A DNA stretch of 64,000 nt, from contig JAUHWT010000019.1 of the NCBI GenBank assembly GCA_030427145.1, positions 1 to 64,000 of the forward strand, in the 5' to 3' direction. The notes beneath the pieces are model-generated. The model was not told the DNA's origin. It saw only the letters and a list, made by a program, of their open reading frames with translations, and searched no databases. Below are positions 1 through 64,000 of the stretch, piece after piece. This stretch comes from Alphaproteobacteria bacterium (GTDB taxonomy: Bacteria; Pseudomonadota; Alphaproteobacteria; Rhodobacterales; Rhodobacteraceae). Every line of letters begins with the position of its first letter. The first letter of the stretch is position 1. The position numbers and the translations under genes were made by a program.

Positions 1-27
1 CCCAGCGCCGAACGATCCGTCCCCCCG

Positions 28-62
28 CCACGGCAGGGATGTCTCAAACCGCCCTGCCGTGG
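28..62. terminator. GC-rich inverted repeat downstream of manC
   Basis: Perfect 11-bp arms CCACGGCAGGG and CCCTGCCGTGG lie around a 13-nt loop, about 130 bp past the manC stop. There is no T-run on either side, so it is at best a non-canonical terminator. It could also be a transcript-stabilising hairpin. No gene can be supported in bases 1-190. Confidence 0.4.
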
Positions 63-190
63 TTCCAGTGTGCCACGGAACCTCTTTCCATTATAGACAA
101 GCGCCGACCTCCCCCATGGGAGGCGCTTTCGCGCCACCCGAGTTCGGCGATGCCCTCCGGGGATGGCCGGGGGCGTAGGACAGGCCCCCC

Positions 191-1624
191 TCACGTCCGC
201 GCGTAGACGTCCTCGTAGCGGATGATGTCGTCCTCGCCCAGGTACGGGCCGGACTGGACCTCAATGAGGTGGAGGTCGACCTTGCCGGGGTTTTCGAGGC
301 GGTGGACGGCGCCGAGCGGGATGTAGACGGACTGGTTTTCCGACAGGAGCTTGACCTCCTCGCCCACGGTGACGCGCGCGGCCCCCTCAACAACCACCCA
401 GTGCTCGGAGCGGTGGACGTGGGACTGAAGCGAGAGCTGCCCGCCGGGATGGACCATGATGCGCTTGACCTGGAAACGCGGACCCAGCGACAGGGTCTCG
501 TACCAGCCCCAGGGGCGGTGGAAGCGGGGGAAATCCGTGGCTTTGGCGGAGCCTTTGGACTTGAGAACCTGCACGGCCTCCTTGACCCGCTGGCCGTCGG
601 TCATGTCGGTGACGAGCACGGCGTCATGCATGGCGATGGCGGCGATGTTTTTCAGGCCGATCCCCACAAGCGTCTGGTCGTCGCTCTCGGCGCGCAGAAG
701 CGTATCCTCGCAGTCGATGGCATGGGCGTCACCATAAAGGGCCACGCCGTTGTCGTCCTGACCCATTTCCAGCGCGATGCTGTCCCAGGAGCCGAGATCG
801 GACCAGTGGCCGGCATAGGGCACCACGGAGAGGTTTTCGGATTTCTCCATGATGGCGTAGTCGATGGAGATGTCCGGGCTGCGCTCCCAGGCTTTGGGAT
901 CGAGGCGCAGGAAGGACAGGTCGGTCTCGGCCTGGTCCACGGCCACGCGCACCGCGGCGGTCAGTTCGGGCTGCAAACGCTCGAACGCCTCGATGATCAC
1001 GGGGATGGAGAAAAGGAAAATGCCGCTGTTCCACAGATGGCGTCCGCCGGCCAGCATGGTCTCCGCCGTGGCCGCATCGGGTTTTTCCACGAAGCGCGCC
1101 AGTTTGTGCGGCGCGGGGGCGGCCTCCATGTCCGGGGCGTTTTCCAGCTCAAGATAGCCGTAGCCGGTCTCGGGACGGTCCGGCTTGATGCCGAAGGTCA
1201 CCAGATCGCCACCATCGGCGGCCTGAACCCCGGCCCGGACGGCCTGCTGGAAGCCTTCCGCATCGGACATGGCGTGATCGGAGGCGCAGATGAGCAGAAA
1301 GCCCTCCGGATCGGTTTTGGCCACATGCATGGCGGCGGCGAGAACCGCGGGCGCGGTGTTGCGGCCCTCCGGCTCGATCAGCACCGCACCGGGCGCGCGG
1401 CCGATGCCGGCGAGCTGCTCGGTGGCGATAAAGCGGAAATCCGAGCCCGTCACGATGACGGGGGCGGCGAATTCCGGCTCGGGGAATCGGGCGACGGAGG
1501 CCTGAAACAGACTCATTTCCCCCAAAATTCGGCTAAACTGCTTGGGATAACTCGCCCTCGAAAGCGGCCAAAGGCGGGTTCCGGACCCCCCACACAGGAT
1601 AACCGGGGTAATCGTCTGTGACAT
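191..1624 (-). CDS. manC: Mannose-1-phosphate guanylyltransferase / mannose-6-phosphate isomerase
   Basis: Bifunctional type II PMI/GMP enzyme of 477 residues, the usual family length. It would convert fructose-6-P to mannose-6-P and charge mannose-1-P with GTP to give GDP-mannose in the cytoplasm. The N-terminal nucleotidyltransferase shows the pyrophosphorylase loop GGSGTRLWPLSR at residues 12-23 and FVEKP near residue 178. The last 110 residues form the cupin isomerase domain (RPWGWYETL, then a His-rich HVHRSEHW strand). An AAGGAG Shine-Dalgarno sits 9 nt before the ATG. It is divergent from algD, so both may share the 145-bp promoter region. With the algC-like gene at 31.1 kb and algD it completes a route to GDP-mannuronate. 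It could equally be called cpsB or algA. Confidence 0.93.
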   Translation of the reverse strand: MSQTITPVILCGGSGTRLWPLSRASYPKQFSRILGEMSLFQASVARFPEPEFAAPVIVTGSDFRFIATEQLAGIGRAPGAVLIEPEGRNTAPAVLAAAMHVAKTDPEGFLLICASDHAMSDAEGFQQAVRAGVQAADGGDLVTFGIKPDRPETGYGYLELENAPDMEAAPAPHKLARFVEKPDAATAETMLAGGRHLWNSGIFLFSIPVIIEAFERLQPELTAAVRVAVDQAETDLSFLRLDPKAWERSPDISIDYAIMEKSENLSVVPYAGHWSDLGSWDSIALEMGQDDNGVALYGDAHAIDCEDTLLRAESDDQTLVGIGLKNIAAIAMHDAVLVTDMTDGQRVKEAVQVLKSKGSAKATDFPRFHRPWGWYETLSLGPRFQVKRIMVHPGGQLSLQSHVHRSEHWVVVEGAARVTVGEEVKLLSENQSVYIPLGAVHRLENPGKVDLHLIEVQSGPYLGEDDIIRYEDVYART

Positions 1625-1769
1625 CGTTTACCACTCCTTATACAAAATACGGCGAACCGGGGTCTGCCCCCTGGTTCTTCAACACGATATACACTATGCT
1701 CGCGGGACGGGTCTTGCCACAACGAACTGAACAACCGATCCGAACCGACGGCCGTCATGGCCCTGATGA

Positions 1770-3107
1770 GTGAGTAGAGTACCTGAAGTGAAAATTTCCG
1801 TATTTGGGCTTGGTTATGTTGGTATCGTTTCGGCCGCTTGTCTCGCCCGCGACGGGCATGAGGTCACCGGAGTTGATCTTCTTCCCGAAAAGGTTGATCC
1901 TGTAAATCAGGGATTGAGTCCAATTGTTGAGGACGGCGTGGGCGACATGGTCGCCGCCGGGGTTGCCGCGGGACGTCTGCGCGCGACATCCGACGCCGGA
2001 GAGGCCATTGCCGCCTCGGATGTGAGTTTTGTCTGTGTGGGCACGCCGTCGCGGCGCAACGGCAGCCTGGACACCTCGGCCATTGAGCGGGTCTGCGTGG
2101 AGATCGGGGCGGCCATTGCCGCTAAATCCACGCCGCATCTGGTTGTGATCCGCTCCACGGTCACGCCGGGCACCCTGCGCGGGCTGATTATTCCCGCCCT
2201 TGAGGGCGCCTCCGGGCTGAAAGCGGGGGATGGCCGTCTGCAGGTGGCCAACAACCCGGAGTTTCTGCGCGAGGCGACGGCAATTTATGATTACGACAAC
2301 CCGCCCAAGACCGTGGTGGGATGTGATGAGGCGGAAGTGGGCGAAACGCTGATGGGAATTTACGCCGATCTGCCCGGCCCGAAGATCGTCACGGCCCCGG
2401 ACGTGGCGGAGATGGTGAAATACGCCGACAACGCCTGGCATGCGGTCAAGGTCGCCTTCGCCAACGAGATCGGAAATATCGCCAAGGCGGTTGATGTGGA
2501 CAGCTGGGAGGTGATGGATATTTTCTGCCAGGATACCAAGCTGAACATTTCCACGAACTATCTCAAACCGGGATTTGCCTTTGGCGGCTCCTGTCTGCCC
2601 AAGGACGTGCGCGCGCTGACCCATGCGGGACAGCAGCTCGATCTGGGGCTGCCCCTGCTCAATTCACTCATCCCCACCAACATGGAACAGGTCGACCGGG
2701 CCCTGGAGCGGGTTTTGGAGACCGGCTGCCGCAAGGTCGCGTTTCTGGGCATCAGTTTCAAATCCGACACCGACGATCTGCGCGAAAGTCCGCAGGTGGC
2801 CCTGGTGGAGCGGCTGATCGGCAAGGGGATCGATCTGGCGATTTATGACCGCAACGTGCATCTGGCCCGTCTGGTCGGGGCGAACCGGGCCTATATCGAG
2901 CAGGTCATCCCGCATATTGCGGATATTCTTTCCGATGATCTGGAGGCGGTGGTGGCCCATGGGGATCTGATCGTGGTGGGCAATGGCGCACGGGAATTCG
3001 AGCGCCTGCCCGACCTGATGCGCCCTGGACAGACACTGATCGACCTTGTACGCATCCCCGCGCTCGCGGAGGCCCTGGGGGACCGGTATGATGGCATCAA
3101 CTGGTAG
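1770..3107 (+). CDS. algD: GDP-mannose 6-dehydrogenase (AlgD-like)
   Basis: NAD-dependent four-electron oxidation of GDP-mannose to GDP-mannuronate. The protein matches remembered Pseudomonas AlgD closely along its length: N-terminal FGLGYVG dinucleotide fold, VGTPS, NNPEFLREATAI-type segment, and the catalytic Cys275 in FGGSCLPKDVRAL, with FKSDTDDLRESP in the C-terminal domain. That pattern favours AlgD over UDP-glucose dehydrogenase. The listed start is a GTG. A second GTG at 1788 would give a protein beginning KISVFGLG, which fits the family better, and neither has a strong Shine-Dalgarno. The end overlaps the next glycosyltransferase by 20 bp, indicating translational coupling. Confidence 0.9.
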   Translation: MSRVPEVKISVFGLGYVGIVSAACLARDGHEVTGVDLLPEKVDPVNQGLSPIVEDGVGDMVAAGVAAGRLRATSDAGEAIAASDVSFVCVGTPSRRNGSLDTSAIERVCVEIGAAIAAKSTPHLVVIRSTVTPGTLRGLIIPALEGASGLKAGDGRLQVANNPEFLREATAIYDYDNPPKTVVGCDEAEVGETLMGIYADLPGPKIVTAPDVAEMVKYADNAWHAVKVAFANEIGNIAKAVDVDSWEVMDIFCQDTKLNISTNYLKPGFAFGGSCLPKDVRALTHAGQQLDLGLPLLNSLIPTNMEQVDRALERVLETGCRKVAFLGISFKSDTDDLRESPQVALVERLIGKGIDLAIYDRNVHLARLVGANRAYIEQVIPHIADILSDDLEAVVAHGDLIVVGNGAREFERLPDLMRPGQTLIDLVRIPALAEALGDRYDGINW

Positions 3108-4401
3108 CGAAACAGGTCGGGACGGCCTGGACGCAAACGGACCCGGCGCCGGACGGCGGGTTCTGATCGTCGTGGAAAACCTGCCCGTGCCCTTTGACCG
3201 CCGGGTCTGGTCGGAGGCCACCACCCTGGTGGCCGCGGGCTATTCGGTCTCGGTGATCTGTCCCACGGGCAAGGGTTATGAGGCGCCTTACGAGCTGATC
3301 GACGGGGTGCATGTCTACCGCCACAAACTGCGCGAGGAGGGCGAGACCGGCCTCATGCAGTACATCCGTGAATATGGCAGCGCGCTGTGGAGCGAGCTGC
3401 GTCTGGCCCACCGGGTCCGCCGGGAGCGGGGCGTGGACGTGCTGCACGGCTGCAACCCCCCGGATCTGATCTTTCTGATCGCATGGACCCTGCGGCCGTT
3501 CGGCATACGCTACCTCTTTGACCATCACGACATCTGTCCCGAGCTTTACGAGACCAAATTCGGCAAGCGCGGGCTGCTGTGGCGGGCGATGGTGCTGTTC
3601 GAGTGGCTGAATTTCCGCACCGCCTCCGTGTCCATCGCAACGAATGATTCCTATGCCGACATCGCGCGCAACCGCGGCGGCAAGGCGCCGGGCGACGTGT
3701 TCGTGGTCCGCTCCGGGCCGAAGATCGACAACATGCGCATCCAGGAGCCCAAACCGGAGCTGCGCAGGGGCGCGAAACATCTGATCGGCTATGTGGGCGT
3801 GATCGGCCAGCAGGAGGGGCTCGACCTTCTGGTGGAGGCGGCCGAGCATCTGACGGGCCCCATGGGGCGTGGGGACGTGCATTTCGGCATTGTGGGCGAC
3901 GGGCCGCAGCGCTCGGAGATCGAGGATCTGGTCCGCGAACGCGGCCTTGAGCGGTTCTTCACCTTCACCGGGCGCGCGCCCAACGACGTGCTGCTCGACA
4001 TGCTCAACACGGCCGATATCTGCGTGAACCCCGACCGGGCCACGCCGATGAATGATCTCTCGACCATGAACAAGATCCTCGAATACATGGCGCTGAAGAA
4101 GCCGGTCGTGCAGTTTGACCTGCGCGAGGGGCGGATTTCGGCGGGCGAGTCCTCGCTCTACGCCAAAAAGAACGATCCCGTTGATTTCGCGGAGAAAATC
4201 GTCGAACTGCTCGATGATCCGGAGGCACGGGAGCGCATGGGCGAGATGGGACACCGGCGTATTGTCGAGACCCTCTCATGGGAGCATTCGATCCCGCCCC
4301 TGCTCGCGGCCTATGAGCGTATTTTCACCAAGATGGGCCGGGCCGTGCGCGCGCCCTCCCACCGTCAGGTCTCCGCGGCCACCGGTTCCGGGTCCGACTG
4401 A
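3088..4401 (+). CDS. Family 4 glycosyltransferase
   Basis: A retaining GT-B fold glycosyltransferase (GT4) of 437 residues, probably adding a sugar to a lipid-linked exopolysaccharide repeat. The N-terminal domain has VVENLPVPFDRRVWSEA and DHHDICPELYETK. The C-terminal nucleotide-sugar domain has YVGVIGQQEGLDLLVEA, FGIVGDGPQR and MNDLSTMNKILEYMA, with the last Glu/Leu block marking the usual donor-binding helix. I chose the ATG at 3088, inside the end of algD, because the longer frame only adds residues encoded by algD sequence. The adjacent ATG at 3091 is equally possible. Acceptor and donor cannot be told from sequence; GDP-mannose is a reasonable guess from context. Confidence 0.85.
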   Translation: MMASTGSETGRDGLDANGPGAGRRVLIVVENLPVPFDRRVWSEATTLVAAGYSVSVICPTGKGYEAPYELIDGVHVYRHKLREEGETGLMQYIREYGSALWSELRLAHRVRRERGVDVLHGCNPPDLIFLIAWTLRPFGIRYLFDHHDICPELYETKFGKRGLLWRAMVLFEWLNFRTASVSIATNDSYADIARNRGGKAPGDVFVVRSGPKIDNMRIQEPKPELRRGAKHLIGYVGVIGQQEGLDLLVEAAEHLTGPMGRGDVHFGIVGDGPQRSEIEDLVRERGLERFFTFTGRAPNDVLLDMLNTADICVNPDRATPMNDLSTMNKILEYMALKKPVVQFDLREGRISAGESSLYAKKNDPVDFAEKIVELLDDPEARERMGEMGHRRIVETLSWEHSIPPLLAAYERIFTKMGRAVRAPSHRQVSAATGSGSD

Positions 4402-4481
4402 GGGCTCCACCCTCCCCGCACACCCGCCTCCGTGCTACACTGTGCCCTGGACCGGAGGGGTCCGGCAGGGGAGGACATGGC

Positions 4482-4973
4482 ATGGCACTGACCGGATGGC
4501 TGAAAATTCCCGGTATCGGGGGCGAGGCGCTCGACCGCGGGCATGAGGGCGATATCGACATTTACCGCATGACCTGGGCCGTGGCCCAGACAACGCCGGC
4601 GCAGACCGGGCGGGGCAGAACGCGGTCGCGGCCCATGGTGGACAGGCTGACCTGCCACAAGCGCACGGATGCGGCGAGCGTTTATCTGGCTCTGGCCTGT
4701 CTGCAGGGCAAATCGTTTCCGGAAATGGTGGTGACCCTGCGCCGGGAGACCGGCGGGGCCGCCCATGAGCATCTGACCGTGACGCTGCGCAATGTGGTGG
4801 TGACGGGCTTTGACATGGATACCGGCCGCACCGGCCCGGACGGGGAGCGGGACGCGGATGAGACGGTGTCCCTGTCCTTTGAACGGATCGGCATGCTCTA
4901 CAGCCGCCCCCGCGACGGCCGCGGCCCCGGGGAGGAGCATGAGATTGAGTATGACATTATGGCGGGGGTTTAG
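4482..4973 (+). CDS. hcp: Hcp-family type VI secretion tube/effector protein (orphan)
   Basis: 163 residues, the length of Hcp proteins. The start MALTGWLKIPGI, the central TDAASVYLALACLQGKSFPEM and the end HEIEYDIMAGV follow the Hcp1 pattern, where the protein forms hexameric rings of the type VI tube. A GGGGAGGAC Shine-Dalgarno precedes the ATG. No sheath, VgrG, ClpV or membrane-complex genes are in this window, so it is an orphan copy here. It has its own downstream terminator and sits 80 bp after the glycosyltransferase. It may feed a type VI system elsewhere in the genome or have a separate role. Confidence 0.82.
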   Translation: MALTGWLKIPGIGGEALDRGHEGDIDIYRMTWAVAQTTPAQTGRGRTRSRPMVDRLTCHKRTDAASVYLALACLQGKSFPEMVVTLRRETGGAAHEHLTVTLRNVVVTGFDMDTGRTGPDGERDADETVSLSFERIGMLYSRPRDGRGPGEEHEIEYDIMAGV

Positions 4974-5000
4974 GGGATATAGCCAACACCCGCACAGCAA

Positions 5001-5040
5001 AAAGCCCTGACGGAAAATCTCCGTCAGGGCTTTATTTTTT
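5001..5040 (+). terminator. Rho-independent terminator after hcp
   Basis: Arms AAAGCCCTGACGG and CCGTCAGGGCTTT close a 7-nt loop and are followed by TATTTTTT. The A-rich left flank makes it partly usable from the other strand, where the VPLPA-CTERM gene ends 40 bp away. Confidence 0.9.
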
Positions 5041-5079
5041 CTCACCCCCGGGCGCAGGGCCCGGCTGATCCGGTGGGGA

Positions 5080-5862
5080 TCAGGCTTTGGCGGATTTGCG
5101 GCGGTGGCGGATGCCGGCGAGCGCCGCGATGCCGGTGAACAGCAGGGCTGCGGCGGGCGGCAGCGGCACGGGGGCCACCTTGGCCACCATGACACCGTCG
5201 ATGCCGAAGCCGTCATTGTTGCGGTTGTGGCCCATTTTGATGGTCAGGTCGTCCACGGCCTCGTCCAGCATGATGGTCACGTAGTGGATGTTACCGTTGG
5301 AAAGACGCGTGTTACCGGCCAGGTTGGAGAACTTTTTGTCGCCCACCTTGATGGAGAACTTGCCGCCAACATCGGCGGCATCAACCACGAAGAAGGAAAT
5401 GGCGTTGAACTCGCCCTTGTCCTTGATGCGCCATTTGATGCCCTGGTTGTCATTGCTGTCGAGCCAGTTGCCGCCAACGATCGACTCGTCGGGCGTGTTG
5501 GCGTGATAGCGGCCCCACGGCATGGCGGCGTCATTGCGCACGGCCAGGCTGGCGCCGTCACCCACGACGGAGTGACCCGAACCGGTGGTTCCGTAGGCCT
5601 TGAAATTACCGACGCCGGTATTCTTCGGATTGGTGGTTCCGAACGAGCCGTTCCAGGCGTTGTTCGATTCGAAATTCTCGTAGTGGAGATTCGAAATGCT
5701 GTGACCCTGCACAAAATTCCTCATGGCGCCCTGGGCACTTACCAGGTCGGACCGTTCGAATTTCTGAAGGTCAAGTGAAACACCAACCGCACCTGCGGTC
5801 GAAGCGGAAAACAGTACGGCAGCCGCAACGGCGCCGCGCACATAAGCACGAATACTAGTCAT
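5080..5862 (-). CDS. VPLPA-CTERM sorting-domain protein
   Basis: 260-residue exported protein. It has an N-terminal signal peptide (positively charged start, Ala-rich core, STAGA cleavage region), a Gly/Asn-rich beta-type body of about 200 residues, and the C-terminal tripartite sorting tag: VPLPPAAAL, a hydrophobic helix, then RHRRKSAKA. Such tags are recognised by the XrtD exosortase encoded at 56.8-58.4 kb in this window. The start was placed at ATG 5862, which has GAGGGGT about 10 nt upstream; a TTG three codons earlier is the alternative. The body has no catalytic motif I recognise and is likely an extracellular matrix or carbohydrate-associated protein. Confidence 0.85.
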   Translation of the reverse strand: MTSIRAYVRGAVAAAVLFSASTAGAVGVSLDLQKFERSDLVSAQGAMRNFVQGHSISNLHYENFESNNAWNGSFGTTNPKNTGVGNFKAYGTTGSGHSVVGDGASLAVRNDAAMPWGRYHANTPDESIVGGNWLDSNDNQGIKWRIKDKGEFNAISFFVVDAADVGGKFSIKVGDKKFSNLAGNTRLSNGNIHYVTIMLDEAVDDLTIKMGHNRNNDGFGIDGVMVAKVAPVPLPPAAALLFTGIAALAGIRHRRKSAKA

Positions 5863-5896
5863 GTCAGGCAAAACCCCTCTTACCCCTGAGCATTTG

Positions 5897-5923
5897 TTTA
5901 TACCTGCGGTTGTTTTATGTCAA
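5897..5923 (-). promoter_or_regulatory. Candidate sigma-70 type promoter of the VPLPA-CTERM gene
   Basis: On the minus strand a perfect TTGACA (-35) is followed 15 bp later by TATAAA (-10), ending about 35 bp before the chosen start codon. The spacing is shorter than ideal, so this is a candidate only. Confidence 0.5.
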
Positions 5924-6140
5924 TTTGGATTCAATGTTTTCCGGCGGTTTGGTAAACGCCCGTGACGGAAATGCCGCAGCCGCGGGGGCGGGAAATCCCG
6001 GCTCCGGACGGGCCGCCGCCAGGGGGGCCGGGCGGGATTTCTTCAATTAAGGAATACCTTTAGATATTAACTGCACCCTAACCATTTCCACCCAGGTATG
6101 GGGCCCGAGAGTTTATGGTTAATGACCGGGGCGTCACGAG

Positions 6141-9100
6141 ATGGATATGCTTGATTTTGGTGCGGCAGCGGGTGTCATGCTCGGTGGTGCGGCCCTGTTT
6201 TTGCCGGCATGGGCCTGGGCCCGCCGCAGCAGGATGGCCGCCCTGAAATCCGGCACCGCCGTCATGCAGACCCCCCATCAGCACACCGCCCCCCAGGCGC
6301 CCGTTCCCATGCCCGCCAGCCTGCCCGCAGCCCAGGCCCCGGCCCAGGAGGGCAAGGGCATGGCCCGTCTCGCCGCGCTTGAGAAAGCCCATGAGGAGCT
6401 GGTGGCGAAGATGGAGGCCATGGCCGAGGAGGCCCGGGCCCCGGACGAGAAGCTGCGCACCATGGCCGGTCAGCTGGTGGCCGTGATCCGTGACAAGAAC
6501 ACCACCTTTGAGGCCGCCCTTGCCGGTCTGGAACAGCTGCGCGGACGGCTGCGCAGTCTTGAGGAAATCGGCGAACTGGTGGAATCGCGGGAGATGCTGG
6601 ACGCGCTGGTGGACCGGATCGACCGGGTCCGCTCGTCCCAGTCGGCAGAGGCCGCGGCCCTCGAGGCCCGCATCCGCGCGCTGGAATCCGCCGGGGGCGA
6701 GAACCCCTTCTCGGAGATATCCGAACAGCTTACCCGCCTTTATGCCCAGAAGGATGACGGCCTGGCCGCGGTTCTGACGCGGCTTGCCCCGTTTGAGAAC
6801 CGCCTGAGCGAGCTTGAGGGCCGCGCCCCCGCCCGGGAGACCCTGTCGCGGATGGAGGAGCAGATGGCGGAGCTGCAGAAGTCACATGGCGATCTACAGG
6901 CGCGTCTGGCCGGGCTGAAATCCGAGACCGGATCGGCCGCGGAAATCGCGGGCCGTCTGGAGCAGATCCACACCCGCAAGGATGCGATGTCCGTGGCCAT
7001 GCTCGAGCGCATCGAGGCGCTGGAGCAGACCGTGGCCGCCCGTGGTCCCGAGGCGGCACTCGACCAGATGTCGCGCCGTCTCGACGCGCTGAAGGAATCC
7101 CATGCAGCGGCGGAGGCGCGCATTCGCGAGCGTCTCGACGGGCTGGAAAAACCCGGCGAGAGCCCGTTTGCGGAGATCTCCAGCCAGCTCACCCGGCTCT
7201 ATGCCCAGAAGGACACCGCCGTGGAGACCGTGCTGTCGCGGCTCATTCCGCTGGAGACGAAACTCCAGGAGATTGAGGTCGCTCTGACGGACATGGATCC
7301 GCAGGCCAATCTCAATGATCTTAATACGCGTATTGAGGCGCTGTCGGTTGCCGGCACCGCCGCCGAGGACCGGCTGCGCGGCTCGATCTCGCGGCTTGCG
7401 GAAGCCCATGGCGAGACCCGCAGCGAACTGGGCGCCCTGCGCCGGGAGACCGGATCCATTTCGGATCTGGGTGAACGTCTTGAGCGCATCCATGCCCAGC
7501 GGGAGGAGCACGCGAAAAACACCGCCGACCGCCTGGCGAGACTTGAGCAGGACATGGCGACCCGCGATCCGCAGAAGATGCTCGAGCGGTTCAACGAGCG
7601 CTTTGCGGCCATGAAGGAGGCCCATGCGGCCGCCGCCGAGGAGCTGCGCGGACGCATTGCGGCCCTGGAAACCCCTGGCGAGAGCCCGTTTGCGGAAATC
7701 TCCGAACAGCTCACGCGCCTCTATTCCCAGAAGGACACCACCATGGAGGCGGTGTTCACGCGCCTGGCGCCGCTCGAGAAGAAGCTGGTGGAGCTGGAGC
7801 AGGACCTGCATTCGCGCGACCCGCAGGTGGCGCTGGATCACTTTGCCGGGCGGCTTGATGCCATGAAGGAGGCCTACGAGGCCGGGTTCATCGCCATCCG
7901 CAAGGCCCAGGAGGCCGGGCTCGAGGCGGTCAAATCCGCCTCCGACAGCCGCCTCGACGCCATGCGCGAAACCAATGCGGCCGTGGCCGGCGACATCAAG
8001 GCGCGGCTTGAGGCGCTGGAAAATCCTGGCGAGAGCCCGTTCTCGGAAATCTCGGCCCAGCTGACCCGGCTCTACGCCCAGAAGGACGCCACCACCGGCA
8101 CCATTCTGGAGCGCCTTGGCCCGCTGGAGAAGAAACTGGCCGATCTGGAGCGGGGCATGCGCGCCCGCGATCCGGAAGCGGCACTCGATCATTTCTCCGA
8201 GCGGCTTGATACCATGAAGGAGGCCTGGGAGGCCGGTCTTGCGGCGGTCCGGGAGAACCAGGACACGGCGCTCGAGGCGCTCAAACGCTCCCAGGAGGCG
8301 GGTCTTGCCTCCATGCGTCAGGCCCAGGACACCCGCATCGAGGCCATTCGCGAAACCCATGCCCAGACGGCGCGGGACGTGAAGGAACGGCTCGGTGCGC
8401 TGGAAAACCCCGCCGACAGCCCGTTTGCGGAAATCTCCGAACAGCTTACCCGGCTTTACGCCCAGAAGGACACCACCGTGGAGGCCGTGTTTGCGCGGCT
8501 CGCGCCGCTGGAGGCCAAGCTCGATACGCTTGAGGAGGAGATGATCTCCCGCGATCCCAAGGCGATGCTCGATCATTTCGCCGGACGGCTTCTGGCCATG
8601 AAGGAGACGTATGAAACCGGGCTTGAGACCGTACGCGAGGCCCAGGACGCGCGGTTTGAGGCGATGCGCGAGACCAATGCCGCCGTGGCCGGCGACATCA
8701 AGGCCCGGCTTGAGGCGCTGGAAAATCCAGGCGACAGCCCGTTTGCGGAAATCTCCGAACAGCTTACCCGGCTTTATGCCCAGAAGGACGCCACCGTGGA
8801 GGCCGTGTTTGCGCGCCTCGCGCCCTTGGAGGAGAAACTCTCCGATCTGCGCATGGAACTCGACGGGCGCGATCCCCGTGCGGCGCTCGACCAGTTTGGC
8901 GAGCGGCTGCTGGCGGTGCGCGAGGCCCATGAGGCCGGGCTCGAGTCCGTGCGCCGCGAACAGGCGGCGGGACTGGAGCGTGTGGATGAGCGCCTGACGG
9001 AAATGCGCGAGACCCATGAGGCGGGCATCCGCTCGGTGCGCGAGGCCGGTGAGGCCGGGCTCGATTCCGTGCGCCGCGAACAGGCGGCGGGGCTGGAGCG

Positions 9101-10406
9101 TGTGGATGAGCGCCTGACGGAAATGCGCGAGACCCATGAGGCGGGCATCCGCTCGGTGCGCGAAGCCGGTGAGACGGGGCTCAGATCGGTCCGTGAGGCC
9201 AATGAGGCCGGGATCGAATCCCTGCGTGAGACCCAGGCCATGGCCCTTGACCAGGTCCGCACGGCCCATGAGATCCGATTTGACGCCATGCGCCGCGCCC
9301 ATGAGACGGCGGAGACCGGCATCAACGCCCGTCTCGACGACCTGGAGAACCCAGGCGAGAGCCCGTTTGCGGAGATCTCCGAACAGCTCACACGGCTTTA
9401 CGCCCAGAAGGACGCCACCGTGGAGACGGTGTTCGCACGTCTGGCGCCGCTGGAGGAAAAACTCGGCGCGCTGGAGCAGGAAATGGTCGCCCGCGATCCC
9501 AAGGCGGTGCTGAAATGGTTCGGCGACCGGCTCAAGGCGCTCAAGGAGGCCCATGTGGCCGCCGAACAGCGTACCGGCGAGCGGCTGGCGGCACTTGAGA
9601 ACCCGGAGGTCGATCCGTTCGCGGAAATCACCGGGGAACTGGCGCGGATCAGTGCCGAAAAGGACGCGAGCGTGGAGACGGTTTTTGCACGCCTGGCCCC
9701 GCTCGAGGAGAAACTCGGCCAGATGGAAACCGGTCTGACGGCCCAGGTCGAGGCGTTCAATGCCCGCGACGAGGTGGTGAGCGAACGTCTGGAAAAACTG
9801 CGCCTGATGGCCCAGGACACCAGCCGCTACGACGACCTGACCGAACAGTTGCAGAAGTTCTATGCCGACAGCCGCGCGGATATCGACGCGGTTCTGGCCA
9901 AGCTCACCCCGGTCGAGCAGCGGCTTGGCAAGCTGGAGGAGAACCCCTGGGATCCGGAGGCCGACGAGGCCCGCGCCCAGGCCCAGGCCATCGCCACCCA
10001 GATGATCGCGGCCCGCGCCGCGGCCGAGCATACCGAACTGTTCGCCAACCGGCTGTCGCTACTGGAAAGCACCCTGCCCCGGCTCTCCGCCGCGCAGTCC
10101 GTGCTGATGCAGACCCTGGAACACCAGGGCGACGGCGCGAAACTCGCCCAGCAGGTGGCCGACGCGATCGGTCCAAAGGGGAAAAAGGACGCGGCCACCG
10201 CCGCGATCACTGACACCTCCGCGGACACCCCCGACGACCAGGCGGAGACCGGCGCGGCCCCGGCCGCCGCTGCGGCGGAGCCGGAAAAGCCCGCTGAAAC
10301 CGCGGCGCAGGACACATCAGAGGAGGCCAAACCGGCGGCAAAGCCGCTCAGCCTCGATGACGATGTCTGGGACATGCCCCAGCTCGTTTCCCTGCACCGG
10401 AAATAG
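6141..10406 (+). CDS. Giant membrane-anchored coiled-coil repeat protein
   Basis: 1421 residues. Residues 5-27 form one hydrophobic segment followed by ARRSR, which looks like an uncleaved membrane anchor. The rest is almost entirely Ala/Glu/Arg/Leu-rich helix. A module of about 40 residues recurs eight times with the core PFAEISEQLTRLYAQKD, followed by a RLAPLEEKL segment. Copies begin near bases 6699, 7158, 7681, 8031, 8415, 8733, 9357 and 9609, with a weak ninth near 9840. Variable helical linkers rich in EAGLxxVREA separate them. The C-terminus is Pro/Ala-rich and ends in a charged SLDDDVWDMPQLV segment. It has no enzymatic motif. It may be a scaffold or tether in the envelope. Function unknown. 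Confidence 0.85.
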   Translation: MDMLDFGAAAGVMLGGAALFLPAWAWARRSRMAALKSGTAVMQTPHQHTAPQAPVPMPASLPAAQAPAQEGKGMARLAALEKAHEELVAKMEAMAEEARAPDEKLRTMAGQLVAVIRDKNTTFEAALAGLEQLRGRLRSLEEIGELVESREMLDALVDRIDRVRSSQSAEAAALEARIRALESAGGENPFSEISEQLTRLYAQKDDGLAAVLTRLAPFENRLSELEGRAPARETLSRMEEQMAELQKSHGDLQARLAGLKSETGSAAEIAGRLEQIHTRKDAMSVAMLERIEALEQTVAARGPEAALDQMSRRLDALKESHAAAEARIRERLDGLEKPGESPFAEISSQLTRLYAQKDTAVETVLSRLIPLETKLQEIEVALTDMDPQANLNDLNTRIEALSVAGTAAEDRLRGSISRLAEAHGETRSELGALRRETGSISDLGERLERIHAQREEHAKNTADRLARLEQDMATRDPQKMLERFNERFAAMKEAHAAAAEELRGRIAALETPGESPFAEISEQLTRLYSQKDTTMEAVFTRLAPLEKKLVELEQDLHSRDPQVALDHFAGRLDAMKEAYEAGFIAIRKAQEAGLEAVKSASDSRLDAMRETNAAVAGDIKARLEALENPGESPFSEISAQLTRLYAQKDATTGTILERLGPLEKKLADLERGMRARDPEAALDHFSERLDTMKEAWEAGLAAVRENQDTALEALKRSQEAGLASMRQAQDTRIEAIRETHAQTARDVKERLGALENPADSPFAEISEQLTRLYAQKDTTVEAVFARLAPLEAKLDTLEEEMISRDPKAMLDHFAGRLLAMKETYETGLETVREAQDARFEAMRETNAAVAGDIKARLEALENPGDSPFAEISEQLTRLYAQKDATVEAVFARLAPLEEKLSDLRMELDGRDPRAALDQFGERLLAVREAHEAGLESVRREQAAGLERVDERLTEMRETHEAGIRSVREAGEAGLDSVRREQAAGLERVDERLTEMRETHEAGIRSVREAGETGLRSVREANEAGIESLRETQAMALDQVRTAHEIRFDAMRRAHETAETGINARLDDLENPGESPFAEISEQLTRLYAQKDATVETVFARLAPLEEKLGALEQEMVARDPKAVLKWFGDRLKALKEAHVAAEQRTGERLAALENPEVDPFAEITGELARISAEKDASVETVFARLAPLEEKLGQMETGLTAQVEAFNARDEVVSERLEKLRLMAQDTSRYDDLTEQLQKFYADSRADIDAVLAKLTPVEQRLGKLEENPWDPEADEARAQAQAIATQMIAARAAAEHTELFANRLSLLESTLPRLSAAQSVLMQTLEHQGDGAKLAQQVADAIGPKGKKDAATAAITDTSADTPDDQAETGAAPAAAAAEPEKPAETAAQDTSEEAKPAAKPLSLDDDVWDMPQLVSLHRK
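8931..9170 (+). repeat. Two adjacent 120-bp direct repeats inside the coiled-coil gene
   Basis: Bases 8931-9050 and 9051-9170 are the same 120 bp with three substitutions (at 8945/9065, 8972/9092 and 9044/9164). The unit is exactly 40 codons, so the reading frame is kept. The near identity, against much more diverged neighbouring modules, points to a recent duplication. Confidence 0.9.
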
Positions 10407-10433
10407 GCGCGGCGGGCCTGAAGTGCCCGCCCC

Positions 10434-10464
10434 AAAAACAAAAGACCGGGCGCGGGGCCCGGTC
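10434..10464 (-). terminator. Terminator of the first DUF1127 gene
   Basis: Read on the minus strand, GACCGGGC and GCCCGGTC form an 8-bp stem followed by TTTTGTTTTT. The same element recurs at 11424-11454 behind the second DUF1127 gene with one loop change. It also lies past the end of the convergent coiled-coil gene. Confidence 0.8.
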
Positions 10465-10511
10465 GAATTCTCATGTGCGGGTCCGAAAACCCTGTCCGGG
10501 GTGCGCGCGCC

Positions 10512-10724
10512 TCAGGCGCCGTAGACGCTTTCACGGGCGACGCGGCGCAGATCGCTGCCGGTCAGTCCCAGATCGTCCAGCTCACGGGCGCTCAGGGCCT
10601 GGAGCTCATTGAGGGTCGCGTTATAGGTCATCGCGTCGGCAACGCTCCTGCGCAGGTTTGCGATGAAACCACCAAAGATTCCGGAGAGTGATACGCTGTT
10701 ATCCGGTGCTGCTACATATGCCAT
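10512..10724 (-). CDS. DUF1127 small protein, copy 1
   Basis: 70 residues starting MAYVAAPDNSVSLSG and ending with the DUF1127 signature ARELDDLGLTGSDLRRVA. DUF1127 proteins are small Arg-rich factors, and some alphaproteobacterial members act as RNA-binding or phosphate/stress regulators. The longer frame upstream of this ATG is not conserved in sense with copy 2, whereas both copies share this start and the AAAGGACCGTAGTA leader, so I chose it. It differs from copy 2 (11504-11716) at roughly a dozen positions. Confidence 0.88.
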   Translation of the reverse strand: MAYVAAPDNSVSLSGIFGGFIANLRRSVADAMTYNATLNELQALSARELDDLGLTGSDLRRVARESVYGA

Positions 10725-10746
10725 TACTACGGTCCTTTCGACCTTC

Positions 10747-10769
10747 CGGCACGAACCCGTTCCGCGCCG
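10747..10769 (-). other. Conserved leader hairpin of DUF1127 copy 1
   Basis: On the minus strand CGGCGCG and CGTGCCG can pair across a 9-nt loop about 25 nt before the start codon. One pair is G-U here and A-U in the second copy, so the stem is retained while the sequence varies. Confidence 0.5.
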
Positions 10770-10824
10770 ATTACATCCTGGTATTCCGGAAACGCCCCTT
10801 GCGTTCCCGCCTTCCATGACCAGG

Positions 10825-10852
10825 AAGATAGTCATGTTGCAGCGCGGCACAA
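10825..10852 (-). promoter_or_regulatory. Candidate promoter of DUF1127 copy 1
   Basis: The minus strand has TTGTGC, a 16-bp spacer and TATCTT about 100 bp before the start codon. The same block is conserved upstream of copy 2 within about 40 bp of near-identical sequence. Confidence 0.45.
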
Positions 10853-10937
10853 CTGACGGGATCGAAGACCCGCCATGCGAAAAATGCAGGTCTTTGGAGG
10901 GGCCTGGCCGAACACGTTCACGTGAGCGGCCGGCCGG

Positions 10938-11207
10938 TCAGTCGGCCAGTTTTTCGTAATCGCCCATTTTGAGGTATTTCAGTTCCCGCGCCAGTTTGAT
11001 CGCCGGGCGCAGGCCAAACATGATCGACCCGACCAGGAAGAGCCAGCTCCCGGCCCGGGTCGTGTCCTCGTTAAAAAACAGGACCGAACCGACCACGAAC
11101 AGCACCGCCGCGCCGAAATCGTTGATCGTGTAGAGGATCTCGTAAAACGCGTAGATCCGCTTGTGCTCGGGGCTGCGGTTGCGGTTGTCGGGGTGAAACA
11201 GCGTCAT
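10938..11207 (-). CDS. YrhK-like small membrane protein
   Basis: 89 residues with two hydrophobic segments (about 30-47 and 53-67) and the family features YAFYEILYTINDF and FLVGSIMFGLRPAI. This matches the YrhK-like domain of unknown function. A Shine-Dalgarno-like CAGGAGAATG runs into the start. It sits between the two duplicated DUF1127 genes on the same strand, but each of those has its own promoter and terminator, so it is probably not co-transcribed with them. Confidence 0.8.
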   Translation of the reverse strand: MTLFHPDNRNRSPEHKRIYAFYEILYTINDFGAAVLFVVGSVLFFNEDTTRAGSWLFLVGSIMFGLRPAIKLARELKYLKMGDYEKLAD

Positions 11208-11423
11208 GTCATTCTCCTGCCGGACCTGGACAGGGCGGCTTTGCCCCCTGCGGTCGTTATTTCCGCGGCGAAGGCCCGAAGGCCCCGGGCAGGACCGCCC
11301 CGCTCCAACGGGTTTGCCTGTCGCCGTGGCCCATGACTAGGGCGTTTTGGGGGGAAGCTGAATCGAAAACATCTTCAGCGAAACAGTGAAATGACGGGGC
11401 CGCGGGGCGCGTTTTTCCGCCCC

Positions 11424-11454
11424 AAAAACAAAAGACCGGGCACGGGGCCCGGTC
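11424..11454 (-). terminator. Terminator of the second DUF1127 gene
   Basis: Same stem (GACCGGGC / GCCCGGTC) and T-tract as at 10434-10464, on the minus strand, 50 bp past the stop of DUF1127 copy 2. Bases 11208-11423 hold no gene I can support. Confidence 0.8.
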
Positions 11455-11503
11455 GAATTCCTTTAAACCGTCAGCCGGGGGGAAGCCCCGGCCCGAAGCG
11501 CGC

Positions 11504-11716
11504 TCAGGCGCCGTAGACGCTGTCATGGGCGACGCGGCGCAGGTCGCTGCCGGTCAGACCAAGATCGTCCAGCTCACGGGCGCTCAGGGCCTGGAGCTCG
11601 GTGAGGGTGCGGTGGTACGTCATCGCGTCGGTTACGCTTTTGCGCAGGTTTGCGAGGAAACCACCAAAGGTTCCGGAGAGGGATACGCTGTTATCCGGTG
11701 CTGCTACATATGCCAT
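11504..11716 (-). CDS. DUF1127 small protein, copy 2
   Basis: 70 residues, same start (MAYVAAPDNSVSLSG) and same C-terminal ARELDDLGLTGSDLRRVA block as copy 1. Differences cluster in the middle (DAMTYHRTLTE against DAMTYNATLNE). The gene, leader hairpin, promoter and terminator are all duplicated about 992 bp from copy 1, so this is a whole-unit duplication. Confidence 0.88.
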   Translation of the reverse strand: MAYVAAPDNSVSLSGTFGGFLANLRKSVTDAMTYHRTLTELQALSARELDDLGLTGSDLRRVAHDSVYGA

Positions 11717-11738
11717 TACTACGGTCCTTTCGACCTTT

Positions 11739-11761
11739 CGGCACGAACCCGTTCCGTGCCG
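11739..11761 (-). other. Conserved leader hairpin of DUF1127 copy 2
   Basis: Minus-strand CGGCACG and CGTGCCG pair perfectly around a 9-nt loop just upstream of the Shine-Dalgarno region. It is the counterpart of 10747-10769. Confidence 0.5.
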
Positions 11762-11817
11762 CCTTACATCCTGAAATTCCGAAAACGCCGTTTGCGTCCC
11801 CGTCATTCATGACCCTG

Positions 11818-11845
11818 AAGATAGTCATGTTGCAGCGCGGCACAA
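11818..11845 (-). promoter_or_regulatory. Candidate promoter of DUF1127 copy 2
   Basis: TTGTGC, 16-bp spacer, TATCTT on the minus strand, identical to the candidate promoter of copy 1. Confidence 0.45.
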
Positions 11846-11899
11846 CTGACGGGATCGAAAACCCGCCATGCAGGGAATGCAGGTCTGAAAAGGCCCCGG

Positions 11900-12949
11900 T
11901 CAGGCGGGGAGGTCCACCGGGCGGCCCGTGCGGGAGGAGGTTTCAATGGCCCCGATCAGCCGGTGGGACACCAGGGCCTCGCGCCCGGTGACCAGGGGTT
12001 TGCGCCCCGCCCGGACGGCATCGATGAAATCCTCGATCACGGCCTGGTGCCAGTCGTAGCGGCTCGACAGAATACCCTCTTCCGGGCCAGGGGCGGTGCG
12101 GGCGACCTCCTCACTGGTGCCGTCGCGGCGGCTGAGGACAAGCGTATCCTTATCCATCCGCAGCGAGCCCTTTTCGAAATGCAGGGTGATGACCTCGGTG
12201 CGGTGGGGATACATGGCGGTGCTCGCCACGAAGGATCCGGACGCGCCATTGGCGAAACTCAGGCCCGCGAGGGCGAAATCCTCCGCCTCCATCCGGTGCA
12301 GCGGCGTGGTTGCGGTCATGGCCTGGACGCGGGTCACCGGGCCGGTGAGGCTGAGCGCGAGATCGAGGGAATGGATGCCGTTGGTGATCATCACGCCGCC
12401 GCCGTCGCGGGCATAGGTGCCGCGGCCCGGTTCGTCGTAATAGGACTGGTCGCGCCAGAGCGGCACCGCGATCTCGACAAGACCGAGCCTGCCAAGCTCC
12501 CCGCTCTCCACGATCCGTTTTGCGGCCACGGCCGGGGCGCGGACCCGGTGCTGAAACAGAACCCCCAGGGTCACGCCCGCCCGCTCGCAAATTTCGACGA
12601 CCTCCACGGCCTCCTCCGTGGTGCGGCCCACGGGTTTTTCGAGCAGCACGTGTTTGCCCGCCACCGCAAGGGCGCTGATGAGCTCGTCCCGCACGCTGGG
12701 CGGCGTGGCGACGATAACCATCTGGATGGCGGGATCATTCACGATCCCGGTGAGGTCATCGGTAAAGACGGGCTCCACACCGTGGCAGTATTCCTTAAGG
12801 TAATGCGCGCGTTCCGGCCTGCGGGAGACAACCGCGTGCAGCCGCGCCACGTCCCCAGCCGCGGACAGGGCCGCAACATGGGTCTTTGCGATCATGCCCG
12901 CCCCGACCAGCGCGACCCCCATCTGTGCGTTTTCCACCGGTTTATCCAT
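11900..12949 (-). CDS. Gfo/Idh/MocA family NAD(P)-dependent oxidoreductase
   Basis: 349 residues, normal for the family. The N-terminal Rossmann fold has VALVGAGMIAKTH at about 12-24. The family signature LLEKPVG lies near residue 102 and ITNGIHSLDLAL, with the putative catalytic His, near 195. Members oxidise or reduce sugars, inositols or nucleotide sugars. The specific substrate cannot be read here. It is divergent from the MFS permease, and the pair could form a small uptake and catabolism unit. Confidence 0.85.
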   Translation of the reverse strand: MDKPVENAQMGVALVGAGMIAKTHVAALSAAGDVARLHAVVSRRPERAHYLKEYCHGVEPVFTDDLTGIVNDPAIQMVIVATPPSVRDELISALAVAGKHVLLEKPVGRTTEEAVEVVEICERAGVTLGVLFQHRVRAPAVAAKRIVESGELGRLGLVEIAVPLWRDQSYYDEPGRGTYARDGGGVMITNGIHSLDLALSLTGPVTRVQAMTATTPLHRMEAEDFALAGLSFANGASGSFVASTAMYPHRTEVITLHFEKGSLRMDKDTLVLSRRDGTSEEVARTAPGPEEGILSSRYDWHQAVIEDFIDAVRAGRKPLVTGREALVSHRLIGAIETSSRTGRPVDLPA

Positions 12950-13093
12950 GTCCCGTCGCTCCCGTTCCCCGTGTCAGTCTTCCCTGTCCGACAAATCCGG
13001 CCTGGAGACCAGCCCGGGGGGGTGGGGTTCGGTCCCGCATTTCGGACCGCTCCGCGCTGGAGCGTTATGCGAAAAACCCGCATCCCCCAACGC

Positions 13094-13157
13094 GGCCTGA
13101 AATCAGGGATTTCAACGCATTGCGAAATGAGGGAGTTATCAGGTCATTCGTCAAACG
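13094..13157. repeat. Dispersed repeat, copy A
   Basis: About 60 bp beginning GCCTGAAATCA and ending CAGGTCATTCGTCAAACG. It resembles bases 34197-34249 with a small internal gap. It lies directly upstream of the MFS gene. Confidence 0.6.
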
Positions 13158-13172
13158 CCACAGAGCCTGTCC

Positions 13173-14354
13173 ATGACCCGCACGGACCGCCCCCTGCATG
13201 CCCTGTTTCAGATCCTGCTGCTCTGGCTTGCCGGGCTGGGGGCGGCGGCGCAGTTTGCCAAGATCAGCGTGATTTTTGCCGATATCCGCGCGCTTTATCC
13301 GGAGGCGGGGCCTGAACTTGGCCTGCTGGTATCGCTTCTGAGCAGTCTTGGCATTGTTTTTGGCATGACGGCGGGGGTGATCCTGGTGCGGGTGGGGTTC
13401 CGGCGGCCGCTTGTGGCGGCGCTTCTGCTCGGGGCTGTGGTGTCGCTCTGGCAGTCCACCCTGCCGGGGTTTTCCGCGATGCTGGTGAGCCGGGTGATCG
13501 AGGGCTGCGCCCATCTGGTGATCGTGGTCGCCGCCCCCACCATGATGGCGCGGGTTGCGCCGGAGGGATACCGGGGCATGGCCATGACCCTGTGGGGGAC
13601 GTTTTTTGGCGTGGCCTTTGCCGTGGTGGCCTGGATTGGCCTGCCCTTTGTAGACGTCCATGGTCCCGCCGCGCTGTTTCAGGTGCATGCGGCCTGGATG
13701 GCCGGGGTGGCGGGGCTGGTGGCGCTGGGTTTTCGCGAACCGGTCCGGTCGGGCCCCGCCCCTGCCCCGCTGACACTGGCCGGCGTGTGGCGGCAGCATC
13801 TGCGGGCCTATGCCTCGCCCGCGATGTCGGCCCCCGCACTTGGCTGGTTTTTCTATACGGTGACGTTTGTGTCGCTGCTCACGATCCTGCCGGAGATGAT
13901 CCCGGAAGGGTCGCGGGCGCTGACCGTGGGGGTGATGCCGCTGGCCAGTATCGTGGTGTCGCTGTTTGGGGTCTCGGCGCTGTTGCGGGTGATGCCGGCG
14001 ACCTGGATTGTTCTGGCGGGATTTGGGCTCTCGGCGGTGCTGGTTCTGCTGCCTGCGACGGGCCTGCCGGTGGCGGTGACCGGCGTGGCCCTGTTCGGGG
14101 CGCTGGGGCTGGTGCAGGGGGCGAGTTTCGCGGCCGTGCCGGAGCTGAACCGGGAGACCGGGGATCAGGCGCTTGCCAACGGGGCAGTGGCGCAGATGGG
14201 CAATCTGGGAAACACGCTGGGCACGCCGTTTCTGCTGGTGATGCTGGCCGCCGGCGGGTTTGGCAGCATGATCCTCGCGGTGGCGGGCTGTTATCTCTGT
14301 GCCGTTGCGGTGCACCTGTGGCTGGCCGCACGCCGGCGCAAAGCGGGGCTTTGA
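13173..14354 (+). CDS. MFS transporter
   Basis: 393 residues with about twelve hydrophobic segments, the size and shape of a major facilitator superfamily permease in the inner membrane. The loop after TM2 has VRVGFRRPL, a degenerate form of the MFS motif A region. Substrate unknown. It may work with the divergent Idh/MocA oxidoreductase. The only visible Shine-Dalgarno is weak. Confidence 0.8.
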   Translation: MTRTDRPLHALFQILLLWLAGLGAAAQFAKISVIFADIRALYPEAGPELGLLVSLLSSLGIVFGMTAGVILVRVGFRRPLVAALLLGAVVSLWQSTLPGFSAMLVSRVIEGCAHLVIVVAAPTMMARVAPEGYRGMAMTLWGTFFGVAFAVVAWIGLPFVDVHGPAALFQVHAAWMAGVAGLVALGFREPVRSGPAPAPLTLAGVWRQHLRAYASPAMSAPALGWFFYTVTFVSLLTILPEMIPEGSRALTVGVMPLASIVVSLFGVSALLRVMPATWIVLAGFGLSAVLVLLPATGLPVAVTGVALFGALGLVQGASFAAVPELNRETGDQALANGAVAQMGNLGNTLGTPFLLVMLAAGGFGSMILAVAGCYLCAVAVHLWLAARRRKAGL

Positions 14355-14414
14355 GATCCGGCCGGGGTCCGCGTCCGGCCCAGGAGGGGGCCGCGCGGAC
14401 AACCGGTCGGACGA

Positions 14415-14651
14415 TCAGTAGCGGTAGTCGGGTCCGGAGCGGCGCACGTTGCCGTGCCAGTCCTCGATCTGCGGGGCGGTGGTCGCGCCGGTGCTCTCAA
14501 CGGAGAGGGCCTGGCCCGGTGCCGGGGCGGTGATGGAGGCGTTGTAGCCAACGGTCAGGGCCAGGATCAGCACGGCGACCCACATTGCGGTGGTTCCAAG
14601 AACGCCGGCTTCGCGCCCGGCGGCGGGGAGGGTAAAGTCTGCAGTGGTCAT
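14415..14651 (-). CDS. Small single-pass membrane protein of unknown function
   Basis: About 78 residues from ATG 14651, which has GGAAAC upstream; ATG 14663 is the alternative. One transmembrane segment (GTTAMWVAVLILALTVGY) is preceded by a short polar N-terminus and followed by a 40-residue periplasmic or cytoplasmic tail ending in GPDYRY. I do not recognise the family. It is divergent from the HtrA-like protease, about 200 bp apart. Confidence 0.6.
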   Translation of the reverse strand: MTTADFTLPAAGREAGVLGTTAMWVAVLILALTVGYNASITAPAPGQALSVESTGATTAPQIEDWHGNVRRSGPDYRY

Positions 14652-14858
14652 TTCAGTTTCCATTTCACTATGGGGTTCGATGTTGTGCACCCCACATAGG
14701 GATGCGCGCGACATAACTGAAACGAATTTATTTGCTGTGAGACATCACGGAAATTGATGGATCGCCCGGGCATGGCCGGGCGCCCCCTGGACTTGCCGGG
14801 CGGCGGGAATGATTCCATTTTTTCGGCAGGTGATTTTGCTGTGGGAAAAGGTGATCCG

Positions 14859-15929
14859 GTGGCCCGTTTCCGTTTTGCGCCCGTGATGGCGGTGTTTGTC
14901 TGTGGTCTTCTGCTGGCCGGGGCCGGTCCAGGCCGGGCGGAGACGCTGCCGGAACTGCTGGCGCCGGAGAGGACGCTGATAGCACTGTTTGAGGCCTCCC
15001 GGGATTCCGTCGTGTCGATCACCACGGAGGCGCGGGTCTCCGACCCGTGGCGGCGGGAGGTGCGGATGGTGCCCCAGGGGAGCGGCTCGGGATTTTTCTG
15101 GGACGATCGGGGCCATGTGGTGACCAACGCCCATGTGATCCGCGGGGCCGCGGCGGCGGAGGTGCGGCTCTCGGACGGCCGCGTGTTTCCCGCACGCCTG
15201 GCGGGCACGGCGCCGATGCATGACCTGGCCGTGCTGAAAATCGATATTGGGGAGGACGCGCCCCCGCCCCTGCGCCCCGGTCGCAGCGTGGATCTTCGGG
15301 TGGGGCAGAGCGTTCTGGCGATTGGCAACCCGTTCGGGCTCGACTGGACGCTGACCACGGGCATTGTTTCGGCTCTGGAGCGCGAGATTCCGACCCGGGA
15401 GGGCGGGCGCATTGAGGGGCTGATCCAGACCGATGCCGCGATCAATCCAGGCAATTCCGGCGGGCCGCTGATTGACTCGTCGGGGCGGCTGATTGGTGTG
15501 AACACGGCGATTTTCAGCCCCTCGGGTTCCAGTGCCGGGATCGGCTTTGCCGTGCCGGTGGACACGGTCGCGCGGGTGGTGCCACAGCTGATCGCGCACG
15601 GGGTCTACCGCCCGCCGGTGCTGGGGGTGCGGTATGATCCGCGGGTCACGGCCCTGGCGAAACGCAACGGCATTGAGGGTGTCCCCGTTCTGGGCGTCGA
15701 GCCCGGCAGCCCCGCGGAGCGCGCGGGCCTGCGCCCGGCCACACGGGGTTTGGGCGGCGCGATCCTGCCCGGCGACGTGATCCAGGGTCTGGGCGGTCGG
15801 GTGATTACGGACGGGGCCGACCTTCAGGCGGCGCTCGATGCGCATGAGGCGGGGAAGGAGGTGCGGCTCAGGCTCCTGCGGGAGGGGCGTGAGGTGGAGA
15901 TTGCGGTCGTGCTGGGGGCGCCGGGGTAA
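14859..15929 (+). CDS. HtrA/DegP-like trypsin-type serine protease with PDZ domain
   Basis: 356 residues from the GTG at 14859, chosen because it gives a clean signal peptide (MARFRFAP then a hydrophobic stretch to GPGRA) with an AAAGGTG ribosome site. The catalytic triad is visible: His92 in TNAHV, Asp122 in HDLAVLKID and Ser200 in NPGNSGGPL. One PDZ domain follows (about 255-350) with VEPGSPAERAGL. DegP usually has two PDZ domains, so this is the shorter DegS-like architecture. Expected role is periplasmic protein quality control or regulated proteolysis. A longer frame begins at 14754. Confidence 0.88.
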   Translation: MARFRFAPVMAVFVCGLLLAGAGPGRAETLPELLAPERTLIALFEASRDSVVSITTEARVSDPWRREVRMVPQGSGSGFFWDDRGHVVTNAHVIRGAAAAEVRLSDGRVFPARLAGTAPMHDLAVLKIDIGEDAPPPLRPGRSVDLRVGQSVLAIGNPFGLDWTLTTGIVSALEREIPTREGGRIEGLIQTDAAINPGNSGGPLIDSSGRLIGVNTAIFSPSGSSAGIGFAVPVDTVARVVPQLIAHGVYRPPVLGVRYDPRVTALAKRNGIEGVPVLGVEPGSPAERAGLRPATRGLGGAILPGDVIQGLGGRVITDGADLQAALDAHEAGKEVRLRLLREGREVEIAVVLGAPG

Positions 15930-16081
15930 GGGGGTGCAATTTCTAATAGAAGCCAAACACTTACGGCGCCGAAATATTCAAAAAGGTTTATTGATCCAAT
16001 CGAAAGATTCGTATAAAAAATACGAGTATTCAAATATTTTTTCGACCGATCACAAAGAATCAACAAAATCATGGGGATATT

Positions 16082-17314
16082 ATGAACTTAAATTCCATAA
16101 CCTTAAACATTGTTTTTGTGTCATTTTTTGCTCAGCCGGTTTCATTGTTAGCACAAGAGCGATATGCTCACTGTGATTCATTATTAAGACATGGCATTGA
16201 CGAATCTATTCGACGAACAAGTTCGAACAAAGTTGAGGCCTATCTTTGGCAGAAACATTGTCAATCCGACTTAGACAGCCGAACTGACACACATGTTCTT
16301 GCAATCGATTTTGAAATGTTCGGCTATCTTGGAGCCGAAAGTGATGGAAATTCAACCTTCGCTCGTCAAAGAATATCAAAATGGTGTAGCGAAAAAGAAA
16401 GTTCATATTCCAATCGTTCAAGTGATTTTCTAGAAATAAGAGCCCTTAATGGACCTGCACTTAATGCCTGGAATCAATGTCAGGAATTCGCAAAAAAAGA
16501 TCTACGCTTTGAGTCGAAAATTCAAGGAACACCTGCTGAAAGAGTTCTTGTAACGATTGATTCTGATTCAGACGGAGATTTTCGACTCCTTGGAGTTAAT
16601 TCAAACAACTTCGGTTGTCAGGTATTTAGAAGGAGAGAGGAAGAAGAAGCCTACCAAAATCTCTCAGAATCATTGGTGAATAAAAATGATGCATCATATC
16701 TAAGCTTACCGGAAGATTCTGGCGAGCTGATAATTAGAAATGATAATATTCAGGTTGTTTGCGACAGAATGCCACCCTCAAATGACGTTGTAGAAGGCGT
16801 AGGCAAAATAAAATATGAATTTTCTAGTATTGATATTTTGACAGACGCTGATGCATTTTCTTTGTCATTTGATAGAGTTATTGATACATATTATGTTACT
16901 CCACCTGGATCTATAGTTGCTTTTAATTCTGATCGCTGTCCTGCTGGTTGGAATCCATATGAAGCCGCTTATGGGCGTTTTATTCGAGGAATAGACAAGT
17001 CTGGAACTGGAATTGACCCGGAAGGAGAAAGAGAGCCGGGTAGTCCACAAGAAGATCAATTTCAAACTCACCAACATAGCCTAACATATTGGGGATCACA
17101 TACCGTAGGAGCTCGGCCTCATTGGAATATGGAGTATCCAACCGAAGACGGAAATAGAACACTAACGACTACCACTGTGACAAGCGGAAGACACGGAAGC
17201 GAAACCCGACCAAAAAACGTTTCCCTCCTATATTGCACTCGCTCCAATCAGAGCGGGACAATGCAGGTGAATAATAATGCAGAGCAAGTTGAATCTGCTT
17301 CGGAGGAACAATGA
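16082..17314 (+). CDS. Secreted protein with phage tail-collar-like C-terminus
   Basis: 410 residues. Residues 1-24 look like a Sec signal peptide ending SLLAQ. The middle (about 25-285) is Cys-containing and unrecognised. Residues 290-395 resemble the C-terminal region of tail-collar or tail-fibre proteins: PPGSIVAFNSDRCPAGWNPY, YGRFIRGID, QTHQHS and ETRPKNVSLLYCTR. Tail-collar domains are normally trimeric receptor-binding ends, and related modules occur in secreted bacterial proteins. The gene is strikingly AT-rich compared with its neighbours. Function unknown; adhesion or surface binding is a guess. Confidence 0.7.
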   Translation: MNLNSITLNIVFVSFFAQPVSLLAQERYAHCDSLLRHGIDESIRRTSSNKVEAYLWQKHCQSDLDSRTDTHVLAIDFEMFGYLGAESDGNSTFARQRISKWCSEKESSYSNRSSDFLEIRALNGPALNAWNQCQEFAKKDLRFESKIQGTPAERVLVTIDSDSDGDFRLLGVNSNNFGCQVFRRREEEEAYQNLSESLVNKNDASYLSLPEDSGELIIRNDNIQVVCDRMPPSNDVVEGVGKIKYEFSSIDILTDADAFSLSFDRVIDTYYVTPPGSIVAFNSDRCPAGWNPYEAAYGRFIRGIDKSGTGIDPEGEREPGSPQEDQFQTHQHSLTYWGSHTVGARPHWNMEYPTEDGNRTLTTTTVTSGRHGSETRPKNVSLLYCTRSNQSGTMQVNNNAEQVESASEEQ

Positions 17315-17348
17315 TAAAATTAACTTTATGAAGGATTTCAAATTTTAA

Positions 17349-17591
17349 ATGGAGAATAATTTGAATAATATAATCCCCTTTGGAGAACCTTTTACGCTAT
17401 CTAATGATTATCGCTTCGTAGTGACGTACGAATACCCAGGGCCATTACCAATTGGCGTATATGCCGGCTGCTCAGATCCAGTAGACGCTGGTCCGCGCGT
17501 CGGTGGACTGGGTAGGTTTTGCGACTATATGGTTGCAAAAACAACTTCCACTGCGACTATTTTTTATAATCGGTTTGAGCCAATAGCTTAA
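17349..17591 (+). CDS. Hypothetical 80-residue protein in the AT-rich islet
   Basis: 80 residues, no signal peptide, no motif I recognise. It contains two Cys (in YAGCSDP and RFCDYM) and ends in FEPIA. It follows the tail-collar-like gene by 34 bp on the same strand and shares its AT-rich composition, so it was probably acquired with it. The Shine-Dalgarno AAGGA is rather far from the ATG. Confidence 0.5.
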   Translation: MENNLNNIIPFGEPFTLSNDYRFVVTYEYPGPLPIGVYAGCSDPVDAGPRVGGLGRFCDYMVAKTTSTATIFYNRFEPIA

Positions 17592-17620
17592 TTTAGAAGA
17601 GACTCTGATACGGCCATCCC

Positions 17621-18916
17621 TCACTTCCCCTCCTCCCAGCGGATATCCGCGCCCAAAGCCGTCAGGTTCTCGATCAGGTTGGGGTGGGCGCGGCGCAAAG
17701 GGTCGGCCTTGAGGATGCGGGAGCGGCCGTCGATCTGCATGGCGGCGATGGCGAGGGCCACGACGACGCGGATGATGTAGGGGGCCTCGACCTCGGCGGG
17801 GCGCAGGCGGTTGCCGCCGAACACCAGCAGCCGGTGGGGGTCGGAGAGATGCGCGCGGACGCCGAATTTGGCGAGCTCGCTGCTCCATCCCAAAGCGCCC
17901 TCATAGACCTTGTTCCAGAACAGAACGTCGCCCTTACAGCCCACGGCGACGCCAATGGCCTGGGGCAGGAGGTCCGCGGGGAAATAGGGCCAGGGGGCGG
18001 CCTCGATCTTGGCGGTCATCTGGGCGGTGAGCGGCGGGGTGACCTCGCGGGTCCAGCCGGTGACGGTGACCTCGCCGGGGGCCTGTTCGAACTGCAGGCC
18101 CAGCTTGCCGAACTGGTCGAGGATGAGCGGCATTTCCGGGACGATGTCGGTTTTGACGGTGATGCGCCCGCCGGTCACGCCACCGAAAGCGAGAAACGTC
18201 GCGACCTCGTGGTGGTCGTCGGGTACGGCCTGGGTGGTGCCGCCGAGCTGGTCGCTGCCCTCGATGGTCAGGCGCGAGGTGCCCTCCCCTTCTATTTTCG
18301 CGCCCATGTCGGCCAGCATGCGGCAGAGCGCCTGGACATGCGGCTCGGAGGCGGCATTGGTCAGGACGGAGCGGCCTTTGGCGATGGCGGCGATCATGGC
18401 GAAGGTCTCGGTGGCGGTCACGGAGGCGTATTCGGCCCAGATCGCCTGGGCTTCCGGACGGCCTGGCAGGGTCAGATCAATGCCCGTGTCCTGGGAGACG
18501 GAGGCCCCAAAGGTGGCGAGGCAGTTGATATGGGGGTCGATCTCACGGATGCCGAGCGCGCAGCCCTTGGCGTCCACGTCAAAGCCCAGACGCCCCGCGC
18601 GGAAGAGCACGGGCGCGAGCAGCAGCACGGCGGAACGGATGCCAAGCGGCAGGTTGCGCGCGGCCTCCCGGGCGGGCTCATGGGGGTGCTGAACCGTCAG
18701 GGTGCCGTTTTCCGGGCTGTAATCCACCGTCGAGCCCAGCGAGCGGAAATAGTCGAGGATCTTGGTGACATCGGTGATGGCGGGCACGTTGGTCAGCGTG
18801 ACCGGCTCCTCGGTCAGAAGGCTCGCGCAGAGCATGGGCAGAACGGCGTTCTTGTTGCCGGACGGTTTGATGGTGCCGTTGAGCGGCACACCGCCATTGA
18901 TGATGAGATCGGTCAT
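17621..18916 (-). CDS. murA: MurA-like UDP-N-acetylglucosamine 1-carboxyvinyltransferase
   Basis: 431 residues, close to typical MurA length. It keeps GNKNA near residue 20 (Lys22, Asn23) and the catalytic Cys119 in KGCALGIREIDPH, the loop residue attacked by fosfomycin. FPADLLPQAIGV corresponds to the conserved Asp region. Several otherwise strongly conserved segments are altered, notably near the C-terminus, where LRRAHPNLIENLTALGAD replaces the usual pattern. I read it as a divergent MurA paralogue that could act in cell wall precursor synthesis or on another UDP-sugar. The gene is convergent with the AT-rich islet. Confidence 0.8.
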   Translation of the reverse strand: MTDLIINGGVPLNGTIKPSGNKNAVLPMLCASLLTEEPVTLTNVPAITDVTKILDYFRSLGSTVDYSPENGTLTVQHPHEPAREAARNLPLGIRSAVLLLAPVLFRAGRLGFDVDAKGCALGIREIDPHINCLATFGASVSQDTGIDLTLPGRPEAQAIWAEYASVTATETFAMIAAIAKGRSVLTNAASEPHVQALCRMLADMGAKIEGEGTSRLTIEGSDQLGGTTQAVPDDHHEVATFLAFGGVTGGRITVKTDIVPEMPLILDQFGKLGLQFEQAPGEVTVTGWTREVTPPLTAQMTAKIEAAPWPYFPADLLPQAIGVAVGCKGDVLFWNKVYEGALGWSSELAKFGVRAHLSDPHRLLVFGGNRLRPAEVEAPYIIRVVVALAIAAMQIDGRSRILKADPLRRAHPNLIENLTALGADIRWEEGK

Positions 18917-19062
18917 GTTGCGCGTATCCGTGCCTTGCAGATTTTGTCAGCGCGGACCCTACAGCGCCGGAGGAGGGACATAAAGCCGGGACCTTCCCGA
19001 TCATGCCGTCCCGTGCCAGGATGGCGGGAACGGAGAGACCGGCGGCGCGGGACCACGAGACC

Positions 19063-19377
19063 ATGGACCATCCCCTGAGATCACTGATCGAGGAACGCCT
19101 GCGCGAGGCGGAGGAGGCGGGCGCGTTCGAGAACCTGCCCGGTGCGGGCAAACCCCTGCCCGACCTGCGCGAGGCGCCGGACCCGCTGATGGCCCATCTG
19201 ACCGCGGACGGGCCGGTGAAGTTTCCCGTCACGGTACTGCGCGAGGGGATCGAGGCGTCCAAACGCCGGCTCGCCACCCTCACCGATGAGGAGGCGCGCA
19301 AATCGGAGATGAAAAACCTCGCCGACCTGCAGATGCGCCTCGCGATGGAGCTGGAAAGCCTCGTGCGCTACGGGTGA
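19063..19377 (+). CDS. DUF1992 (DnaJ-C28-like) domain protein
   Basis: 104 residues from ATG 19063. The N-terminal motif LIEERLREAEEAGAFENLPG, followed by GKPLPDL, is the DUF1992 signature seen in bacterial YhdN-like and eukaryotic DNAJC28 proteins. No J-domain is present. Molecular role not established. It is divergent from the MurA-like gene by about 150 bp. A longer frame from 19003 exists but adds sequence without family similarity. Confidence 0.8.
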   Translation: MDHPLRSLIEERLREAEEAGAFENLPGAGKPLPDLREAPDPLMAHLTADGPVKFPVTVLREGIEASKRRLATLTDEEARKSEMKNLADLQMRLAMELESLVRYG

Positions 19378-19471
19378 GGCGGGCCATGAAACAATGCGGC
19401 CCGGGACCATGTTCAGATCCCGGGCCTGCTGTACGAAGGGCGCGGCCTGGCACCGCGCCATCGGTCCTGCC

Positions 19472-20713
19472 TTAGAGGAAGTACTCGATGTCGTCGATGT
19501 TCGGCAGACGGACGGCGTGGGTGCCGTCGTCCTGGTCGATGACCACGACAAGGGCGTTGCCGCTCTTTTTGGAGGTCACGTCCGAGGAGGAGTTGATCAT
19601 CTGACGCAGTTCGGCGGCACTGTCGATGGTGGCGGACTGACCGTTGGCACCGGGCTTCAGGGTGCCGTTGTCATAGTCCTGGAACCGGAGCGCGTCGCCA
19701 TCGTCGAAATCGAAATTCTTGATGACCTTTTTGGTCCAGCCTTTGACCGTATCCCCGTCAACGGTGATCGTGCTGCCGTTGTTCGAGCTGCTGCTGGAGG
19801 AGGAGTTCGAACTGCTGGAGGAACTGCTGTCGGAGCTGGAGTTTGAGTTCGACCAGGAACCGGACGCGGTGGCGTTGGTGCCGATGCTCACGATCTTGTT
19901 GTTGCTGACATTGCCGCTGGCGCTGATGTCATGGGCGGTGTTGCCGGTGATGCTCACGCCGGTGGAGGCTTTGGAGATGTCGATCTCCGGGGTATGTCCG
20001 CCCTTGTTGGATTTCAGGGCCGGGTCCTGGATCACCACGTTGTTTTTAATGTCGAGTCCGGCGACTTTTGCGGCGATCTTGATGCCGTATTTGTGGCCCG
20101 CGGTAATGGTGTTGTTCTCGATATCGATGTTTCTGTGGGTGGTGCCACCACCCATGTAGATCGCCTGGGTGTTGGTGTCATTGGTGTCGATGACATTGCC
20201 GCGGATCACGATATTCGAGGAGGCGCCGTTGGTGGGGTGAATCTGAATGCCGTCATGGTGCTGCGATCCGGACGTTTTCATGTCGCGGATCTGGTTGCCG
20301 GTGATCTGCGCGCCGTTCACGCCGGACAGGGCAATGCCGTCATTGTTCATCTTGGTGAAGTCGTTGTCGCGGATATTGACGGAATTCGAGTTGTTGACCG
20401 CGATGCCCTTCTTGTTGCCGATGAAGGTCGAATCCTCGATGTCGATGTTGTTCGAGCTGCGCACGGTAAGGCCGGTGCCGCCGCCGGTGAACTTGAGGCC
20501 GTCAACATCAATGTTGCTGGATTTGTTGATGGTCAGCGAGCTGAGGGTGGCCGGATTGCCACCGTTTTCCGAGGTCAGCGTGATGTTTTTCTTCACGCTG
20601 TTGAGTGAGATCGAACCGTAGTTGCCGGATTTGAGAACAATAATGTCACCGTTGCCCGCGCTTTTGATCGCTGAATTCAGCTGCGACGCGTTCGATACCG
20701 TTTTTCTTGCCAT
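19472..20713 (-). CDS. Right-handed parallel beta-helix protein 1 with type I-like C-terminus
   Basis: 413 residues from an ATG with AGGAG upstream. Residues 10-290 are Asn/Ile/Gly-rich helix rungs (SSNNIDIEDSTFIGNKKGIA and similar), with a conserved patch HHDGIQIHPTNGASSN and THRNIDIENNTIT. A poly-Ser linker leads to a C-terminal 95-residue domain (DGDTVKGWTKK, then DQDDGTHAVRL) that resembles the C-terminal secretion region of type I-exported proteins and is shared with protein 2 at 29.6 kb. There is no Sec signal peptide. The fold is typical of polysaccharide lyases and epimerases, so action on the exopolysaccharide is plausible but unproven. Confidence 0.8.
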   Translation of the reverse strand: MARKTVSNASQLNSAIKSAGNGDIIVLKSGNYGSISLNSVKKNITLTSENGGNPATLSSLTINKSSNIDVDGLKFTGGGTGLTVRSSNNIDIEDSTFIGNKKGIAVNNSNSVNIRDNDFTKMNNDGIALSGVNGAQITGNQIRDMKTSGSQHHDGIQIHPTNGASSNIVIRGNVIDTNDTNTQAIYMGGGTTHRNIDIENNTITAGHKYGIKIAAKVAGLDIKNNVVIQDPALKSNKGGHTPEIDISKASTGVSITGNTAHDISASGNVSNNKIVSIGTNATASGSWSNSNSSSDSSSSSSSNSSSSSSSNNGSTITVDGDTVKGWTKKVIKNFDFDDGDALRFQDYDNGTLKPGANGQSATIDSAAELRQMINSSSDVTSKKSGNALVVVIDQDDGTHAVRLPNIDDIEYFL

Positions 20714-21312
20714 GGTCGTCTGGTCTCCTGTCGTTTTTTTAACCGCCCCGGATTCTCCGGTACGGCGGGTCGCCACCCCCCTGGGACAGGCATGATCATG
20801 GCCGGGCCTTCCCGTCCTGCGGACAGGCCTCACCGTTGACGCAAACCGGCCGTGGCGGTCGCGCCTGACATCAATCCCAGAGATTTGCAGCTTCCAGGAG
20901 CCGCAACACGGGAACCAAATCCATACGAAAGAGTTGGTCCCGGGAGCAGCCCGCTGGTATCCCGGCGTTCTTAGCCGTGCGCTTTATTTCGGCTCAAGGG
21001 CGGGGGGCAGCGGTTTTCCGCCATAAGCGAAATCATGCTGAACCGGTTGGTAAAATTCCCGCCTGACGCGGAAATATTACAACTTTTACGATCAATTGCG
21101 CTCATTTCAACCGCATGTGGAACCGCACACCAGAGCTTCGCCTGTCGACATTGCGGGAGACGCGGACCGGCCTGGTCCGCGGTGCGGCGAAACGGGTTGT
21201 AAAATCAGGGCCGGGCCGCGCGGCGGTCGTGGAGAGATTCGCCAGGAGTTTGCCCGGGGCCTGATTCCAGGGCTTGCAAGACGCCTGGATTAGTGGTTTG
21301 TAGCGGCGCACC
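20714..21312. other. Intergenic region between beta-helix gene 1 and tRNA-Ser
   Basis: About 600 bp without a supportable gene. It should hold the promoter of beta-helix gene 1 (minus) and of the tRNA (plus). Bases 21040-21110 are locally AT-rich. I saw no clear repeat, operator or small gene. Confidence 0.5.
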
Positions 21313-21402
21313 GGAGAGGTGGCCGAGTGGTCGAAGGCGCACGCCTGGAAAGTGTGTAGGCGGGGAACCGTCTCCAGGGTTCGAATCCCTGTCTCTCCGC
21401 CA
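21313..21402 (+). tRNA. tRNA-Ser (anticodon GGA)
   Basis: Acceptor arm GGAGAGG pairs with TCTCTCC, followed by discriminator G and encoded CCA. The anticodon stem CACGC/GTGTG closes the loop CTGGAAA with anticodon GGA, reading UCC and UCU. A long variable arm, typical of serine tRNAs, precedes the T-loop GGTTCGAATCC. All expected arms are present, so the gene appears functional. Confidence 0.95.
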
Positions 21403-21430
21403 TTCCCAATTTCAGCAGCAGGCCAGCCGA

Positions 21431-21451
21431 AACTCCCGCCAGGGAGTTTTT
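21431..21451 (+). terminator. Terminator after tRNA-Ser
   Basis: AACTCCC and GGGAGTT pair around a 4-nt loop, followed by TTT, 29 bp past the tRNA end. Confidence 0.75.
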
Positions 21452-21541
21452 CGACCGCGTCCGAATTCGTGTGGTCCCGGGGTGTTCATGCCCCCCCGGA
21501 AAAGCCCGGCGCGCGACGCGCACCGGGTTCCGTCCACGGCG

Positions 21542-22921
21542 TCAGTGGGCCGGCATGACCTCCTCGCCGTAGACCAGCCGGGCATAGATATAGAAGCCCG
21601 CGCCAAGCACAGTCCAGGCCAGTGCGATTGCCCATTCCACCGGCCAGATCAGCGCGGCAGGCGACCAGGGCAGATAGAGCAGCGCGAGGCCAACCGAGAG
21701 CACCAGCGCGGCATAGCCGACCCAGGGTCCCTTACCGGCGCGATAGGGCCGCGGCATGTCAGGCTCATTTTTGCGCAGAAGGATGAAGGACACCGCCACC
21801 ATCGCATAGGCCACCACGATGCCCAGCCCGCCGGCATCCACGAACCAGACCAGCGCCCCGCGTCCCAGCAGGGGAGCAAAAACCGAGATCGTGCCGATCA
21901 GCAGGATGGCGTTGACCGGTGTGCGGTATTCGGGATGCAGTTTCGCGAGGAAGGCGGGCAGCATCCGCGCATCGGCCAGCGCGTAGATCGCACGGCTGCC
22001 TCCGATCAAAAAGGCGTTCCAGCTGGTGATGATGCCGCCAATGCCCGCGAGGATCACCAGCGTCCCGCCCCATTGGGAGCCGAGAACCGCTGTGGCCGCA
22101 TCCGCCGCGGCGATATTGGCCGCATCCAGCTGGGCCGCGTCGAGCGCGCGTCCGGTGGAGATGGCGACCAGCATGTAGAAGACCACCGCCAGCAGGACCG
22201 AGACGATCAGCAGGCTGCCAATCCGTTTTGGCGGCAGGTTGATCTCCTCGGCCGCCTGCGGGATCACGTCAAAGCCCACGAACAGGAAGGGCACCATCAC
22301 AAGTACGGAGAAGATGCCCCCGACCCCGCCCACAAAGAGCGGTTCGGCATTCGCGCTGCTGCCATTGGTGAAGGCGCCGGCGAAAAACGCGATGCCGCCC
22401 AGCAGAATCACGAGGATCACCACCTTCTGGACCAGTGCGCAGGTCCGGATGCCACGGATGTTGACCCAGGTCATGAGCGCCGCGGCCCCGGAGCCCAGCA
22501 TCGCCCAGGTCAGGTAGACCTCCGATCCGCCAAAGGAGTAGAGATACACCTGTTTATAGGCGGGAATGAGCTCGGCCACCACCGTGGGCAGGGCCACGGC
22601 CTCGAAGGCGACCACGGAGACATATCCGAAAATGATCGCCCATGTGCAGACGAACGACCCCAGGCCCCCCATCGCGCGATGCGAGTAGACGTGCTCGCCA
22701 CCCGTCTTTGGCATGGCCGAGGCGAGTTCGGCGTAGGTCAGGCCGATCAGCACCACCGCGACACCACCGACCGCGAAGCCCACCAGCGCGCCATAGCTGC
22801 CGGCATTTGTGATCCAGGTTCCGGCAAGAACCACCCAGCCCCACCCGATCATGGCACCAAAGGCCAGGGCAAGCACGTCCCAGTCTCCAATCACCTTTTT
22901 GAATTTGTCTTCCGAATCCAT
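21542..22921 (-). CDS. APC-family amino acid permease
   Basis: 459 residues with about twelve transmembrane segments. The N-terminal FGAMIGWGWVVLAG is the glycine-rich TM1 break that binds substrate amine/carboxyl in the APC superfamily, and YAELASAMPKTGGEHVYS is the TM2/TM3 signature. The ATG at 22921 follows AAGGGGGACC, a good ribosome site, and excludes a poorly conserved 117-residue upstream frame. Substrate (amino acid or polyamine) not predictable. Confidence 0.88.
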   Translation of the reverse strand: MDSEDKFKKVIGDWDVLALAFGAMIGWGWVVLAGTWITNAGSYGALVGFAVGGVAVVLIGLTYAELASAMPKTGGEHVYSHRAMGGLGSFVCTWAIIFGYVSVVAFEAVALPTVVAELIPAYKQVYLYSFGGSEVYLTWAMLGSGAAALMTWVNIRGIRTCALVQKVVILVILLGGIAFFAGAFTNGSSANAEPLFVGGVGGIFSVLVMVPFLFVGFDVIPQAAEEINLPPKRIGSLLIVSVLLAVVFYMLVAISTGRALDAAQLDAANIAAADAATAVLGSQWGGTLVILAGIGGIITSWNAFLIGGSRAIYALADARMLPAFLAKLHPEYRTPVNAILLIGTISVFAPLLGRGALVWFVDAGGLGIVVAYAMVAVSFILLRKNEPDMPRPYRAGKGPWVGYAALVLSVGLALLYLPWSPAALIWPVEWAIALAWTVLGAGFYIYARLVYGEEVMPAH

Positions 22922-23247
22922 TTGGTCCCCCTTGGATGAGTTCGTAACGGTTGGTGTTACCGGACCTCCCACCATAGGAGGCCAGCAGACGGATTTCGAA
23001 AAAAATCCATCCGCCGCCCGGCCAGGCCGACCTTTCCGCATAAAAAACAGGCAGTCCGGCACGCAAAGACAGCACGGCACCACCGCCATGACAGGGCCAT
23101 TCACGATCCGGACCCGGGCCCTCACTGTTTCTCCCGGACATAACCCTTGGGTTGAGTTGCAGGCGTATCCCGAACACCCGCGATCGTCCGGCACCGTTAA
23201 GGGAACCCGGCCCCGGGGTTTGGTGTTCATTCTGATGTGACAGTTAT
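22922..23247. other. Intergenic region between permease and phosphotransferase genes
   Basis: About 325 bp containing the promoters of two divergent genes. The phosphotransferase start is uncertain, so its leader may extend to 23394. No operator palindrome or small gene recognised. Confidence 0.4.
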
Positions 23248-24156
23248 GTGACAGAACGGGATTTGAACACAACAGACCGCGGACCTGCCCTCCTGTCAGG
23301 ATCCCCCAGGAGAGACGCCCTGCAGCCCGAACGCTATCCGCCCACCCATTCCGCCATCAGCCGCGAACGCCCCGTCATGCTCATCCCCATGGGCACCTGG
23401 CGGCGTCAGCTGGTGTTTCTGCCCGGCCTTGTGCTCAAGCTGGTGATCGGCGCCCGGCACCGCCGGGCCGTTGAGCGGGAGGCCTGCCGGGCGCGGGAGG
23501 CCGCAGGGCACGGGTTCTGGTCGGATCTCGCCCTGCCGCCGCACCGGCTGCCACCCATTGGCATGGCCATGCGCCGGCACGGGGCGGTGCGCCTGGGGGA
23601 TTACGGGGAGATCAACCGGATGCTGCTCGACCGGCTCGACCGGGCGCGGGACTGGCACGAGTGGCGAAGCGTGGACGCGATGATCCGCGCGGCCCCCCAT
23701 ACCGGCGGCCATCTGCCCGCAGAGGCCCCGGCGCTTGTGGGGGCGCGTCTGCCCATGACCTCCATGCACGGGGATCTGCACATGTTCAATTTCGTGCGCC
23801 GGCGGGAGGATTTCGGACTGCTCGACTGGGAATGGTACGACCCCAGGGGATCCTTCGCCTTCGATTTCATCGATTTCCGGTTTGCCAATATCCTGACCAA
23901 TTCAGGGCAGAACGCCTACCGGTTCATGGCCGGCCTCACGCCGGACAATTCCACCATCGCCTTTGTCGCCCGCAAACTCGACATCGATCCCTGGGCGCTG
24001 GTCATCCACTATGTCTTTACGCGGGTGAACACGATGATCTCGCGCCGCGGCGGGCTTGAGGGCGTGCCCGCGGACCAGCGCGCGGGGGCCGAAAAGGTGC
24101 TGGGACTTTTTGCGGCCAGGGCGGCGCGGGGCGGGTCTGCCGGAGGTTTCCGGTGA
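23248..24156 (+). CDS. Phosphotransferase (APH/choline-kinase-like) protein
   Basis: Up to 302 residues from GTG 23248. ATG 23395 (MLIPMGTWRRQ) is a good alternative because the first 49 residues look non-conserved. The C-terminal half shows the kinase catalytic core SMHGDLHMFNFV (HGD-x2-x-x-N Brenner-like motif) and GLLDWEWYDPRGSFAFDFIDF (metal-binding Asp), as in aminoglycoside/choline/HipA-like small-molecule kinases. The N-lobe seems short. Substrate unknown; a sugar or lipid carrier linked to the envelope is possible. Its last codons overlap a repA-like repeat (see 24126-24166). Confidence 0.65.
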   Translation: MTERDLNTTDRGPALLSGSPRRDALQPERYPPTHSAISRERPVMLIPMGTWRRQLVFLPGLVLKLVIGARHRRAVEREACRAREAAGHGFWSDLALPPHRLPPIGMAMRRHGAVRLGDYGEINRMLLDRLDRARDWHEWRSVDAMIRAAPHTGGHLPAEAPALVGARLPMTSMHGDLHMFNFVRRREDFGLLDWEWYDPRGSFAFDFIDFRFANILTNSGQNAYRFMAGLTPDNSTIAFVARKLDIDPWALVIHYVFTRVNTMISRRGGLEGVPADQRAGAEKVLGLFAARAARGGSAGGFR

Positions 24157-24166
24157 TGGCGCCCGT
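24126..24166. repeat. Remnant resembling the repA 3' end, copy 1
   Basis: About 40 bp matching bases 25083-25123 (19 identical bases GGGCGGGTCTGCCGGAGGT, then GTGATGGCGCC). Read on the minus strand it would encode ADGRHH, then TSGRPA in another frame, like ADWRHHWETSGRPA of RepA. It forms the last codons of the phosphotransferase gene. Confidence 0.6.
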
Positions 24167-24175
24167 CCGCCAGCT

Positions 24176-24853
24176 TCACCGCATTGTCGGCCCGAAGACA
24201 TAGCGCAGACCAACGAGTAGGTCGAAGGTCTCGAACTCACCGTCGAAATTCTCGGTGGCGGGGCCGTCATATCTACCCGGGCCGGTCCCGAACCAGCGTC
24301 CCTCGGCGTAGAGGCTGACAGCGGGGTTCACCTCATATCCGATGCCGCCAATCACCTGATAGGCAAACCGCGTCCCGCTGTCGAAGTTCTGCCCGCCCGC
24401 GTCCACATCCACTTTGGCCGCGCCGATGCCGGCGCCAAGATAGGGCCGGACCGCCCCGGTCGCGCCCAGGCCGTCGAACACGTAGAGCGCGTTGAGCATG
24501 ACGGCGTCGGCGGAGGTGTCACCGTCCGCGATGACGCTGTCGTCATCGTCGGCACTGTCCGTGATGGTGACGTCCGCGTTGCGGTAGGCGTATTCGATCT
24601 CCATCGAGATGTTCGGCGTAAAGGCCGCGCCGACCGCGGCGCCCAGGGTATACCCGGTATCGTAATCAAAGCCGGGAAGGGCGATCCGCTCCCCGTCCTC
24701 CTCGAGGGTGGTGTCGAAATTCGACGGCCAGGTCGCGCCTCCAAAACCCTTGAGGTAAACCTCTCCAAGGGAAAACGCCTGAGCGGACGCCACTCCCGTA
24801 CCCCCCGCCAGCGCGGTGACCACCACTGCCGCGGCACACGAAATCTGTTTCAT
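24176..24853 (-). CDS. Outer-membrane beta-barrel protein
   Basis: 225 residues: signal peptide (MKQISCAAAVVVTALAGG, ending ASAQA), then alternating amphipathic strands with EIEYAYRNADV, VRPYLGAGIGAAKVDV and a final strand VGLRYVFGPTMR. The size and strand pattern fit the 8-stranded OmpA/OmpW/Opa-like barrels common in alphaproteobacteria. An acidic DSADDDDS loop could be surface-exposed. Function unknown. It lies just downstream of repA on the same strand. Confidence 0.82.
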   Translation of the reverse strand: MKQISCAAAVVVTALAGGTGVASAQAFSLGEVYLKGFGGATWPSNFDTTLEEDGERIALPGFDYDTGYTLGAAVGAAFTPNISMEIEYAYRNADVTITDSADDDDSVIADGDTSADAVMLNALYVFDGLGATGAVRPYLGAGIGAAKVDVDAGGQNFDSGTRFAYQVIGGIGYEVNPAVSLYAEGRWFGTGPGRYDGPATENFDGEFETFDLLVGLRYVFGPTMR

Positions 24854-25013
24854 GATTCTCCATCCCTCCCGGTTACATGCCCGGACAAAGAATTACACCG
24901 CCCGCGATTACCGTACAACTGTTACGCATGAGCGCAGCGGGCCGGGATGGAGCAGGCCCGGGGCCCTGGACGCTTTCAGCATCGGAGCCCGAAGGCGGCG
25001 TCACATGGGCAGT

Positions 25014-26039
25014 TCAATCTGCGGCAGTGGACCGTTTGGACCTGGCTTTTGCGAAGGCCACGAAAGCGGCGTTGGGGCTGCGCAGGGCGGGTCTGCCGGA
25101 GGTCTCCCAGTGATGGCGCCAGTCGGCCTCGAGCCGGTAGGGATCAAGCCCTGGGGCCACGGCGCGCACGCGCTCATGGATATCGGTGTCGAGGACGGGG
25201 CCGTCCCTGCCGGTGCGCGGTCTGCGCGCGCGCACCCGCACCAGATCACCCTCCTCCAGCGCAACGGTATAGTCGGGCAGGCTGTCGGCCGCTCCAATGT
25301 CGCGGATCATCTTGCGGAAGACCCGGCGGGGCGAGGTGGAGCCGGTTTTCTTCAGCAGCGTCTCGAGCCCCACATGCCACTCGGACTGGCGGCCGCAATG
25401 CTTGCGGGCGATCTCGTAGATCCGCCGCTCCAGGGGCTTGCGCAGGCGGAAATAGTCCCGGTGCAGGGTCAGCACCGATTTCGACACCACCGAGCGGTAG
25501 ATCCAGTCCGAGAGCGTGATGGTGACCAGCACCATGCGTCCACCGCGGGCCTTGCGCAGGATCTCCCAGGCATCGATCAGGCCGAAGCCGCGGGTGCTCT
25601 CGATGCCCCCGGTTTCGATATTGGTGACAATGCGCGTGCCCGAGAGCCGGTCCAGCGCCTCGCGCAGACGCCGGTAGCCGTCGCCGGAGGTGTCGCGGTT
25701 GGTGGCCACCAGCAGGTCATGGGCGCGCAGATGCAGAACCGGTGAGGTGGGAAGCCCGGCATTGAGCGCGGCCATGAGCTGGCTCACGCAGAAGATCAGA
25801 ACGTCCTTGTCATGGATCGTGGCCAGGCCCTTGACCGAGGGCGTGACCTCGATCTGCGCCTCCCCGTGGGTATAGCGCAGGATCCTGCGGTCCGGGCGCG
25901 TGGCCAGGGTAAAGAGCGGATGCTCCATTGATGCCATGTCATCCTTGGGCGCGGCCCAGGGATAGTCGCAGATGAAAAGTTCACCTGGTGCCGCCACCGG
26001 TGCTGCCACACCGGTCCCGGTCGTCATGCTCTGCCCCAT
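25014..26039 (-). CDS. repA: Plasmid replication initiator protein (RPA / RepA type)
   Basis: 341 residues with the features of alphaproteobacterial replication initiator protein A: an N-terminal LFICDYPWAAPKDDMASMEH block, TPSVKGLATIHDKDVLIFCV, then a winged-helix-like region with YRRLREALDRLSGTRIVTNI and RLRKPLERRIYEIARKHCG. It would bind the origin in the adjacent AT-richer spacer and recruit the replisome. I cannot decide from memory which Rhodobacterales compatibility group it belongs to. It is divergent from parA. ATG 26027 is an alternative start with a slightly better ribosome site. A piece of its C-terminal coding sequence recurs at 24126-24166. Confidence 0.88.
   Translation of the reverse strand: MGQSMTTGTGVAAPVAAPGELFICDYPWAAPKDDMASMEHPLFTLATRPDRRILRYTHGEAQIEVTPSVKGLATIHDKDVLIFCVSQLMAALNAGLPTSPVLHLRAHDLLVATNRDTSGDGYRRLREALDRLSGTRIVTNIETGGIESTRGFGLIDAWEILRKARGGRMVLVTITLSDWIYRSVVSKSVLTLHRDYFRLRKPLERRIYEIARKHCGRQSEWHVGLETLLKKTGSTSPRRVFRKMIRDIGAADSLPDYTVALEEGDLVRVRARRPRTGRDGPVLDTDIHERVRAVAPGLDPYRLEADWRHHWETSGRPALRSPNAAFVAFAKARSKRSTAAD
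25083..25123. repeat. repA C-terminal segment repeated at 24126-24166
   Basis: Functional counterpart of the remnant described at 24126; it encodes DWRHHWETSGRPAL of RepA on the minus strand. Confidence 0.6.
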
Positions 26040-26271
26040 GAAACGGTTTTCCGTTTTCTATCGTGGTTTCAGTAACGCAAGACTGTGCCAGGCCCAGGAT
26101 TCGCACAACCGTTCTTTTCGGGGCTTCGGATTCGGTTCCTCGTGGTTTTGGAATCGCATTAACGTGGTTCCGGATTCACCCGCACTGAAATCACGGGGAA
26201 ATTTCCAATCAATTCCACGGGTTTGCGGAACCGGCAAAATCCCGTAACACACTATCTAACACTCAATAACA

Positions 26272-26287
26272 CCATAAAATTTTATGG
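26272..26287. promoter_or_regulatory. Perfect AT-rich palindrome CCATAAAATTTTATGG
   Basis: 16-bp perfect palindrome in the repA-parA spacer. It could be an initiator or partition-protein operator, or part of the duplex-unwinding region. Confidence 0.5.
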
Positions 26288-26369
26288 CCCCTCCGGATCA
26301 CACGTATTCCGACAAAGAAAATCCATTGTTTTTGCTGGGAAAAATCAGATGAATGTCGGTTTTCCTTTG

Positions 26370-26411
26370 ATGTATCGCGATTTATGGTACATAAGTAGAA
26401 ACGCGATACAT
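26370..26411. promoter_or_regulatory. Spaced inverted repeat before parA
   Basis: ATGTATCGCG (26370-26379) and CGCGATACAT (26402-26411) are perfect inverted 10-mers separated by 22 bp and end 50 bp before the parA start. Two helical turns between arms suits a dimeric repressor such as ParA's N-terminal DNA-binding domain. Confidence 0.55.
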
Positions 26412-26460
26412 GCGGAACCAAAGCCTTTCGGCCCCCTGCCCTAACAAGGATATCCAGACC

Positions 26461-27873
26461 ATGGCACAGACAGGTGACAGCAGCCCTCCCCCCTATTTCA
26501 ACATCTCGCCCGATGCCGCCCTGACCGAAATGGACGAGCCCGTCAGCACCGGGGATTTTGCCGGTCTGGCCGCGCGCTGCGTGCAGGGGCGGGATGACCT
26601 GCAGACCTGGGGGCACCAGGAGGAGGGCGGCAAAACCCTGCGGCTCTTCTCGACCTGGGAGATCACCAAATATCTGATCCCCGTGGCCCAGGCCCATTTC
26701 CGCCGGGTACTGCGGGCCAATCCCGACCTGCCCCAGGGACGCTCGGAAACGGAAGGTGGCGCCAAGTGGTTCAGCCTCGACGAGGTGCTGGCCCTGCGCG
26801 CGCATTTCGCCGCGGAAGGCTCCCGGTCGAAGGAGTACCTGCCCTACCGTCCCAAAGGGCTGCCCGCCAAGATCACGGCCGTGGCCAATTTCAAGGGCGG
26901 GGTGGGCAAGACCTCGACCGCGGCACATCTGGCCATGTCGGCAGCGCTCGACGGCTACCGGGTGCTGATCATCGATCTCGACAGCCAGGGGTCCATGACA
27001 TCGATCTTTGGCGGCAAAATCGCCGATGAGTGGGAGACGGTGTTTCCGCTGATCGCGCGGGATTACGCGCTGGGGCTTCAGGCCGAGAACCGGCGCCGGG
27101 TGGAGCGCGGTGACACCCCCCTGCCCCTTGATGACGTGCTGGACACGGCGCTCAACAAAACCGCCCAGGATCTGATCCGCAAAACCCACTGGCCCAATAT
27201 TGACCTGATTGGCGCGCAGCTGAACCTCTACTGGGCGGAGTTTCAGATCCCCGTCTGGCGCACGAAGCTGCGCGGCTGGAAGCTTTGGGAGGCCCTGTCA
27301 GGGGCTCTGGAACGGGACGGGGTACTCAACGAGTATGACGTGGTCATCCTCGACACACCCCCGGCTCTTGGTTACCTGACCATCAACGGGCTGGCCGCTG
27401 CGGACATTCTGCTGGTGCCGCTTGGCGCGTCTTTCCTGGAGTTTGACTCCACGGGGCGGTTCTTCGACATGCTGCACTCCACCTTCCATTCCATCGAGGA
27501 AGGGGAGAACCTGGCCGCACGGGCTCTGGGACGCCCGGAGACGCGCTTTGAGTGGGATGCGGTACGCGCGGTCATCACACGCTATGACGGCGCCCAGCAG
27601 GCCGAGCTGGCGGCTCTCATGCAGGGATACCTTGGTCGCACCCTCTCGCCCTGGCGTCAGGACTATACCGCCCTGGTCGGTCAGGCCGGGGAGCAGGTCA
27701 ACGGCATCTACGAGGCGGATTACCGGGACTTCAACCGCGATACCTATGCGCGGGGGCGGCGGACGTTCGATGAGACCTATGCGGGTTTCAAGCGGCTGCT
27801 GCTGGGGTCGTGGCGGCGCGATGAGCTGGCCGGTGCCACCTCCCGGCCCGTCAGGCGCCAGGAGGCCGTGTGA
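26461..27873 (+). CDS. parA: ParA-type partition ATPase
   Basis: 470 residues from ATG 26461 (AAGGA 10 nt upstream). The long N-terminal extension (about 1-135) with STWEITKYLIP and WFSLDEVLALRAHF is the DNA-binding region of type Ia partition ATPases, which autorepress their operon. The deviant Walker A is KGGVGKT at residues 145-151, followed by VLIIDLDSQGSMT (A') and VVILDTPPALGYLT (Walker B). It drives segregation with ParB on parS. Its stop overlaps the parB start. Confidence 0.93.
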   Translation: MAQTGDSSPPPYFNISPDAALTEMDEPVSTGDFAGLAARCVQGRDDLQTWGHQEEGGKTLRLFSTWEITKYLIPVAQAHFRRVLRANPDLPQGRSETEGGAKWFSLDEVLALRAHFAAEGSRSKEYLPYRPKGLPAKITAVANFKGGVGKTSTAAHLAMSAALDGYRVLIIDLDSQGSMTSIFGGKIADEWETVFPLIARDYALGLQAENRRRVERGDTPLPLDDVLDTALNKTAQDLIRKTHWPNIDLIGAQLNLYWAEFQIPVWRTKLRGWKLWEALSGALERDGVLNEYDVVILDTPPALGYLTINGLAAADILLVPLGASFLEFDSTGRFFDMLHSTFHSIEEGENLAARALGRPETRFEWDAVRAVITRYDGAQQAELAALMQGYLGRTLSPWRQDYTALVGQAGEQVNGIYEADYRDFNRDTYARGRRTFDETYAGFKRLLLGSWRRDELAGATSRPVRRQEAV

Positions 27874-28865
27874 TGGCCCGGCGGCGTCTCATGCCTGGTG
27901 TGACCGGCCAGGGAGGCACGCCCGCGCCAGCGGCGCGCTCCGGCCCCCAGGCGCCCATTGCCACCACCGTGGCGGATGCGGCGGGCACCGCGGCGCTGGA
28001 GGAGATGGCCGGCGCGTTGCAGTCGGCCCGGGACAGCGGGCGGATGATTCTCGATCTGCCGCTGGACAGGATTTCCGCCGATCACCTGAGCCGGGACCGC
28101 ATTCCGGTTGAGGATGAGGAGATGGCCGCGCTGCGGGAAAGCCTGCGCCTGCATGGTCAGCGCACGCCCATCGAGGTTACGCCCCTGGAGGGAACCGCCC
28201 TGCCCTATGGGCTCATTTCAGGCTGGCGACGGCTTCATGCGCTTAAGACGCTCGCGGCGGAAACCGGTGAGAGCCGGTTCGCAACGGTTCAGGCCATCAT
28301 CCGCAAACCCGACACGGTGGCCGATGCCTATGTGAACATGGTTGAGGAAAACGAGGTCCGGGTGGGGCTGAGCCAGTATGAGCGCGCCCGGGTGGCGGCG
28401 CTGGCCACGCAGCGCGGTATTTTCCCGACCGAGAAGGCGGCGCTGCTCGCGCTCTTTGCCTCCGCCAGCCGGGCCAAACGGTCGCGCATCCGGGCCTTCC
28501 TGGAACTTTATCATGCCCTCGACGGGGTGCTGCGCTTTCCGACCCATCTGCCGGAACGTCTGGGCCTGCAGCTTGTGGACGCGGTGCGGGCGGGAGAGGC
28601 CGGGCGGATTGCGGAAAAGATCGCGGCAGCGGATCCCGGGTCGCCGGAGGAGGAGCTGGAGGCTTTGCGTCAGGCGCTTGCGCCCGGAACCGCACCCGCC
28701 AAACCACGCCCCAAAAAAACGGCGGCGGAGACGGTGGAGATCGAACCCGGCATTGCCCTGGAGCAGTCGCTCAGTGGAAAGACCCTGACCCTGAAACTGC
28801 GCGGCAGGGGGGTGACGCCGGAGCTGCGTGACCGGGTGATGCGGGCGCTTAAAAACCTCGACTGA
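27873..28865 (+). CDS. parB: ParB-type partition protein
   Basis: 330 residues. The start was chosen at ATG 27873, overlapping the parA TGA by one base, with GGAGG 7 nt upstream. The N-terminal nuclease-like CTP-binding domain has LPLDRISADHL, ISGWRRLHALK (the GxxRxxA box) and MVEENEVRVGLSQYERARV in place of the ENxQR box. The central helix-turn-helix region (about 180-210) would bind parS. A charged linker and a C-terminal dimer domain follow. Candidate parS palindromes lie immediately downstream. Confidence 0.9.
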   Translation: MARRRLMPGVTGQGGTPAPAARSGPQAPIATTVADAAGTAALEEMAGALQSARDSGRMILDLPLDRISADHLSRDRIPVEDEEMAALRESLRLHGQRTPIEVTPLEGTALPYGLISGWRRLHALKTLAAETGESRFATVQAIIRKPDTVADAYVNMVEENEVRVGLSQYERARVAALATQRGIFPTEKAALLALFASASRAKRSRIRAFLELYHALDGVLRFPTHLPERLGLQLVDAVRAGEAGRIAEKIAAADPGSPEEELEALRQALAPGTAPAKPRPKKTAAETVEIEPGIALEQSLSGKTLTLKLRGRGVTPELRDRVMRALKNLD

Positions 28866-28877
28866 GCGGTTTGTCCG

Positions 28878-28901
28878 AAATGTTCCGCGCGCGGAACATT
28901 T
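28878..28901. promoter_or_regulatory. Candidate parS site 1
   Basis: Perfect 24-bp palindrome starting 13 bp after the parB stop, with core GTTCCGCGCGCGGAAC. It resembles known alphaproteobacterial plasmid parS sites in having GTT...AAC ends on a 16-bp palindrome. Confidence 0.7.
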
Positions 28902-29204
28902 GCCATGCGGGACGTTTTTGCATGCAGGCAAAGCCGTAGCGGGGCCGGGCCGCATTGGACGGCATGAACGTATTCATAAAATCGTGAGTTATTGGACGTA
29001 TCCGGGTGCGGGTATGTGGGGCGCTTTTGGGCTTGAAATGGTGCGAAAGCGCCGTCGCCTGCGTCGGTAGGGAATTGCGGTGCGGGTTTCCCGCCTCACA
29101 TCTCCTGACACCAGATTACCCGGTTTTTCGCGTGGGTCACCCGTGATGCGGTGAAATACCTGGCAATGTGGCGTTTTTGCCAGAAGCGCCCTTTGTCTAC
29201 GGAC

Positions 29205-29220
29205 GTTCCGCGCGCGGAAC
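29205..29220. promoter_or_regulatory. Candidate parS site 2
   Basis: Exact second copy of the 16-bp core GTTCCGCGCGCGGAAC, 320 bp from site 1. Flanking bases differ, which defines the core as the conserved unit. Confidence 0.7.
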
Positions 29221-29624
29221 ATGGGGCGACTCCGGGCAGCATTTCGTTAACGTGTTGAGTGGAAATCCGCTTATCTCAAACCCGCCGCAAATGCCTCTTT
29301 GCGCTTAATCGCCGTTTAACCAGTTCGGGCGATCCAGTTCCCTGTCAGACCGGCTGAGCCCCTTGCCACAAAGGCTTTCAGGGCCCGGGCGGTCGGAATT
29401 TCATACCTCCGTTCGGGCCGGTTGTTTCGTCGGACGGGGGACGGTTGGCAGCTGAAAACGGCGGCAGGGCGCAATGCCTCTCCGGGGTCCGGTTACGGGT
29501 CGTGGGTGGCATCCAGGAAAGGTGTGTCCGCGGTCCGGTTTTACGCTGTCTGGGCAGATCCCGGACGGTTCAAAAAAGGAACCGCCGTTCGGGGTGACGT
29601 AAGAGGCAAGGACCCCTTCCAGGA

Positions 29625-30908
29625 ATGGCAACAGTCAAGGTATCAAACGCATCGCAGCTCAACTCCGCGATCAGAAGCGCCAGCAATGGCGACACCATTC
29701 AGCTCAAGGCCGGCAACTACGGCTCCGTGACGATCAACGGCATCAGCAAGTCGATCACCCTGACCTCGGAACAGGGCAGCAACCCGGCCTCGCTGAGCGG
29801 CCTGACCCTGCGCAACTCCGCCAACATCAAGGTGGATGACCTGAAATTCACCGGCAGCGGCAACGCGGTGGCGATCAATGACTCCAGGAACATCACCATC
29901 CAGGACTCCTCCTTTGCCGGCAACAAAAAGGGCATTGCCGTCAACCGGGCCGATGATATCACCATCCGCAACAACGATTTCACCAAGATGAACAATGACG
30001 CCATCGCCATGACCGGGGTGGACGGCGCGTTGATCGTTGGCAACCAGGTTAAAAACATGGCCACCGGTGGCGGTGCCCATCACGACATGATCCAGATCCA
30101 CCCCACCCACGGGGCGTCCTCCAACATCACCATCCGCAACAACGTGCTCGACAGCAATGACACCTTCACCCAGGCGATCTATATCGGGTCGGGCACAACG
30201 CACAGAAACATTACGATCGACGACAACACCATAACCAGCGGCCACAAATACGGCATCCAGGTGGTTTCCAACGTGCGTGGGCTCGACATCACCGACAACG
30301 TGGTGGTCCAGGACCAGGCCGTGAACTCCAGCAGCGACCGTTATGTACCCGAGATCAACGTTTCCCGCGGTTCCTCGGATGTGGAAATTACGGGCAATAC
30401 GGCCCATGAGATTTACAGCGGGTCCGGCAGCGGCTGGAAGGTGTTTGGCAACACCATCGTCAAGCCTGGCAGCAAGGTCACCGACGGCGGCACGGGGTCC
30501 GGTACCGGAGGCGGTGGAACCACTTCGGTGGTGACAAAGGACACCGACACCACCGTGACGAAGGCCGGGTCGGGCAAAACGGTGACCGCCGACGGGGACA
30601 GCATCAACGGCTGGACCAAGGTGGTGGCCCGCAACATGGATCTCGATGGCGGGGACACAATCGTGCTGAGGGATTTCGATGCCGGTACGTTCGTGAACGG
30701 CAATGACGGCAATGCGCTTGCGGTCAGTGATGGTGGCCGGGACGTGACCATCGACAGCCGTGCGGATGTCGAGGAGATCATCGCCCGGTCTTCCGACGTG
30801 CGCACGAAGGTCGAGGGCGATGACACGCTGGTTCTGCGCATTTCCCAGGATGACGGCACCATGGCCCTGCGTCTGGTTAATCTCGGGGATGTGGACGCGC
30901 TTCTGTAA
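29625..30908 (+). CDS. Right-handed parallel beta-helix protein 2 with type I-like C-terminus
   Basis: 427 residues, a clear paralogue of the protein at 19472-20713 along its whole length. It has the same start pattern (VSNASQLNSAIRSA), the rungs NNDFTKMNNDAIAMTG, the patch HHDMIQIHPTHGASSN and TTHRNITIDDNTIT. Its linker is Gly/Thr-rich rather than poly-Ser. The C-terminal domain (DGDSINGWTKV, then ISQDDGTMALRL) is shared. No Sec signal is present, so export by a type I system is inferred. Likely polysaccharide-binding or -cleaving; catalytic residues cannot be assigned. Confidence 0.8.
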   Translation: MATVKVSNASQLNSAIRSASNGDTIQLKAGNYGSVTINGISKSITLTSEQGSNPASLSGLTLRNSANIKVDDLKFTGSGNAVAINDSRNITIQDSSFAGNKKGIAVNRADDITIRNNDFTKMNNDAIAMTGVDGALIVGNQVKNMATGGGAHHDMIQIHPTHGASSNITIRNNVLDSNDTFTQAIYIGSGTTHRNITIDDNTITSGHKYGIQVVSNVRGLDITDNVVVQDQAVNSSSDRYVPEINVSRGSSDVEITGNTAHEIYSGSGSGWKVFGNTIVKPGSKVTDGGTGSGTGGGGTTSVVTKDTDTTVTKAGSGKTVTADGDSINGWTKVVARNMDLDGGDTIVLRDFDAGTFVNGNDGNALAVSDGGRDVTIDSRADVEEIIARSSDVRTKVEGDDTLVLRISQDDGTMALRLVNLGDVDALL

Positions 30909-30935
30909 GGGCCTTCCTTTCCCTCTCTCCGTGAG

Positions 30936-30969
30936 CCCGGATGTTCCGCAGCGGACATCCGGGTTTTTT
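30936..30969 (+). terminator. Terminator of beta-helix gene 2
   Basis: CCCGGATGT and ACATCCGGG arms, with an inner CCG/CGG extension past one bulged T, are followed by TTTTTT. It lies 28 bp past the stop codon. Confidence 0.85.
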
Positions 30970-31132
30970 CATGCCCGTTTAGGTCCACCGGACGTCGCGG
31001 TGTCACACCGCACGGGATTGTGGGGCCGGGGTGGGGCAAATCCCCGGTTTTCCCTTGACCCCAGGTCGGGAGCGGCCACATTTCCAGGGTATCCGCCATT
31101 TAAGACAGTTCAGATCCCTGGGAAGAGAAAAC

Positions 31133-32629
31133 ATGGTCAGACCCCATACCATCGTCACGCCAAACACCTGGGAGTTCCTCTCCGAGCCGATGATCGCGCC
31201 CACCGGCTTCCGGGAATATGACGCGCGCTGGAAGTTTCCCGAGGAGATCAACCTGCCGGGCATGACCGCCCTTGGCATGGGGATTGGCACCCAGATGTGG
31301 GAAAAGGGGCTGAAGCCCGAGATCGCGGTGGGCAATGATTACCGTGACTATTCGCTGGCCATCAAACAGGCCCTGATCCTGGGGCTTGTTCAGGCGGGAA
31401 TCAGCGTGCGCGACATTGGTCCCGCGCTCTCGCCCATGGCCTATTTCTCCCAGTTCCATCTCGATGTTCCGGCCGTGGCGATGGTCACGGCCTCCCACAA
31501 CCCCAACGGCTGGACCGGGGTGAAGATGGGCTTCGAGCGGCCGCTCACCCATGGGCCGGAAGACATGGCCCGGCTGCGCGACATCGTGCTGGAAGGCAAG
31601 GGCCAGACCCGGCCGGGTGGCAACTGGGAGACCGTCACGGGTGTGCGGGAGGCCTATATCGACGATCTGGTGGGGGATTTCCGCCTCTCCCGGCCGCTGA
31701 AACTCGTCTGTGCGACCGGCAACGGTACGGCGGGGGCCTTTGCGCCTGAGATTCTGCGGCGCATTGGCGCGGAGGTTGTGCCGCTGCACATCACACCCGA
31801 CTACACCTTCCCCAACTACAACCCCAACCCCGAGGCCATGGAGATGCTCCATGACATGGCGGCCGCGGTGAAGGAAAGCGGCGCGGATCTGGCACTTGGT
31901 TTCGACGGTGACGGGGACCGCTGCGGCGTGGTCGATGACGAGGGTGAGGAGATTTTCGCCGATAAGATGGGCGTGATCATGGCCCGCGATCTCGCGAAGA
32001 TTTACCCCGACGCGCAGTTCGTGGCGGATGTGAAATCCACCGGTCTCTACAAAACCGATCCGGTGCTTCAGGAGCATGGTGCGAAAACCGATTACTGGAA
32101 GACCGGCCACAGCCACATGAAGCGCCGGGTGAAGGAACTGGGCGCGCTGGCCGGTTTCGAGAAATCCGGGCATTACTTCCTGGCCGAACCCGTGGGGCGG
32201 GGCTATGACTGCGGCATGCGGGTGGCCGTGGAGGTCGCAAAGCTGATGGACAGGAATCCGGAGAAATCACTGTCGGACCTGCGCCGCGATCTTGGCCGGA
32301 CCTGGTCGACGCCGACCATGTCGCCCTTCTGTCCCGATACCGAGAAATATGATGTTCTTGCCCGCATCGTGGAGAAGCTCGAGGCCCGTGCGGCTGAGGG
32401 GGGCTCCCTGGGTGGTCAGGCCATCACCGGCATCGTCACGGTCAACGGCGCGCGGGTGGAGCTGGAGAACGGGGGCTGGGGCCTTGTGCGGGCGTCATCG
32501 AACACGCCCAACCTGGTGGTGGTCTGTGAGAGCCCCGAAAGCGAGGCGCAGATGCGGGCGATTTTTGAGGATCTCGACGCCATCATCCAGACCGAACCCT
32601 CCATGGGGGAATACGACCAGAAGATCTGA
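31133..32629 (+). CDS. algC: Phosphomannomutase / phosphoglucomutase
   Basis: 498 residues from ATG 31133 (GGGAAGAG ribosome site). Alpha-D-phosphohexomutase fold: catalytic Ser loop TASHNPNGW, metal-binding GFDGDGDRCG, sugar loop FEKSGHYFLAE and a C-terminal phosphate-binding region ending RASSNTPNLVV. It would interconvert mannose-6-P and mannose-1-P (and perhaps glucose phosphates) for the ManC enzyme at 0.2 kb. Function as AlgC/ManB is inferred from family and context. It is convergent with the next VPLPA gene across a shared terminator. Confidence 0.88.
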   Translation: MVRPHTIVTPNTWEFLSEPMIAPTGFREYDARWKFPEEINLPGMTALGMGIGTQMWEKGLKPEIAVGNDYRDYSLAIKQALILGLVQAGISVRDIGPALSPMAYFSQFHLDVPAVAMVTASHNPNGWTGVKMGFERPLTHGPEDMARLRDIVLEGKGQTRPGGNWETVTGVREAYIDDLVGDFRLSRPLKLVCATGNGTAGAFAPEILRRIGAEVVPLHITPDYTFPNYNPNPEAMEMLHDMAAAVKESGADLALGFDGDGDRCGVVDDEGEEIFADKMGVIMARDLAKIYPDAQFVADVKSTGLYKTDPVLQEHGAKTDYWKTGHSHMKRRVKELGALAGFEKSGHYFLAEPVGRGYDCGMRVAVEVAKLMDRNPEKSLSDLRRDLGRTWSTPTMSPFCPDTEKYDVLARIVEKLEARAAEGGSLGGQAITGIVTVNGARVELENGGWGLVRASSNTPNLVVVCESPESEAQMRAIFEDLDAIIQTEPSMGEYDQKI

Positions 32630-32653
32630 CGCCGTTCGTGTTTCGGTCATGAA

Positions 32654-32688
32654 AAAAACCCGGAGGTGTAATGCACCTCCGGGTTTTT
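32654..32688. terminator. Bidirectional terminator between algC and VPLPA-CTERM gene 2
   Basis: AAAAACCCGGAGGTG and CACCTCCGGGTTTTT form a perfect stem around 5 nt. A-run and T-run flanks allow termination from both convergent genes. Confidence 0.92.
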
Positions 32689-32710
32689 CGTCAGGTGGAA
32701 AGATCCGGCC

Positions 32711-33112
32711 TTATTTGTTTTTGCGGCGGCGCTTAGCGGCGCCCAGCAGGCCAAGGCCACCGATGAGCAGCGGCAGGCTTGCGGGAAGCGGAACCGGGGC
32801 GCAGTCCTCGGCGTCGAAATTTTTGCCGCCCCAGCCGCCCTGGCCACCGAATTTCCTGTCGCCTTTTTTGTGGTCGAGCAGGCCGCCCAGACGGTCACCG
32901 AGTTTTTCGAACCTGTCTTTATGCTCGTCGAATTTGCCACCGAAATCGAATTTGCTGCCGCCAAAATCGATCTTTTTGATCTGCTGCGAAAACCCGCCGC
33001 CACGCTTCATGTCGAAGCCTTTCATGATCCCGGCGGATGCGGAAAGCGGCGAAAGCGTCATGGCACCGGCAACGATTGCGGCGGCGATAAGACCCTGAGT
33101 GCGGTTGATCAT
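32711..33112 (-). CDS. Small VPLPA-CTERM protein 2
   Basis: 133 residues: signal peptide (ending SASAG), a short Lys/Asp/Gly/Phe-rich body with repeated DFGGKFD-like blocks, then the exosortase tag VPLPASLPLL, hydrophobic helix and AKRRRKNK. The mature part is only about 75 residues with no catalytic motif, so it is probably a structural surface or matrix protein. A good AAGGGGAC ribosome site precedes the ATG. Confidence 0.85.
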   Translation of the reverse strand: MINRTQGLIAAAIVAGAMTLSPLSASAGIMKGFDMKRGGGFSQQIKKIDFGGSKFDFGGKFDEHKDRFEKLGDRLGGLLDHKKGDRKFGGQGGWGGKNFDAEDCAPVPLPASLPLLIGGLGLLGAAKRRRKNK

Positions 33113-33338
33113 TTTTGTCCCCTTTAAACTGTATTCGGCCCCCCCTCAGAGGCCTTTCCCCTTCAGCCGTCACCGGTCCCGGCCGGTAACAAACTGGTGA
33201 TTTTGTACCGTTCCGCAGCCTTTTCGATCAATTGTAATAAACTTGATTGGTTAATCGTATGGCGGCAGTTAAGCCGTGTTTTTGCGACTCCTGCGGGCTG
33301 TTTTTCAGGTCCGTGGAAGCGGTATGGAGGGTGTGGGG

Positions 33339-34202
33339 ATGCAGGTCGGGATGGATATCGAATATGGCGACCGGGAGCGTAACAGGCTGGATCTGTATCT
33401 GCCCGATGATGTGAAAAATCCGCCTCTGGTTGTGTTCATCCATGGCGGGCGCTGGTGCCGGAATGACAAAAGCCAGATCACCCGTCACGACCGTGCCGCG
33501 AAACTGGTGGAGGCGGGCCTTGCCGTGGCCTCCATCAACCACACCTGGAGCACCGAAGCACGCTGGCCGGTTCAGCGCGATGATCTGCACCGGGCTTTTG
33601 CGTTTTTGCGCGCCCGTGCTGGGGTTCATGGCTATGATGGCAGCCGTGTCGCGGTATGGGGGCAGTCCTCGGGGGCGCATCTTGCGCTTTGGGCGGCTTT
33701 TGATCTGGCCGGGAATGCGAAGACCCGGCTGGCCGCCCTGGTGTCCTGGTATGCGCCGTCGGATCTCGGGCGGCTGACGGAGGATCGCCTGGCCGATGGT
33801 GTGACCCGGAATTCGGTCCCGACCGGCGGAGCGGCCCCGGAGGATATTCTGATTGGCGTGAGGGTGGAGGACAGCCCCTCCCGCGCCGATGCGGCCAGCC
33901 CGCTGTGTTTTTTGCGGAGCCTGCCAGGTGATACGCCTTTGCCGCCCGCACTGCTGGTTCATGGGACAGCCGATACCGTTGTATCCCCCCTTCAGACGCG
34001 GCGGCTGTTTGATGTGATGCGGGGGCGTCCAGGCGTGCGGACCGTGGAGCTGCGCCTGGTGGAGGGCGCGGGGCATGGGGGCGATGGTTTCGATGCGGAG
34101 GTCGAACCCGCTGTCGGGTTTCTGAAACGGGCCTTCGGGGCGCCTCGGGACAGGTGCTCCAAAGCGTTAAGCGAAACCCCTGATTCACTCAGGACCGCCT
34201 GA
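33339..34202 (+). CDS. Alpha/beta hydrolase (esterase/lipase-like)
   Basis: 287 residues from ATG 33339, which has GGAGG 8 nt upstream; ATG 33324 and 33351 are alternatives. The oxyanion motif FIHGGRW, nucleophile GQSSG, acid near HGTADTV and catalytic His in GAGHGG give a complete triad of the HSL/carboxylesterase type. No signal peptide, so cytoplasmic. It may remove acyl groups from small esters or from sugar intermediates. The last 20 codons look non-conserved and enter a dispersed repeat. Confidence 0.82.
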   Translation: MQVGMDIEYGDRERNRLDLYLPDDVKNPPLVVFIHGGRWCRNDKSQITRHDRAAKLVEAGLAVASINHTWSTEARWPVQRDDLHRAFAFLRARAGVHGYDGSRVAVWGQSSGAHLALWAAFDLAGNAKTRLAALVSWYAPSDLGRLTEDRLADGVTRNSVPTGGAAPEDILIGVRVEDSPSRADAASPLCFLRSLPGDTPLPPALLVHGTADTVVSPLQTRRLFDVMRGRPGVRTVELRLVEGAGHGGDGFDAEVEPAVGFLKRAFGAPRDRCSKALSETPDSLRTA

Positions 34203-34249
34203 AATCACGGTTTTCAATGCGTGGGGTGTTTCAGGTCATTGGTCAAACG
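34197..34249. repeat. Dispersed repeat, copy B
   Basis: Matches bases 13094-13157: GCCTGAAATCA at the left and CAGGTCATTGGTCAAACG at the right, with about 8 bp fewer in the middle. It spans the end of the esterase gene and the stop region of the convergent VPLPA gene. Confidence 0.6.
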
Positions 34250-34650
34250 TCGTGGCCCCGGGTCTTCCGGCGGTGCCTGATGGTGCCGATCAGGGCCAGG
34301 CCGCCCACGAGCAGGGGCAGGGAGGCGGGCAGGGGGACCGGCAGCACTGTAGCCGGGGTTGGGCCGCGTTTTTTCCCGCGATGGCCCTGCCGGCCGCTGT
34401 CAGGGCGTCCCTGCGGGTCGATCAGCATGTCATTGAGACCAAGATAGCCGTTTTCGCCGGTCCAGCCCTGTTTCGTCCGGGATGTGGTTTTGCCCAGCGA
34501 CACGCTTTTCCGGCCTTTTGAGGGCGAGGTCTCCCAGGTGGCGCCATGCCCTTTCAGGGGCGCGGCCATGGCCTCTGACGGGGCCTCCAGCAGGAGGGCT
34601 CCGGCGGTGATGGCAAGAGCCATGCTGAGTGTTTTCATGCGTCCGCTCAT
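34243..34650 (-). CDS. Small VPLPA-CTERM protein 3
   Basis: About 135 residues from ATG 34650 (ATG 34638, MKTLSMALAIT, is equally plausible). Signal peptide, a short basic/Gly-rich body (KGHGATWETSPSKGRK), and the sorting tag VPLPASLPLL, hydrophobic helix and RHRRKTRGHDV. Nearly the whole recognised content is signal plus tag, so the mature part is a small unknown surface peptide. Third XrtD substrate candidate in this window. Confidence 0.8.
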   Translation of the reverse strand: MSGRMKTLSMALAITAGALLLEAPSEAMAAPLKGHGATWETSPSKGRKSVSLGKTTSRTKQGWTGENGYLGLNDMLIDPQGRPDSGRQGHRGKKRGPTPATVLPVPLPASLPLLVGGLALIGTIRHRRKTRGHDV

Positions 34651-34781
34651 GACTGGCCCGTTCTCTTTCCGGCGGGGTGCCGCGCGGTGCTGATGGTACA
34701 GGCCCGCGACTGGCAGCGGCAATCATGTTAGGATTTTGTGGTTAATGCGGTGTTGACCAGGCGGGGAGGGCGGCCCCAAAG

Positions 34782-34814
34782 AAAAAGGCCTTCCCGAATG
34801 CCGCCGGAAAGGCC
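34782..34814 (-). terminator. Terminator of the priming sugar transferase gene
   Basis: On the minus strand GGCCTTTCCG and CGGGAAGGCC pair with one mismatch around an 8-nt loop, followed by TTTTTC. Confidence 0.75.
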
Positions 34815-34842
34815 CTGTCGTGACTGTATGTGAGGCCCGGTC

Positions 34843-35571
34843 CTAGAAGGAGCCGTCCTTCTGGAAGGGCACGGCCAGTGTCCGGAACAGGATGCGGATG
34901 TCCATAAGCAGCGAGTGGCTGCGGATGTATTCCAGATCGAACCGGACCCGCTCATGGGCCATTGCAACATTCTCGACCGGTCCGCGGTTGCCATTGACCT
35001 GGGCAAGCCCCGTTACGCCTGGACGGACCCTGTGGCGCTCGTGGTAATGGGGGATCAGCTCCTCAATGTCCTTGCCCTCGACCTCAAGCACCAGCGCGTG
35101 CGGGCGTGGACCCACCAGCGACATGCGGCCGCAGAGCACGTCCCAGAGCTGGGGCAGTTCATCAAGGCAGGTCCGGCGCAGGAAACGGCCGATCCGGGTG
35201 ACCCGGTCATCGTCGCGCGTTGCCTGACGGCGGCCGGACATGTCGGTTCCCTCAACCCGCATGGTGCGGAATTTCGTGACCACGACCACCTCGCCGCCGA
35301 GGCCGTAGCGGGGCTGGCGGAAGAAGATCGGGCCCGGGGAACTGGCCCGGATGCCAAAGGCTGTCATCAGAAGGATCGGGGAAAACGTGATGAGGAGTAT
35401 GAGGGCCCCGAGGCGGTCCATCATGGATTTGACCCGCCAGGACAGTCTGCGCTGCCGTCGGCGTGCGTCCCTGAGGATGAGGGATCTGAATTCAGCGGGT
35501 GTTCCGGCATACTTCCGGTGTCCATATCCTGGTACGGCGAGACCGGTATCCAATTCCGCGATATGTGTCAT
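34843..35571 (-). CDS. Undecaprenyl-phosphate sugar phosphotransferase (priming glycosyltransferase)
   Basis: 242 residues, a bacterial sugar transferase of the short type: one N-terminal membrane hairpin (LGALILLITFSPILLMTAFG) followed by the cytoplasmic catalytic domain with FFRQPRYGLGG, KFRTM, LRRTCLDELPQLWDVL, MSLVGPRPH and the terminal VRPGVTGLAQVNG motif. It starts exopolysaccharide repeat synthesis by moving a sugar-1-phosphate to undecaprenyl phosphate. It lacks the extra N-terminal membrane domain of WbaP/WcaJ. Divergent from the GT2 gene. Confidence 0.9.
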   Translation of the reverse strand: MTHIAELDTGLAVPGYGHRKYAGTPAEFRSLILRDARRRQRRLSWRVKSMMDRLGALILLITFSPILLMTAFGIRASSPGPIFFRQPRYGLGGEVVVVTKFRTMRVEGTDMSGRRQATRDDDRVTRIGRFLRRTCLDELPQLWDVLCGRMSLVGPRPHALVLEVEGKDIEELIPHYHERHRVRPGVTGLAQVNGNRGPVENVAMAHERVRFDLEYIRSHSLLMDIRILFRTLAVPFQKDGSF

Positions 35572-36140
35572 TTAATCTACCTAAAATCGTCCCTGCACAC
35601 AACAAACGGGATATGCGACACGGGCGTCTCAGCGACGGTCTACGGGTCCAGCGGGCCGGAAAGCCCCTGTGCCTTTCTGAACGCCTCCGGGAAGCCTTTG
35701 TGGCGACGCCATCAGTTTGTTGGATGAGTTACCCCTCTCATCGCGTTTTATTAAGCCATTATTTATCCTTAAATTCAAGGAAATTTTGGCTAAAACCGTC
35801 AGGGATGGCTCCTCTCTGCCAGGAAATTATGCAGGTGTGGCAAATCGGCTGTTTTGCGGGCGTTCCGTGTTTGGGAGCGCCGGGGGGGACCTGGGGGCAA
35901 CCCCATGATTTCAGGGATTTTCCCGCTTTGGGAGCCGGGATTTGGAGCCGCCGGGCCGTGATTTTTGGCGTATTTTTCTTTCGAATGCGGGAACCGGCCG
36001 GGTGTGGCCGGAGTTTGCCGCGCTACGGGAATCAGCGTGGGCGCATGTTTCGGTTTGAAACGGGCCGGAACCCTGGTTTATCTGCGGGGGCTGGTTCAGG
36101 CACGGTGCGGGACCCGCTTTGCAAAAAGGATGCGTGGGAC
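35572..36140. other. Intergenic region upstream of the GT2 gene
   Basis: About 570 bp without a gene I can support. Bases 35740-35800 are AT-rich (TTTATTAAGCCATTATTTAT) and suitable for promoters. The long open frame through this region continues into the GT2 gene but shows no conserved content. Confidence 0.45.
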
Positions 36141-37073
36141 ATGGGCTCGGACGAACCGGTGATCAGTGTGGTCATTCCCCATCTCAACCAGCCCGAAAAC
36201 CTGCGCGCCTGTCTGGCCTCGCTGGAGGCGCAGCGCGGGGATGGCGTGCCGTTCGAGGTGATCGTGGTGGATAACGGCTCGCCGGAACCTCCCGCCGCGG
36301 TTTGCGCGGATTTCGGGGGTGTTCGTCTTGAGGTTGAAACAACCCCAGGGCCCGGGCCCGCGCGCAGCCATGGCGCCGGGCTTGCCCGTGGCGGAATTCT
36401 TGCCTTTATCGACAGTGACTGTACCGCCGATCCAGGCTGGTTTTCCGCAATCGCGGCGTATTTCCGGCGAAAGGATGCCGCGGATGCCCTGGGCGGGCAG
36501 GTGCGCATTGCGCCGGTCAATCCGGAAGACCTGACCATGGTGGAGGCCTTTGAGAGTGTTTACGGCTACCGTATGAAGCTCTTCATCGAGCGGGACAACT
36601 ATGCGGCGACCTGCAACATGGCCGTGCGGCGGGAGGTCTTTGAAAAGGTGGGGCCCTTCGCGGGCATAAACGTGGCCGAGGACATGGACTGGGGGCAGCG
36701 GGCCACGGCGATGGGATACCGCATCGAGTACGTGCCGGAAATTGGAATTCACACGCCCGCGCGGGAGAATTTCGCCGATCTGACCCGCAAATGGGACCGG
36801 CATATCGCCCATGACTTCGAGGTGGTGCCGGCAGGGATCGTGCCCCGTCTGAAGTGGCTTTTGCGGGCCGCTGCGCTTGCGGCGTCGCCCCTGGCGGAGA
36901 TCCCCACCATTGCCAGGACGGGGTATCTCAGCGGTTTTGGCGACCGGCTGCTGTGTTTGCGCGGGGTGGTGCGCATCCGCTGGTACCGGGCCTGGAAGAT
37001 GCTGCAGCTGGCTTTCGGGGCTGACGGGTCGCGCATGAGCGGTGGCTGGCACCAGACCGGCGGTCGGGGATAG
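36141..37073 (+). CDS. Family 2 glycosyltransferase
   Basis: 310 residues from ATG 36141 (AAGGA 10 nt upstream). GT-A fold: VVIPHLNQPENLRACLASLE, VVDNGS, LAFIDSDCTADPGWF (DxD-type metal site) and NVAEDMDWGQRATAMG (the ED catalytic base region). Two hydrophobic stretches near the C-terminus may associate with the membrane. It would extend the polysaccharide repeat; donor unknown. Divergent from the priming transferase, suggesting co-regulation. Confidence 0.85.
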   Translation: MGSDEPVISVVIPHLNQPENLRACLASLEAQRGDGVPFEVIVVDNGSPEPPAAVCADFGGVRLEVETTPGPGPARSHGAGLARGGILAFIDSDCTADPGWFSAIAAYFRRKDAADALGGQVRIAPVNPEDLTMVEAFESVYGYRMKLFIERDNYAATCNMAVRREVFEKVGPFAGINVAEDMDWGQRATAMGYRIEYVPEIGIHTPARENFADLTRKWDRHIAHDFEVVPAGIVPRLKWLLRAAALAASPLAEIPTIARTGYLSGFGDRLLCLRGVVRIRWYRAWKMLQLAFGADGSRMSGGWHQTGGRG

Positions 37074-37098
37074 TGCCCCGGTCCGGGACCCTTTTGTC

Positions 37099-37197
37099 CT
37101 AAAACCCCTCCACCACGATTTTGCCCCTGGCCTGACCTGTTTCCACAAGCCGGTGGGCCTCACGGATGGATGCCTGGAGCCGGACTGTCACCTGCAT
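37099..37197 (-). pseudogene. Remnant of a zinc-type/quinone oxidoreductase C-terminus
   Basis: The minus strand encodes REAHRLVETGQARGKIVVEGF before a stop, which is the usual end of MDR-family quinone or alcohol dehydrogenases (EAHR...G...GKIV). The upstream sequence to about 37390 retains weak similarity only in mixed frames, and the N-terminal two-thirds are absent. I read it as a decayed gene. Confidence 0.5.
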
Positions 37198-37293
37198 CAG
37201 GGCCGCAGCCCGTCTCTTTTTGGCATCAGCGAAAGCGACGGAGAACGGGAGAAGACACCGACGCCTGCTGAAGCTTTTCGATCCTGCGGGCCA

Positions 37294-37494
37294 TCAGAAA
37301 GGGTTTTCCTCATCAGGGTCGACCATGCCGCGCCCGTGGCACTGCCAGCAGGGCCACTGGAAATGAAGTTTCCCATCCGGCTGCCGTTCAACCTGATTGC
37401 CGTTGCAGGTAAAGCAAAAGGTCAGAGACCTGCCCTGATGGATAATATCGGCCGTGTGTATGGTGATATCGTCATCGATCCGTTTTCTCGGCAT
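37294..37494 (-). CDS. Small CxxC zinc-binding-like protein
   Basis: 66 residues with two Cys pairs, CFTCNG and CWQCHGRG, spaced about 20 residues, like half of a DnaJ/rubredoxin-type zinc ribbon. A strong ribosome site GGGGGAAGAG sits just before the ATG, supporting it as a real gene. Function unknown; nucleic-acid or protein contact through a single zinc ribbon is possible. Confidence 0.65.
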   Translation of the reverse strand: MPRKRIDDDITIHTADIIHQGRSLTFCFTCNGNQVERQPDGKLHFQWPCWQCHGRGMVDPDEENPF

Positions 37495-37647
37495 TCTCTT
37501 CCCCCTTTCACGTGATAACAGCCCGCGCGGGCCTGTTACGTCAGGAATATGATCCTACGGCCAAACTGTCCGGGTTGGCCATATACCGGTTGCAGGGGAG
37601 GGAGGCCCGGTTCCCTGCGGCAGAGATCCAAACAGGGCCGCGCGGGG

Positions 37648-38712
37648 CTAACCGGCGGGGCTGAAGGAGATTTTCCTGTCGGGAAAGGCTTTGCCCAGGG
37701 CGGTCATGGCGTCGAGCCAGTCGCTGCCGCCCCACTGGTTGAGAAAGGCGTAGGTTTTACCGTTCAGCCGCATGAGATCCGCGTCGTCGCAGAAATAGCG
37801 GATGGGGTCGAAGCGGCGGCCTTCGGCCGCGCGCATTTCACCGGCAAGGCGCAGGAACTCCTCCCGGCCGACCTCACCCTCCACCGCGATGAGCGCCCGG
37901 TTTGAGCGCGGGCCGCAATGGGCCGCGACCTCCTCCGGTGCCACGCCGGTTTCCACCAGATACCGGAAGGTGCGGTGGATGACGCGGCGCTTGGGCTCGG
38001 CGGTGAAGCGGCTGTCGCCCAGGGTAAGGTCATAGCGGGTGTAATCGGCGCCACCCGCACGGGCGGCGCGCTCGCGGCGGGCCTTCTCGCGGACCTGAAC
38101 CTGGTATTCAGCGGCCTCGGGCAGGGGGATGACCTGCTGCACGTCCACCAGCACCCGCCCGTCCAGCTCATAGGGCTGCAGGCGCACGCAGCTTATGTCG
38201 ATGGCCCGTTCCAGAAGCCACAGAACGGAGCCGGTCAGCTCACGGGAAAATTCCGCGGAGGCCAGAACGATCCGCACGTCCTGGGCAAAGGCGTCCTCAT
38301 CCGGCTCATCCCAGCCGAGAAACTCCAGCAGTTCGGCGCGGGCCTGGGAGCCATCGCTCCCCGAGGCGGCGAGATGGCGGGAGAAGGCGTCCACGGCCTG
38401 GTCAAAGGTCATGGTCGAGATCATGGCCGCGTAGCGGATGGCCTGAAGCTCCATGTGGCCGCCATCCTCGGTGCGTTTGAGCTCGATCACCACGGGATTG
38501 GCGTTGCGGTCGATCCCGAGCAGGTCGATCCGCCGCCGGGCGCCCTCCCAGTCCCCGAACTCCTCGGCGATGACGAGGGTGTCGGGGGAGATGACGGCAA
38601 TGTTTTCGCGCAAAAGCCGCTGCAGGTCGTGGCGTTCCCGCATCTGGACCCGTTCAAAGCTGGTTCTGTCGAGGGGGCGTATCCCTTCGCTGGCAAATTC
38701 GTAGATCGGCAT
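37648..38712 (-). CDS. DUF91 / NucS-like endonuclease-domain protein
   Basis: 354 residues from ATG 38712 (GGGAGGGG upstream). The first half contains GDWEGARRRIDLLGIDRNANP followed by VVIELKRTEDG, the D...ExK pattern of the restriction-endonuclease fold seen in NucS and DUF91 proteins. The second half is unrecognised and ends with a YAFLNQWGG segment typical of this group. Could be a DNA repair or defence nuclease. The neighbouring metabolic genes give no hint. Confidence 0.7.
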   Translation of the reverse strand: MPIYEFASEGIRPLDRTSFERVQMRERHDLQRLLRENIAVISPDTLVIAEEFGDWEGARRRIDLLGIDRNANPVVIELKRTEDGGHMELQAIRYAAMISTMTFDQAVDAFSRHLAASGSDGSQARAELLEFLGWDEPDEDAFAQDVRIVLASAEFSRELTGSVLWLLERAIDISCVRLQPYELDGRVLVDVQQVIPLPEAAEYQVQVREKARRERAARAGGADYTRYDLTLGDSRFTAEPKRRVIHRTFRYLVETGVAPEEVAAHCGPRSNRALIAVEGEVGREEFLRLAGEMRAAEGRRFDPIRYFCDDADLMRLNGKTYAFLNQWGGSDWLDAMTALGKAFPDRKISFSPAG

Positions 38713-38824
38713 GGACGCCCCTCCCTGAGCCGGACATGGAGCCGCGTATTCAACCCTAACGCGAGCGTCAGGGCAAGCGGTGGCTTCATGCCCGGGGGAG
38801 GGGCGGGCAGGTGCGGATGCCGGA

Positions 38825-39859
38825 TCAGGAGGCGAGGTCGAGGACCATCCGGCCCTCGATTTCACCCTTTTTCATCCGCTGAAAGATCGTGTTGATCTCC
38901 TCAAGGGGGGCGGTGTCGATGGTGGCTTTCACCTGGCCGTCCCCGGCGAATTCCAGCGATTCCCGCAGGTCGAGACGGGTGCCCACGATTGACCCGCGCA
39001 CCGTCACCCCGTTCAGCACCATGCCAAAGATGTTGAGCGGGAAGTCCCCGGGCGGCAGGCCGTTGAGGGAAATCGTGCCGCCGCGGTCGACCATGCCGAC
39101 GGCCTGTTCAAAGGCCTTTTCGCTGACCGCGGTGACGAGGGCGGCCTGAACCCCGCCGCCGGTTTCCCGCACCACCGTGGCCGCGGGGTCCTCATCGGTC
39201 CGGGCGTTCACGGTCACCTTCGCGCCAAGGCGCCGGGCCAGGTCGAGCTTGGCGTCATCGACATCGACGGCCACCACGTTCAGACCCATGGCCACGGCGT
39301 ACTGCACCGCCATGTGGCCCAGCCCGCCGATGCCCGAGATTGCCACCGTGTCGCCGGGCCTGGTGTCGGTCACCTTCAGGCCCTTGTAGACGGTCACACC
39401 GGCGCAGAGCACCGGTGCGATACTGTTGAAATCCACATTCGCGGGCAGGTGTCCGACATAGTCAGGGTCGGCAAGCACGTATTCCGCAAAACCGCCATTG
39501 ACCGAATAGCCGGTGTTTTTCTGGCTTTTGCAGAGGGTTTCCCAGCCGCCGAGACAGTGCCGGCAGTGACCGCAGGCGGTATAGAGCCACGGCACGCCGA
39601 CCCGGTCGCCCTCCTTCACATGGGTCACGCCCCGGCCCACGGCCGAGACATAACCCACCCCCTCATGACCGGGGATGAAGGGCGGTTCCGGTTTGACCGG
39701 CCAATCCCCGTTCGCGGCATGCAGGTCGGTGTGGCAGACACCGGAGGCCTGGATGGCGACCTGGATCATGCCGGGCTCGACCTCCGGAACCGGCGCCTCC
39801 TCAATCCGCAGGGGCGCGCCGAGTTCGCGGACAACGGCGGCTTTCATCGTCTTTGGCAT
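38825..39859 (-). CDS. adhP: Zinc-dependent alcohol dehydrogenase (AdhP-like)
   Basis: 344 residues. Catalytic zinc ligands Cys42, His65 and Cys near 151 (VLCAGVT), structural zinc Cys96, 99, 102 and 110 ([15 protein letters not shown]), and NAD site [14 protein letters not shown]. It oxidises primary alcohols to aldehydes, which the aldehyde dehydrogenase 12 bp upstream in the same transcript would convert to acids. The AcoR-like regulator 3 kb away is the probable activator. Confidence 0.93.
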
Positions 39860-39871
39860 TGTTGCGACTCC

Positions 39872-41392
39872 CTAGAAGAATCCGAGCTTGTTGGGGTTGT
39901 AGCTTACCAGCATGTTTTTGGTCTGTTGATAGTGGTCGAGCATCATGCGGTGATTTTCGCGTCCGATGCCGGACTGTTTGTAGCCGCCAAAGGCCGCGTG
40001 TGCGGGATAGGCGTGATAGTTGTTGACCCATACCCGGCCCGCCTCGATGCCACGGCCAAAACGGTAGCAGGTGTTCATGTCCCGCGACCAGACCCCGGCG
40101 CCGAGCCCGTACATCGTGTCATTGGCCAGCGCCATGGCCTCCCCGGCATCCTTAAAAGTGGTCACGGAGACGACCGGGCCGAAGATCTCCTCCTGAAAGA
40201 CGCGCATTTTGTTGTGGCCCTTCAGGATGGTGGGCTGGATGTAGAAGCCGTTTTCCAGATCGCCCGTCATTTGGGCAGCGGCCCCGCCGGTGAGAACCTC
40301 CGCGCCCTCCTCGACGCCGATGGTCAGATAGGAGAGGATTTTCTCCTGCTGCTCCGCACTGGCCTGGGCGCCCACCATGGTGGCGGGATCGCGCGGGTCA
40401 CCCTGTTTGATGGCTTTCACGCGCGCGATGCAGCGCTCGATAAAGGCCTCGTAGATGTCCTCCTGGATCAGCGCGCGGCTGGGGCAGGTGCAGACCTCGC
40501 CCTGGTTGAAGGCAAAGAGCACGAAGCCCTCCACGGCCTTGTCAAGAAACGCGTCATCCTGGGCCATCACGTCGGAGAAGAAGATGTTGGGGGATTTTCC
40601 ACCCAGTTCCAGCGTGACCGGAATCAGGTTCTCGGTGGCGTATTTCATGATCATGCGGCCCGTTTGCGTCGAGCCGGTGAAGGCGATCTTGGCGATGCGG
40701 GAGGACTGCGCCAGTGGTGCGCCCACCTCGGCCCCGTAGCCGTTGACGATGTTCAGGACACCCGGCGGCAGCAGGTCGCCAATGATTTCCGCCAGAACCA
40801 TGATGGCGGCGGGGGTCTGTTCGGCGGGTTTGAGGACGATGCAGTTGCCCGCGGCCAGCGCCGGGGCGAGTTTCCAGGCGGCCATCAGGATCGAGAAGTT
40901 CCACGGGATGATCTGGCCCACGACGCCGAGCGGCTCATGGTAGTGATAGGCGACGGTATCCGCGTCGATCTCGCTCATCGTGCCTTCCTGACCACGCAGA
41001 ATGCCCGCGAAATAGCGGAAATGATCGGCCGAAAGGGGGATGTCGGCGGCCATGGTCTCGCGGATGGGTTTGCCGTTGTCCCAGGTCTCCGCCGTGGCGA
41101 GGCGTTCGAGACTGGCGTCGATCGCATCGGCGATTTTGAGCAGGATGTTCGCCCGCTCCGCCGCCGGCGTGGCCCCCCAGGCGGTTTTCGCCCCATGGGC
41201 CGCATCCAGTGCCAGGTCCACATCCGCCGCACCCGAGCGGGCCACCTCACAGACGATGGCGCCGGTGATGGGCGTAATGTTGTCGAAATACACTCCGCTG
41301 ACAGGGGGCGTGAATGTGCCGCCGATGTAATTGTCGTAGCGGGTTTTGAAGGGGGACGTGAAACGCGTGTCGACCTGGGTCATCTCATTCAT
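39872..41392 (-). CDS. NAD-dependent aldehyde dehydrogenase
   Basis: 506 residues, like ExaC/AcoD-type aldehyde dehydrogenases. It shows [20 protein letters not shown] (oxyanion Asn), [17 protein letters not shown] (Glu general base), and [13 protein letters not shown] containing the catalytic Cys; the C-terminus has [14 protein letters not shown]. It is first in the operon with adhP and probably oxidises acetaldehyde to acetate. Confidence 0.93.
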
Positions 41393-41718
41393 GGGTTTTT
41401 CCTCCGTTATGCGCCCGACTCCCGTGTTCGGGTCTGGAATGACCCTGGCGGCCGGGACGGTGGGCTGTCAGCCGGGGTGGCGCGGTTTGGGGCGGGGATG
41501 TGTTTCAGAACCGGGACAGGTCGGGGCGGTTTTTCGCGAAGTACCGCCGGTTCGGGGACCTGGACGGGTCACATGCCCTGGAACCGGTTCCCGGAGCGGC
41601 GTGTTGTTCCGTGGAGAGGGCCCAGCCCGTTTTCCTTTCATGCCGATGGGCCGGACCCGACACGGATGCATGGCCGCCGGCCCGCCGGCATGGCGGCCCG
41701 TGACAGGAAGGCAGGACC
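41393..41718. promoter_or_regulatory. Divergent promoter region with a 12-bp palindrome
   Basis: 326 bp between the aldehyde dehydrogenase gene and the glutaredoxin-MauE gene. It holds the perfect palindrome GGAACCGGTTCC at 41580-41591, a candidate binding site for the nearby AcoR-like regulator. No sigma-54 -24/-12 box was seen. Confidence 0.4.
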
Positions 41719-42540
41719 ATGACCTCTACCGATATTGCCATCGACGGCCCCGATACCGCCCGCGCAAAAAGCCGGGAGACGGGCAAAACGGCGGCGCTCT
41801 ACCGCATGGACATGCCCGGGCATCTCTGCCCCTTCGGGCTGAAATCGAGATCCCTGCTGAAGCGCCGGGGTTATGAAATCGACGACAACCTGCTGACAAG
41901 CCGGGAGGAGGTGGACGCTTTTCTGGAGGCGCACGGGGTGGAGACGAGCCCCCAGACCTTTATCGACGGTGAGCGGATCGGCGGCTATTCCGGGCTGAAA
42001 AAGCATTTCGGGCTGAAGGTCCTGGGCGGGGATGAGACGACCTATACGCCGGTGGTGGCGATTTTCGGCGCGACCGCGCTGATGGCCCTGGCGGTCGTTC
42101 TGAACCTTTATGACGGTTTCCCCGTCGCGACTTTCCTCAAATGGTTCTTCGCCATCTCGATGGTGGCCCTGGCGATCCAGAAACTGCAGGATGTGGAGGG
42201 GTTCGTGAACGGGTTCCTTGGCTATGACCTGCTGGCCCGGCGTTACGTGCCCTATGGCTACGCCTATCCCTTTCTGGAGCTTTATGCGGGTATTGGCATG
42301 ATGGTTCTGATCGGGTCCGGCAGTCCGCTGATCTGGCTGGTGGCGCCGGTGGGTGTTTTCATTGGCACCATTGGGGCGGTCAGTGTCATCAAGGCGGCCT
42401 ATATCGACGGGCGCGATCTGAAATGCGCCTGTGTCGGGGGCGGGTCGAATGTACCGCTGGGGGCGATCTCGCTCAGTGAAAACCTGATTATGGCCGGTAT
42501 GGGCCTGTGGATGCTTGGTCTGTGGTTCGTGACGGCCTGA
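41719..42540 (+). CDS. Glutaredoxin-MauE/DoxX-like fusion protein
   Basis: 273 residues. Residues 20-100 are a glutaredoxin domain with a single-Cys active site CPFG, TSPQTFIDG (cis-Pro) and IGGYSGLKKHFG. From residue 110 there are four hydrophobic segments resembling MauE/DoxX membrane proteins. A CACVGGGSN motif before the last membrane segment provides further Cys. The likely role is membrane-linked thiol transfer, as MauE supports disulfide formation in methylamine dehydrogenase. No mau genes are in the window. Confidence 0.8.
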   Translation: MTSTDIAIDGPDTARAKSRETGKTAALYRMDMPGHLCPFGLKSRSLLKRRGYEIDDNLLTSREEVDAFLEAHGVETSPQTFIDGERIGGYSGLKKHFGLKVLGGDETTYTPVVAIFGATALMALAVVLNLYDGFPVATFLKWFFAISMVALAIQKLQDVEGFVNGFLGYDLLARRYVPYGYAYPFLELYAGIGMMVLIGSGSPLIWLVAPVGVFIGTIGAVSVIKAAYIDGRDLKCACVGGGSNVPLGAISLSENLIMAGMGLWMLGLWFVTA

Positions 42541-42553
42541 CGGCCCTGTTCGC

Positions 42554-43489
42554 TCAGTTTCCCAGTCCCAGGCGCTTCATGCGGCGGTAGAGGGTGGCGC
42601 GGCCCACGCCCAGGGCGCGGGCGGCCTCCGAGACATTGCCGTTTGCCCGGGCCAGAGCCCGTATCACGGCGGCGCGTTCGCCCTTCTCGAAGCCGGACGG
42701 GCCGTCACCGCGGCCGAACAGGTCCGGGGCCGGGCGGGGTTTCAGGGCGCCGTCGGGCTCAAGCCCGAAGGCCCTGCGCGCGTCGCGGGTGGCGCCGACC
42801 ACGATGTCATCGGCATCCACGGCCAGAAGCGCACCGCCGCCCGCGCCGCCCTCTCCCGCCACGATGATGCGGGCTTTGGGCCAGGAGGCGCGGAAGAAAT
42901 CGGCCTCGATGGCCCGGGCGGTTTCCTCCACCATGGCCGTTGTCAGCCGGTTGTAGCTCTCGGTCTGGTCGGCGCGGGCCGAGGAGACGTCCAAAGCGGC
43001 CAGCAGGCGTCCGTCGGGGCCAAAAATGGGCGCGTCCATGCAACTCATGCCGATATTGCGGGCCAGGAAATGCTCATCGCGGTGGATGGTGACCTGGCGG
43101 CGCTCGGTTAGACAGGTGCCGATGCCATTGGTGCCCTCGGCGGCCTCGCTCCAGTCGGAGCCAGGGCAGAGCCCCCAGTCCTGGAATGTTTCCTCATCCG
43201 CTTCGGGACAGCGCTGGTCGAGGACAATGCCGTCCGCATCGGTCAGCAGAACCGCGCAGCCCGCGTTCCCCACCAGGCCAAACAGCCGGTCGAGGCGTGG
43301 CTCGGCCACCCGCATGAAGTGTTCCAGCCTTTCGCGACGCTCCTTCAGGCCGGCCGCGTCAAGCCGTTCGCCGGAGGTTCCGGTGGCGGGATCCAGCCCG
43401 TGGCGCTCCGCCGAACGCGACCAGGAGGCGGCAAGAGGAGAGCGCGCGGCCGCGGAGCGCGACTGCACCGTGCTCATCACCTTTTCCAC
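42554..43489 (-). CDS. GAF-domain Fis-type regulator (AcoR-like, no AAA+ domain)
   Basis: 311 residues. The N-terminal LAASWSRSAERHGLDPA and GAF region with EGTNGIGTCLTERRQVTIHRDEHF match AcoR-type activators of acetoin and alcohol metabolism. The C-terminus is a Fis-type helix-turn-helix (ANGNVSEAARALGVGRATLYRRMKRLGL). The central sigma-54-interacting AAA+ domain is missing; a short PAS-like segment replaces it. It is expected to sense an alcohol- or aldehyde-derived signal and control the adjacent dehydrogenase operon. Confidence 0.85.
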   Translation of the reverse strand: MEKVMSTVQSRSAAARSPLAASWSRSAERHGLDPATGTSGERLDAAGLKERRERLEHFMRVAEPRLDRLFGLVGNAGCAVLLTDADGIVLDQRCPEADEETFQDWGLCPGSDWSEAAEGTNGIGTCLTERRQVTIHRDEHFLARNIGMSCMDAPIFGPDGRLLAALDVSSARADQTESYNRLTTAMVEETARAIEADFFRASWPKARIIVAGEGGAGGGALLAVDADDIVVGATRDARRAFGLEPDGALKPRPAPDLFGRGDGPSGFEKGERAAVIRALARANGNVSEAARALGVGRATLYRRMKRLGLGN

Positions 43490-43809
43490 GTGACTGGTCC
43501 TGTTCCCGGAGATGTTCCGTCCCTCCTCCCGGGCGGAACAATACCCTCCCGCCGCGGGGCTGGCAATTTTTTAGCGTGCCGGACGTGGTGCGGAGGGCGG
43601 GAAGCCCGTTAACCTTTTTACGTTTACCAACCGCTCAAAAAGGCCTCTTTCCCGTCATTTTCATGTGACCTGGCAGGAACAGAAGGAGAAAATTGTGATG
43701 TGCGTTATTCATTCCCTAAATAAGCGGTGCTATGGCCCCCATATACCTGTTACGATACCGGAATGGTTGCGGAAATGTGTTCAGGGCATGTGTGTTTGGG
43801 TAATGTGGT
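43490..43809. promoter_or_regulatory. Leader and promoter region of the polysaccharide assembly operon
   Basis: 320 bp between the AcoR-like gene and the ATPase gene. It contains AT-rich stretches (TTAACCTTTTTACGTTTACC) and, at 43698, a short frame with an excellent ribosome site AGAAGGAG. That frame is listed separately. No sigma-54 box was seen. Confidence 0.4.
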
Positions 43810-43841
43810 ATGGGAATGTCGGGTACCTTGAAAATCTATGA
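43698..43841 (+). CDS. Possible 47-residue leader peptide
   Basis: Starts MCVIHSLNKRCYGPH, with AGAAGGAG 9 nt upstream of the ATG, and ends 32 bp inside the following ATPase frame. It is Cys/Trp-rich and not recognised. It may be a translated leader or a chance frame; the ribosome site is the only positive evidence. Confidence 0.3.
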   Translation: MCVIHSLNKRCYGPHIPVTIPEWLRKCVQGMCVWVMWYGNVGYLENL

Positions 43842-44661
43842 CGATCATTTTGGACTGACGGAACGGCCGTTTACGCTGCTGCCCGATCCCGATTTCCTCT
43901 ACTGGTCCGACAACCATACCCGCGCCTATGCCATGCTCGAATACGGCATGCTGACCCATGCGCCGCTCACGGTGATCACCGGAGAAATCGGGGCGGGCAA
44001 GACCACGCTTCTGCGTCATCTGCTGCGCTCCCTGCCCGAGGAGTTCACCGTAGGGCTGATTTCCAACGCCCAGGGCAACCGGGGCGAGCTTTTGCACTGG
44101 GTTTTGATGGCTTTGGGCGTGCCCACCTCCAGCAACGCATCCTATGTGGAGCTGTTCGCGCTCTTTCAGGACTTCCTGATCGAGGAATACGCTGCCGGAC
44201 GGCGGACCATGCTGATCTTTGATGAGGCGCAGAACCTGGCGGTGGAGACGCTGGAGGAGCTGCGCATGTTCTCCAACATCAACGCCGACAAGGATGAGCT
44301 TATCCAGATGGTTCTGGTGGGCCAGCCGGAGCTGCGCGATCTTATCGCCCAGCCACGCCTTGTGCAGTTCGCCCAGAGGATTGCCGCGGAATACCATCTG
44401 CCGGGCATGACCGCCGAACAGGTTCAGGACTACATCAACCACCGGCTCAGCGTGGCCGGGGCCGATCATGAAATTTTTACTCCCGCCGCCTGCGAATGTG
44501 TGTATCAGGCGTCGCGGGGGGTGCCGCGGCTCGTAAACCAGATTTGCGATTACGCGCTGGTATACGCGTTTACCGATGGTAAGGACATTGTGGATGCCGC
44601 CGTGATTGAGCAGGTCGCGACGGATCGACGCATGCATGGCAATCTGAAACTGGCGGTCTGA
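43810..44661 (+). CDS. ExeA-like AAA ATPase (exosortase/EPS-associated)
   Basis: 283 residues. Starts near YDDHFGLTERPFTLLPDPDFL, the characteristic opening of GspA/ExeA-like and XrtA-associated ATPases. Walker A GEIGAGKTT lies at 58-66, Walker B MLIFDEAQNL near 137, and arginine-rich RGVPRLVNQICDYAL near the end is the typical sensor-2 region. No membrane segment, so cytoplasmic or peripheral. Homologues sit beside chain-length determinant genes in exosortase loci. The start is uncertain: ATG 43810, ATG 43816 or TTG 43828. Confidence 0.85.
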   Translation: MGMSGTLKIYDDHFGLTERPFTLLPDPDFLYWSDNHTRAYAMLEYGMLTHAPLTVITGEIGAGKTTLLRHLLRSLPEEFTVGLISNAQGNRGELLHWVLMALGVPTSSNASYVELFALFQDFLIEEYAAGRRTMLIFDEAQNLAVETLEELRMFSNINADKDELIQMVLVGQPELRDLIAQPRLVQFAQRIAAEYHLPGMTAEQVQDYINHRLSVAGADHEIFTPAACECVYQASRGVPRLVNQICDYALVYAFTDGKDIVDAAVIEQVATDRRMHGNLKLAV

Positions 44662-44737
44662 GGCCGCTTTCGGAAACATATCGGGTGGCCCGGCGCGCGG
44701 TCACCGGCAGGAACGTTACGGATGGCAGAGTAAAACG

Positions 44738-46342
44738 ATGGGCAAGCTGGATCTGAAATTCTACTGGGCGATATTTTTGCGCCGGTCGCCGTATTTTATG
44801 CTGGTGGCAGCCCTTCTGACCGCGATCGGGCTGACGGTGGCGTTTATCCTGCCCCCGGTCTACATCTCGCGGGCCTCGATCCTGGTGGAGCCGCAGCAGA
44901 TTTCCGGCAATCTGGTGCAGTCCACCGTGGCCATCGATCCCTATCAGCAGATCCAGATCCTGCAGCGCCGGGTGATGACCCGCGCCAGCCTGTTCGATCT
45001 GGCGCAGAAAACCGGCATTGCCGCGGACAACCCGGAGGCCACCACCGAGGACATCATCCAGAACACCGCCCGGCGCATCGTGTTCTCGGGCGGCGAGCCC
45101 CAGGAGGTGACCCGCAACGGACCGGCTCCGGAAGCGATCATGATCGGTGTCTCCTTTGAGGCCGAGGATGCGGCCCTTGCGGCGCGCGGCGCCAATGAGG
45201 TCGTCAGCCTCATTCTGCAGGAAAACCTGCGCAGCCGTACCAGCAAGGCCGAGGAAACCGTGCGGTTCTTCGAGGCCGAGGTCGAGCGGCTGAGCGCCGA
45301 GCTTGAGGAAACCTCCGCGGCCATTTCCGCTTTCAAGACCGACAATGTGGAAAGCCTGCCCGACAGTCTCGAAACCCGTCGCCAGCAGCAGTCCCTTGAG
45401 CAGGAGCGGCTTCTGGCGCTGGAGCGTGAGGAAAGCGCGCTGCGCAACGAGCGGGCCACCACGGTCTGGGTGTTTGAGCGGACCGGCACCACCGGTAATC
45501 TCGTGACCCGCAGCCCGGAGGAAACGGAACTGGAGGCGCTGAAAAGCGAGCGCATCAAGCAGCTTGCAGTCTATGCGCCCACCAGTTCGCGCATCCGCAT
45601 TCTCGACACGCGCATTGCCGCCCTTGAGCGGCTTGTTGAGGAGCAGCGCGCCACGCGTGTGGTTGAGGGAGGCGGGGATCTTGCCGCCGGCCCCAGTTCC
45701 GAACTTGAGCTTGAACTGGCCCCGATCGACGCCCGTCTGGAATTCATCGCCCAGGAAAAGGCCCTGATCGAACAGACGCTGGTGGATCTGCAGAGCTCCA
45801 TTCAGCAGACCCCGTCCAACGAGATGACCCTTGAGCGTCTGGAGCGTGAGATGGCCGGTCTGCGCGCCCAGCATGACAGCGCCACCTCGGGCCTTGCCCA
45901 GGCCCAGGCCGGTCTGCGTATCGAGCTTGATGCCCAGGGCGAGCGGTTCACGGTGATCGAGAACCCGGTCGAGCCCACCGGTCCCGAAAGCCCCAACCGC
46001 AAGCTGATTGCCATGGCCGGCATGGCCGGAGGTATTGGCGCGGGCCTGGGTCTGATCGTGCTGATGGAACTTCTCAACCGCAGCATCCGCCGTCCGGTGG
46101 ACCTGACATCGACACTGGGCATCCAGCCCATCGCCACCATTCCCTATATCCGCACCGCGGCCGAGGCGCGGCTGCGCCGGGGGCTGATCGTGGGGTCGCT
46201 TTTGTTCGTGCTGGTGGTGATCCCGCTGGGACTGTTCCTGGTGAACACCTATTACATGCCGCTTGATCTTCTGGTGGACCAGATCCAGGAGATCGTCCGG
46301 CCCGGGTCGGCCCCGGAAATTGCGGAACCCGCGCAGCAGTAA
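44738..46342 (+). CDS. Polysaccharide chain-length determinant (Wzz/GNVR type)
   Basis: 534 residues with TM1 at about 18-40 and TM2 at about 488-508, and a long periplasmic coiled-coil between. It carries PPVYISRASILVEPQQI near TM1 and the conserved FTVIENPVEPTGPESPN segment before the second half. Family: PCP proteins associated with exosortase loci. It controls polymer length together with the kinase-like ATPase 40 bp downstream. Confidence 0.9.
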   Translation: MGKLDLKFYWAIFLRRSPYFMLVAALLTAIGLTVAFILPPVYISRASILVEPQQISGNLVQSTVAIDPYQQIQILQRRVMTRASLFDLAQKTGIAADNPEATTEDIIQNTARRIVFSGGEPQEVTRNGPAPEAIMIGVSFEAEDAALAARGANEVVSLILQENLRSRTSKAEETVRFFEAEVERLSAELEETSAAISAFKTDNVESLPDSLETRRQQQSLEQERLLALEREESALRNERATTVWVFERTGTTGNLVTRSPEETELEALKSERIKQLAVYAPTSSRIRILDTRIAALERLVEEQRATRVVEGGGDLAAGPSSELELELAPIDARLEFIAQEKALIEQTLVDLQSSIQQTPSNEMTLERLEREMAGLRAQHDSATSGLAQAQAGLRIELDAQGERFTVIENPVEPTGPESPNRKLIAMAGMAGGIGAGLGLIVLMELLNRSIRRPVDLTSTLGIQPIATIPYIRTAAEARLRRGLIVGSLLFVLVVIPLGLFLVNTYYMPLDLLVDQIQEIVRPGSAPEIAEPAQQ

Positions 46343-46383
46343 CCGGTACAGACCGGCACTGCCGGCCGTTTAAGGAAGAGAGT

Positions 46384-47226
46384 ATGGAACGCATTCAGGC
46401 AGCCATCCAGAAGGCCAAGGGAAAACGCGGCGACGCTCCGGCCCGTGCCGGACGCCGTCCCGTGGGCGTGTTTGAGGCCTCCAGCACGACGGCGCGCGCC
46501 ACCAACGACCAGCAGGAGGCCAATCCGGCCTGGGACGCGCTGCCGGAGTTCGAACCGGATCCAAAGCTGATGATGAAAAACCGCGTTATCACCTTTGCCG
46601 ATACCGACCCGAGCCACACGGCCTTTGACATGCTGCGCACCCGTATTCTGCGGACCATGCGCCAGAATGACTGGGTGTCCCTGGGCATCACCTCCCCCAC
46701 GGCGAGCTGCGGCAAGACCATGACCAGCCTGAACCTCGCGTTCAGCCTGGCGCATCAGCCGGATCTGCGCACGGTTCTGGTGGATCTCGACCTGCGCCGC
46801 CCCATGGTGGGCAAAACCCTTGGTATCGAGCGGCCCCAGTCCATGGCCAGCATGCTTCAGGGCACCCGTCCCATTGTTGAGAATTTTGTACGCCACGGCT
46901 CAAACCTGGCGATTGGCACCAATGCGGCACCGATTAAGAACTCCTCGGAGCTTCTGCTGAATGCGGCCACCACGGAAGGCGTTGCGCGGTTGCGTTCGGC
47001 CTTCCAGCCTGATGTAATTATCTATGACCTGCCGCCCATGATGATGAGTGATGACGCCATGGCGTTTTTGCCGCATATGGACTGCATGCTTCTGGTGGCG
47101 GGTGCGGAAAAAACCAGTCTTGATGAGGTTGATACCTGCGAACGGGAGCTTTCCGAGAACACCAATCTGCTTGGGGTTGTTCTTAACCAGTGCAGGTATA
47201 CTTCTGATTCGTACGGATACTACTGA
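46384..47226 (+). CDS. BY-kinase-like capsular/EPS ATPase (CpsD type)
   Basis: 280 residues, the cytoplasmic partner of the Wzz-like protein. The P-loop region is SPTASCGKT (residues 104-112), the Walker A' VLVDLDLRRP (131-140), and Walker B IIYDLPPMMMSDDA. The P-loop has Ser and Cys where the family normally has Gly. The tail SYGYY supplies a small tyrosine cluster at the extreme C-terminus, as in BY-kinases. It likely cycles phosphorylation to control polymer export. Activity should be regarded as uncertain. Confidence 0.88.
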   Translation: MERIQAAIQKAKGKRGDAPARAGRRPVGVFEASSTTARATNDQQEANPAWDALPEFEPDPKLMMKNRVITFADTDPSHTAFDMLRTRILRTMRQNDWVSLGITSPTASCGKTMTSLNLAFSLAHQPDLRTVLVDLDLRRPMVGKTLGIERPQSMASMLQGTRPIVENFVRHGSNLAIGTNAAPIKNSSELLLNAATTEGVARLRSAFQPDVIIYDLPPMMMSDDAMAFLPHMDCMLLVAGAEKTSLDEVDTCERELSENTNLLGVVLNQCRYTSDSYGYY

Positions 47227-47302
47227 TCCTGCCGGGAGGATGTTTTTGTGCGGCGGTCGTCCCGGACCGGCCGGCCCCTGATCATATGCAGGTGGTGAAA
47301 CA

Positions 47303-48856
47303 ATGCTTTATTCCGGACTGAGCGAGGCCCCGCTGTCCGAACGGGTTTTTGATGTATGTATTGCCGGAGGCGGACCTGCCGGTATTACCCTGGCGCGGCG
47401 GCTTGCATCCCAGGGCATGGATGTTCTTCTCATGGAGGGGGGCGGTCTGGAACTGACCGTGGACTCCCAGGACCTCTATGACGGTAAAAACATTGGTCTC
47501 GACTATTATGAGCCCTATACGGCGCGGCTCCGCTATCTGGGCGGGTCGTCCAACCACTGGGGCGGGCGCTGCCGGGAACTGGATGCGATGGATTTCCATT
47601 CCCGCCCCTATCATCCCCTGAGCGGCTGGCCGATTGAGAAGGCTGAACTCGACGCCTATGCCGAGGAGGCGGATGCCATTCTCGAGATCGGCCCGCGGTC
47701 CGCGGTTCCGGACACGACCGTGAAACTGGGTGGGGAGACGGTTGAGCGTCTGACCTACCGTCACAGCCCGGTGAAATTTCTCGACAAGTATCTCGATGAG
47801 CTGAAAGCGGCCCCGAACATCCATGTGGTCATCAACGCGAACCTCGTGGACCTGGAACTGAACGAGGGGCTCAAATCCGTTCGTCATGCGGTGTTCCGCT
47901 CCCACGATCCCGGGGAGCGGGAATATCGGATTTCGGCCCAGGCCTTCTGTCTGTGTATGGGCGGGCTGGAAAATCCCCGTTTCATGCTCAACGCCAACCG
48001 CCAGGTGCCGGCGGGGATCGGGAATGAAAATGACCTTGTCGGGCGCTATTTCATGGAGCATCCGCATTTCGTCATTGGGGACATCCTGTTTGAGGATACG
48101 GTGCCCGAGACGGAAAACTATTCCATGCCGATGGATTTCCAGGACGACCGGGAAATGCTCAATTTCTCCGTGCGCGTGGTGACCGAAAAGCTGCATCTTC
48201 TGCGGGAGGTCAGCCGTACGGCCCTGTGTGCCACTTCTTTTGGCGAGCGACTGGCCCGGGCCGTGCTGGGGCGCAATATCGACTGCGACGTGGGCGGCAC
48301 GGATGAGTATTTCGATGCGCGCGCCTTTCTGGCGGACAATCCGGTCGGTCACGTGCAGGTCAATACCGAACAGTTCCTCAATCCCGACAGCCGGGTGACG
48401 CTGCTCGATGAGACCGATGCTCTGGGCATGCGGCGCATTGCGGTGGACTGGCAGCTTGCCGATGAGGATTTCCATACCATGCGTGTGGCCGGGGAATGGA
48501 TCGGCCAGCGTGTTGCCGCCGAGGGGCTTGGCCGCGTGCGCCTGCGCGACTGGCTTCTGAACCGGGACATTGCGCCGCCGGGCGCGGATGAGGAAATGCC
48601 TGGCGGGCATCACCACATGTGCACCACCCGCATGAGCGACGATCCCAAACAGGGGGTGGTTGACCGCAACTGTCAGGTGCATGGGGTCGAAAACCTCTTT
48701 ATCGGTGGCTCGAGCGTGTTTGCCACCGCCGGGCATGCCAACCCGACCTATTCCATCGTGCAGCTTGCGCTGCGCCTGGGAGATCATCTGGGAGAGGCGC
48801 TGCAGCAGCAGTCCATGAATGTGGGACGCGGGCTGTCTCCGGCGGGACGGACATGA
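47303..48856 (+). CDS. GMC-family FAD-dependent oxidoreductase 1
   Basis: 517 residues. N-terminal FAD fold VCIAGGGPAGITLARRL (GxGxxG at 22-27), then YLGGSSNHWGGRCRELD (the GGSSxxxx FAD loop), and a C-terminal GMC part with HHHMCTTRMSDDP and SVFATAGHANPTYSI, where the last His and Asn are the expected catalytic pair. There is no signal peptide. Family members oxidise sugar or alcohol hydroxyls. It sits 77 bp after the BY-kinase gene and may oxidise a sugar of the polymer or its precursor. Confidence 0.88.
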   Translation: MLYSGLSEAPLSERVFDVCIAGGGPAGITLARRLASQGMDVLLMEGGGLELTVDSQDLYDGKNIGLDYYEPYTARLRYLGGSSNHWGGRCRELDAMDFHSRPYHPLSGWPIEKAELDAYAEEADAILEIGPRSAVPDTTVKLGGETVERLTYRHSPVKFLDKYLDELKAAPNIHVVINANLVDLELNEGLKSVRHAVFRSHDPGEREYRISAQAFCLCMGGLENPRFMLNANRQVPAGIGNENDLVGRYFMEHPHFVIGDILFEDTVPETENYSMPMDFQDDREMLNFSVRVVTEKLHLLREVSRTALCATSFGERLARAVLGRNIDCDVGGTDEYFDARAFLADNPVGHVQVNTEQFLNPDSRVTLLDETDALGMRRIAVDWQLADEDFHTMRVAGEWIGQRVAAEGLGRVRLRDWLLNRDIAPPGADEEMPGGHHHMCTTRMSDDPKQGVVDRNCQVHGVENLFIGGSSVFATAGHANPTYSIVQLALRLGDHLGEALQQQSMNVGRGLSPAGRT

Positions 48857-48920
48857 GCCCAGGGCTGCATGGACCGCGGAAATTTGTTTGCACATTTATA
48901 TGCGAAAGGTGGATTACATC

Positions 48921-49088
48921 ATGAAAACACGACGCGGATTTTTCCGGTTGCTGCTCTCCGGGCTGCTGGCATCCCGGTTTGCTCCGGCGGCCTGGGCCTC
49001 ACCGGTTCCGGAAAAGGGTTTTCACATGGTCAATGGCTGGATTTTGACCGACAGCGATGTTGAGGTGCTGAGCCGTTACGAAAGCTGA
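48921..49088 (+). CDS. 55-residue Tat-signal micro-protein
   Basis: Starts MKTRRGFFRLLL with the twin-arginine motif TRRGFF, then a hydrophobic run and an AWASP cleavage region, leaving about 30 mature residues (HMVNGWILTDSDVEVLSRYES). AAGGTGG 9 nt upstream supports the start. It lies between two paralogous GMC genes on the same strand. It resembles the small Tat-carrying partner subunits of membrane sugar dehydrogenases in position and size, but is shorter than those. Confidence 0.65.
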   Translation: MKTRRGFFRLLLSGLLASRFAPAAWASPVPEKGFHMVNGWILTDSDVEVLSRYES

Positions 49089-49207
49089 GGTTCAATGCCG
49101 TGCCGGGGGGCGCGGCGCCGGTGGACCGGAAAATGACCCGGTCCGCATTCCGTAGCGGATGGTGATGTTCCGGACGGGAGTTTCTTTTCTGTTGGGGTGA
49201 TCCTTTA

Positions 49208-50770
49208 ATGATTGTCGATGCGGGTGTCGTTGACCGGACGCTGTTCAGCCGGGTCTTCGATGTATGTGTGGTGGGTGCGGGACCGGCGGGGATAACGCTG
49301 GCCGAGAGCCTTGCGGCTCAAAATCTTGACGTGGCGCTGATGGAGGCCGGGGATCTGGAGTTTACCTCCGAATCCCAGGAGCTCTATGAGGGCGATATTG
49401 TTGGGATGGACTATTTCGATCTGGATGTGCCGCGTCTGCGCTTTTTTGGCGGGACCTCCAACCACTGGGACGGGCGCAGCCGGAGCCTTGATCCCCATGA
49501 TTTCCGTCCGCACCCCTGGCACGCCCTGAGTGGCTGGCCGGTTACGGCGGCGGAACTGGACCCGTGGCGGGCGAAGACGGATGAGATCCTGGATCTGCCA
49601 CCCCGGGACGTGTTTCCCGATGAAATCGTCGAAGGGGCCGAGGATGATCTGCGCTCCATCCGGTTTCGGCGCAGCCCGCCCACCCGGTTTAACACCAAAT
49701 ACCGGGACGGAATGGCGGCCTCCGGGCGCATTACCCTGGTGGTCAATGCCAACCTGGTGGATCTGCGGCTCAATGAGGCCCTGACCACGGTGGAAACTGC
49801 GGTTTTCCGCTCCTACGATCCGGATGACACCGGATTTACCGTCCGGGCCCGGGCTTTCTGCCTGTGCATGGGGGGGCTGGAAAATCCCCGCTTTCTGCTC
49901 AATGCCCGCAGTCAGATGCCTGCCGGTATCGGCAACGCCCATGACCAGGTGGGCCGGTATTTCTCCGAGCATCCCACCTACCGGATCGGGGAGGTGCTCT
50001 TTGAGAACGGGGCTCCGAAATCCCGGGGATATGCCCCGACACCGGAGATGATGGACCGGCTGGAGGTGCTCAACTCCAACATCCTGCTGCTCAGTGAGGG
50101 GCTGGATCCCGGGACCGAGGCCCTGCGCAGCCTGGCCTGTTCCGCGGATTTCATGGAGGAACTGGCACGCAAGGTTCTGGGCCGGGGTTTCGACTGCGGG
50201 GTCGGCGGTCTTTCGGCGTATTTTGAGGTGCGCCGGTCGGAGGCCTGGCATCATGGCGGTCTTGGGATCATCATTGAACAGGCGCTCAACCCCGACAGCC
50301 GCGTGCTGCTTTCCGACCGCAGGGACAGGTTTGGACATCAGCGGATTGCGCTCGACTGGCGTCTTGCGCCGCTTGACATCCACACCATGCGTGAAACCGC
50401 CGTGGTCATGGGGCAGTATCTGGCCTCGGAGGGTATCGGACGGCTGCAGGTCGCTGACTGGCTGCTGGCGGAGCCCGCGCGGGTGCCGGGCCTGTGGGAT
50501 GAGGGTCACGAGGTGGCGCTGAGCCATCACATGTGCACCACCCGCATGAGCGACAGTCCGAAAGAGGGCGTGGTGGACCGCAACTGCCGGGTACACGGCA
50601 TGGAAAACCTCTATATTGGCGGCTCGAGCGTGTTCGCGACCGGTGGACATGCCAACCCGACCTGGACCATCGTGATTCTGGCGCTGCGTCTTGGGGATCA
50701 TCTTGGGCGAAACCTTTCGGAACACGCCCTGAAGGTTGATGATCCGGCGGAACGGCTGGAGCCGGCATGA
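49208..50770 (+). CDS. GMC-family FAD-dependent oxidoreductase 2
   Basis: 520 residues, full-length paralogue of the enzyme at 47303. FAD fold VCVVGAGPAGITLAESL, FFGGTSNHWDGRSRSLD, and C-terminal HHMCTTRMSDSPKEGVVDRN plus GGHANPTWTI with the catalytic His/Asn. The first GMC has GGRCREL where this one has DGRSRSL, so the substrate sites differ. No signal peptide. Both GMC enzymes may act with the Tat micro-protein between them. Confidence 0.88.
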   Translation: MIVDAGVVDRTLFSRVFDVCVVGAGPAGITLAESLAAQNLDVALMEAGDLEFTSESQELYEGDIVGMDYFDLDVPRLRFFGGTSNHWDGRSRSLDPHDFRPHPWHALSGWPVTAAELDPWRAKTDEILDLPPRDVFPDEIVEGAEDDLRSIRFRRSPPTRFNTKYRDGMAASGRITLVVNANLVDLRLNEALTTVETAVFRSYDPDDTGFTVRARAFCLCMGGLENPRFLLNARSQMPAGIGNAHDQVGRYFSEHPTYRIGEVLFENGAPKSRGYAPTPEMMDRLEVLNSNILLLSEGLDPGTEALRSLACSADFMEELARKVLGRGFDCGVGGLSAYFEVRRSEAWHHGGLGIIIEQALNPDSRVLLSDRRDRFGHQRIALDWRLAPLDIHTMRETAVVMGQYLASEGIGRLQVADWLLAEPARVPGLWDEGHEVALSHHMCTTRMSDSPKEGVVDRNCRVHGMENLYIGGSSVFATGGHANPTWTIVILALRLGDHLGRNLSEHALKVDDPAERLEPA

Positions 50771-50872
50771 ATGTCCCGGCCCCGTTCGGGGGCCGGTGAA
50801 TACCACGGCCTTCCCCTGGCGGAAGGTCCTCACGCCCCTGGGCATCGGAAATGACGGAGACGGGACCGGAAC

Positions 50873-51592
50873 ATGATCATCTCACACGAACACCGGTTTG
50901 TTTTCGTGCATATCCACAAAACCGCGGGTGAGGCGGTGACCCTCGCCCTCCTGCCCCGCATGGGGCGGGGCCTGGCGCTTGGCGGCACCACCTGGGGCAA
51001 CGTCAAAAACCTCTGGTACAGCCGGGCCAAAGGCGTCTCCAAGCACAGTGACGCGGCGGAGATCCGGGCGTTTACGGGTCCGGAGACCTGGGAGAGGTAT
51101 TTCACCTTTGCCTTTGTCCGGCATCCCTTTGACCGGGCCCTGTCGTTCTACAGCTATCTGGGCCAGATGTCGGACCGGCGCGAGGGCCCGGGCGTGCGGA
51201 ATTTTCTCTACGGCATGCCGTTTTTCAACCGGGGCGATCCGCGCGGCTGGCCTGGGGTGCAGGCGTACCGGGAGGCGGAGGATTTTTCCGCCTTTATCCG
51301 CCATCCGAAATTTGTGGCCGACCCTGGATCCAATGCCCAGGCGGATATCCTCTGCGACGGGGAGGGGCGGATACTGGTGGACTTTGTGGGCCATTTCGAG
51401 CGGCTGAACGATGATTTTGCGGAAGTCGCCAGACGCATTGGCATGCCTGACCTGAAACTGCCCATGCACAATGCCTCCGTGCGCTCCCGGGCCCGGACCA
51501 TGGCGGCGGCGGATCAGGAGCTTTTGCGGGAGTTTTATGCCCGGGATTTCGAGGCTTTTGGCTTTGATACGGCCGGATGGGAATTGCCCTGA
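50873..51592 (+). CDS. Sulfotransferase family protein 1
   Basis: 239 residues. The N-terminal FVFVHIHKTAGEAVTLALLP is the 5'-phosphosulfate-binding loop of family 2-type sulfotransferases, and FAFVRHPFDRALSFYSYLG is the 3'-phosphate motif. It would transfer sulfate from PAPS to a carbohydrate hydroxyl in the cytoplasm. Same strand as the GMC genes, 100 bp downstream. Confidence 0.85.
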   Translation: MIISHEHRFVFVHIHKTAGEAVTLALLPRMGRGLALGGTTWGNVKNLWYSRAKGVSKHSDAAEIRAFTGPETWERYFTFAFVRHPFDRALSFYSYLGQMSDRREGPGVRNFLYGMPFFNRGDPRGWPGVQAYREAEDFSAFIRHPKFVADPGSNAQADILCDGEGRILVDFVGHFERLNDDFAEVARRIGMPDLKLPMHNASVRSRARTMAAADQELLREFYARDFEAFGFDTAGWELP

Positions 51593-51680
51593 GCGGACCG
51601 TTGTGGTCTGAATTGCCCAAGGCGCCGGGGCGGAAAATCAGCTCCGGCGCCTGAGTGTGGACAAGCTGGATGCCCCGAAC

Positions 51681-52592
51681 ATGACCGATGCCCAAACATC
51701 CGCGCCACGGCCAAACATCTTTGTGGTCGGCGGCTCAAAATGCGGCACCACGAGCCTCTACCGCATGTTGCAGCTGGCCGATGGCATCGGCACCTCCAAT
51801 ACCCGCAAGGAACTGCATTACTTTTCCGCGCCCGAGATCGTCCAGCGTCTGGCCGCACCCGGCGATGAGGGGGTCGCGAAACTGGTTTTGCGGGATGAGG
51901 CCGATTACCTGGCGGAGTTTTCGCATCTGCCCGCCGATATGGCCAATATCGTCGATGTCTCGCCTAGCTATCTGCAAAACCCGCAGGTGCCCGCGCGCAT
52001 CCGGGATTTCGCACCGGAGGCCCGGATTGTCATCTTTTTGCGCAATCCGGTGGGCAAGGTGTTTTCCCAGTACGTGCATCTGTGGTCCTCGGGGCAGGAG
52101 ACCCTGCCCTTTGAGGAGGCGTTCGACAAGAGTACCGAACGCCGGGAAGCCGCGTATTCGCCCATGTGGGATTACCGCTCAGGTGGTTTTTATGCCGGAC
52201 ATCTGCGGCGCTACCTGGACCTGTTCGGGAAGGACCGGGTTCGCGTGGAGATTTTCGAAGAGTTTTTCGGACCCGATCCCGTGGCCCAGAACGGGCTCGC
52301 CGATTTCATGGGTATCCGCTTTGCCGAAGGTCCGCCGCCCAAAATCAATGTCAGCGGTCGGGTCAAATCCCCGCTGATGAAGGCCGTGCTTGGCAACAGT
52401 GCCCTGAAAGGGGCGTTCCGGACCCTTGTGCCACTCTCCCTGCGGGACCGGCTCTCGGGGGCCATCCGCGGCTCGGTACAGACGGAAAAGCCCAAGATCA
52501 GTGACGTCATGCGGGCCCGTCTTGAGGATCTGTACCGCGATGATGTGGCCGAGGTGGAGGCCATTCTGGGCCGCAGGATCGGCTGGTTTTAG
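51681..52592 (+). CDS. Sulfotransferase family protein 2
   Basis: About 303 residues from ATG 51681; a GTG at 51657 is possible. 5'-loop FVVGGSKCGTTSLYRML and 3'-motif IVIFLRNPVGKVFSQYVHL are both complete. This is the classical sulfotransferase (PF00685-type) arrangement used on carbohydrates and small molecules. Last gene of the plus-strand polysaccharide run that starts at 43.8 kb. Confidence 0.87.
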   Translation: MTDAQTSAPRPNIFVVGGSKCGTTSLYRMLQLADGIGTSNTRKELHYFSAPEIVQRLAAPGDEGVAKLVLRDEADYLAEFSHLPADMANIVDVSPSYLQNPQVPARIRDFAPEARIVIFLRNPVGKVFSQYVHLWSSGQETLPFEEAFDKSTERREAAYSPMWDYRSGGFYAGHLRRYLDLFGKDRVRVEIFEEFFGPDPVAQNGLADFMGIRFAEGPPPKINVSGRVKSPLMKAVLGNSALKGAFRTLVPLSLRDRLSGAIRGSVQTEKPKISDVMRARLEDLYRDDVAEVEAILGRRIGWF

Positions 52593-52833
52593 CCCGTTTG
52601 ACCCCAGTGGTCTGATTTTTCTGTATTTTTGGCCGGCTACGCGATTTTTGGCCAAATGGTTTCACCCTCTCACACAGGGGTGAAGACTGAACACCGCTCC
52701 GTGATCAGGCGAAACAGTTTGGGCATTTGATGAGTATTGTTTCCATGAGAGCCGCGCAGGCTTCCCCATCCGGGACCGGATTTACACGGTCCCGGGTGGT
52801 CAACCGAAACACTGCCCTGAGGGAAAAACCGTT

Positions 52834-53274
52834 ATGACCAGCAAGTTCGCAATCGCATTCGCCACCATCGCCGCCCTTTCCGCCACCGCACCGGCCTTTG
52901 CCGGACCGCAGTCGAAAGAGGGTCTGACCCTTAACCAGATCGCCATTGAAAGCTACAACTCCGGCCGCTCCGCCCAGGACCGCCAGCCCCTGTCCATCGA
53001 CCGCAACGGTTCCCCGGCGCTCGAGGCCCAGGCCATTGCCAGCTACAACAACGGCAAGAACGCCAGAAACCGTCAGGAAATCACCTCCACGGGCGACATG
53101 GAGGTCGCCTCCCGCGCGGTTAATCCCGGCAGCCCCGCTGACAGCCAGCTGATCGCCTCCGCAGGTCTGACTGCGGAAGAGGCCGAAGGTCTGACGCTCA
53201 ACGAGATTGCGGCCTTCAAATACAACAAGAACCGCTCCCGGCATGACCGTCAGGGCGTTCCCGCGGTCAAATAA
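52834..53274 (+). CDS. Secreted small protein with three internal repeats
   Basis: 146 residues with a signal peptide (ending APAFAG). The mature part holds three related blocks: GLTLNQIAIESYNSGRSAQ, LEAQAIASYNNGKNARNRQ and GLTLNEIAAFKYNKNRSRHD, each followed by a DRQ- or RQ-like end. The pattern resembles DUF4148-like periplasmic proteins but the family call is weak. A strong terminator follows. Function unknown. Confidence 0.75.
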   Translation: MTSKFAIAFATIAALSATAPAFAGPQSKEGLTLNQIAIESYNSGRSAQDRQPLSIDRNGSPALEAQAIASYNNGKNARNRQEITSTGDMEVASRAVNPGSPADSQLIASAGLTAEEAEGLTLNEIAAFKYNKNRSRHDRQGVPAVK

Positions 53275-53312
53275 TCCGGGTCGGGCGGATTTCCTCCGCC
53301 GGTCCTGACATG

Positions 53313-53350
53313 AAAAAGCCCCGGTTCCGAACTCGGACCGGGGCTTTTTT
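53313..53350. terminator. Bidirectional terminator
   Basis: AAAAAGCCCCGG and CCGGGGCTTTTTT form a stem around a 13-nt loop, between the secreted repeat gene and the convergent SDR gene. Confidence 0.9.
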
Positions 53351-53363
53351 GTCTTTGCCGGCA

Positions 53364-53993
53364 TCAGTTTGAGATGCCCACGGCCCGGTGAAGGTAGCGA
53401 AGATCGCTCAGCTGACCCGCGAGGAAGCCGGCCACGTCGGCACGCGGGATTTTCAGCGTCAGGGCCCGGTCGCCGGGTTTGATGTCCTCCCGGAATCCGC
53501 CTTTGGCAGGACCGTCGACGAAGGCGCCGGGGCGTACAATGGTCCAGTCGAGGCCGCTGGCGCGCACCATGACCTCCTGCCGTTCATGGTCAAGGAATAC
53601 CGGCCGCAGGATCAGGCCGAACATGATGCGCTTCCAGAAGAAGTTGAGGTTGCTCCAGCTCTCATGCGCCCCCAGGGTCGACTGGCAGATCAGGCGACGG
53701 ATCCCGTGTTCCCGCATGGCTTCCATAACGTTCAGGGTCCCCTCCGAGCGGATCCGGCTTTTGCGCGACATGCCCGCGCCGAGCGTGATCACCACCGCGT
53801 CATGACCGGGCAGGGCGCGGGACACGTCCTCACGGGACATGGCGTCGCCCGCCACGCGGGAGAGGCGGGCCGCATCGATTTTCAGTTTTTCCGGGTTGCG
53901 GGCAAAGGCCGTGACCTCATGCCCGTCCTCCAGCATCCGCGTGACGGCGGGGGCGCCGACGGTTCCGGTGGCTCCGAAGACGATGACTTTCAT
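53364..53993 (-). CDS. NAD(P)-binding SDR-like protein (NmrA/atypical epimerase family)
   Basis: 209 residues. MKVIVFGATGTVGAPAV is the atypical SDR glycine motif, followed by VVITLGAG and the QSTLGAH segment. No YxxxK is obvious, so it may bind NADPH without classical dehydrogenase chemistry, as in NmrA or BLVRB-like proteins. It is divergent from a TetR gene with operator palindromes between, so the TetR protein probably represses it. Confidence 0.82.
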   Translation of the reverse strand: MKVIVFGATGTVGAPAVTRMLEDGHEVTAFARNPEKLKIDAARLSRVAGDAMSREDVSRALPGHDAVVITLGAGMSRKSRIRSEGTLNVMEAMREHGIRRLICQSTLGAHESWSNLNFFWKRIMFGLILRPVFLDHERQEVMVRASGLDWTIVRPGAFVDGPAKGGFREDIKPGDRALTLKIPRADVAGFLAGQLSDLRYLHRAVGISN

Positions 53994-54026
53994 TTTGAGG
54001 CTCCTTTTCAGATTACTTTACACCAT

Positions 54027-54075
54027 GTCAAGTTGACGGATTGTGGATTACCCCTTAACTTGACATCATGTCAAG
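54027..54075. promoter_or_regulatory. TetR operator palindromes
   Basis: Two inverted repeats in the 74-bp divergent spacer: GTCAAGTTGAC (54027-54037) and CTTGACATCATGTCAAG (54059-54075). Both use the half-site TTGAC. The second overlaps the tetR start codon, so binding would also limit tetR expression. Confidence 0.7.
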
Positions 54076-54652
54076 AAAAAATGAATCCACCCGGAACCGC
54101 ATCCTCAAATCCGCCTGGACCCTGCTCGAAAAAGGGGAGGGCCCCGTGCGCATGAGCGATATTGCCAAAGCCGCCAAAATCAGCCGCCAGGCGCTCTACC
54201 TGCATTTTCCCAACCGGGCGGATCTGCTCATCGCGGTGACGCGTCATCTCGACGAGGTGCATGACGTGGAGGCGCGGCTGGCGGAAAGCCGCATGGCCCC
54301 AAGCGGGGTCAAGCGGCTTCAGGCCTGGATCGCGGCCTGGGGGGATTACATTCCGCAAATTCATGGAGTGGCCCGGGCCCTGATGGCGATGCGGGACCAT
54401 GACGCCGAGGCGCGCGCCGCCTGGGAGGGGCGTATGGCGGCCATGCGGGAGGGCTGTGCCGCCGCCGTTGCGGCGCTGGAGGCGGATGGGGACCTGCGGG
54501 AGGGCCTGAGCCCGGTGGAGGCCACCGACCTGCTCTGGAGCCTTCTGTCCGTCCGGGTCTGGGAGCAGCTCCGCCTGGACTGCGGCTGGCCCCAGGAGCG
54601 TTACATCGCGGTCACCCAGGAGACGGCGCGACGGGCTCTGGTCGGGGGGTGA
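54068..54652 (+). CDS. TetR-family transcriptional regulator
   Basis: 194 residues. N-terminal TetR helix-turn-helix: MSDIAKAAKISRQALYLHFPNRADLL. The C-terminal ligand domain is unassigned. It likely represses itself and the divergent SDR gene through the overlapping palindromes. The effector is unknown. Confidence 0.9.
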   Translation: MSRKNESTRNRILKSAWTLLEKGEGPVRMSDIAKAAKISRQALYLHFPNRADLLIAVTRHLDEVHDVEARLAESRMAPSGVKRLQAWIAAWGDYIPQIHGVARALMAMRDHDAEARAAWEGRMAAMREGCAAAVAALEADGDLREGLSPVEATDLLWSLLSVRVWEQLRLDCGWPQERYIAVTQETARRALVGG

Positions 54653-54685
54653 GGACGGAATGCGCAGCTTTCCCCATGCGCGGGT

Positions 54686-55666
54686 TTATCGCTCCTGGGG
54701 GGCGTGAACCGGCCGTTTTGCGGTCAGGGGCTCGAACCAGGAAACCGTTCTCTCCAGCCCCTCCTCCAGTGTCACGGTTGGCTCCCAGCCAAGTTCGGTG
54801 CGGGCGCGCCTTATGTCCGGGCGGCGCTGCAACGGGTCGTTCTCCGGGAGGGGGCGAAACACGGTCCGTGACCTCGATCCCGCCAGTTCGATCACCAGTT
54901 TGGCCAGATCGCGAATGGTAACCTCATCGGGATTTCCAACATTTACCGGTCCGGTCACGTCGTCAGGCGCGTTCATCATCCGGATCATGCCGTCAATCAG
55001 GTCATCCACGTAACAGAAGGACCGGGTCTGACTGCCGTCGCCGTAAATGGTGATGTCATTGCCCAGAAGCGCCTGAACGATGAAATTGGAAATCACCCGG
55101 CCGTCATTCGCCTGCATTTTGGGGCCGTAGGTGTTGAAAATCCGCATGACCCTGATGCGCAGGTCATGCTGACGATGATAGTCGAAAAACAGGGTTTCGG
55201 CGCAGCGTTTGCCCTCATCGTAACAGGAGCGTGGCCCTATGGGATTGACGTGTCCCCAGTAGTCTTCCGTTTGCGGGTGCTGCTGCGGGTCGCCGTAAAC
55301 CTCGGATGTGGAGGCCTGGAGGATTTTTGCGCCCGTCCGTCTCGCCAGTTCCAGAACGGTGATGGCCCCAAGGACCGAGGTTCTGGTCGTGCGCACGGGG
55401 TCCTGCCGGTAGTGGACCGGTGAGGCGGGGCAGGCGAGATTGTATATCTCATCGACCTCCACCTCGAGGGGCATCGTTATGTCATGCTCAATCAGTTCAA
55501 AGTTCGGGCGCCCGAGCAGATGCGCGATCCCCGACCGGCACCCGGTATGAAAACTGTCGATGCAGAGCACGTCATGGCCTGCCACAACGAGGCGCCCGCA
55601 CAGGTGACTGCCAAGAAACCCGGCTCCACCGGTGACCATTATCCGTTTGGTGGAAAAGCCGTGCAA
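54686..55666 (-). CDS. UDP-glucuronate decarboxylase-like NAD-dependent epimerase/dehydratase
   Basis: About 326 residues. Extended [16 protein letters not shown] (NAD), [11 protein letters not shown] (Ser), and [13 protein letters not shown] containing the Tyr-x3-Lys pair; the whole pattern [17 protein letters not shown] is diagnostic of UDP-xylose synthases. It would decarboxylate UDP-glucuronate to UDP-xylose for the polymer. The start is uncertain: a TTG at 55666 is a compromise between the first good ATG (55639) and an upstream TTG at 55759. Confidence 0.85.
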
Positions 55667-55805
55667 ATCATCACCCTGGTGTCCCCCGTAGGGCCCGGCC
55701 CGTAACGATGGACGACCCTCACCCCTGATTGTGGTAAAGGCTTTTCCCGGGTTCGACAAACCGGACTTTCAGATTTTGGCCTCAGGGAGGCGCGGGCGCG
55801 TCTTT

Positions 55806-56759
55806 TCACCAGCCCGACTGCCAGTCCCTGCGGCGTTGCCAGATGGCGCCCCAGGTGGCGGCGCTTTCCTTTAGCGAGGGGCGTCCGGTCAGGGTGGCGC
55901 CGGCCTTTGTGGCGATGAGGCGGGTCAGCGGCATCATGGAGAAGACGAACCGGCCCAGAGGTTTCTGCCAGGCCGGGAAGTGGCGGTTGATCAGGCCCAT
56001 TTTGCCCGCCAGAGTTTTGACCATCCGGTCGGAGAGGACTTTTTCGGAGGCGCCGCCATAGTGAATGATGGTGGCGTCCGGCGTGATTTGCGGCCGGGCT
56101 CCGGTTTTAATGGCGCGCAGGCACAGATCCGCCTCCTCGCCATACATGAAGAAATCCTCGTTGAAGCCGCCCAGTCGGTCCCAGTCCCCGCGGCGCATCA
56201 GAAAGAAGCTGCCCTGGACGATGTCGACCTCCCGCACGCTGTCGCGCTGCCAGCCGCCATAGCGTTCCGCATTGAAGATTGCGGAGTTGGGGAAGAGGGA
56301 TGTCAGGCCGGCGGTGCGGCAGAACACGTTCCACAGCGTCATGCGCTGCCAGCAGGAGGCGGGATTGAGGCTTTTGTCCCCAAAGAGCGTGCGTCCGCCC
56401 CAGATGCCGGCTCCGGGCGTTTCACGGGCGAATGCCACCAGGTTGTCCACCGCGTGGTCGAGCACGACCGTGTCGGGATTGAGCAGCAGGATATACTCCC
56501 CGCGCGCCTGCTTTGCCGCCATGTTGTTGCCGCCGGCAAAGCCCAGATTGTCCTTGCGGGCCATCAGGTTGATGTGGGGAAATTCCTCCGAGATCGCCTC
56601 GGCGGAGCCGTCCTGGCTGTTGTTGTCCACCACCAGAACCTCATGGGGGATGGTGGTCTCGCGCTCCAGGCTGCGCAGACACTCAAGGGTCATCTCACGG
56701 GTGTTGTAGGAGATCACCAGAACGGAGACCACGGGATCCTGAACGGGGCTGTCTGACAT
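55806..56759 (-). CDS. Family 2 glycosyltransferase (rhamnosyltransferase-like)
   Basis: 317 residues with VVSVLVISYNTREMTLECL, VVDNNSQDGS, LLLNPDTVVLD (DxD-like) and RLGGFNEDFFMYGEEADLCLR, the signature of WbbL-type rhamnosyltransferases. A short hydrophobic stretch near the end may anchor it. It ends 10 bp from the exosortase stop side and is co-directional with the exosortase gene. Confidence 0.87.
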   Translation of the reverse strand: MSDSPVQDPVVSVLVISYNTREMTLECLRSLERETTIPHEVLVVDNNSQDGSAEAISEEFPHINLMARKDNLGFAGGNNMAAKQARGEYILLLNPDTVVLDHAVDNLVAFARETPGAGIWGGRTLFGDKSLNPASCWQRMTLWNVFCRTAGLTSLFPNSAIFNAERYGGWQRDSVREVDIVQGSFFLMRRGDWDRLGGFNEDFFMYGEEADLCLRAIKTGARPQITPDATIIHYGGASEKVLSDRMVKTLAGKMGLINRHFPAWQKPLGRFVFSMMPLTRLIATKAGATLTGRPSLKESAATWGAIWQRRRDWQSGW

Positions 56760-56769
56760 TGGTATCCGT

Positions 56770-58374
56770 TTATTCGGGAACGAACCTGGGCAGATAGTCG
56801 ATATGGGCTGTCAGGAAGTTTTTCAACCGCTCATCGGCCTGGGCCTCGGTTTCCTCCTCACCGATCGGCGTAATCAGGCGCACGACGCTGATGTCGCGGC
56901 GGCCGCGCAGCAGGCTGTCGGAAACGGTGTGGAATTTGGTGACCATGTCATTGGCGGTGCTGCGGCCCCGGCCCTCGAACCAGAAATAGACGAGCTGTTT
57001 GCTCAGGCCCTTCTGGATGATGGCGCGGTTGAGTGTCAGGCCGCCAAAATCCGTACCCGGCAGGTCGACCCGTGTGGGGTCGATGCGGAACACCTCCCAG
57101 CCGCCGGCGGGCAGACAGGCGGCGGGGGAGTGAATGTAGGAGCCGTCGGTTTCCTTGTGGTAATAGGCGACGAAGAAATCCACCGGTGCGGCGGCAGCCG
57201 GGCTTACGAAGTTTGACGACAGAAAGTCATCCGCGCCGAGGAATGCCTCGACCTCCGGGTCGAGCAGGGTGCGCTCCCCCCGCCATTCACCGGTGTTCAT
57301 GGGAAAGAGCACGAAGCTGTCGCGTTCGGGTGTGACGGAGGCGCGGGCGGGGGCGAGAACCCAGGCCGCGGATATGGCGCAGGTCAGGAGCGTCATGGCG
57401 ATCAGCGCGCCTGAGGCGGGAATGGTGAAAACCCGGCGGAACTGTTCACCAAGGTTGGAGAAATCCATGTCGAGCGCATCGCCCAGATGGCGTTTGTCCC
57501 CGGACAGGCGCTGCATCAGAACCGCCATGGCGAAAAGGATGGCGATGCAGGTGAGGAAAATCACCCAGCCCTCGAAAACGTGCAGAAAGCCCTCGGCCTG
57601 CTCGATGCCCTTGCGGTCCACCAGAAAGCCGATCACCCCGATGCGGAAGGAGTTCATCAGAACCGCGATCGGCACCGCCGAGAACAGCAGCACCAGCTTG
57701 TGCCAGACCGGTCCGCGGTAGAGCACGGCAAAGACATAGGTAAAGCTCATGATCGGGAACATGTAGCGCAGTCCCGAACAGGCCTCGGCCACCTGAAGCT
57801 TGTAGGTGCCGAGATCAATGACATTGCCTTCCAGATAGACCGGAACCTGCAGCAGCCGCAGAAGCCAGACGCCGATTTCGGAGGAGAGGAACTGCAGCGC
57901 GATGGTGACGTTCCAGTAGATCATGTTGGGCAGAGGCAGCATGAACACCAGGTGCAGCACCGCGGGCCAGAACAGAATGCCGCGCGACCAGCCAAATCCC
58001 ACCAGAACAAGCCCGCCGATCCAGACAATGAGTCCGTAGGTGACAATGTCCGGAATACCCACGAGGTTGCCGGCAATGGCGGCCAGAAGCCCCAGGGCGA
58101 TAAGCGCAAGCCCTGGCCAGCGGTCGGTGACCGGCCCGGTGGGGGGCGGTACGGCCTTAAGCTCGCGCAGATACATGTAGAAGGACAGAACCGGAATGAC
58201 CGGACCGTGGCTGTATTCGGGCCGCGACCAGGCCTCGCCCAGATGCACAAGGCCGGACCAGAAGACGGGCAGGGCGCCGAGGCAGCACAGCAGGAACAGG
58301 CCAAAGCCGTAAGTGTCGAGCGGGGTTCCCAAAAATACGGGATGCCGGTGCCGCGTTTCGGCCGTGAATGACAT
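56770..58374 (-). CDS. xrtD: Exosortase fused to EpsI domain (XrtD type, VPLPA-specific)
   Basis: 534 residues from ATG 58374 with GAGGT upstream. About eight N-terminal membrane segments carry the exosortase catalytic set: Cys199 in EACSGLRYM, Arg244 in NSFRIG and His265 in HVFEGW. YSHGP at 54-58 is also typical. Residues about 320-534 are the EpsI/DUF3485 domain with HSPAACLPAGGW. This fused form is the one that pairs with VPLPA-CTERM substrates; three such proteins are encoded at 5.1, 32.7 and 34.2 kb. It would cleave the tag at the inner membrane during export. Confidence 0.92.
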   Translation of the reverse strand: MSFTAETRHRHPVFLGTPLDTYGFGLFLLCCLGALPVFWSGLVHLGEAWSRPEYSHGPVIPVLSFYMYLRELKAVPPPTGPVTDRWPGLALIALGLLAAIAGNLVGIPDIVTYGLIVWIGGLVLVGFGWSRGILFWPAVLHLVFMLPLPNMIYWNVTIALQFLSSEIGVWLLRLLQVPVYLEGNVIDLGTYKLQVAEACSGLRYMFPIMSFTYVFAVLYRGPVWHKLVLLFSAVPIAVLMNSFRIGVIGFLVDRKGIEQAEGFLHVFEGWVIFLTCIAILFAMAVLMQRLSGDKRHLGDALDMDFSNLGEQFRRVFTIPASGALIAMTLLTCAISAAWVLAPARASVTPERDSFVLFPMNTGEWRGERTLLDPEVEAFLGADDFLSSNFVSPAAAAPVDFFVAYYHKETDGSYIHSPAACLPAGGWEVFRIDPTRVDLPGTDFGGLTLNRAIIQKGLSKQLVYFWFEGRGRSTANDMVTKFHTVSDSLLRGRRDISVVRLITPIGEEETEAQADERLKNFLTAHIDYLPRFVPE

Positions 58375-58699
58375 GTCTGACCTCAGTACCTGACGAACCG
58401 TCCCGTTCCTTACACAGGGAGGTTGCGTAAGTTTAAATAATCCGCGTGCAAATACCAGGCGCGGCCAAATTATCGTGACCGGCCAGGGCATCCGGATCCT
58501 GCAAGCCGTTCCCGAAAGGCCGGATCCGGTTTGCTCCGCACACCTGTTTTTCCCTGTTAAAGGCAACGATATCAAACTTTTGCGGGTCAGGGAAAATTTT
58601 ATTTCCGACAGGGTGCATCCAAACGGTCTCCTTCGCGCGTCTTTGAGGGTGCAGGGAGTGCGGAAAGACCGCGCTCCGCAACGGTAAAAGGATTTTGGT
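58375..58699. other. Intergenic region between exosortase and DUF4394 genes
   Basis: 325 bp holding two divergent promoters. Local A/T tracts (58430-58470, 58560-58610) are compatible with them. No palindrome or small gene recognised. Confidence 0.4.
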
Positions 58700-59500
58700 A
58701 TGCGTACTGTTTCAATGTTTCTGACCACGGCGACCCTTCTGTCCACATCGGCTCTGGCCCAGGCGGACGGGCATGCGGGACACATGGCGGTTGGTCTAAG
58801 CGGCGACAGGACGCTGCACATGATCGACAGCGGCTCGGCGGCGGTAACCGCCTCCATGGAGGTTGAGGGTGTCGACAGGCTTCTTGGCATTGATCTGCGT
58901 CCGGCCACGGGTCAGCTGATTGGAGTAACCGACGGGTTCGACATCGTGGAAATTGATCCCGCCAGCGGGGCCGTGACAAAAATCTCGACCATGGACATGG
59001 AACTGCCCGTGATGGATGGCCAACCGGTGATCGTGGATTTCAACCCCAAAGCCAACAAGCTGCGCTTCATGACCGGCACGACCAATCACCGCGTTGATAT
59101 CGAGAGCGGCGCGGTCACGGTGGATGGCAGCCTTGCCTTTGAGGGCGCCGACATGCATGCCGGTGAGGCGCCCGATATTGTGGCCGCGGCCTATATCAAT
59201 TCGTTTGGCCAGCCCGATGCCACGGCGATGTATGACATCGACGCCACGATCAATGCCGTGATCCAGCAGACCTCGCCCAATGACGGCACACTGGCGGCCA
59301 TTGGCAAACTGGGTGTCGGGGCGGCGGAAAGTTACGCTTTTGACATCGCCACGGATGAGGCGGGCACCAACACGGCCTGGCTGGCCACCGGTGGCATGCT
59401 GCACACGGTGTCGCTTGAAACCGGTGAGATTCAGGACAGTTGGGAGCTGACCGGTGCGGAGGCGCCTTTGCGCGACATCACGTTTCTGACCGCAAAATAA
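58700..59500 (+). CDS. DUF4394 domain protein
   Basis: 266 residues, signal peptide (ending ALAQA), then a WD-like repeat body with LLGIDLRPATGQLIGVTD, VDFNPKANKLRFMTGT and YAFDIATDEAGTNTAW. Such extracytoplasmic proteins are often encoded with an ECF sigma factor and its anti-sigma partner, which follow here. AAAGGA precedes the start. Function unknown. Confidence 0.85.
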   Translation: MRTVSMFLTTATLLSTSALAQADGHAGHMAVGLSGDRTLHMIDSGSAAVTASMEVEGVDRLLGIDLRPATGQLIGVTDGFDIVEIDPASGAVTKISTMDMELPVMDGQPVIVDFNPKANKLRFMTGTTNHRVDIESGAVTVDGSLAFEGADMHAGEAPDIVAAAYINSFGQPDATAMYDIDATINAVIQQTSPNDGTLAAIGKLGVGAAESYAFDIATDEAGTNTAWLATGGMLHTVSLETGEIQDSWELTGAEAPLRDITFLTAK

Positions 59501-59522
59501 CGGCTGGAAACAGGAACGGGAG

Positions 59523-59542
59523 CGGCCCGCCCTGGCGGGCCG
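59523..59542 (+). terminator. GC-rich hairpin after the DUF4394 gene
   Basis: CGGCCCGCC and GGCGGGCCG with a 2-nt loop, followed by GTTCC without a T-run. It may attenuate transcription into the sigma gene rather than end it. Confidence 0.4.
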
Positions 59543-59692
59543 TTCCTGGCCGGTGGGGTCATGTCATGTGTGTTCAGTGAACGGGGTAATACTGTTTTTT
59601 GGCCTCACCGGCCGTTTGTGCCGAATACGGAAGAGGGCTTTGCCCCGCAATCCGTTTTCAATATGATGCCGGTTCCCAGAGGGGAGGGACGG

Positions 59693-60223
59693 GTGACGGA
59701 TTACGCGCAACTGCTTGAAAACTGCGCAGGAGGTGACCGGGCCTCGCTTCGGACGGTCATGGACGCCGAGGGTGGCCGGATGCTGGGGGTTGCGCTGCGC
59801 ATGCTGCGGCGCCGGGACCTGGCCGAGGACGCCGTGCAGGAGAGTTTTGTTACGATCTGGCGCAAGGCACATCAGTACGACAGGAACCGCGGGGCCGCAA
59901 AAGCCTGGATCTACACCATTCTGCGCAACCGCTGTCTGACCATGCTGCGCCAGGACACCCGGGAGATTGCCACGGAAAGCGACGTGCTTGAGATGCGCCA
60001 GGACAGCGACATTCTGTCGGAGACATGGGAACGCCTCGGCGAGGGCGGTGACCTGCAGCGCTGTCTGGAACGTCTGGATGCCAAAAAGCGGGCCGCGGTG
60101 CTGATGGCCTATGTTCTGGGCTATACGCACGGGGAGATTTCGGGCCGGGTTGGCGCGCCGCTCGGATCGGTCAAGTCCTGGCTGCGCCGGGGGCTGGCAC
60201 AGTTGCGGGAGTGCCTGTCATGA
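59693..60223 (+). CDS. ECF RNA polymerase sigma factor
   Basis: 176 residues from GTG 59693 (GGGAGGG 5 nt upstream); the longer frame adds non-conserved residues. Region 2: RDLAEDAVQESFVTIWRKA, then KAWIYTILRN. Region 4: GYTHGEISGRVGAPLGSVKSW. The stop overlaps the anti-sigma start (ATGA), so they are translationally coupled. Confidence 0.9.
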   Translation: MTDYAQLLENCAGGDRASLRTVMDAEGGRMLGVALRMLRRRDLAEDAVQESFVTIWRKAHQYDRNRGAAKAWIYTILRNRCLTMLRQDTREIATESDVLEMRQDSDILSETWERLGEGGDLQRCLERLDAKKRAAVLMAYVLGYTHGEISGRVGAPLGSVKSWLRRGLAQLRECLS

Positions 60224-60939
60224 CTGGAAATGAGCGCCCCCTTGAGGAACGGATTGACGAGGTTGTCATCGGCCTGGCCGATGAGGCGGAATGCGCCAGG
60301 ATCGAGCGCATGGCGGCGGAGGATATCACCGTGGCCCGGATGCTTGATCAGGCGCGGAAACGGTTTGGCGAGCTCGACGACACCGCCCGCCCCGAGGCGC
60401 TGCCCGATGACATGTGGGCGCGGATTTCCGGGCGGCTGGAAACCGTGGAGCCGGAGCCCGCCATTGTCAGGGATCCCGACGTGGTGCCATTCCGGCGCCC
60501 TGACAATGCGCCCCGGGCCATGTCCTGGGCCACCATCGGCAGCCTTGCGGCCTCCGTGGTTCTGGCCATCGCGCTTGCCTGGACGCTGTTCTCGCAGAAG
60601 GATCCGGCCGTCATTGCCGTTCTGATCAATGATGCGGGTGAGCCCGTTGCGGTTGTTGAGGGCTCCGTCGACAACACCACACTGATCACCCTGCTGGGGC
60701 CGACCACGGTTCCCGAGGGCCGCATCATGCAGGTCTGGACCAAACCCGATGAGGACGGGCCGCCGGTCTCTCTGGGCGTGCTGTCCCGGCCGACATCCAC
60801 ACGGCTGGAGGTCGAAAACCTTCCCGCGCCATCCGCGAACCAGCTTTACGAGATTACCTTTGAGCAGGCGGGTGGTTCGCCAACCGGGCTGCCGACCGGG
60901 CCCATTCACGGCAAGGGGCTGGCGCAGCAGCCCCTCTGA
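60220..60939 (+). CDS. Anti-sigma factor (RskA/ChrR-like, single membrane segment)
   Basis: 239 residues. A cytoplasmic N-terminus (1-100), one membrane span (TIGSLAASVVLAIALAWTLF), and a periplasmic RskA-type domain with GRIMQVWTKPDEDGPP and YEITFEQAGGSPTGLPTGPI. It would hold the sigma factor at the membrane until an envelope signal releases it. The DUF4394 protein upstream may be its target or sensor. Confidence 0.88.
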   Translation: MTGNERPLEERIDEVVIGLADEAECARIERMAAEDITVARMLDQARKRFGELDDTARPEALPDDMWARISGRLETVEPEPAIVRDPDVVPFRRPDNAPRAMSWATIGSLAASVVLAIALAWTLFSQKDPAVIAVLINDAGEPVAVVEGSVDNTTLITLLGPTTVPEGRIMQVWTKPDEDGPPVSLGVLSRPTSTRLEVENLPAPSANQLYEITFEQAGGSPTGLPTGPIHGKGLAQQPL

Positions 60940-60945
60940 GCGGGG

Positions 60946-61722
60946 TCAGGGGCGGTTGAGCCAGCGCTGGAACTTGCGCTGCAGTTTGAAGGCGGTGCTG
61001 GAGCGTCGGGCCAGATCCCGGTCGCGGAGCCTGATGAACTCTTCCGACAGGACGGGGCGGGCTTCCTTTGGTTTTCGGGTCTCCGGCGTATAGCCGAACC
61101 GTTCGAAATCCGCGGCGTAAAACTCACGCAGCACGGCCATGTCCGCATCGGACGGCTTGGCCCGGGGCGGGCTGGCGCTTTTTTCCCCGCCGCTCTTGCG
61201 CTTGTTGGAATGTCCGATGGAACGGGGGCCTTCGGCATTTCCGGCAAAATCATCGAGCCAGGGGATCAGGGCATCGAGGCCGTTTTCCAGATGGAACACC
61301 GCGGCACCCTCCGGCACGAAATCGGACTGGGGGCGCATGTGGTTGTCGAGCACGAAGCGATCGGCGGCCTGCATGTCGATCTGTCCCTGCAGCCAGTTGG
61401 AAAAACCGGTGTCGGGCGGAATGGATTTCTCCACATTGACCTGGAAATGAAATGCGCTCTCCGCCCGGGCCACCGGGTGGCGCACCACGGTGAAGACCGC
61501 GTCCATGAATGCGAGGGGCAGGATGTGCTCCAGGCTTTCGGCATCCACGTGCTGGGGGGAGGTCTTCGTCCAGCGTGTTCCGGGCTCACGGGAGTTGAAA
61601 TGCCGGTCCAGCATGGCAATGGTGCCAAACCGTTCGCTCAGGTAGTCTTCCACGGAGGTGCCGCCGCATTTGGGCACATGGGCGTAATAGAGGATTTTCC
61701 CACCGGTTTTTACAAAGGGCAT
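60946..61722 (-). CDS. Sulfotransferase family protein 3
   Basis: 258 residues. 5'-loop LYYAHVPKCGGTSVEDYL and 3'-motif VFTVVRHPVARAESAFHF, the family 2 pattern. Positively charged C-terminus (RKFQRWLNRP). It ends 7 bp from the convergent anti-sigma stop and is co-directional with the next two genes. Confidence 0.85.
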   Translation of the reverse strand: MPFVKTGGKILYYAHVPKCGGTSVEDYLSERFGTIAMLDRHFNSREPGTRWTKTSPQHVDAESLEHILPLAFMDAVFTVVRHPVARAESAFHFQVNVEKSIPPDTGFSNWLQGQIDMQAADRFVLDNHMRPQSDFVPEGAAVFHLENGLDALIPWLDDFAGNAEGPRSIGHSNKRKSGGEKSASPPRAKPSDADMAVLREFYAADFERFGYTPETRKPKEARPVLSEEFIRLRDRDLARRSSTAFKLQRKFQRWLNRP

Positions 61723-61761
61723 GCGATTTTCCTGGTGCGTGTTTGTCCCCGAGGGGAGGGG

Positions 61762-62679
61762 TCAGGTGTATCCGAACTTGCGCAGGACCGGGCCGAGTTC
61801 CTGTTCGATATAGGCCAGATGTTCCGGTTCAAGCTCCGCCTCCCACTGGCCGGATTTGCCACTGCGCACATGGGATTTCTGCGAGATGGCGCCGCTGGAT
61901 TTTCCGCTGCGGCTTGAGGCTTCGAAAAGGCGCATCAGATCCACGGCCAGCTCAAGTTCCTCGTCCACAAACCCGAGATGCCGGAAAATGTCGCCGTAGA
62001 TCCCGTCCTTGCCTGGCTGCATCAGGGATTCGTAGGAGACCTCGAGCATGTCGGGGTCCTCCATGTTCCAGTTTTCCAGGGTCTCGCGGTAGTAAAAGAT
62101 GAAATGGTCTATCTCGAGAAACAGCCCTTCGGTTTTGCTGAGGCTGTTGAGCTTGTCCTGGTAGCTCCGGCCATTGTCATCGAGACGGTGCACCCATTCC
62201 TCATGGGTCCATTTGTGATAGTGGTATCCTGACACGATCATGTCGCGCGGATCCCGCATGACATGGACGCCCCGGTATTTCGGCAGTTTCGACAGATCCT
62301 GTTTGCCCTGCATGGACAGAAACATTCGGGCCCTGTTCGAAGGCAAAACGCCTCCCTGCAACCGCTCAAAGGGAATGTTGAGGGCAAAGGCCAGGGATTT
62401 CTGGACCGCATGGAAATAGGTGGTCATCGCCTTGTGATGGGTGGCCACGAAAATCAGGTCCGGTTTCTGCAGAACTTTGCTTTTGCCAAACGTGGTTCGT
62501 GCCCGCATGGCCAGCATGCGCCGGGCGATGTTCCAGAACTTTGGATTTCCCGTCAGTCCCCGGTTCTTCTTCCAAAAGGTCTGCGCACGCTGCAGCGGCC
62601 CCACCTCTTTCGGCGGCTCCGCAGGAGGATTGAAACCGGCGGGTGTTTTAACCGGTTTTCGTACGGGTGGTGTGGTCAT
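61762..62679 (-). CDS. Sulfotransferase family protein 4
   Basis: 305 residues. 5'-region LIFVATHHKAMTTYFHAV, in which the usual GxxKxGT loop is altered to THHKAMT, and 3'-motif VHVMRDPRDMIVSGYHYH, as in PF00685 members. The altered loop suggests a changed or weakened PAPS site. The start overlaps the WecG-like gene end by 4 bp, so they are coupled. Confidence 0.8.
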   Translation of the reverse strand: MTTPPVRKPVKTPAGFNPPAEPPKEVGPLQRAQTFWKKNRGLTGNPKFWNIARRMLAMRARTTFGKSKVLQKPDLIFVATHHKAMTTYFHAVQKSLAFALNIPFERLQGGVLPSNRARMFLSMQGKQDLSKLPKYRGVHVMRDPRDMIVSGYHYHKWTHEEWVHRLDDNGRSYQDKLNSLSKTEGLFLEIDHFIFYYRETLENWNMEDPDMLEVSYESLMQPGKDGIYGDIFRHLGFVDEELELAVDLMRLFEASSRSGKSSGAISQKSHVRSGKSGQWEAELEPEHLAYIEQELGPVLRKFGYT

Positions 62680-63464
62680 GGATCAGGACATTCCTGCCGT
62701 GTGTGGTTGCGGGCACGGACAATCAGATGGGGCAGGAGTTTGCCGCAGCGCCAGTAGCGGGGACCAAGGCGCCGGGGTTCCTGGCAAAACCGCCAGAACC
62801 ATTCCATACCGGTGCGCTGGAAAATCCCTGGTGCGCGTTTGGCCGTGCCGGCAATAAAGTCAATTCCCGCTCCGACGCTTATGACGCCCATATGCGGTGC
62901 GGCGGAGGAGAGACGGCTGGCGAGAATTTCCTGACGCGGGGCGCCCAGGGCCAGCAGACACAGACCCGCTCCGCTTTCGATGACCTTTTGGATGACCTCA
63001 TCCGCCTCCTGCCCTTTCGGGTCGAACGGATAGGACGGGGCTATTTTGATGGCGGTTTTCAGTTCGGGAAATTTCGCATGCAGTTCCGCATCCGCCGCAT
63101 CGAGAACCTCCATGGTTGCGCCGATAAATCCGATCGGCGTGCCCTGTTTTGCCGCAATTTCGACGCAGGGTATGATCAGGTCCGATCCGGTTACCCGTTC
63201 GACATCGGGGTTCAGTCTGCGGGCCATCCAGGCAATGGGATGACCATCGGCGGTGATGTGGCTGTGCCGGGCATAGGCCGTTCGGAAATCCCCGGGCTCC
63301 TCCAGAAGGACGGCATGGTCGAGGTTCAGAGTGGCGATGGAAAACCCCTGGTTTGCCGGGAGGCGTTCGGAAATCAGGTCGAGAACCGAGGCCCTGGTGG
63401 GCAGGTTGATTCTCAGGTGTTCTCCCAGGTGAAGCCAGGGCAGTTCAGTACTGCGCATCAGCAT
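62676..63464 (-). CDS. WecG/TagA/CpsF-family glycosyltransferase
   Basis: About 262 residues from ATG 63464. It has the family pattern: SIATLNLDHAVLL (Asn/Asp region), ITADGHPIAWMAR (catalytic Asp-Gly), PIGFIGATMEV and LLALGAPRQEIL. Family members transfer ManNAcA, ManNAc or glucose to lipid-linked intermediates. First gene of a three-gene minus-strand operon with two sulfotransferases. The 28-residue upstream extension is not conserved. Confidence 0.88.
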   Translation of the reverse strand: MLMRSTELPWLHLGEHLRINLPTRASVLDLISERLPANQGFSIATLNLDHAVLLEEPGDFRTAYARHSHITADGHPIAWMARRLNPDVERVTGSDLIIPCVEIAAKQGTPIGFIGATMEVLDAADAELHAKFPELKTAIKIAPSYPFDPKGQEADEVIQKVIESGAGLCLLALGAPRQEILASRLSSAAPHMGVISVGAGIDFIAGTAKRAPGIFQRTGMEWFWRFCQEPRRLGPRYWRCGKLLPHLIVRARNHTRQECPDP

Positions 63465-63815
63465 GAACCCCGTTCCCGGTTGATCCGGCCGGGGCTTTGG
63501 TTGGCGGAAAAACGGCTGAACCGGAGCCGTGCCGGCTGGCGGACGCATCCCGCGCGTTCCGATAAGAATACACCAGCCTGGGTCTGCATGTCCGCGTCTC
63601 CACCACCCTCAAATCAATCCCCGTTTCCAGGGTACAACCCGTAATCCCGTCGCGTCCCATTATACCGGGATTCCGGTGCGATATGTCATGTACATTACAT
63701 ACAGGGGTAATCGGAGTAAAAGGTGTTCTTCCGGTAAATTTGCCCCTGGCCAAACGCCGGGAGGAAATCCACCCGCTCCCGGAAGCAGTGTCCGGGGCGG
63801 GTGGCTGATCCGGTG
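63465..63815. other. Intergenic region upstream of the WecG-like operon
   Basis: About 350 bp without a recognised gene. A moderately AT-rich stretch (63680-63725) with TGTACATTACATACA is the likely promoter zone of the WecG-like operon. Confidence 0.4.
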
Positions 63816-64000
63816 TTACAGACCCGTCTGGAAGGTCTTTCCGATTGTGAAGAATACCCGGTGACTGTCCGCGTCAAAGTCGGGATCATCCTCGGTTTCG
63901 GCCCGGTAGCGGTAGCCGAGTTCGGCGGTAACCGTTTCCGTGAGGTTATGGATGTACCTGGCGGTCACGGAGGTGGTCAGGGTGTCCGGGTCATCCTCGT
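63816..64000 (-). CDS. Outer-membrane beta-barrel protein, C-terminal part (cut by window edge)
   Basis: The last 61 residues of a minus-strand protein whose start lies beyond the window. It shows alternating amphipathic strands: TTSVTARYIHNLTETVTAEL, LGYRYRAETED and a final HRVFFTIGKTFQTGL. This fits a porin-like or exosortase-associated outer-membrane barrel. It may be the outer-membrane channel of the polysaccharide system, but only the tail is visible. Confidence 0.7.
   Translation of the reverse strand, partial: EDDPDTLTTSVTARYIHNLTETVTAELGYRYRAETEDDPDFDADSHRVFFTIGKTFQTGL

Follow-up and report, generated by a model that had tools for sequence, protein, structure and literature searches.

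A twin-arginine microprotein as the probable export escort of leaderless GMC oxidoreductases in an XrtD exosortase locus

Larger subunits that bear a signal are known to take a partner protein with them through the Tat translocase. The MelC1 helper of tyrosinase has a copper enzyme as its partner and is larger than the microprotein described below; this caddie places a tyrosine in the active site of its partner. The gamma subunit of the B. cepacia glucose dehydrogenase (BcGDH) is, when mature, 121 aa long and consists of five helices, and its C-terminal tail, hydrophobic and with a Trp in it, lies over the interface 'like a lid' according to the excerpted structural account (PMC6719666).

In the window (the whole stretch of DNA analysed, 64,000 nucleotides), the gene content supports a locus of the EPS/XrtD type that includes VPLPA proteins, sulfotransferases and two GMC enzymes. 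Pfam and NCBIfam profile scans located the genes from the ATPase to the sulfotransferases where the initial annotation had placed them:

43810..44661, + strand: ATPase of the ExeA/XrtA-associated type (XrtA/PEP-CTERM type; TIGR03015, 276.6 bits, under the cut-off of 324.5)
44738..46342, + strand: Wzz-like polysaccharide co-polymerase or chain-length protein (PF02706, 34.3 bits; TIGR03007, 191.9 bits, under the cut-off)
46384..47226, + strand: tyrosine autokinase-like P-loop protein (TIGR03018, 91.9 bits, under the cut-off)
47303..48856, + strand: GMC1, leaderless GMC oxidoreductase, 517 aa (PF05199, 86.7 bits)
48921..49088, + strand: Tat microprotein, 55 aa (twin-arginine signal TRRGFFR, hydrophobic stretch, tail FHMVNGWILTDSDVEVLSRYES)
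49208..50770, + strand: GMC2, leaderless GMC oxidoreductase, 520 aa (PF05199, 84.3 bits)
50873..51592, + strand: sulfotransferase of the Sulfotransfer_2 type (PF03567, 55.6 bits)
51657..52592, + strand: sulfotransferase of the Sulfotransfer_3 type (PF13469, 52.1 bits)
54686..55759, - strand: NAD-dependent sugar-nucleotide epimerase/dehydratase (PF16363, 186.7 bits)
55806..56759, - strand: family 2 glycosyltransferase adjoining xrtD (PF00535, 82.2 bits)
56770..58374, - strand: XrtD exosortase fused to an EpsI domain (TIGR04152, 628.4 bits, cut-off 400; Met at 58374)
60946-61722 and 61762-62679, - strand: third and fourth sulfotransferases (PF03567, 35.4 bits; PF00685, 42.6 bits)
62676-63548, - strand: WecG-type glycosyltransferase (PF03808, 154.6 bits)

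Between the GMC/sulfotransferase block and the xrtD side lies a stretch (52.7-54.7 kb) with an ORF that has no match, an NAD-binding gene and a TetR gene. XrtD-EpsI had been given as a pair; it is present as a single fused exosortase-EpsI ORF and not as two genes, and the Met at 58374 agrees with the end coordinate proposed earlier. The second sulfotransferase pair and the WecG gene were confirmed too, though at 60946-63548, beyond the range to which they had been assigned. The VPLPA-tagged proteins that had been postulated exist: four tags in the genome score above the cut-off, three of them in the window (at 5.1, 32.7 and 34.3 kb). A TIGR04152 exosortase and VPLPA-CTERM proteins thus occur in one genome, as in the XrtD / VPLPA-CTERM exosortase system; the GMC, microprotein and sulfotransferase genes fall outside the conserved neighbourhood of that system.

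The initial annotation took all these genes to form a single system, linked to XrtD, for an oxidised and sulfated polysaccharide that bears VPLPA-tagged proteins, a reading that appears doubtful. All the parts lie inside 20 kb, and a SAR92 locus joins ATPase, kinase, Wzz, Wzx, sulfotransferase and a GMC with its putative escort. EPS-type genes were found near 12 of the 32 GMC neighbourhoods besides the window as against 1 of 20 control regions; this is the count (12/33) after removal of hits to same-locus seeds and of SDR-only loci, and the window, being the source of its own seeds, scores none, which makes 12/32 for the others. The 32 neighbourhoods include L211 without an escort, L171 with a W-less form and six regions shorter than 16 kb. 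Against the joint system, the remaining 20 neighbourhoods have no EPS match, given the seeds used, and a sulfotransferase is near only one of the 32. Conserved linkage of xrtD with GMC and sulfotransferase genes had been named as the decisive comparison: neither gene was found within 20 kb at any of 20 xrtD loci from other genera (20 of the 45 xrtD genomes), with window proteins as queries, which remote sulfotransferases could escape, and the ATPase was kept at 13 of these 20 loci. This result goes against a conserved XrtD-GMC-sulfotransferase system, which was rejected. In the family sample of 198 genomes, a GMC (GMC2 query, E 1e-40) adjoins xrtD in just two of the 45 xrtD-bearing genomes, namely this one and G162; one more case, G615, comes from another sample. 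The sister species G130 retains the ATPase-Wzz-kinase-xrtD core without GMC or sulfotransferase, and its GMC and microprotein are on a different contig from xrtD. A search of open-licence papers on EPS, sulfotransferases and exosortases turned up one paper, in which no GMC oxidoreductase is mentioned.

The conserved part of the locus is the microprotein-GMC pair, which the initial annotation mentioned and did not develop.

We consider it likely that the microprotein is a hitchhiker pared down to a signal and a docking tail, which exports one or both leaderless GMCs. Its ORF has AAAGGTGGA upstream of the ATG and starts 64 nt after the end of GMC1. An RR motif is followed by a hydrophobic stretch, the Tat assignment being judged by motif only, and the genome has a TatC gene. 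The tail is predicted to form a strand, an NG turn, a strand and a helix (block pLDDT 80-89). No significant Pfam or NCBIfam match was obtained for the microproteins. When 198 genomes were queried with the microprotein directly, the sole convincing match was in G130 (E 9.9e-7), where the ORF overlaps the GMC start by 8 nt; therefore the neighbours of GMC genes were used instead. Twin basic residues are present in every listed member, but as a condition of the search they add nothing independent to the evidence. The microprotein lengths vary with the start chosen near RR, and L143 and L148 reach 119 and 113 aa from the first possible start. The 39 tails listed are a chosen set, from which L078, whose tail has no W, and near copies (L217, L218 and L220 among them) were set aside.

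It is hardly credible that the small ORF is open by chance or has no function. The window copy matches no family model, and the saturated dS of the window/G130 pair leaves it with no dN/dS of its own; a homologue nonetheless exists in the sister species, the association with GMC genes given below is enriched well above control ORFs, and the related pairs are under purifying selection, with dN/dS of 0.05-0.56 in the 14 pairs, out of 15, that could be measured; 10 of the 15 come from one cluster of near kin. Another reading, which we hold to be rather improbable, makes the microprotein a permanent membrane anchor or an assembly or flavinylation chaperone instead of an export carrier. By eye, no AxA site follows the hydrophobic stretch in G031, G680, G583 and G615, and their tails are very short; AxA-like sites were nevertheless seen by eye in many members, including the window (AAWAS) and G130 (AHAAT), and the SRRSFLK of G130 is the textbook Tat motif. 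An anchoring or chaperone role is in any case compatible with the escort role.

GMC1 and GMC2 are 52% identical and carry, besides the PF05199 domain, the FAD-binding GxGPAG motif. Their FAD motif starts at about residue 17, so there is no room for a signal peptide. As for the catalytic His/Asn, H441 and N483 of GMC2 align with the His and Asn of 6a2u_B; the G130 enzyme has Thr at the position of N483. The AlphaFold2 model of GMC2 (mean pLDDT 83.8) moderately matches fructose dehydrogenase and the B. cepacia glucose dehydrogenase alpha subunit as its best fold relatives (TM 0.64-0.67, 18-19% identity), the latter also as the gamma-alpha complex. By sequence profile, BcGDH alpha is the closest solved relative. 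The nearest solved structures of these GMCs are thus GMC subunits with Tat "hitchhiker" partners.

The pairing is conserved among related genomes. Directly upstream of close GMC homologues, a small twin-arginine ORF with the tail (N/D)GW(I/V/L)L was found in 29 of 38 cases, 26 by a strict script and three by eye, the 38 being GMCs scoring >440, a threshold set after the data were seen. More distant GMCs had no such upstream ORF (0/47: 0/36 at scores of 330-440 and 0/11 below), and control ORFs had it in 2 of 567 cases. For the strict count, the duplicates L140, L141, L142, L146 and L151 and one second copy each of L110 and L162 were dropped, and L106 gave no qualifying match. Regular-expression matches upstream in L109, L137, L157 and L160 and downstream in L118, L095 and L105 were chance-like and excluded. 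The 29 positives, of which 24 were treated as microproteins and five as longer forms, extend from Rhodobacterales to SAR92, Mesorhizobium and Pseudomonas; the shortest ORF has 41 aa. In 17 of the 29 the ORF overlaps the GMC start; unlike this close spacing, the window microprotein lies 119 nt from GMC2. GMC1 has no escort upstream, and the microprotein is placed downstream of it, as also found in G276 and G245.

Among the other GMCs scoring >440, no escort was found on either side of L121, L122, L076 and L123; for L144 and L145 the only one lies near a sister GMC, and the Tat ORF of L078 lacks the Trp. A 'no escort' label for all lower-scoring GMCs was dropped, several having a GW-tail protein downstream: a microprotein in L130, longer forms in L223, L132, L125 and L137, and further cases in G198 and G234. 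The genome-contig scan covered at least 20 loci. In a later sample, the pairing was present for 7 of 7 GMCs scoring >=495 and for 0 of 6 at <=449; close kinship to L088 in four of these seven slightly lowered our confidence in the escort reading. In the tree, from which GMCs of the first set scoring <300 were left out, all 31 microprotein rows fall inside one branch of 38 rows (SH-aLRT 100). In a reverse search, eight genome places matched the longer forms, and seven of them had a GMC within about 1.5 kb; without the three places that are the profile's own rows, the count is 4 of 5. The first set of loci contained no natural escort-GMC fusion.

A short conserved C-terminal motif adjoining oxidoreductases would also suit a peptide substrate, that is, a RiPP-like precursor whose GW tail is oxidised by the GMCs. 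This is very improbable: a Tat signal would be unusual as a leader, sugar dehydrogenases have the nearest folds, longer GW proteins replace the microprotein beside related GMCs, and in haloarchaeal homologues its place is taken by a small subunit of a known kind.

The escort reading is preferred here, and in it the microprotein group probably carries folded GMC enzymes out of the cytoplasm. The escort would have two essential parts, the twin-arginine signal and the short tail hhV(N/D)GW(I/V/L)Lxxx(D/E). In the cytoplasm, the tail would bind folded, FAD-loaded GMC2 and probably GMC1 too, and the signal would take the complex across the Tat translocase. The tail would then remain attached to its enzyme, as a membrane tether or, once the signal is cleaved, as a peptide subunit. 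In this way the leaderless GMCs would reach the periplasm and act on a hydroxyl of a sugar or glycan. At EPS loci such as the window, an exported polysaccharide would be the likeliest substrate, with sulfation taking place earlier, in the cytoplasm.

A broader proposal, put forward tentatively, takes the hhV(N/D)GW(I/V/L)Lxxx(D/E) tail for a portable docking tag and the defining mark of an unnamed superfamily of Tat escorts for GMC flavoenzymes. The tag would be carried on forms of 110-180 aa in several GMC lineages, and in one clade the escorts would have shrunk to as little as 41 aa; carriers of this size are perhaps the least machinery known for Tat co-export. In this proposal, by analogy with the caddie, the conserved Trp may sit at the mouth of the active site and keep the enzyme off in the cytoplasm. 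A search of open-licence papers, which is not proof of novelty, found no paper on a GMC-linked Tat microprotein among the matches listed, and the group is apparently unnamed so far. A natural partner family shrunk to a signal and a tail of no more than some tens of residues would make the minimum Tat partner directly testable, and the short tag might serve to export folded flavoenzymes. The escort reading predicts that signal-less GMC oxidoreductases of the same clade, otherwise read as cytoplasmic, are periplasmic, and that some of them act on exported polysaccharide.

Several described systems resemble the pair to different degrees. TIGR02811, 'formate dehydrogenase region TAT target', is alike by name, as a tiny Tat-signal protein beside a redox enzyme; its partner enzyme is another one, and the model matched one of eight microproteins weakly and not significantly (E 0.055). 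The MelC1 'caddie' of Streptomyces tyrosinase is, by description, likewise a small helper encoded beside an exported oxidase and complexed with it. The differences from BcGDH are several. The microprotein has only some tens of residues after the signal; no 3Fe-4S-type cysteine cluster is present in nine aligned GMCs, where the columns with at least five Cys are isolated (21, 92, 349, 368 and 502); and no cytochrome c gene is among the Pfam-scanned genes around the pair. Unlike the small-subunit family of BcGDH and the related gluconate and fructose dehydrogenases (Gluconate_2-dh3, PF13618), the window microprotein and its relatives lack a PF13618 match at E up to 1 (8 of 8 microproteins, then three more and five longer GW proteins). 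The longer GW proteins show no profile similarity to haloarchaeal gamma subunits (hhalign probability 0.4%). On sequence, the microprotein and the longer GW proteins were therefore rejected as diverged PF13618 members; a relation at the level of fold is possible. The scan covered two of the three haloarchaeal homologues, and each has, at the position of the microprotein, a small subunit that matches PF13618. BcGDH is similar in that a separate small twin-arginine partner is encoded beside a leaderless GMC (6a2u, 8grj), an arrangement shared with the related gluconate and fructose dehydrogenases. The GMCs of this group are the nearest to the window GMCs by sequence profile and fold, and the BcGDH gamma subunit, in the excerpted account (PMC6719666), ends in a hydrophobic tail that contains a Trp.

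All gene families named in the initial annotation were found in the window sequence, arranged as follows:

43810-44661, plus strand, ATPase
44738-46342, plus strand, Wzz
46384-47226, plus strand, autokinase
47303-48856, plus strand, first GMC oxidoreductase (GMC1)
48921-49088, plus strand, twin-arginine ORF of 55 aa (the microprotein)
49208-50770, plus strand, second GMC oxidoreductase (GMC2)
50873-52592, plus strand, two sulfotransferases
56770-58374, minus strand, XrtD-EpsI as one fused gene
60946-63548, two sulfotransferases and a WecG gene, beyond the range initially annotated

From the autokinase through the sulfotransferases the intergenic gaps are 64-119 nt. An ORF without a match and genes for an NAD-binding protein and a TetR protein lie between the sulfotransferases and the minus-strand genes, where an epimerase and then a GT2 gene precede XrtD-EpsI. 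Adjoining xrtD, at 58700-60939 (plus strand), are a DUF4394 protein with a signal-like start and without a VPLPA tag, an ECF sigma factor and an RskA-type anti-sigma factor. Elsewhere in the window, an ORF of 1421 aa (6141-10406, plus strand), whose Pfam matches resemble coiled-coil or repeat noise, may encode a long structural or surface protein. GC content falls to 0.45 at 16001-18000, against about 0.6-0.67 elsewhere, and this stretch holds a 410-aa ORF (16082-17314) without a Pfam match. The surface and polysaccharide region is extended immediately past the window (contig C17, 66-72 kb; L004, 6287-7696 and 8450-11899) by an RTX repeat protein and an ABC transporter gene, together with a weak, below-cut-off match resembling an O-antigen ligase.

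VPLPA-CTERM tags (PVPLPxxxxLL...RRR) were found on three window proteins (5080-5871, 32711-33145 and 34243-34722, all on the minus strand), which are therefore likely substrates of XrtD; contig C21 carries the genome's only further tag above cut-off. The proposed joining of XrtD, GMC and sulfotransferases in one system was borne out in part: the gene families are present, but their linkage to xrtD is not conserved. Among 20 xrtD loci of other genera, the ATPase was kept at 13, whereas GMC and sulfotransferase genes were each found at none in a phmmer comparison (E up to 1e-4, 20 kb per locus) that could miss remote sulfotransferases because the window's own proteins served as queries. XrtD was above cut-off in 45 of 198 family genomes and close homologues of GMC2 (E up to 1e-40) occurred in 11, and the two were neighbours in only two, the window's genome and G162; outside this sample, G615 shows the pairing as well. 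In the sister species G130 the ATPase-Wzz-kinase-xrtD core stands without the GMC/sulfotransferase block, and the GMC gene sits on a different contig. Given this absence from the sister core and from the other xrtD loci, the block looks like accessory cargo.

A polysaccharide substrate is plausible for the window GMCs and not general across GMC neighbourhoods, since EPS-type genes occurred near 12 of 32 neighbourhoods (window excluded) versus 1 of 20 control regions. The closest parallel to the window comes from SAR92, where locus L087 combines escort-GMC and sulfotransferase genes with those for ATPase, kinase, Wzz and Wzx. Sulfation requires a cytoplasmic donor and would come before export; the GMCs would act outside.

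The microprotein recurs. Upstream of GMC homologues, ORFs in which a twin-arginine motif is followed by a hydrophobic stretch and a (N/D)GW(I/V/L)L tail overlap the GMC start or stop at most 15 nt before it, the window (119 nt) being the exception; the G130 homologue (E 9.9e-7) overlaps its GMC gene start by 8 nt. A strict script found such an ORF directly upstream of 26/38 GMCs with a profile score over 440, a cut-off picked after the data were seen, of 0/36 at 330-440 and of 0/11 below. In the control it preceded 2 of 567 other ORFs, and one of these matches is the genuine escort of G276, located downstream of its GMC. By eye, L107, L111 and L113 were added, giving 29/38 with an upstream microprotein or longer form. 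Among the nine exceptions, two (window GMC1 and G276) have the microprotein just downstream, L078 has a Tat ORF without Trp, and L144 and L145 are second GMCs of two-GMC loci; at L121, L122, L076 and L123 an escort was not found. When 13 additional GMCs were later sampled across the phylum, the escort accompanied 7/7 at 495 and above and 0/6 at 449 and below; four of these seven (L216, L217, L218, L220) group with the known L088, so that few independent lineages were added. In the GMC tree (quick method, midpoint root) all 31 microprotein rows fall inside one 38-row branch with SH-aLRT 100.

The escort-GMC pair of G130 (L067/L166) is flanked by a repeat-rich protein of 1102 aa, RTX-like by eye, and by an ORF resembling riboflavin synthase, also by eye. 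At L175/L176 (G583, G615) two GMC genes, one with an escort, lie about 5 kb apart, separated by an SDR gene and an acyltransferase-like one, again two GMCs with a single escort; in G615, GT2 and xrtD also adjoin.

The smallest microproteins have 41-43 aa (G680, G031, G1116). In 39 chosen tails aligned on Trp, Gly stands at -1 in 37, Asp/Asn at -2 in 30, Leu at +2 in 33 and Asp/Glu at +6 in 32; as the search demanded Trp and the next residue and restricted -1 and +2, only -2 and +6 are unbiased by selection. AlphaFold2 predicted a strand, an NG turn, a strand and a helix for the window tail (pLDDT 80-89 across the final 25 residues; only four sequences, pTM 0.36). Codon comparison gave dN/dS of 0.05-0.56 for the 14 measurable of 15 pairs. 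Ten of the 15 belong to a single Mesorhizobium-like cluster, and synonymous sites are saturated in the window/G130 pair.

Other GMC lineages have twin-arginine proteins of about 110-180 aa whose C-termini are GW tails of this type, located upstream (L108, L115-L118) or downstream (L223, L132, L125, L137) of the GMC gene; DGWxxSRTEA-like tails end such proteins at L108, L115-L118, L223, L132, L250-L255 and L257. A profile of the longer form matched eight places in 210 genomes, and at seven of them a GMC lies no more than about 1.5 kb away. Three of the eight are rows of the profile itself; excluding them, a GMC is near four of five (G380 second copy, G284, G198, G234), with none in reach on contig C77 of G276. 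The residue following Trp is Arg in G234 and at the C77 place. None of the microproteins and longer proteins tested had a significant Pfam or NCBIfam match, and the two haloarchaeal GMC neighbours scanned, at the same position, are small subunits of PF13618 (Gluconate_2-dh3), the hitchhiker subunit family of FAD dehydrogenases.

The GMC proteins start at the FAD fold, which leaves no room for a signal, and the genome encodes TatC. The microprotein would bind and export the GMC, one copy probably serving GMC1 and GMC2 alike. The nearest solved relative by profile is the catalytic subunit of Burkholderia cepacia glucose dehydrogenase; by predicted fold, it is this subunit and that of Gluconobacter fructose dehydrogenase (TM 0.64-0.67). 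Folding and secretion of the B. cepacia enzyme require a Tat hitchhiker small subunit, whose hydrophobic C-terminal tail, Trp included, lies lid-like over the interface (PMC6719666). Most simply, the microprotein would be such a hitchhiker-type partner pared to signal and tail. The main finding is therefore a family of probable miniature Tat escorts that serve GMC flavoenzymes, a variant of this known hitchhiker kind.
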